DNA of 22,908 nt from a virus. The translations under genes and the position numbers were made by a program. The notes beneath the pieces are model-generated. The model was given only the letters and a program-made list of their open reading frames with translations. It was not told the origin of the DNA and did not search any database. The stretch spans positions 1 to 22,908 of the IMG/VR virus record IMGVR_UViG_3300035698_013586. One strand, given 5' to 3'. Shown here piece by piece: positions 1 to 22,908 of the stretch; positions within the stretch are counted from its first letter, which is position 1, and each line of letters opens with the position of its first letter.

Positions 1-6871: not shown

Positions 6872-7184
6872 TGTTATCACTTTTATCTAAACAATCATAT
6901 TCACTATGATTTATTTTATCACGAATGTCTGAATGTAATTGTTCTATATCTTTTTTTTTTAAATTCCCTACACCTCTTGGATAAAACCTATGTAAGTTTG
7001 TATGTAACAAGTATAACTCGTTTTTATTTAAACTTTCAAACGTCATTCCTTTATGTAAAGAACCAGTCGGGCGTAAACCCGAACTGGAATTTTTTGTAGG
7101 CGAGACATGACGGTCTAAACCGTCTTGATGAAGTAAACGTGTGTTTAATCTTTTTACTAATTCATTATAACGTATATCTTCCAT
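6858..7184 (-). CDS. Small unknown protein between portal and protease
   Basis: A 108-residue basic protein. The middle section HKGMTFESLNKNELYLLHTNLHRFYPRG followed by LKKKDIEQLHSDI (segments shortened) is predicted to be helical. No family is recognised. It starts two bases after the portal stop and overlaps the protease gene. Its DNA contains two GC-rich inverted repeats (see the separate entry) that are striking against the AT-rich background. The C-terminus DKSDNNDNN is low in complexity because it is read over the protease start. Confidence 0.6.
   Translation of the reverse strand: MEDIRYNELVKRLNTRLLHQDGLDRHVSPTKNSSSGLRPTGSLHKGMTFESLNKNELYLLHTNLHRFYPRGVGNLKKKDIEQLHSDIRDKINHSEYDCLDKSDNNDNN
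7063..7124. repeat. Two GC-rich inverted repeats inside a coding gene
   Basis: CCAGTCGGG / CCCGAACTGG (7063-7071 and 7078-7087) form a 9-bp stem with one bulged base. GACGGT / ACCGTC (7109-7114 and 7119-7124) form a perfect 6-bp stem with a 4-base loop. Both lie within 62 bp of otherwise AT-rich DNA in the gene between portal and protease. Confidence 0.6.
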
Positions 7185-7185
7185 T

Positions 7186-8604
7186 TTATTTTGTATCAGG
7201 ACTCACACTTGAAAACGGATCTGTTTTTTGTTTAGTTTTCACATTTTTTTGCGATCCGTCGGCACTACCTGGCTCTGCTGGAAAAAACGTATCTTTATCT
7301 GATTTTTTTATATCAGCTTCTACACTTTGTGTATTGTTATTATTTTTATCTTTTTCTAATCCTATCATTTCTCTAGCTTCATTTCTATCTATAATCCCAG
7401 AGTCGAACAGTTTAATGGCTGTTTCACCTAATAAACTCGCATCTTCAGCTAAATCCTCGAACATAATTTTAGGTGGTTCAAATCCGTTTAATTCACCATA
7501 CTCGATGAATATATTATTAAAAAATTCTTCAAGTACATGTTGATCTGCTCTAATAGAAGAATAAAAATGTCGTGATAAAACTATTTCTTGCGCTCTGTTT
7601 CCAGAACCAGACGTTCCACCTAATAAAATTCCTTTAGGAACACCAAAGCAACTTACTACGGCATCTAAAAAATAATCTGCATATTCATTGAAATTTTGTT
7701 TACCTGGAGATTTCATTTCTAAAGTCATACCTTCAGGAATAAACAATTGATCTTTACCGTTTATTTTTCCAAGAATCATACCCCATTGTGCTATTTGGTT
7801 TGGAGATTTTGTATTACAAGTTCCAACCCACATTGGGTTTGCGGTTTTAACAGCAGCTTCAGCCGCTGAATATTCCATGTTCATTAATCTAACAATAGTA
7901 TCATATCCTGGTTGGATAATACTTAAACCAGTAAATTCGTCACCTAACGTATTAAACTTAAAATGAGAAATAATATCTTTCGGAATATCTTTTTCTTGAT
8001 CAGCACCATTCTCGTCTGTGTAAAATTGAGTATATCCTACAGGTTCTTTATCTTTTCCTACTATGATTTTGTTTGATTCTTGATTAGTTCTAAATTTGAT
8101 TGTTAACGGATGAACGTGTTTCAATCTTAATATTTTTGTTTTGTTTAAATTATAAATTTTTTCTAAAAAACTATCACCTGCAATGTATGCGTTAGTTGAC
8201 GATTGCCAAATTAAATTGTTATCTCCACTATCGACAATAAGTTTTTTACAAAGTTCTATACCACGTTTATCTTCCCCAACGATACTATAACTTCTTGAAA
8301 TTATTGTATCAGATCTAACATTTATAGCTCTAGCAACAAACTGATTCAACAAATATAAATTAAACATTTGTTTAACTGTTTTTCTAACATTTGGCATATC
8401 ACTACCAGAAGAATGTAAAGTCTCACTTAAAGCAATCGCACTCGGATTTGTGATTGATGATTTTAAACGTTCTTCTTCTTGCCTTTCGAGAATTTCTTTA
8501 GCAACGTTAGATTGAACTTCTAATTCTTTGTCTAAACTTTCTTTAGTTCTTGTTCTCGATTCGCTGTTTTTTAGTGTTTTTGTTACCATGTTATTTTTTG
8601 TCAT
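7186..8604 (-). CDS. Portal protein
   Basis: A 472-residue protein, usual length for a phage portal. Recognisable features in order are an N-terminal helical region (ARAINVRSDTIISRSY), a wing-type domain with AYIAGDSFLEKIYN, 'LKHVHPLTIKF' and 'PKDIISHFKF', the helix 'GLSIIQPGYDTIVRLMNMEYSA', and the long C-terminal helix with 'FGVPKGILLGGTSGSGNRAQ', a segment typical of phage portals. The C-terminal 60 residues are polar and probably disordered. The portal forms the dodecameric DNA gate at the capsid vertex. It is the first gene of the leftward operon and directly follows the archaeal-type promoter at 8652-8672. Confidence 0.85.
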   Translation of the reverse strand: MTKNNMVTKTLKNSESRTRTKESLDKELEVQSNVAKEILERQEEERLKSSITNPSAIALSETLHSSGSDMPNVRKTVKQMFNLYLLNQFVARAINVRSDTIISRSYSIVGEDKRGIELCKKLIVDSGDNNLIWQSSTNAYIAGDSFLEKIYNLNKTKILRLKHVHPLTIKFRTNQESNKIIVGKDKEPVGYTQFYTDENGADQEKDIPKDIISHFKFNTLGDEFTGLSIIQPGYDTIVRLMNMEYSAAEAAVKTANPMWVGTCNTKSPNQIAQWGMILGKINGKDQLFIPEGMTLEMKSPGKQNFNEYADYFLDAVVSCFGVPKGILLGGTSGSGNRAQEIVLSRHFYSSIRADQHVLEEFFNNIFIEYGELNGFEPPKIMFEDLAEDASLLGETAIKLFDSGIIDRNEAREMIGLEKDKNNNNTQSVEADIKKSDKDTFFPAEPGSADGSQKNVKTKQKTDPFSSVSPDTK

Positions 8605-8651
8605 TTTTCGATAAAAGTACGATTTATTAGCCCCTACTACTATAGAACCAA

Positions 8652-8672
8652 CTTCTACTATATAAACCTTTC
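8652..8672 (-). promoter_or_regulatory. Archaeal BRE/TATA promoter of the virion operon
   Basis: The minus strand reads CGAAAGGTTTATATAGTAGA, with the TATA box at 8659-8666. Transcription would be expected to start about 25 bases on, near 8637, giving a leader of roughly 30 bases before the portal ATG. The element is one half of the perfect 28-bp inverted repeat. Confidence 0.8.
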
Positions 8673-8772
8673 GGTTTTGGGGCTGTTTTTGGACATATAA
8701 CCTTTAGGTTATATCATTTTATAAGTGTTTAAACACTAATAGCTTTATTTCAATATCACCTTTATAAGGTTT

Positions 8773-8881
8773 TATAACACTTATAACACTTATAAGTATT
8801 TATAACACTTATAACACTTATAACACTTATAAGGTTTATAACACTTATAACACTTATAAGTATTTATAACACTTATAACAC
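8773..8881 (+). repeat. Nine TATAACAC iterons
   Basis: TATAACAC begins at 8773, 8782, 8801, 8810, 8819, 8837, 8846, 8865 and 8874. Spacing is 9 within groups (2, 3, 2 and 2 copies) and 18-19 between groups, which are separated by TTATAAG-type sequence. Repeats like this usually bind a multimeric protein, such as a replication initiator or a repressor. Confidence 0.8.
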
Positions 8882-8913
8882 CTTATATAACCTAAAGGTT
8901 ATGTCGGTAAAAC

Positions 8914-8935
8914 CGAAAGGTTTATATAGTAGAAG
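8914..8935 (+). promoter_or_regulatory. Archaeal BRE/TATA promoter, rightward P1
   Basis: CGAAAGGTTTATATAGTAGA has its TATA box at 8921-8928 and is identical to the leftward promoter. Expected transcription start is near 8950. Confidence 0.75.
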
Positions 8936-8973
8936 TGTAAATTAAACTATTAAGCCCCGAAACATTAATAAAA

Positions 8974-8996
8974 ACGAAAGTTTTATATAGTAGAAG
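8974..8996 (+). promoter_or_regulatory. Archaeal BRE/TATA promoter, rightward P2
   Basis: ACGAAAGTTTTATATAGTAG has its TATA box at 8982-8989, 61 bp after P1 and outside the inverted repeat. Expected start is near 9010, leaving a short leader with an AGGAAAG ribosome site before ATG 9025. P2 may give regulation independent of the repeat region. Confidence 0.75.
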
Positions 8997-9024
8997 AAAC
9001 ATTTACTGTATTAGGAAAGAAAAA

Positions 9025-9402
9025 ATGGAAAATGAAACTAAAAAATTGAAAGGATTGATTTTAACGTATAAAGCGAAAGATAGCTATTCAAGAATACTTT
9101 TAAGTCACACTCTATTCGGAAGAGTATCGTACAAAAATTGTAAAGGTAAAAAAGTAGCGTACTATGCCCCTGGTATGCTAGACAATATACCGTTTCATCG
9201 ACTTGTAAAAGGTAAAATATTTATCGAAGAAAATTTATTTAATAAATTTGATAAAGATATGCTAAATATATTCGGTGAAATGAAATACGAAGAAAGCGAA
9301 CGTGACCTTGAAAATTTGTTTTTGATTACAGCAAAACAATATTGGCAAAACATAGTTAAAGAAAGAGGATATACATTCCATGTCAGGAAAAAATACGAAT
9401 AG
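9025..9402 (+). CDS. Unknown first gene of the rightward operon
   Basis: A 125-residue basic protein (MENETKKLKGLILTYKAKDS...). A mixed strand region with YYAPGMLDNIPFHRLVKGK (residues about 47-65) is followed by a helical end with QYWQNIVKERG. No family is recognised. It lies immediately after promoter P2 and overlaps the probable small terminase gene by 23 bases. First position in an operon beside repeats would suit a DNA-binding or regulatory protein, but that is a guess. The stop is TAG, rare in this window. Confidence 0.65.
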   Translation: MENETKKLKGLILTYKAKDSYSRILLSHTLFGRVSYKNCKGKKVAYYAPGMLDNIPFHRLVKGKIFIEENLFNKFDKDMLNIFGEMKYEESERDLENLFLITAKQYWQNIVKERGYTFHVRKKYE

Positions 9403-9952
9403 TGGAAAAATATTGAAAGTTGTAGAGTTAGGGCTTAATCATCGAGTATATGATGAAATGAAAAAACCTAACTTTTCAGTATTATCTTTGACCAGAGACT
9501 TGAACAACGAAGGTATAGAAATTAGCGCACAGTCAATTAGAAAATTTATCAAAAACACTAAACGTGCGCAAGCATCGCTTATATCTAGAGATTTGAGAGC
9601 TGCAAGCGAATATACGAAGTTAACTATGGACTATAGTACAGCTCTAAAAGATATTTTGAGTGAAGTTGAAGACGTTAAAAACAGTGCTAAGACTGATAAA
9701 GATTATACAACGTATAACCAACTTATCGGAAGATTAATGCAAGGTATTGAATTAATTGCAAAGTTGACTGGTGACATAAAACCTTCTGGAAGTGTAGATA
9801 TAAATATTATTTATAATCAGATAAATCAAGATATGGAAAAAGAAATGAAAACTATAAAATCTGACATTTTTTCTGGAAAGTTGATTGATGTAGATGCGGA
9901 AATTATATCTGAAGATAAAAAGCAAGAAGAAAAAATTAAAGGTGACAATTGA
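9380..9952 (+). CDS. Probable terminase small subunit
   Basis: A 190-residue protein. Residues about 33-60 (VLSLTRDLNNEGIEISAQSIRKF, shortened) look like a helix-turn-helix, the middle is a long helix pair with YNQLIGRLMQGIELIAKLTGD (shortened), and then PSGSVDINIIYNQIN, a C-terminal pattern often seen in small terminase-like phage proteins ('...LIAKLTGEI...NVNIIYN'). An AGAGGAT site precedes ATG 9380. Small subunits bind viral DNA and recruit the large ATPase/nuclease. Here the large subunit gene is about 10 kb away, at 20140. Other DNA-binding roles remain possible. Confidence 0.55.
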   Translation: MSGKNTNSGKILKVVELGLNHRVYDEMKKPNFSVLSLTRDLNNEGIEISAQSIRKFIKNTKRAQASLISRDLRAASEYTKLTMDYSTALKDILSEVEDVKNSAKTDKDYTTYNQLIGRLMQGIELIAKLTGDIKPSGSVDINIIYNQINQDMEKEMKTIKSDIFSGKLIDVDAEIISEDKKQEEKIKGDN

Positions 9953-11325
9953 TGAACACAAAAGTTATGATAATTGGAAGTGAAGGTCAAATTGGTTCTG
10001 CTATAAAAAAAATAGAAATAGAAGCTAATAATAGTTTAAATTTAATTGATATTGGGACAATAGAGATTATTGATAGCGAGATAGATGTGTGTCATGTTTG
10101 TATCCCATATTCAGATGAATTTGACGACGTTATAGCTTCATATTTAAAAAAATACAAACCAAATATAACAATAATACATTCTACTGTTGCTATGGGAACT
10201 ACTAAACGAATAGAAGCATTTACAAAATTAGATGTCGTACACTCACCATGTATGGGAATTCATCCACATTTATACGAAGGATTAAAAACATTTACAAAAA
10301 TAATAGGTGGAAAAAAACAAGCACTTGATAAAGCAATCATTCATTTTAATAACTTAAAAATTAAATATATAGCGTATGATAACGCAAAACATTCTGAACT
10401 TGGAAAATTATTAGATACATCTTATTATGCTATGAATATAAAATATTGTGATTTAGTAAAAAAAATATGTGATATAACTAATACTAGTTTTGATAATGTT
10501 TATACTAAAACTAATCAAATTTATAATGAAGGATATGGAAATTTAGGGTTAAATAATGTAATACGACCTATATTAGAACCTCCAACTAAAAAAGGAATCG
10601 GAGGACATTGCCTAATAGAGAATGCTCTAATTATAAGAGAAATGAATTTGGAACCTGGAAATGTAATAGCAGAAAATATATTAGAAATGGGTAAATATTG
10701 TGAAGAAAAAATAAAATACGAAAATAAAATATGGCTTGCGTGTGAATATTTAGGTAAAAATAAAACAGTAAATGAAATAGGTAAACATTGTGGTGTTTCA
10801 GGTACAACTATAAAAAAATGGCTTAAAATACATAAAATACCAAATAAAGGAGAGTTTCCATATTCAACCAATGAAAAATTATTATTAGAAGAACTATCAC
10901 AAGAAATGACATATAAAGAAATATCAGATTCTGGGTTATTAAAGAGATCTTATAGTTCTATAAAACAACAAGTTGCAAAGATGGGGCTTAAATCAATATA
11001 TAACCATGTCCCTTCTGAAGAAACTAGAAAAAAAATTAGTTGTACTTTAAGAGGTATAGAATTAACAGATTTTAAAGATTATATATCTGATGAAAATAGA
11101 AAAATAAGACAGTCTTTTGAATATATTAAATGGAAAACTGCGGTATTTGAACGTGATAATTATACATGCCAAAATCCAAATTGTGAGTATTGTGAAAATA
11201 AAAAAGGAAGTTATTTACATGCACATCATATTAAACAATTTTCAAAATATCCAGAATTACGATTTGTAATTCTAAATGGGATAAGTTATTGTTCTACATA
11301 TCATATGAGGCACGCACATAAATGA
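9952..11325 (+). CDS. Nucleotide-sugar dehydrogenase-like domain fused to an HNH endonuclease
   Basis: A 457-residue fusion. Residues 1-245 resemble UDP-glucose/GDP-mannose dehydrogenases: the NAD site IIGSEGQIGSAI, IIHSTVAMGTT, the central helix HSELGKLLDTSYYAMNIKY, and the catalytic-Cys segment GIGGHCLIENA (Cys220). The C-terminal sugar-nucleotide domain is missing. From about residue 253 the protein is a homing endonuclease: a helix-turn-helix (KTVNEIGKHCGVSGTTIKKW), a NUMOD3-like VPSEETRKKIS, and an HNH domain (CQNPNCEYC, LHAHHIKQFSKYPELRF, NGISYC, ending YHMRHAHK). The last zinc ligands are unusual (CSTYH). The start is ATG 9952, six bases after GGTGA, in TGATG overlap with the previous stop. 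It is either a true fusion or an endonuclease that replaced the enzyme's C-terminus. Confidence 0.75.
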   Translation: MNTKVMIIGSEGQIGSAIKKIEIEANNSLNLIDIGTIEIIDSEIDVCHVCIPYSDEFDDVIASYLKKYKPNITIIHSTVAMGTTKRIEAFTKLDVVHSPCMGIHPHLYEGLKTFTKIIGGKKQALDKAIIHFNNLKIKYIAYDNAKHSELGKLLDTSYYAMNIKYCDLVKKICDITNTSFDNVYTKTNQIYNEGYGNLGLNNVIRPILEPPTKKGIGGHCLIENALIIREMNLEPGNVIAENILEMGKYCEEKIKYENKIWLACEYLGKNKTVNEIGKHCGVSGTTIKKWLKIHKIPNKGEFPYSTNEKLLLEELSQEMTYKEISDSGLLKRSYSSIKQQVAKMGLKSIYNHVPSEETRKKISCTLRGIELTDFKDYISDENRKIRQSFEYIKWKTAVFERDNYTCQNPNCEYCENKKGSYLHAHHIKQFSKYPELRFVILNGISYCSTYHMRHAHK

Positions 11326-11606
11326 CACTCAGTAATTGGTTAATAGATTTTGTTAAAAAATATTCTTTTATAAAAGATGCGAAAATAGAAAAAGGTATTT
11401 TTAATATTTATTATGATAAAGATGGTAAAGAAAAAATAAAACGAATCTCTTGTAGAGCTAATAAAAAATTATTCATAGAACGAATTGAACAAATAAAAGA
11501 AGACATTGGATATTATGAAAAACGTGAAATACTTTCGAAAAAATTAAAAGAAGAAAAAAAGAAAAAAGGTTTTTCAATAGTATATTCATCAGGTGAGAAA
11601 AAATGA
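11322..11606 (+). CDS. Unknown 94-residue basic protein
   Basis: MTLSNWLIDFVKKYSFIKDA is followed by a strand (IFNIYYDKDG) and a strongly charged helix (KLKEEKKKKG). ATGA overlaps the dehydrogenase/HNH gene and also the next gene, so it is translated as part of the polycistron. No family is recognised. The sequence shows neither a membrane segment nor a cysteine motif. Confidence 0.6.
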   Translation: MTLSNWLIDFVKKYSFIKDAKIEKGIFNIYYDKDGKEKIKRISCRANKKLFIERIEQIKEDIGYYEKREILSKKLKEEKKKKGFSIVYSSGEKK

Positions 11607-11833
11607 GTAAAGAAACACGACTTGCACACTTCACTATCATTGACGGTACTGAAGATGAACTAAAATCATTAGGATTAGCATTAAAAGAAATTAAAAAGAA
11701 TTTAAATTTTGATATTGAATTTCTTGTAACATCAGATGTAGTAAGGCTTACTGATATTAAATATTTGTTAGCAGAACTTATGAAATTATATAAATTACAA
11801 AAAAAGGCAGAGAAGAAAAAAGATGACAAATAA
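11603..11833 (+). CDS. Unknown 76-residue protein
   Basis: A small alpha/beta-looking protein (HFTIIDGTEDELKSLGLAL ... FDIEFLVTSDVV ... LLAELMKLYKLQKKAEKKK). ATG 11603 overlaps the previous stop (ATGA) and has a strong AGGTGAG site. The Lys-rich end overlaps the next gene's start. No family is recognised. Confidence 0.6.
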   Translation: MSKETRLAHFTIIDGTEDELKSLGLALKEIKKNLNFDIEFLVTSDVVRLTDIKYLLAELMKLYKLQKKAEKKKDDK

Positions 11834-12899
11834 AAAAAATGTTGGATTTTTAAGTTATTGGGGTGTTGGGTCAGGGCTTGCGAACGTGACACTTAATTAT
11901 GTGAAAATGATTCATGAAGAATATAACGTGTTTATTTTAAAACAGTTCACTAACCCTATTACTGAAGATTTTAAAAATGTAAACGTAACTGTTACTGAAT
12001 ATCCGAATTATAATGTTAACGGAACGTTTTTTAAAAATTGGATTCTAGAAAATAAACTTGACGTAATAATTCTGAACGAATATGATCAATGGTCAACATC
12101 TCCAGATGATCTTATAAAAATTGCAAAAGAATTAAATTGTAAAGTATATGGAATTCTTGTAATGGAAAAATTCAAACCAGAACAGGCTTCTAGATATGAT
12201 CGAGTATTAGTAGAAACAGTATCATTTGAACGTCTTATGAGGCATCATAGAGTAAGAAATTTCACTCATGTACCTTATTCTATAGACTTAAAAGAATTCC
12301 CTAAAAACACACTTAAAACGTTAAATAAGAAATTTAAATTTTTTCATCCAAGTGGTAGAGGTGGAGTACATAAAAGAAAAAATACTCAAGTAGTATTAGA
12401 CGCATTCAAATTATTAGACAGGGACGATTGTGAATTAATAATCACATCTCAAGTACCGTTCGATTGTTACAACACTAAAGAAATTAATAATTTAACTATC
12501 ATTGATAAAAATCTAGATAGAAAAGAACTTATTAAACTTTATCAAACATCAGATGCAACAGTGTTACCAAGTAAATGGGAAACGATTGGAATACCAATAT
12601 TAGAATCTTTAGCTTGCTCTACGCCTGTGATAACTACAGACGCTGCACCAATGAACGAATTCGTTAGACATTGTATGAACGGATACCTATGTAAACCTAC
12701 TATGGTTAAATATCCTGAAATTAGTATATATGCAGCTGAGATTGAACCTGTTGAACTTAAAAATAAAATGATTATGATGTTAAACAAAGAATTGTATAAG
12801 TTACTTGTTAAAAATTCAAGATACGTAATAGACCAAATATACGATTTAGAAAAAAATAAACATTGTTTATTAGACTTTTTAAACGGTGACTTAAAATGA
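11823..12899 (+). CDS. Glycosyltransferase family 4
   Basis: A 358-residue GT-B enzyme. An N-terminal acceptor domain has the Gly-rich loop SYWGVGSGLANVTL. The donor domain starts near FKFFHPSGRGGVHKRKN (residues 172-187), where Lys/Arg would bind the nucleotide-sugar phosphates. The EX7E motif is intact: Glu253 and Glu261 in KWETIGIPILESLACSTPVI. GT4 enzymes move a sugar from a nucleotide donor with retention of configuration. It overlaps the methyltransferase gene by an ATGA junction and belongs to the carbohydrate cluster. Donor and acceptor cannot be predicted. Confidence 0.85.
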   Translation: MTNKKNVGFLSYWGVGSGLANVTLNYVKMIHEEYNVFILKQFTNPITEDFKNVNVTVTEYPNYNVNGTFFKNWILENKLDVIILNEYDQWSTSPDDLIKIAKELNCKVYGILVMEKFKPEQASRYDRVLVETVSFERLMRHHRVRNFTHVPYSIDLKEFPKNTLKTLNKKFKFFHPSGRGGVHKRKNTQVVLDAFKLLDRDDCELIITSQVPFDCYNTKEINNLTIIDKNLDRKELIKLYQTSDATVLPSKWETIGIPILESLACSTPVITTDAAPMNEFVRHCMNGYLCKPTMVKYPEISIYAAEIEPVELKNKMIMMLNKELYKLLVKNSRYVIDQIYDLEKNKHCLLDFLNGDLK

Positions 12900-13576
12900 A
12901 AATGTTATATAAACATTTAATCGACGTTGCATGTAGAAAGTTTGATATTACAAAAGAAGAGTTACATGAAAGAATTAGTACTACTCAAGAAAACTTAAAA
13001 ACCGAATGGCATAATAAAGATTCTATATTAGATTTTTATAAAAATACAGAAAATTATATATTCGATTTAATAAACTTTTGCGATCCAGAACGTGTAACAA
13101 ATTTGATACATCCTTTAGTGAATATTTCTAATAAAAAAATATTAGACTTCGGTGCTGGGATTGGAGAAATTGGTATGCAGTTATCTTCTTCTAATACTGT
13201 TTATTATTATGACATATGTGGACCGTCAATAGAATTTGCTAAAGAAGTATCTAATTATACAGAAAGAGAATTAACATTTTTATACACTGAAAACGTAACA
13301 TTAAATAAAAAGTATGATATTATTATTTGCGTGGATGTATTAGAACATCTAGAAAATCCTATGGAATATACAGTTAAAATGTTGAATTGTTTAGATCCTA
13401 ATGGAATGTTTTTAACTACTGGACTTAATTTTTCTACTGATGATCATATACCAATGCATTTGAAAAATAATAGAACTTATTATACAGAATTTATGCAACT
13501 ATTAAATACTTATTGTAATTTAACGTTTTTTCATAGTACAAAAAATGAAACTATTTATCTATGGGTGAAAAAATGA
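12896..13576 (+). CDS. Class I SAM-dependent methyltransferase
   Basis: A 226-residue protein with the SAM-binding motif I KILDFGAGIGEIGMQL (residues 81-96), acidic motif II in YYYDICGP (Asp106), and IIICVDVLEHLENP (142-155), the hallmark of the small-molecule/ubiquinone-type methyltransferase group. The first 75 residues are helical and may form a lid. A GGTGA site precedes ATG 12896. Between two glycosyltransferases, it probably methylates a sugar or another glycan group; protein or DNA targets are less likely from the motif set. Confidence 0.8.
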   Translation: MKMLYKHLIDVACRKFDITKEELHERISTTQENLKTEWHNKDSILDFYKNTENYIFDLINFCDPERVTNLIHPLVNISNKKILDFGAGIGEIGMQLSSSNTVYYYDICGPSIEFAKEVSNYTERELTFLYTENVTLNKKYDIIICVDVLEHLENPMEYTVKMLNCLDPNGMFLTTGLNFSTDDHIPMHLKNNRTYYTEFMQLLNTYCNLTFFHSTKNETIYLWVKK

Positions 13577-14508
13577 AGATAAGCGTATATTCGGAAGATC
13601 AATATAATAAAATTGTCTGGGACGAATTAAAATCTAAAGGATATAATGTTAGTTACAATACTATCGACAAAGATACAGATGTAGTGTTTTTAATGTGTAT
13701 GCCTTCTACTATGAAATTCGCTAACGAACTTAAACATAGACATGACGTTGATAGATTCGAATACAGTGGAAAAATAGTATGTAACGTGTTAGACATTCCA
13801 TATTGGAGATTAACGAATAACAATTGGAAAAAATTATATATGGATTATAAAGTTTATCTTGAACATAGTGATTATGTTACTACAATAAGCGAATTTACAT
13901 CGTCACAATTAAAAACACTTTGGTCAATAGAAAGTGTGCCTGTTTTTACAGTGTTTGATAATAAAAAACTAGAAAAGAATTATATTAAAACTGATAAAGA
14001 TAAAAATACTATCGTATGTTGTAGTAGATTTGTACCGCATAAACGAATGGAAAATGTTATTAGAGTATTAGAAAACACAGACTGGAAATTGAAAATTATA
14101 GGAAGTGGTTATCTAGAAAATGCTTATAAAAGTATGATAAAAGATTATAGAATAGACGGTGAAGTGTTAACTAACTTATCAGACAAAGAAGTAATAACTG
14201 AATTTTGTAAAGCTACAGTAGTAATCCATGTATCAATGTTTGAAGGATTATCTTTAGTACCGAAAGAAGCGTTATGGTGTGACACGCCAGTGTTAATTTC
14301 TGATATACCTGTTCATAGAGAATATCATAAAGATACTGTAACTTACGTAACCATGAACGATTTAGCTGATTTAAATAATAAAATTTTAAACAGATCCTGG
14401 AAAAAGTCTAACATTGGTAAAAATAATTTAAAAGAATATACCATACAAAAAACTGCGATTAAACTTGAAAAGTTTATAAAACAAATTGGTGATGATATTG
14501 ACAAATAA
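13573..14508 (+). CDS. Glycosyltransferase family 4 (second)
   Basis: A 311-residue GT-B protein: the N-terminal half includes YVTTISEFTSSQLK (101-114), the donor half begins TIVCCSRFVPHKRMENVI (146-163, Lys157/Arg158), then LKIIGSGY, and the EX7E motif in FEGLSLVPKEAL (Glu224, Glu232). I chose ATG 13573 rather than 13561, because GGTGA stands five bases ahead and ATGA overlaps the previous stop. It is slightly short for the family but complete in motifs. It likely adds a different sugar from the first GT4. Confidence 0.85.
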   Translation: MKISVYSEDQYNKIVWDELKSKGYNVSYNTIDKDTDVVFLMCMPSTMKFANELKHRHDVDRFEYSGKIVCNVLDIPYWRLTNNNWKKLYMDYKVYLEHSDYVTTISEFTSSQLKTLWSIESVPVFTVFDNKKLEKNYIKTDKDKNTIVCCSRFVPHKRMENVIRVLENTDWKLKIIGSGYLENAYKSMIKDYRIDGEVLTNLSDKEVITEFCKATVVIHVSMFEGLSLVPKEALWCDTPVLISDIPVHREYHKDTVTYVTMNDLADLNNKILNRSWKKSNIGKNNLKEYTIQKTAIKLEKFIKQIGDDIDK

Positions 14509-14908
14509 TTTAACATTAGTTTACGCTTACGTTTGTGGTGATATTTTACATGAAGGACATTTATTACAATTAACAAACGCAAAAGCAATGGGAGATAAAC
14601 TTATAGTAGGTGTATTAACTGATAACGCAGTAATGGAAAAAAAAGTGAAACCAATAATATCGTTTGCTCAACGGATGATATTAATTCAAGCACTAAGTTG
14701 TGTGGATGCAGTTGTTCCTCAACATGATTATTCACCTATTAATAATGTAAAATCGTTAGGAGTAGATATACTTATGGAGAGTGTATCACATCTTGGTAAT
14801 GATTATTTAAATGATTTAAAAAAAATAGATGTTAGAGTTATTATGACTCCATACTTTCCAGGTCAATCTTCATCATCTATTAAGGAGAATATTAAAAATG
14901 GAAACTAA
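14498..14908 (+). CDS. Cytidylyltransferase-like nucleotidyltransferase
   Basis: About 136 residues, one complete nucleotidyltransferase domain: the HxGH motif (HEGH, residues 18-21) after YVCGDIL, the strand KLIVGVLTDNAV, the RMILIQALSCVDAVVPQ helix/strand, and the late ISST-like motif as SSSSIKENI. The pattern resembles CTP:glycerol-3-phosphate cytidylyltransferases and also the cytidylyltransferase domain linked to phosphonate enzymes. Such enzymes make CDP-activated alcohols. I chose TTG 14498, with GGTGAT four bases ahead; ATG 14492 is the alternative but has no usable site. A glycerophosphotransferase-like gene two genes later suggests CDP-glycerol or a similar product. Confidence 0.7.
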   Translation: MTNNLTLVYAYVCGDILHEGHLLQLTNAKAMGDKLIVGVLTDNAVMEKKVKPIISFAQRMILIQALSCVDAVVPQHDYSPINNVKSLGVDILMESVSHLGNDYLNDLKKIDVRVIMTPYFPGQSSSSIKENIKNGN

Positions 14909-15278
14909 AAAAAGAAGTTTAACAAAATCTATTATTTGGCGAGTGTTTGGTGTATTTGTTTACGCAACCATTTTTTATATGTTTACACACGCTTGGGGTA
15001 TTACTTTAAAAGGAACATTAATACATCATAGTACATTTCTTATTGTATTTTTTTTACATGAAAGATTATGGATTAAACTTAAAAAAAATAATCATTGGTT
15101 AAAACCGTTCACGTATGAAATTATATTAGGCATGGGATTAGGTGGATTTATTGTATTTTTTTTAACAGGAAGCTGGAAAAGTGTTACAAGTATTACAATT
15201 ACTTACACAGTAGTTAAGCTAGCAATGTACTACATATATGATAAAATTTGGAACAAAATAAAATGGGAAATACAATGA
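14898..15278 (+). CDS. DUF2061-type membrane protein
   Basis: A 126-residue protein with about four hydrophobic helices. RSLTKSIIWRVFGVFVYATI (residues 6-25) and HERLWIKLK are signature parts of the DUF2061 domain. A second half repeats the pattern (WKSVTSITITYTVVKLAMYYIYDKIW, shortened), so two DUF2061-like units are joined. AAGGAGAA precedes ATG 14898, which overlaps the previous gene. DUF2061 proteins are membrane proteins of unknown function, some near carbohydrate or sulfate genes. It could be the membrane partner of the neighbouring glycan enzymes; its role is not known. Confidence 0.75.
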   Translation: METKKRSLTKSIIWRVFGVFVYATIFYMFTHAWGITLKGTLIHHSTFLIVFFLHERLWIKLKKNNHWLKPFTYEIILGMGLGGFIVFFLTGSWKSVTSITITYTVVKLAMYYIYDKIWNKIKWEIQ

Positions 15279-16255
15279 GAATTTTATATTATAATGGGTT
15301 TCATGTGGGACATTATCAACATATGTCGCCTTATTATAATAAACTTGGTGGTCTAGTTTATACTACAAGTATTATATCAGCTAAAAGATTGTCAGTAGAA
15401 TATAAAGGAATAAATGTAACAACTAAATTGTCAGATGTGTTTAAGTTTAATCCAGATGTTGTTATGCATGTTGATTATCATCCATGGATTCCTAATTTAA
15501 ATGCAAAAAATGTAATGGTATTTCATGCTATGGAAAATAAAGGATATTTTGCAGTTAAAAGATCTTGGAACTGTTGTGAAGATTTTGATTTATGTCTTCT
15601 TTATGGAAATAAAATCGAACAAGAATTTAAAGATAATGGATATAATATTAAAAGTAAAATCATTGGTTATCCACGATTTGATAAAATAAAAACAATAAAC
15701 AAAACATTATTTAATAATAATAGAAAAATAATATTAGTAGCACCAACTTGGAGTAATGAAAGTTTATTAACAAAATTTACAAACGAAATAATTAAAATGT
15801 CTAAAATTTATAATGTAATAGTTAAATTTCATTCAGCAACAATGAATTTTAGAGATAATAACGTGAATAATTTACAATATATAATCGCTAGACGTAGCGA
15901 TACATTGAAAGTGTTTGCTGATAGTGATATATTACCATTAATGAAATATTGTGATGCTATGGTTACAGATGTTAGCGGATGTAGTAATGAATTTATGTAT
16001 TTCAATAAACCGTTGATAATAGCAGATAATGGAGTTATACCAGTAGCAAGCGGAAAAAAACCAGACATTTGGCAAGTATTAAACGTTACAAAAAAACCAG
16101 AAGATCTGATTCAATTAGTAACATCTCAATTAAATAACGATGAAATGAAAGAAAAAAGATATAAACATTTTAAACATATGGTATATACAAATAAAAATAG
16201 TACAGCTACTGAACGTGGTATTACTGCAATACAAGAGATGGTTAATAATGAATAA
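15275..16255 (+). CDS. CDP-glycerol glycerophosphotransferase-like enzyme
   Basis: A 327-residue GT-B-like protein. Features shared with the Glyphos_transf family are NVMVFHAMENKGYF (79-92), IIGYPRFDKI (129-138), KIILVAPTWSNESLL (151-165), IVKFHSATM (182-190) and MKYCDAMVTDVSGCSNEFMY (223-242). The two His (84, 186) and the DVS.C..E segment correspond to the CDP-binding and catalytic region of the family. In bacteria these enzymes polymerise glycerol-phosphate from CDP-glycerol in teichoic acid synthesis. I chose ATG 15275 (ATGA overlap) over 15248. The nucleotidyltransferase just upstream could supply its CDP-linked donor. UDP-GlcNAc 2-epimerase-like or other GT-B identity is less likely. 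Confidence 0.7.
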   Translation: MRILYYNGFHVGHYQHMSPYYNKLGGLVYTTSIISAKRLSVEYKGINVTTKLSDVFKFNPDVVMHVDYHPWIPNLNAKNVMVFHAMENKGYFAVKRSWNCCEDFDLCLLYGNKIEQEFKDNGYNIKSKIIGYPRFDKIKTINKTLFNNNRKIILVAPTWSNESLLTKFTNEIIKMSKIYNVIVKFHSATMNFRDNNVNNLQYIIARRSDTLKVFADSDILPLMKYCDAMVTDVSGCSNEFMYFNKPLIIADNGVIPVASGKKPDIWQVLNVTKKPEDLIQLVTSQLNNDEMKEKRYKHFKHMVYTNKNSTATERGITAIQEMVNNE

Positions 16256-17051
16256 AACTGAATGTTTAATAGTAATAGCAAGTTTTGGTGATAATTGTTT
16301 AGATGAATTATTAAATACTATTAAAGCTTATACTAAAAACGTAGATTATAAAATACAAGTTGTAGACAATCATAAAGATAAACAAAAAATTGACGATTGT
16401 ATAATTCCGATTTGCATAAAACATAGTGTACCTTTATATTTAAACACTGAACTTACTGGATACAGTGACGTGTTAAACACTGGTGTGGTAATATCAACCG
16501 TAAATTCTAAATATGTATGTTATATAAGTCCAGACGTGTTAGTTACTAACAACTGGCTTAGAGAATTAATTGATTGTTATGAAAGAAACGAACGTAACAG
16601 TTGTGCGTTAGTAGCGCCGTTAGTGAAAAATTTTAATGGAAATTTTATACCAGAAATGCGTGAATATTTTGGTGACGCTAAAAAGTTAATTGGAAATGAT
16701 AATTTAATCTCAGATCCGCATACGTTAAACGGTGTATGTATATTACAAAAACGTGATACAATCCCGAATTTCAAATGGGACAAGAATTTCTTTCGTGCAT
16801 ATTGGGAAGATGTAGATTTATCTAAACAAGTACAATTTTGGAGTAAGAAACTTTATTTAGCTGGAAAATCTGTCATACTTCATAAAGTTAACCATAGTCA
16901 TGATACGATGAAAAAAGAAGGGTTTAATCCATCACAACTTGGCGCTAATAATAAATTTTATTATACACAAAAATGGAAATGTATATATGAAAATTTGAAT
17001 ATTAGCAAAATTAATGAAATGACGTTAGGAATAAAGTTTAGAAGGCAATAA
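16248..17051 (+). CDS. Glycosyltransferase family 2
   Basis: A 267-residue GT-A fold enzyme: LIVIASFGDNCLDELLNTIK at the start, VVDN near residue 38, YSDVLNTGVVIS, a DXD-like metal site in YISPDVLVTNNWL, FNGNFIPEM, then AYWEDVDLSKQV, where the Glu-Asp pair is the expected catalytic base region, and a final LILHKVNHSH-like segment (as ILHKVNHSH). It resembles rhamnosyl/GT2 enzymes of polysaccharide clusters. I chose ATG 16248, which overlaps the previous gene by eight bases; ATG-less upstream codons at 16215 add only a poorly supported extension. Confidence 0.8.
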   Translation: MNKTECLIVIASFGDNCLDELLNTIKAYTKNVDYKIQVVDNHKDKQKIDDCIIPICIKHSVPLYLNTELTGYSDVLNTGVVISTVNSKYVCYISPDVLVTNNWLRELIDCYERNERNSCALVAPLVKNFNGNFIPEMREYFGDAKKLIGNDNLISDPHTLNGVCILQKRDTIPNFKWDKNFFRAYWEDVDLSKQVQFWSKKLYLAGKSVILHKVNHSHDTMKKEGFNPSQLGANNKFYYTQKWKCIYENLNISKINEMTLGIKFRRQ

Positions 17052-17056
17052 ATAAA

Positions 17057-17944
17057 ATGAGATTTAATCCGCAACTTAAATTATTGAAACATAAAGAATT
17101 TTATGATTATATTTCAGGTAAAAAAACATATCCGATCTCAGTAGAAATTTCGTTGACAGGATACTGTGATGCTAATTGTGATTGGTGCTTTTATAAAGGG
17201 CATGAAATCCGTGAACATATTAAAACTGAAACTATCATTAATACTATAAAAACATTAAAAAAATTAGGATTAAAATCTATCGCATGGACAGGCGGTGGAG
17301 AACCAACGTTACATCCAGAGTTTAAAAAAATTACTGAATATGTTTACAATCTAGGACTAGAGCAAGGGTTGTTTACTAACGCATTAGGTAAAATTAATTA
17401 CGATCCTAAGTTATTCAAATGGATTCGTGTAAGTAAAACTAACATGAAATTTAATCTTGATAATCTTAAAACTCTTCGAGAGTGTGATACGTTAGGTATC
17501 TGTATAAATTATAAAAATAGTTTATATAACGACGTTTTAGATATAATAAAAAATGTTAATGACCATGTAGATTATATTCAAATTCGACCAATATTAAAAT
17601 GTAACGGTGAACTTACATCGACTGCTATGCCTGACATTGTTCATCCGAAAGTTAAACTTACTAAATATAAATTTGATGAATGTAACGTGTCGCATACGTA
17701 CACTAAATGTGAAGGTCACAATTTTATTCCGTTCATTTGGCATGATGGTGACGTGACACCGTGCGCATACATGAAAAACATTTATAACGCTGGTAATTTA
17801 TATAAACAAAACATTAAATTTATTTTAAATAAAATGCCGAAAACGTATGATGTATTACCGACGTGTCAACAATGTTGTAAAAATAATGAAATTAATAAAT
17901 TGTTGGCTAACATAAAAAAATTAGAAGATGTGAATTTCCCATGA
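17057..17944 (+). CDS. Radical SAM enzyme with C-terminal cysteine cluster
   Basis: A 295-residue protein with CxxxCxxC in GYCDANCDWCFYKGHE (Cys37, 41, 44) for the [4Fe-4S]/SAM site, and the GGGEPTLHP motif (79-87). The C-terminal part has additional cysteines (KCEGHNF, TPCAYM, TCQQCCKNN) in the style of a SPASM/twitch auxiliary cluster. The chemistry is not identified; neighbours suggest modification of a sugar or lipid-linked intermediate, and peptide modification is also possible, since SPASM enzymes often act on peptides. The iron-sulfur enzyme implies an anaerobic or microaerobic host, which is an inference. Confidence 0.8.
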   Translation: MRFNPQLKLLKHKEFYDYISGKKTYPISVEISLTGYCDANCDWCFYKGHEIREHIKTETIINTIKTLKKLGLKSIAWTGGGEPTLHPEFKKITEYVYNLGLEQGLFTNALGKINYDPKLFKWIRVSKTNMKFNLDNLKTLRECDTLGICINYKNSLYNDVLDIIKNVNDHVDYIQIRPILKCNGELTSTAMPDIVHPKVKLTKYKFDECNVSHTYTKCEGHNFIPFIWHDGDVTPCAYMKNIYNAGNLYKQNIKFILNKMPKTYDVLPTCQQCCKNNEINKLLANIKKLEDVNFP

Positions 17945-18462
17945 TAAAATTGATAAACGGTAACGGACAGTTAGGTACAATGTTGAAAAAGTATGATTAT
18001 TTAATTAAAAAAAATGATAAAATAATTTACGTTTATCATACTTGGAACGTATGGGATAAAAGTAACGAAGCGCAACAAGCAGAATATGAAAAGTTTAAAC
18101 AATTCGTGAATCATAATAATACTGAAAAAATAGTTTTTATATCTACGTTATCTACAAACAGTGACGAATATTTAAAATATAAACAACTTTCAGAAGAATA
18201 TGTATTAAAATATTGTAACTATCCTATTGTTATTAAAATACCTAACATGATAGGGAAAGGTGTATGTACAAAATTTTTAGATCAAAATACAGTTCCTCAA
18301 GGAGAGTTTGTGTTAGATACTATAACTAACGTAACGTTTAAATTGATTAAAATATTAAACGAACAAGAACATAAACAATTGTATGAACTAACTGGATCTT
18401 TAATTTCTGCTTATTTAGTTAAAAATTTAATACAGTTTGGTAAAAATAAAGGTGAAAAATAA
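17941..18462 (+). CDS. Short NAD-dependent epimerase/reductase-like protein
   Basis: A 173-residue protein with a Rossmann start IKLINGNGQLGTML (a Gly-rich motif like those of dTDP-4-dehydrorhamnose reductases), KIVFISTLSTN, and YLKYKQLSEEYVL with a YxxxK pair, then VIKIPNMIGKG. These are the order and spacing of extended SDR proteins, but the protein is much shorter than the usual 280-330 residues: the substrate-binding half is largely missing. It may be a reduced SDR or a catalytically changed one. It overlaps the radical SAM gene by ATGA. Confidence 0.65.
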   Translation: MIKLINGNGQLGTMLKKYDYLIKKNDKIIYVYHTWNVWDKSNEAQQAEYEKFKQFVNHNNTEKIVFISTLSTNSDEYLKYKQLSEEYVLKYCNYPIVIKIPNMIGKGVCTKFLDQNTVPQGEFVLDTITNVTFKLIKILNEQEHKQLYELTGSLISAYLVKNLIQFGKNKGEK

Positions 18463-19512
18463 ATGACTAAAATTTTAATACTGGGAAACATGATGGATAA
18501 ACAAACTGGTATATACATTCTTCAAGCTTGCAGAAGTGTAAGCTCTGACGTTGCTGCTATAGATATTAGAAGTATGCTGACAGAACTTGGACCTGTTAAT
18601 ACTCAAAGAGAAATATTCACAGAATTAGACGATCTTAATAAAACGCCTGATATTATTATAGTACTTAAAGGGCTTGAATTAACGTTTAATACGATTAAAG
18701 ATATTAAAGAAAAATATCCTAACGCTATATTAGTAAACTGGTTTTTCGATAAATATTTAGAAACTAAACCTATCTGGGACAGTCCTGAATATTTCGATAC
18801 ATTAAGTCTATTCGATTATTACTTTTGTAGTTTGAAAGGTGTAAGTACTAAACTTAACGAACTTGGTTTTAATAACGCTAAATATTTAGACGAAGCGTGC
18901 GACCCTGACTTTCATGGGAATGTCTATAGTAACAATTTCCAGAAAAAGAAGTATGGTGAAGATATAAGTTTTATTGGTTCTATCGGGTATACTAAACAAC
19001 ATCCAATGAGAATGCCAATATTAGAATCTATAGTGAAAGAAGGGTTCAAAATTAACCTTTGGGGTGAAATGATTGGTAACATTAGACTTATACCAAAAAG
19101 TTTGAAATATAATCATACAGGAAATAGTGCTATTAATGATAAACATAGTATGATTTGTCAAAGTTCGTTAATAAACATTGGAATAGATCAAGACATAGAA
19201 CTAGACAGAGGGTTCAGCGCACGGTTGTATAGAGTTCTTTGCGCAGGCGGAGTTTATTTATCAAATGCTACTAAAGGAATAAGTGATATGTTTAAAATCA
19301 ATGCACCTGGAAAAAAGGTCACTGGAAATCAGGATTTAGTAGTTTTTTACAATAACCAAGATTTAATAAACAAATTAGACTTTTTGTTAGAAAATGAAAG
19401 TGTTAGAAATAAAATAAGCGTGAACGGTCAAAAGAAAGTGATCGAGAATCATACGTTTATTCATAGAATAACTGAAATGCTGGAAATAATAAAACAAGGT
19501 GAAAAAAAATGA
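18463..19512 (+). CDS. CgeB-like glycosyltransferase
   Basis: A 349-residue GT-B protein. An N-terminal domain has KILILGNMMDKQTG and DIIIVLKGLELTF with IVLVNWFFDKY-like segment (as ILVNWFFDKY). The C-terminal half has ISFIGSIGYTKQHPMRMPIL, INLWGE, and SSLINIGIDQDIELDRGFSA followed by LYRVLCAGGVYLSNATKGIS (shortened): these match the CgeB/glycosyl transferase 1_2 arrangement. GGTGA lies eight bases before ATG 18463. The last large enzyme gene of the cluster. Donor unknown. Confidence 0.75.
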   Translation: MTKILILGNMMDKQTGIYILQACRSVSSDVAAIDIRSMLTELGPVNTQREIFTELDDLNKTPDIIIVLKGLELTFNTIKDIKEKYPNAILVNWFFDKYLETKPIWDSPEYFDTLSLFDYYFCSLKGVSTKLNELGFNNAKYLDEACDPDFHGNVYSNNFQKKKYGEDISFIGSIGYTKQHPMRMPILESIVKEGFKINLWGEMIGNIRLIPKSLKYNHTGNSAINDKHSMICQSSLINIGIDQDIELDRGFSARLYRVLCAGGVYLSNATKGISDMFKINAPGKKVTGNQDLVVFYNNQDLINKLDFLLENESVRNKISVNGQKKVIENHTFIHRITEMLEIIKQGEKK

Positions 19513-19610
19513 GAAGAGATGGAACAGGTCCAGATGGAAAAGGTCCAAACACTGGTAGAGGATTAGGAAATTGTAAACCTAAAAAAGTTAAAAAGGTAAA
19601 AAAAAAATGA
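19509..19610 (+). CDS. 33-residue DUF5320-like small protein
   Basis: MRRDGTGPDGKGPNTGRGLG+NC followed by a Lys-rich tail. The pattern RDGTGP.G.GP.TGRG.G.C is the signature of the N-terminus of DUF5320-type small proteins, found in methanogens and anaerobes. ATGA overlaps both the CgeB-like gene and the next small gene. The function of this family is unknown; the Gly/Pro/Arg-rich peptide is probably unstructured. Confidence 0.6.
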   Translation: MRRDGTGPDGKGPNTGRGLGNCKPKKVKKVKKK

Positions 19611-19786
19611 ACGTAACTACAGGTATAGATTATTATTGTCCAAACTGTAAATTTTCAAACACTTGTAAAAGTAAAGGAACTAAATGCATGAACTGTCAAC
19701 ACAACGAACGTATAGAACCTGATTATTATTGCCCATACCCGAATTTGTACAAATATTGGTTTTATACGAGTAACATATCTTTTTAA
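19607..19786 (+). CDS. 59-residue cysteine-rich small protein
   Basis: MNVTTGIDYYCPNCKFSNTC is followed by CMNC and a later YYCPYP. CPNC...C...CMNC resembles a small zinc ribbon or ferredoxin-like knuckle. ATGA overlap with the preceding gene supports translation. No family name is justified. Such proteins in virus operons are often transcription or protein-interaction factors. Confidence 0.55.
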   Translation: MNVTTGIDYYCPNCKFSNTCKSKGTKCMNCQHNERIEPDYYCPYPNLYKYWFYTSNISF

Positions 19787-19792
19787 TGAAAA

Positions 19793-19954
19793 ATGGATCA
19801 AGAAATAGATAACATAATTAATTGTTTAATGTATACTTACATTTGTAATAAATATTGTATACTTAACAATTTAAACAAACAAGAATACGAAAGTATGATA
19901 AGATCAAATATCGGACTTTTGAAAAACGACGAGGAACTAAAAAAATGGTATTAA
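19793..19954 (+). CDS. 53-residue small protein
   Basis: MDQEIDNIINCLMYTYICNK, then helical charged sequence. Three Cys in the first 22 residues, no clear metal pair. No good ribosome site is seen ahead of ATG 19793. It overlaps the next gene's start by ten bases. Hypothetical, low confidence. Confidence 0.4.
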   Translation: MDQEIDNIINCLMYTYICNKYCILNNLNKQEYESMIRSNIGLLKNDEELKKWY

Positions 19955-20112
19955 ATTGTTCACACCCTGAAGCCTGTTTATACAGGTACAGACATAAAGG
20001 CGAAGTATATAAATATTGTATGGCATGCATCTGTGAAGAGTATGGTAAAGAACTTACAGGAAAAAATCAAAAAGTGGTAACTACTAAAAAAACTTCAGAA
20101 GTAAAACATTAA
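19945..20112 (+). CDS. 55-residue cysteine-rich small protein
   Basis: MVLNCSHPEACLYRYRHKGE followed by CMACIC. Four or five Cys and one His could bind zinc. GAGG is about ten bases ahead of ATG 19945. Its stop lies within the loop of the terminator hairpin. Unknown function; last gene of the rightward polycistron. Confidence 0.5.
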   Translation: MVLNCSHPEACLYRYRHKGEVYKYCMACICEEYGKELTGKNQKVVTTKKTSEVKH

Positions 20113-20132
20113 CTTCTGATATATTTTTTTTT
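20095..20132 (+). terminator. Hairpin and T9 terminator at the end of the sugar operon
   Basis: TCAGAAGT and ACTTCTGA (20095-20102, 20112-20119) make a perfect 8-bp stem with a 9-base loop, followed closely by T9 at 20124-20132. It would separate the polycistron from the large terminase gene, whose ATG comes just seven bases after the T run. Confidence 0.65.
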
Positions 20133-20139
20133 AAATAAT

Positions 20140-21809
20140 ATGAGAACATACAAACAAATTTATAAAGAATATACGGCATGGTTAGTGGAAAAAACTAACG
20201 ATGATAAATATAGTTATGATAATTTAATTTCTGTTTACGGTAAAGATGGTACATACAGTTTTCTTTATAAAAATATATTAGAACTATGTTACGATCCAAA
20301 GAATGGACTTTACTTTTTTTGTAAATTCATAATAGGAGATTTGATGGACATCGGATACCCTAATCCTTTTAGGTTTAATAATTTATTAAGAAAATGGGAC
20401 AAACTTATTAAATCTAATAAAAAGTTAGCTTTACTATGCGGAAGGGGGCATGGTAAGACTGTCCTGTTTTCTGAAATGCTTAACATATATGATATTTTTC
20501 TTTTTAAACATAGAAGGATAATAATAATTTCTGCAAGTCAAGATCAGTCAGTAAGAATCCTTGAAGAAGTGAAAACTATCATAGAAAATAACGAATGGTT
20601 AGTATCTAAAAAAAATTTTAAACGATGGGCAAGTACAAACATCGGATACAATGGTGGATATATAATAGTAGCAGGAATAGGTACAGAAATCCTTGGTCAG
20701 CACGTTGATCGGATTGTGATGGATGATGTACTTAGAACTGATAACAGACTTACTAACGAACAAATTGAAGATTATGTTGATATGAATTTAGATCCGATGC
20801 TGCTTAATAGAAAGGTCAATTAATTCTCGTAGGAACTCCGAAAGGATCTGATGATTTGTTTGCTACCATAGAATCTCGTAAAAAAGATAATCCTTCATAT
20901 CCGTGGATTATAGGTAAATATCCTGCAATTATTGATTATGAAAAAAAGATCATACAATGTCCTGATAGGTTTACTTGGGACGATCTTATGAATAAAAGAC
21001 TTTCTATGGGACCGCTTAAATTCGCTAGAGAATATCAGCTAGAATTTTATTCCAGAGACACTAGCGTGTTTCCTAGAAGAATAATAGATCCAGCTAAAGA
21101 TAAAGGTAAAGATATGATACTTCTTAATAAAGCTGATAAACGTACACCGAACTGGATATTTATTCAAGGTGTAGACGTTGCACGTAGCGGTAGCGTAAGC
21201 GCAGATTATACAGTATCTTTCGTACTAGCTTACGATACTATTAAACATACTAAACAAATAGTACACATTTGGCGTGAGAAAGGTCTAAAGATTACCGAAC
21301 AATCGAAACATATAGCTAATATTAATAGGCTTTTTGATAATTGTATGGCAGTAGTAGAAACTAATAACATGGGTCAAGATCTAGTTGATTGTCTCATTGA
21401 CGATTATAACGTACACGTTGAACCGCTGACAGTAGGTGGGAAAGCTATCAAAGATGAATTAGTAAGATTTTTAATAACTAGCTTCGAACATGAACAGTTC
21501 ATTATTCCTAGAGGAAACGAACATAGTCGAAGAATGATGTCAATCCTTGAAGAAGAATTGTCTAGGTACTGTGTAGTTAAAACTCCTAGCGGGAATGAAA
21601 AGTTTGATACTGTAGGTGGTGGGCATAATGATACTGTCTCTGCACTCATGTTAGCTAACAAAGGAACGCAAATAGGCGGTGTACCGTTCGCAGTTACAAA
21701 TTTCGGTCCTGACTCTAGAAGTGGTGATTTTTCTTCGTTAATGAACGGTAGTCTTAACAAACATGAAAGTGATCTTGTCCGGAAAATCAGAATGGGGATA
21801 ATAAAATAG
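20140..21809 (+). CDS. Terminase large subunit, split by a -1 frame change
   Basis: The frame from ATG 20140 carries a Walker A motif (GRGHGKT, residues 101-107), a Walker B motif (RIVMDDV, 191-197), and stops at TAA 20821-20823. The -1 frame is open from 20811 and continues without break: KGQLILVGTPKGSDDLF (the coupling motif III), then the RNase H-like nuclease with Asp in FIQGVDVARSG, Glu in AVVETNNM and Asp in GHNDTVSALM. The fused product would be about 556 residues, full length for the family. Reading AAG at 20812 and slipping back one base on AAAG restores the whole protein, as would one extra A in the AAA run. So either programmed frameshifting, a real mutation, or a base-calling error. 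No ribosome site precedes ATG 20140. Confidence 0.85.
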
Positions 21810-21829
21810 AAAGGTTTATATAGTAGTAG
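21809..21829 (+). promoter_or_regulatory. Archaeal BRE/TATA promoter of the cold-shock gene
   Basis: GAAAGGTTTATATAGTAGTA has its TATA box at 21815-21822 and overlaps the stop of the large terminase. Start expected near 21845, giving a 45-base leader. Confidence 0.75.
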
Positions 21830-21890
21830 TGTCTTTTATATATTTATGACAATTTTATTATATTGAATTTAAACAAAGGAGGTGAAATTT

Positions 21891-22085
21891 ATGATGAATG
21901 GAAATGTAAAATTTTTTAATGCTAGTAAAGGATTTGGGTTTATTCTCGGTGAAGATGATAAAGAATATTTTGTACATCTTACAGGTCTTAATGCTGGAGT
22001 TACTCTAGAAGATAATGATGCTGTAGAATTCGAAACTGAAGAAGGAGATCGAGGACTTAAAGCTGTTAACGTAAGTAAAAACTAA
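21891..22085 (+). CDS. Cold-shock-domain protein
   Basis: A 64-residue CSD protein: MMNGNVKFFNASKGFGFILG carries RNP1 (KGFGFI) and EYFVHLTGL carries RNP2, then VEFETEEGDRGLKAVNV closes the barrel. It binds single-stranded nucleic acid and may act as an RNA chaperone. A perfect GGAGGTGA site lies six bases before ATG 21891, and a dedicated promoter lies just upstream, so it is probably highly expressed. The GTG at 21882 falls within the ribosome site and is not a start. CSD genes are less common in archaea and their viruses than in bacteria; host acquisition is possible. Confidence 0.9.
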   Translation: MMNGNVKFFNASKGFGFILGEDDKEYFVHLTGLNAGVTLEDNDAVEFETEEGDRGLKAVNVSKN

Positions 22086-22091
22086 ATTAAT

Positions 22092-22166
22092 TAGATAACC
22101 AAAATAGGTATAAAATGAATAAAATCTTGATAGGAATTATTGTAATTATTGTCGGTTGGTTATCTA
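22092..22166 (+). promoter_or_regulatory. 11-bp inverted repeat around the start of the next small gene
   Basis: TAGATAACCAA at 22092-22102 and TTGGTTATCTA at 22156-22166 are perfect complements, with the ribosome site and start of the 34-residue gene between them and TTTTCTTTTTT directly after. It may be a terminator for the cold-shock mRNA or a hairpin that controls translation. Confidence 0.4.
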
Positions 22167-22219
22167 TTTTCTTTTTTAAATTAAAAATAATATCTGATAA
22201 TTGGTGTAAAGAATTATAA
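22115..22219 (+). CDS. 34-residue membrane peptide
   Basis: MNKILIGIIVIIVGWLSIFF is one hydrophobic helix, then a short basic and polar end (ISDNWCKEL). AGGT lies a few bases before ATG 22115. Similar in design to the 24-residue peptide at 212-286. Unknown role. Confidence 0.5.
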   Translation: MNKILIGIIVIIVGWLSIFFFKLKIISDNWCKEL

Positions 22220-22242
22220 TTGACGAAGAATATATTAAACGT

Positions 22243-22341
22243 ATGGAATTAGAATATGAAAAAAGTAAACAAAGAATTAAAATAAACGGAATTATAGCAA
22301 AAAAATGTTATGAAAATTTTAAAAAAGTAATATTAGGGTAA
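22243..22341 (+). CDS. Short charged helix protein
   Basis: MELEYEKSKQRIKINGIIAK and so on, 32 residues from ATG 22243. The frame is open further upstream to an ATT at 22219, which overlaps the previous stop (TAATT), so a non-standard start could add eight residues. No family and no clear ribosome site. Weak candidate. Confidence 0.3.
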   Translation: MELEYEKSKQRIKINGIIAKKCYENFKKVILG

Positions 22342-22386
22342 TAAATTGAATGAATACCCGAAATGAACAATAGGTGAAAATAAAAA

Positions 22387-22524
22387 ATGGCAGTATTAAA
22401 ATATGTGAAAGAAACAGACAAATTCTCAATAGTGAACGAACCAGATTTAACTGGTGATATGGAATATTCTAGAGTAAACAACCCTGAACATACTATTAGA
22501 TATTTTCAAATTAAAGAAATATGA
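22387..22524 (+). CDS. 45-residue unknown protein
   Basis: MAVLKYVKETDKFSIVNEPD, then LTGDMEYSRVNNPEHTIRYF. A GGTGA site lies ten bases before ATG 22387. Mixed composition, no membrane segment, no cysteine. Followed directly by the next gene. Confidence 0.45.
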   Translation: MAVLKYVKETDKFSIVNEPDLTGDMEYSRVNNPEHTIRYFQIKEI

Positions 22525-22671
22525 ATGTATATGACTAAAAAAGAACTAATAACAATGATAAGAGCATTAACACATGATTGTAACAGTTGTAAAACAACTT
22601 GGGATTGTGGGTATAATAAAGCAATAAATACTGTATGTTCTTTGATGGAAGTATATATAAATGGTAAGTAA
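22525..22671 (+). CDS. 48-residue small protein with CxxC pair
   Basis: MYMTKKELITMIRALTHDCN, then SCKTTWDCGYNK and a helical end (VCSLMEVYINGK). CNSC...C suggests a metal knuckle. The ATG follows the preceding stop with no gap. Unknown function. Confidence 0.45.
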   Translation: MYMTKKELITMIRALTHDCNSCKTTWDCGYNKAINTVCSLMEVYINGK

Positions 22672-22744
22672 CGAAATAATGATGAAAGTAGTGAATCGAG
22701 AGTTAGAATTGTTGCCAGTAATAGATAAGATTTGTGAGGAGAAA

Positions 22745-22908
22745 ATGAGCGAGAAAATTATAAAAAAAGAAATTGAAGTGAAAGAATATTATTGTGACAT
22801 TTGCGGTAAATATAAATATGTTAGATGCAACCAATGCGGTAGAGACATTTGTGAAAATCATACTGTTAAAGTCGATGATCCTAATGGCGATTATCCAGAC
22901 TATTATTG
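22745..22908 (+). CDS. Zinc-ribbon-like protein, runs off the window
   Basis: From ATG 22745 (GAGGAG directly upstream) the frame reads MSEKIIKKEIEVKEYYCDIC, then CNQCGRDICENH and an acidic stretch, still open at the last base. CDIC...C..CG..C..H is a B-box or cross-brace-like zinc pattern. The frame is also open back to ATG 22661, inside the previous gene, adding 28 residues; the ribosome site favours 22745. Role unknown. Confidence 0.5.
   Translation, partial: MSEKIIKKEIEVKEYYCDICGKYKYVRCNQCGRDICENHTVKVDDPNGDYPDYY

Follow-up and report, generated by a model that had tools for sequence, protein, structure and literature searches.

Gene content of the glycan locus

The window analyzed here is the 22,908-nucleotide stretch that makes up positions 1 to 22,908 of IMG/VR record IMGVR_UViG_3300035698_013586. 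Of the IMG metagenome numbers looked up in the literature, 3300035698 alone could be traced, to Ace Lake in Antarctica. Genes for an HK97-type capsid, a portal, and TerL identify it as a tailed virus (Caudoviricetes). A compact run of glycan genes occupies positions 9949-19512, all on the plus strand, with a terS-like gene on one side and TerL on the other (Table 1). Neighboring genes overlap or almost touch (gaps of -41 to +5, including the two small ORFs at 11322-11606 and 11603-11833). The initial annotation had described a glycan-gene run of about 10 kb (9952-19512); all of the genes that it claimed are present, and profile searches assign nearly all of the enzymes to carbohydrate families. 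The existence of the glycan locus is thus well supported. The two small conserved ORFs have no recognizable carbohydrate-gene character. The earlier reading had missed a putative glycosyltransferase on the minus strand (1172-2335). The G+C content of the locus is 2-4 points lower than that of the rest, and inteins and HNH genes represent mobile elements in the region.

Table 1. Features of the packaging and glycan region and of the virion module, in window coordinates.
Feature	Coordinates	Strand	Evidence
Candidate GT-B-like glycosyltransferase within virion-gene module	1172..2335	-	50-64% identity, 6/6 viruses
Major capsid protein, used for finding relatives	4132..5127	-	phrog_544 E 2.2e-12; close relatives 74-82%, distant 63-72% identity
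Portal protein	7186..8604	-	Pfam Portal_Mu E 2.9e-13; phrog_9232 E 4.5e-17
Small conserved ORF upstream of terS-like gene, left boundary of packaging/glycan unit	9025..9402	+	Homolog in 5/5 relatives
terS-like, HTH-type N-terminus, left flank	9380..9952	+	Position kept; 57-61% identity in three close relatives, 32-39% in two distant
Left-end constant gene, NDP-sugar-dehydrogenase-like core with C-terminal HTH/HNH extension (about residues 255-458)	9949..11325	+	NDP-sugDHase E 2.8e-8
Small conserved ORF 1, left flank	11322..11606	+	G001 42% identity; family in other relatives too
Small conserved ORF 2, left flank	11603..11833	+	G001 49% identity; family also in G003, G005
Left-end constant GT4 (GT-B)	11823..12899	+	Pfam Glycos_transf_1 E 6e-20; 6/6 viruses, 29-55% identity
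SAM-dependent methyltransferase, variable middle	12896..13576	+	Pfam E 1.4e-10; 43% homolog in G006 locus, 45% elsewhere in G005
Second GT4, variable middle	13561..14508	+	Pfam E 3.5e-19; distantly related genes in G003, G006 loci
Nucleotidylyltransferase, HxGH motif, RfaE-domain-II/TagD-like, variable middle	14486..14908	+	Pfam CTP_transf_like E 1.2e-13
DUF2061 membrane protein	14898..15278	+	Pfam E 3.3e-15; hydropathy
CDP-glycerol glycerophosphotransferase-like (TagB/F type)	15248..16255	+	Pfam Glyphos_transf E 6.6e-13, 48.8 bits vs cut-off 22.1; singleton
GT2 glycosyltransferase	16215..17051	+	Pfam 20.9 bits, just under 23.3 cut-off; homologs G001 48%, G003 55%
Radical SAM/SPASM enzyme, CxxxCxxC motif	17057..17944	+	Pfam radical SAM E 1.5e-9, SPASM E 2.2e-5; G001 55%
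Small Rossmann/SDR-like, weakly assigned	17941..18462	+	49% in G001 at same position
Right-end constant CgeB-like GT-B glycosyltransferase	18463..19512	+	Pfam Glyco_trans_1_2 E 1.3e-12; 6/6 viruses, 34-51% identity
Terminase large subunit in two frames, right flank	20140..21809 (20140-20823, 20856-21809)	+	phrog_38 E 5.9e-27 and 1.4e-16

The first gene of the locus had been read as nucleotide-sugar dehydrogenase-like, and this holds for its first two domains. The core, found in all six viruses compared below, consists of NAD-binding and central domains with a GGHC cysteine motif (GHC is invariant in the six sequences) and matches UGDH chains in the PDB by profile. Its structural model (pLDDT 85.7) aligns with UDP-sugar dehydrogenases over about 240 residues (Z about 20). 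The third, nucleotide-sugar-binding domain is absent: the dehydrogenase-like proteins either end with the central domain, at 244-300 aa, or, as in the window, run into an HTH/HNH endonuclease-like extension. Three of the five relatives lack this extension, and an HNH fusion occurs otherwise only in G006 and, partially, in G002. Because the third domain is missing and the NCBIfam score (32.9 bits) falls below the cut-off of 189.8, we refer to the protein as dehydrogenase-like rather than as a member of the family.

Other assignments vary in strength. The nucleotidylyltransferase, encoded by this virus alone among the six, scores 70.7 bits against TIGR02199 and 59.9 bits against TIGR01518, both under the curated cut-offs. 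The GT2 homolog in G003 clears the Pfam cut-off (E 4.3e-12), and a single-sequence search with the glycerophosphotransferase-like protein returned no viral relative. The presumed SDR has no significant family match; what remains of that assignment is a glycine-rich start and conservation beside the radical SAM gene. A 39% homolog of the radical SAM/SPASM enzyme occurs in an otherwise unrelated phage (G004). Family searches with the terS-like protein gave no significant match. TerL, which is split between two frames in the window, is intact in G001 (561 aa) and G003 (557 aa).

The candidate glycosyltransferase in the virion module had no match in sequence-based family searches. Its AlphaFold2 model reaches a pLDDT of only 60, and GT-B glycosyltransferases occupy about 35 top-ranked VIA rows (Z 8-11.5, residues about 25-344; best Foldseek E 4e-3). 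The structural matches include T4 alpha-glucosyltransferase; this match shows the shared GT-B fold only. We do not claim that this protein is a paralog of the two constant glycosyltransferases of the locus, as profile-profile comparison was uninformative.

Conserved ends and an exchangeable middle in related viruses

We compared the window with five related IMG/VR viruses (G001, G002, G003, G005, and G006; 34-111 kb), giving six viruses in total. The glycan locus lies at the same site in all five relatives, and the order terS, locus, TerL is shared by all six, as expected from the earlier placement of these genes in the packaging region; this order is not due to chance. Scattered or decayed genes in related viruses had been named as an outcome that would speak against a glycan operon, and the opposite was found: the ends are kept and the middle is exchanged wholesale. 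Only three locus enzymes are common to the six viruses, namely the NDP-sugar-dehydrogenase-like protein and a GT4 at the left end, which two small conserved ORFs adjoin, and at the right end the CgeB-like glycosyltransferase, always the last large gene ahead of TerL. About 37 of roughly 50 locus gene families, counted without window ORFs 11322-11606 and 11603-11833, are present in one virus only.

The middle differs in each virus. The window version carries polyol-phosphate genes, while the others have a heptose pathway, aminosugar genes, pyruvyl, formyl, or sulfo transfer, or radical SAM enzymes. For example, G002 encodes GmhA, HddA-like, GmhB-like, and HddC-like heptose enzymes, and WecB of G003 scores over its curated cut-off. 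A GDP-mannose-dehydratase-type enzyme and a DegT aminotransferase are found in G002, G005, and G006. Both G003 and G006 carry a CsaB-type pyruvyltransferase, and G006 also has a formyltransferase. As judged from sequence, the loci of the relatives include complete sugar-nucleotide routes. Adjoining the tail genes, G003 has a further GT2-GT4-methyltransferase fusion.

The earlier suggestion of an archaeal virus is supported through the relatives. The complete 111-kb genome of G003, whose major capsid protein is 74% identical, encodes RadA/Rad51 (E 6.7e-75), a family B polymerase, PCNA, and an RFC-like AAA protein. These replication genes, which are known from this relative and not from the window, point to archaeal hosts. 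Scans of GTDB with the capsid and with the 1172-2335 protein found no provirus and no host. The portal, capsid, and CgeB-like proteins have zero matches among 50,697 phage records, where TerL matches only at about 25-32%.

Candidate acceptors and missing machinery

The large tail-module proteins of the relatives bear an N-terminal membrane segment. In 10 such proteins we counted 377 N-X-S/T sequons vs. 192 expected (1.96-fold; 2.2-fold for NxT), whereas the ratio in other protein groups is 1.04, 0.94, and 1.01, and that of the reversed motif in the same 10 proteins is 0.88. When 164 proteins with 250 aa or more are ranked by sequon score, the top nine scores (z 3.9-7.4; the next is 2.1) all belong to membrane-segment tail-module proteins or a probable continuation of one. 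The excess is thus confined to these predicted membrane-segment proteins, two of which, both sequon-rich, carry the carbohydrate-binding domains CBM96 and laminin-G. The window fragment stops short of the tail module, so that the sequon-rich proteins are known from the relatives only. In the stretches examined of four known archaeal tailed viruses (HCTV-1, HVTV-1, HFTV1, and psiM2) we found neither a sequon excess nor a virus-borne glycan cassette. The tail-module proteins are therefore candidate glycan acceptors. Export of tail-module proteins is unusual among tailed viruses.

The oligosaccharyltransferase AglB/STT3 (PF02516) is absent from all six records, while four archaeal control genomes were positive. 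A hydropathy scan of all locus proteins identified no flippase, polymerase, or ABC-transporter-type protein; its only positives were the DUF2061 protein, the sole clearly membrane-type protein of the window locus, and one signal-peptide protein in G002. Both the flippase and the AglB step would thus have to be supplied by the host.

Possible roles of the cassette

We favor, at about even confidence, an explanation in which the virus brings its own glycan cassette, fixed between terS and TerL, and in which the likeliest acceptors would be its own exported tail-module proteins, with the participation of host N-glycosylation. The genes of one locus would contribute to a single glycan product, the exchangeable middle determining the repertoire of activated sugars and decorations. 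The window middle could provide a polyol-phosphate or heptose-like nucleotide and its transferase, along with another GT4, the GT2, the methyltransferase, and the radical SAM enzyme. Cytosolic viral glycosyltransferases may build or cap a lipid-linked oligosaccharide, which the host flippase and host AglB would transfer to the late, exported giant surface proteins of the tail module, probably on the virion. A swapped middle would then alter the surface sugar, as in O-antigen serotype exchange, and this may be the selective reason for the exchange. The conserved candidate GT-B-like enzyme in the virion module can be counted in favor of this explanation. Against it stand the lack of a viral AglB/STT3 or flippase-type protein, the restriction of the known sequon-rich proteins to the relatives, the unusual character of tail-module export in tailed viruses, the possibility that the sequon-rich proteins sit on the cell surface instead of the virion, and a constant dehydrogenase without the usual nucleotide-sugar domain. 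Only tentatively do we propose the fuller version, in which a tailed archaeal virus exports late tail-module proteins that are N-glycosylated at enriched sequons with a glycan from its own serotype-like cassette beside the terminase.

A somewhat unlikely alternative is that the cassette changes S-layer or lipid-linked glycans of the host, masking receptors and excluding superinfecting relatives, so that virion glycosylation is not needed. The content of the cassette resembles O-antigen-type loci, and serotype conversion by temperate phages is the parallel drawn for O-antigen-type genes of methanogen viruses in one report (PMC9723712). Exchange of the middle would also suit competition between related viruses, and the carbohydrate-binding domains of the tail-module proteins imply sugar receptors. 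However, the locus is linked with packaging and late genes rather than early or lysogeny genes, the hydropathy scan revealed no polymerase, flippase, or surface-modification acyltransferase, and by sequence the most promising candidate acceptors are viral proteins. A further alternative, in which viral glycosyltransferases modify capsid or tail proteins directly in the cytosol without a lipid carrier or AglB, seems to us improbable. Such direct modification has been proposed in mycobacteriophages and shown in giant viruses, and it would fit loci without membrane glycan machinery, the GT-B-like candidate of all six virion modules, and the G003 fusion near tail genes. This mechanism leaves the sequon excess of the membrane-segment proteins unexplained, though, and O-linked acceptor sites are not recognizable by sequence.

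Viral DNA, which the initial annotation had listed as a possible target, is disfavored. Several glycosyltransferases adjoin the packaging genes, and the T4 enzyme among the structural matches could suggest T4-like base hypermodification that shields the genome against host nucleases, but that match reflects the common GT-B fold only. The thymidylate-synthase fold (PF00303) covers known dNMP hydroxymethylases; it is absent from all six records, including the 111-kb terminally redundant one, and was detected in 9 of 14 control genomes. Pyruvyl, formyl, sulfo, and polyol-phosphate enzymes are, moreover, not known for DNA bases, making DNA glycosylation very improbable. We give least credence to the idea that the locus is miscellaneous acquired cargo without a common product, hitch-hiking at a terS/TerL insertion hot spot. 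The many singletons of the middle, the lower G+C, and the nearby inteins and HNH genes would agree with it, yet every middle is biased to carbohydrate genes, several contain complete ordered pathways, and the locus ends are conserved in all six viruses.

Comparison with known systems

Viral pathways for whole sugars are well described in giant viruses of protists, while discussion of archaeal viruses is generally limited to scattered glycosyltransferases and host-derived glycans. In Megavirinae, glycan clusters of six to 33 genes, depending on the clade, decorate virion fibrils (PMC10117803; reviewed in PMC4691112). As here, these clusters combine sugar-nucleotide pathways, glycosyltransferases, methyltransferases, and pyruvyltransferases, and their composition varies between related viruses. 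The present loci differ in belonging to archaeal tailed viruses, in their single fixed site by the terminase, in their constant end genes, and in having exported, sequon-rich tail-module proteins as acceptor candidates. Export combined with a self-supplied N-glycan would, if true, be a prokaryotic counterpart of the autonomous glycosylation of giant viruses and would add a post-export step to tailed-virus fiber building or display.

Bacterial O-antigen and capsule loci and archaeal agl clusters likewise have conserved flanks and an exchangeable center of sugar-nucleotide and transferase genes, but the loci described here are virus-encoded and lack a Wzx/Wzy-, ABC-export-, or AglB-like gene. 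Exported candidate acceptors with N-X-S/T sequons are a predicted feature shared with archaeal N-glycosylation (Agl). The fixed site, constant ends, and exchangeable middle of the cassette in these six related archaeal viruses point to the surface sugar as a fast-changing viral trait. The sequon excess provides a concrete acceptor candidate and raises the question of how a tailed virus employs membrane-passing proteins.

Viruses of methanogens and methanotrophic archaea carry GT2, GT4, GT9, and GDP-mannose 4,6-dehydratase genes, reported as auxiliary; the available part of that report describes neither a locus at a set position nor constant ends nor an acceptor (PMC9723712). In the glycosylated archaeal viruses HRPV-1, SSV1, SSV19, and HRTV-DL1, viral proteins have N-glycosylation sequons, and HRPV-1 bears a host glycan (PMC10384203). 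In these viruses the glycans are, or seem to be, those of the host, whereas here the whole cassette is virus-borne and the sequons are enriched in giant tail-module proteins. Mycobacteriophage glycosyltransferases, thought to glycosylate the capsid (PMC11256854), are similar to the present case in being tailed-virus enzymes with virion proteins as presumed targets, but they comprise two genes only, without a sugar-nucleotide cassette.

A glycan locus at a fixed site with constant ends

The window, a viral fragment of 22,908 bases from IMG/VR, carries leftward virion genes and, rightwards, a terS-like gene, a compact run of glycan genes on one strand, and TerL (see table). Relatives were sought starting with TerL, the capsid and a glycosyltransferase encoded in the virion module, and five were found: G001 (34 kb), G002 (109 kb), G003 (111 kb), G005 (97 kb) and G006 (47 kb). 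The G003 record is probably complete because it has a 114-base terminal repeat. One arrangement is common to all relatives, with the portal gene pointing leftwards and terS, the glycan locus and TerL following one another rightwards. Three enzymes of the locus are present in all six viruses: a dehydrogenase-like protein, the left GT4 and, at the right, a CgeB-like glycosyltransferase. Two small ORFs without a recognised function also belong to the left end. The rest of the locus differs, and about 37 families occur in a single virus each. This is the organisation of an O-antigen locus, in a viral genome.

Clade-specific viral glycan clusters are already known from giant viruses (PMC10117803), and archaeal viruses are known to carry glycosyltransferases and some genes for sugar nucleotides (PMC9723712, PMC10384203). 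Within an incomplete coverage of the literature, we found no earlier description of an exchangeable cassette at a fixed site in tailed archaeal viruses, nor of exported tail-module proteins enriched in sequons.

Enzymes of the locus

Pfam and NCBIfam bore out the initial annotation for two GT4s, a methyltransferase, a nucleotidylyltransferase, a DUF2061 protein, a glycerophosphotransferase-like enzyme (CDP-glycerol type), a radical SAM/SPASM enzyme and the CgeB-like glycosyltransferase. The GT2 of the window falls slightly under the family cut-off, and the G003 homologue scores above it; the proposed "SDR" has no significant family match.

The middle of the G001 locus has methyltransferases and a GT9, and shares the GT2, radical SAM and "SDR" genes with the window. 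G002 encodes GmhA, HddA-like, GmhB-like and HddC-like proteins, a pathway leading from sedoheptulose-7-phosphate to an activated heptose, together with a GDP-mannose-dehydratase-type enzyme and a DegT aminotransferase bearing an intein (Pfam intein match). In G003 we find a sulfotransferase-like protein, WecB (over the curated cut-off), an epimerase, two GT2s, methyltransferases, a radical SAM enzyme and a CsaB-type pyruvyltransferase. The G005 middle comprises a GDP-mannose-dehydratase-type enzyme with an intein-like, LAGLIDADG-bearing insertion, a DegT and a GT4, and that of G006 an epimerase, two DegT genes, a formyltransferase, an FkbH-type enzyme, a pyruvyltransferase, a hexapeptide transferase, a B12-radical SAM enzyme, GT4s and WecB.

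The constant dehydrogenase-like protein (458 aa in the window) corresponds to two domains of a UDP-sugar dehydrogenase, the NAD-binding and the central one. The predicted model of its core (pLDDT 85.7) matches UDP-sugar dehydrogenases at Z ~20 across ~240 residues and beta-hydroxyacid dehydrogenases nearly equally (Z ~19). In all six viruses the GHC cysteine motif is unchanged and the third, nucleotide-sugar domain is missing. An HTH/HNH endonuclease-like extension replaces that domain in the window virus and in G006, a distant relative; only its beginning is kept in G002, and it is absent from G001, G003 and G005. We therefore call the protein NDP-sugar-dehydrogenase-like rather than a member of the family. 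The extension looks like a mobile endonuclease joined to the end of the gene, and the HNH portion of the fused gene is apparently better conserved than the enzyme portion.

Sequon excess in tail-module proteins

Large tail-module proteins of the relatives have an N-terminal hydrophobic membrane segment or signal peptide. Ten such proteins contain 377 N-X-S/T sequons, where shuffling their own sequences predicts 192 (1.96-fold; NxT 2.2-fold, NxS 1.6-fold). Control motifs in these ten give ratios of 0.88 (reversed), 0.87 (NxxS/T) and 0.94 (DxS/T), and the sequon ratio is 1.04 in other structural, 0.94 in non-structural and 1.01 in glycan-locus proteins. In a set of 164 proteins, each 250 aa or longer, the nine top sequon scores (z 3.9–7.4; next 2.1) all belong to the membrane-segment tail-module kind; this includes one G002 fragment whose frame is still open at the end of the contig and which is probably another such protein's continuation. 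CBM96 or laminin-G domains occur in two of the sequon-rich proteins. The stretches examined of HCTV-1, HVTV-1, HFTV1 and psiM2 hold no sequon-rich protein of this kind.

Sequons serve AglB/STT3 only at the outer face of the membrane; therefore the excess is evolutionary evidence, at the level of sequence, for export and N-glycosylation of the tail-module proteins, which may be either virion fibres or cell-surface proteins. For the window virus this point is an extrapolation from relatives, because the fragment stops short of its own tail module.

Proposed mechanism and alternatives

The enzymes of the cassette are cytosolic. We saw no protein of the flippase type in the loci, and neither an oligosaccharyltransferase nor a thymidylate-synthase-fold enzyme was found in the six records. 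The simplest scheme, a probable one whose acceptor, carrier and purpose we infer, is that viral enzymes would make unusual activated sugars and attach them to a lipid-linked glycan, which the host would flip and AglB would join to exported viral proteins. Swapping the middle of the locus would then yield a different sugar. The host's own surface layer might also receive the glycan, and remodelling of the host surface is a rival account of the locus.

Direct cytosolic glycosylation of virion proteins, a second rival, is suggested by the glycosyltransferase that sits inside the virion module. This protein is 50–64% identical across all six viruses and has no match in sequence-family searches; its model is moderate (pLDDT 60), and about 35 top-ranked structural matches are GT-B glycosyltransferases (Z 8–11.5), so that by predicted fold it is likely a GT-B enzyme.

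Two further observations concern glycan genes beside virion genes. The G003 tail module encodes an 819-aa fusion of GT2, GT4 and methyltransferase domains, another virion-adjacent glycosylation gene. G004, an unrelated tailed-virus fragment from Ace Lake (L027, IMGVR_UViG_3300035698_002051), has right after its capsid gene a relative of the radical SAM enzyme (39%), several glycosyltransferase-like genes, one SDR-like gene and one GroEL-like gene, a second virion-adjacent glycan cluster.

Host

G003, with which the window virus is grouped because their capsids are 74% identical, encodes RadA (Rad51 E 6.7e-75), a family B DNA polymerase, PCNA and an RFC-like AAA protein. These replication genes point to archaea as hosts of the group. 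Among phage records, its RadA is nearest to those of haloarchaeal tailed viruses (~30%). Scanning GTDB genomes with the capsid and the virion-module glycosyltransferase did not find the host. By eye, G003 and G006 encode an anaerobic ribonucleotide reductase (64% identity between them) and its radical SAM activase (35%), which would suit an anaerobic host.

Other features of the window

TerL lies in two frames through a one-base shift, either a sequencing error or a recent mutation; the gene is intact in G001 and G003. By alignment, G002 TerL has two intein-like insertions, one near the site matching this shift. The divergent portal/terS intergenic region is occupied by ~12 copies of the 9-base unit TTATAACAC with a 64-base higher unit, not evident in relatives and a candidate promoter or operator array. 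An ORF adjoining the capsid gene looks, by eye, like a mobile endonuclease gene, with a counterpart in the same place in G002 (30% identity) and none in G001. Upstream of the capsid, a charged and scaffold-like gene with KTSKAVEE repeats contains 45-base direct repeats, and shortly downstream of TerL lies a gene for a protein with a cold-shock domain (Pfam CSD E 7.9e-18).

Coordinates of features in the window and in related viruses (L-numbers are stretches of other viruses' records, each with its own coordinates)
Feature	Source	Position	Direction
Virion-module glycosyltransferase	window	1172-2335	(-)
Endonuclease-like ORF	window	3375-4061	
Capsid (virion gene)	window	4132-5127	leftwards
45-base direct repeats	window	5803-5919	
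Protease-like (virion gene)	window	6266-6880	leftwards
Portal (virion gene)	window	7186-8604	leftwards
TTATAACAC array	window	8762-8887	
terS-like gene	window	9380-9952	rightwards
Glycan genes	window	9949-19512	rightwards
Dehydrogenase-like gene	window	9949-11325	rightwards
In-frame HTH/HNH extension, 3' end of gene	window	10715-11325	rightwards
TerL	window	20140-21809	rightwards
TerL frame shift	window	20800-20860	
Cold-shock domain protein	window	21882-22085	
Dehydrogenase-like gene, in-frame HTH/HNH extension	G006	L041:18078-19490	
Dehydrogenase-like gene, partial HTH/HNH extension	G002	L016:7475-8377	
DegT aminotransferase with intein	G002	L016:12317-14602	
TerL with intein-like insertions	G002	L017 region, record 40990-45051	
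Dehydratase-type gene with insertion	G005	L038:2434-4497	
GT2/GT4/methyltransferase fusion	G003	L024:8666-11125	
Ribonucleotide reductase and activase	G003	33489-35862	
Ribonucleotide reductase and activase	G006	39567-41797	
Giant tail-module protein, membrane segment and sequon excess	G006	L041:560-7507	
Same	relative	L036:9304-16140	
Same	relative	L023:7458-12524	
Same	G003	L024:5036-7744	
Same	relative	L015:1-3894	
Same	relative	L015:13585-16482	
Same	relative	L005:5716-8295
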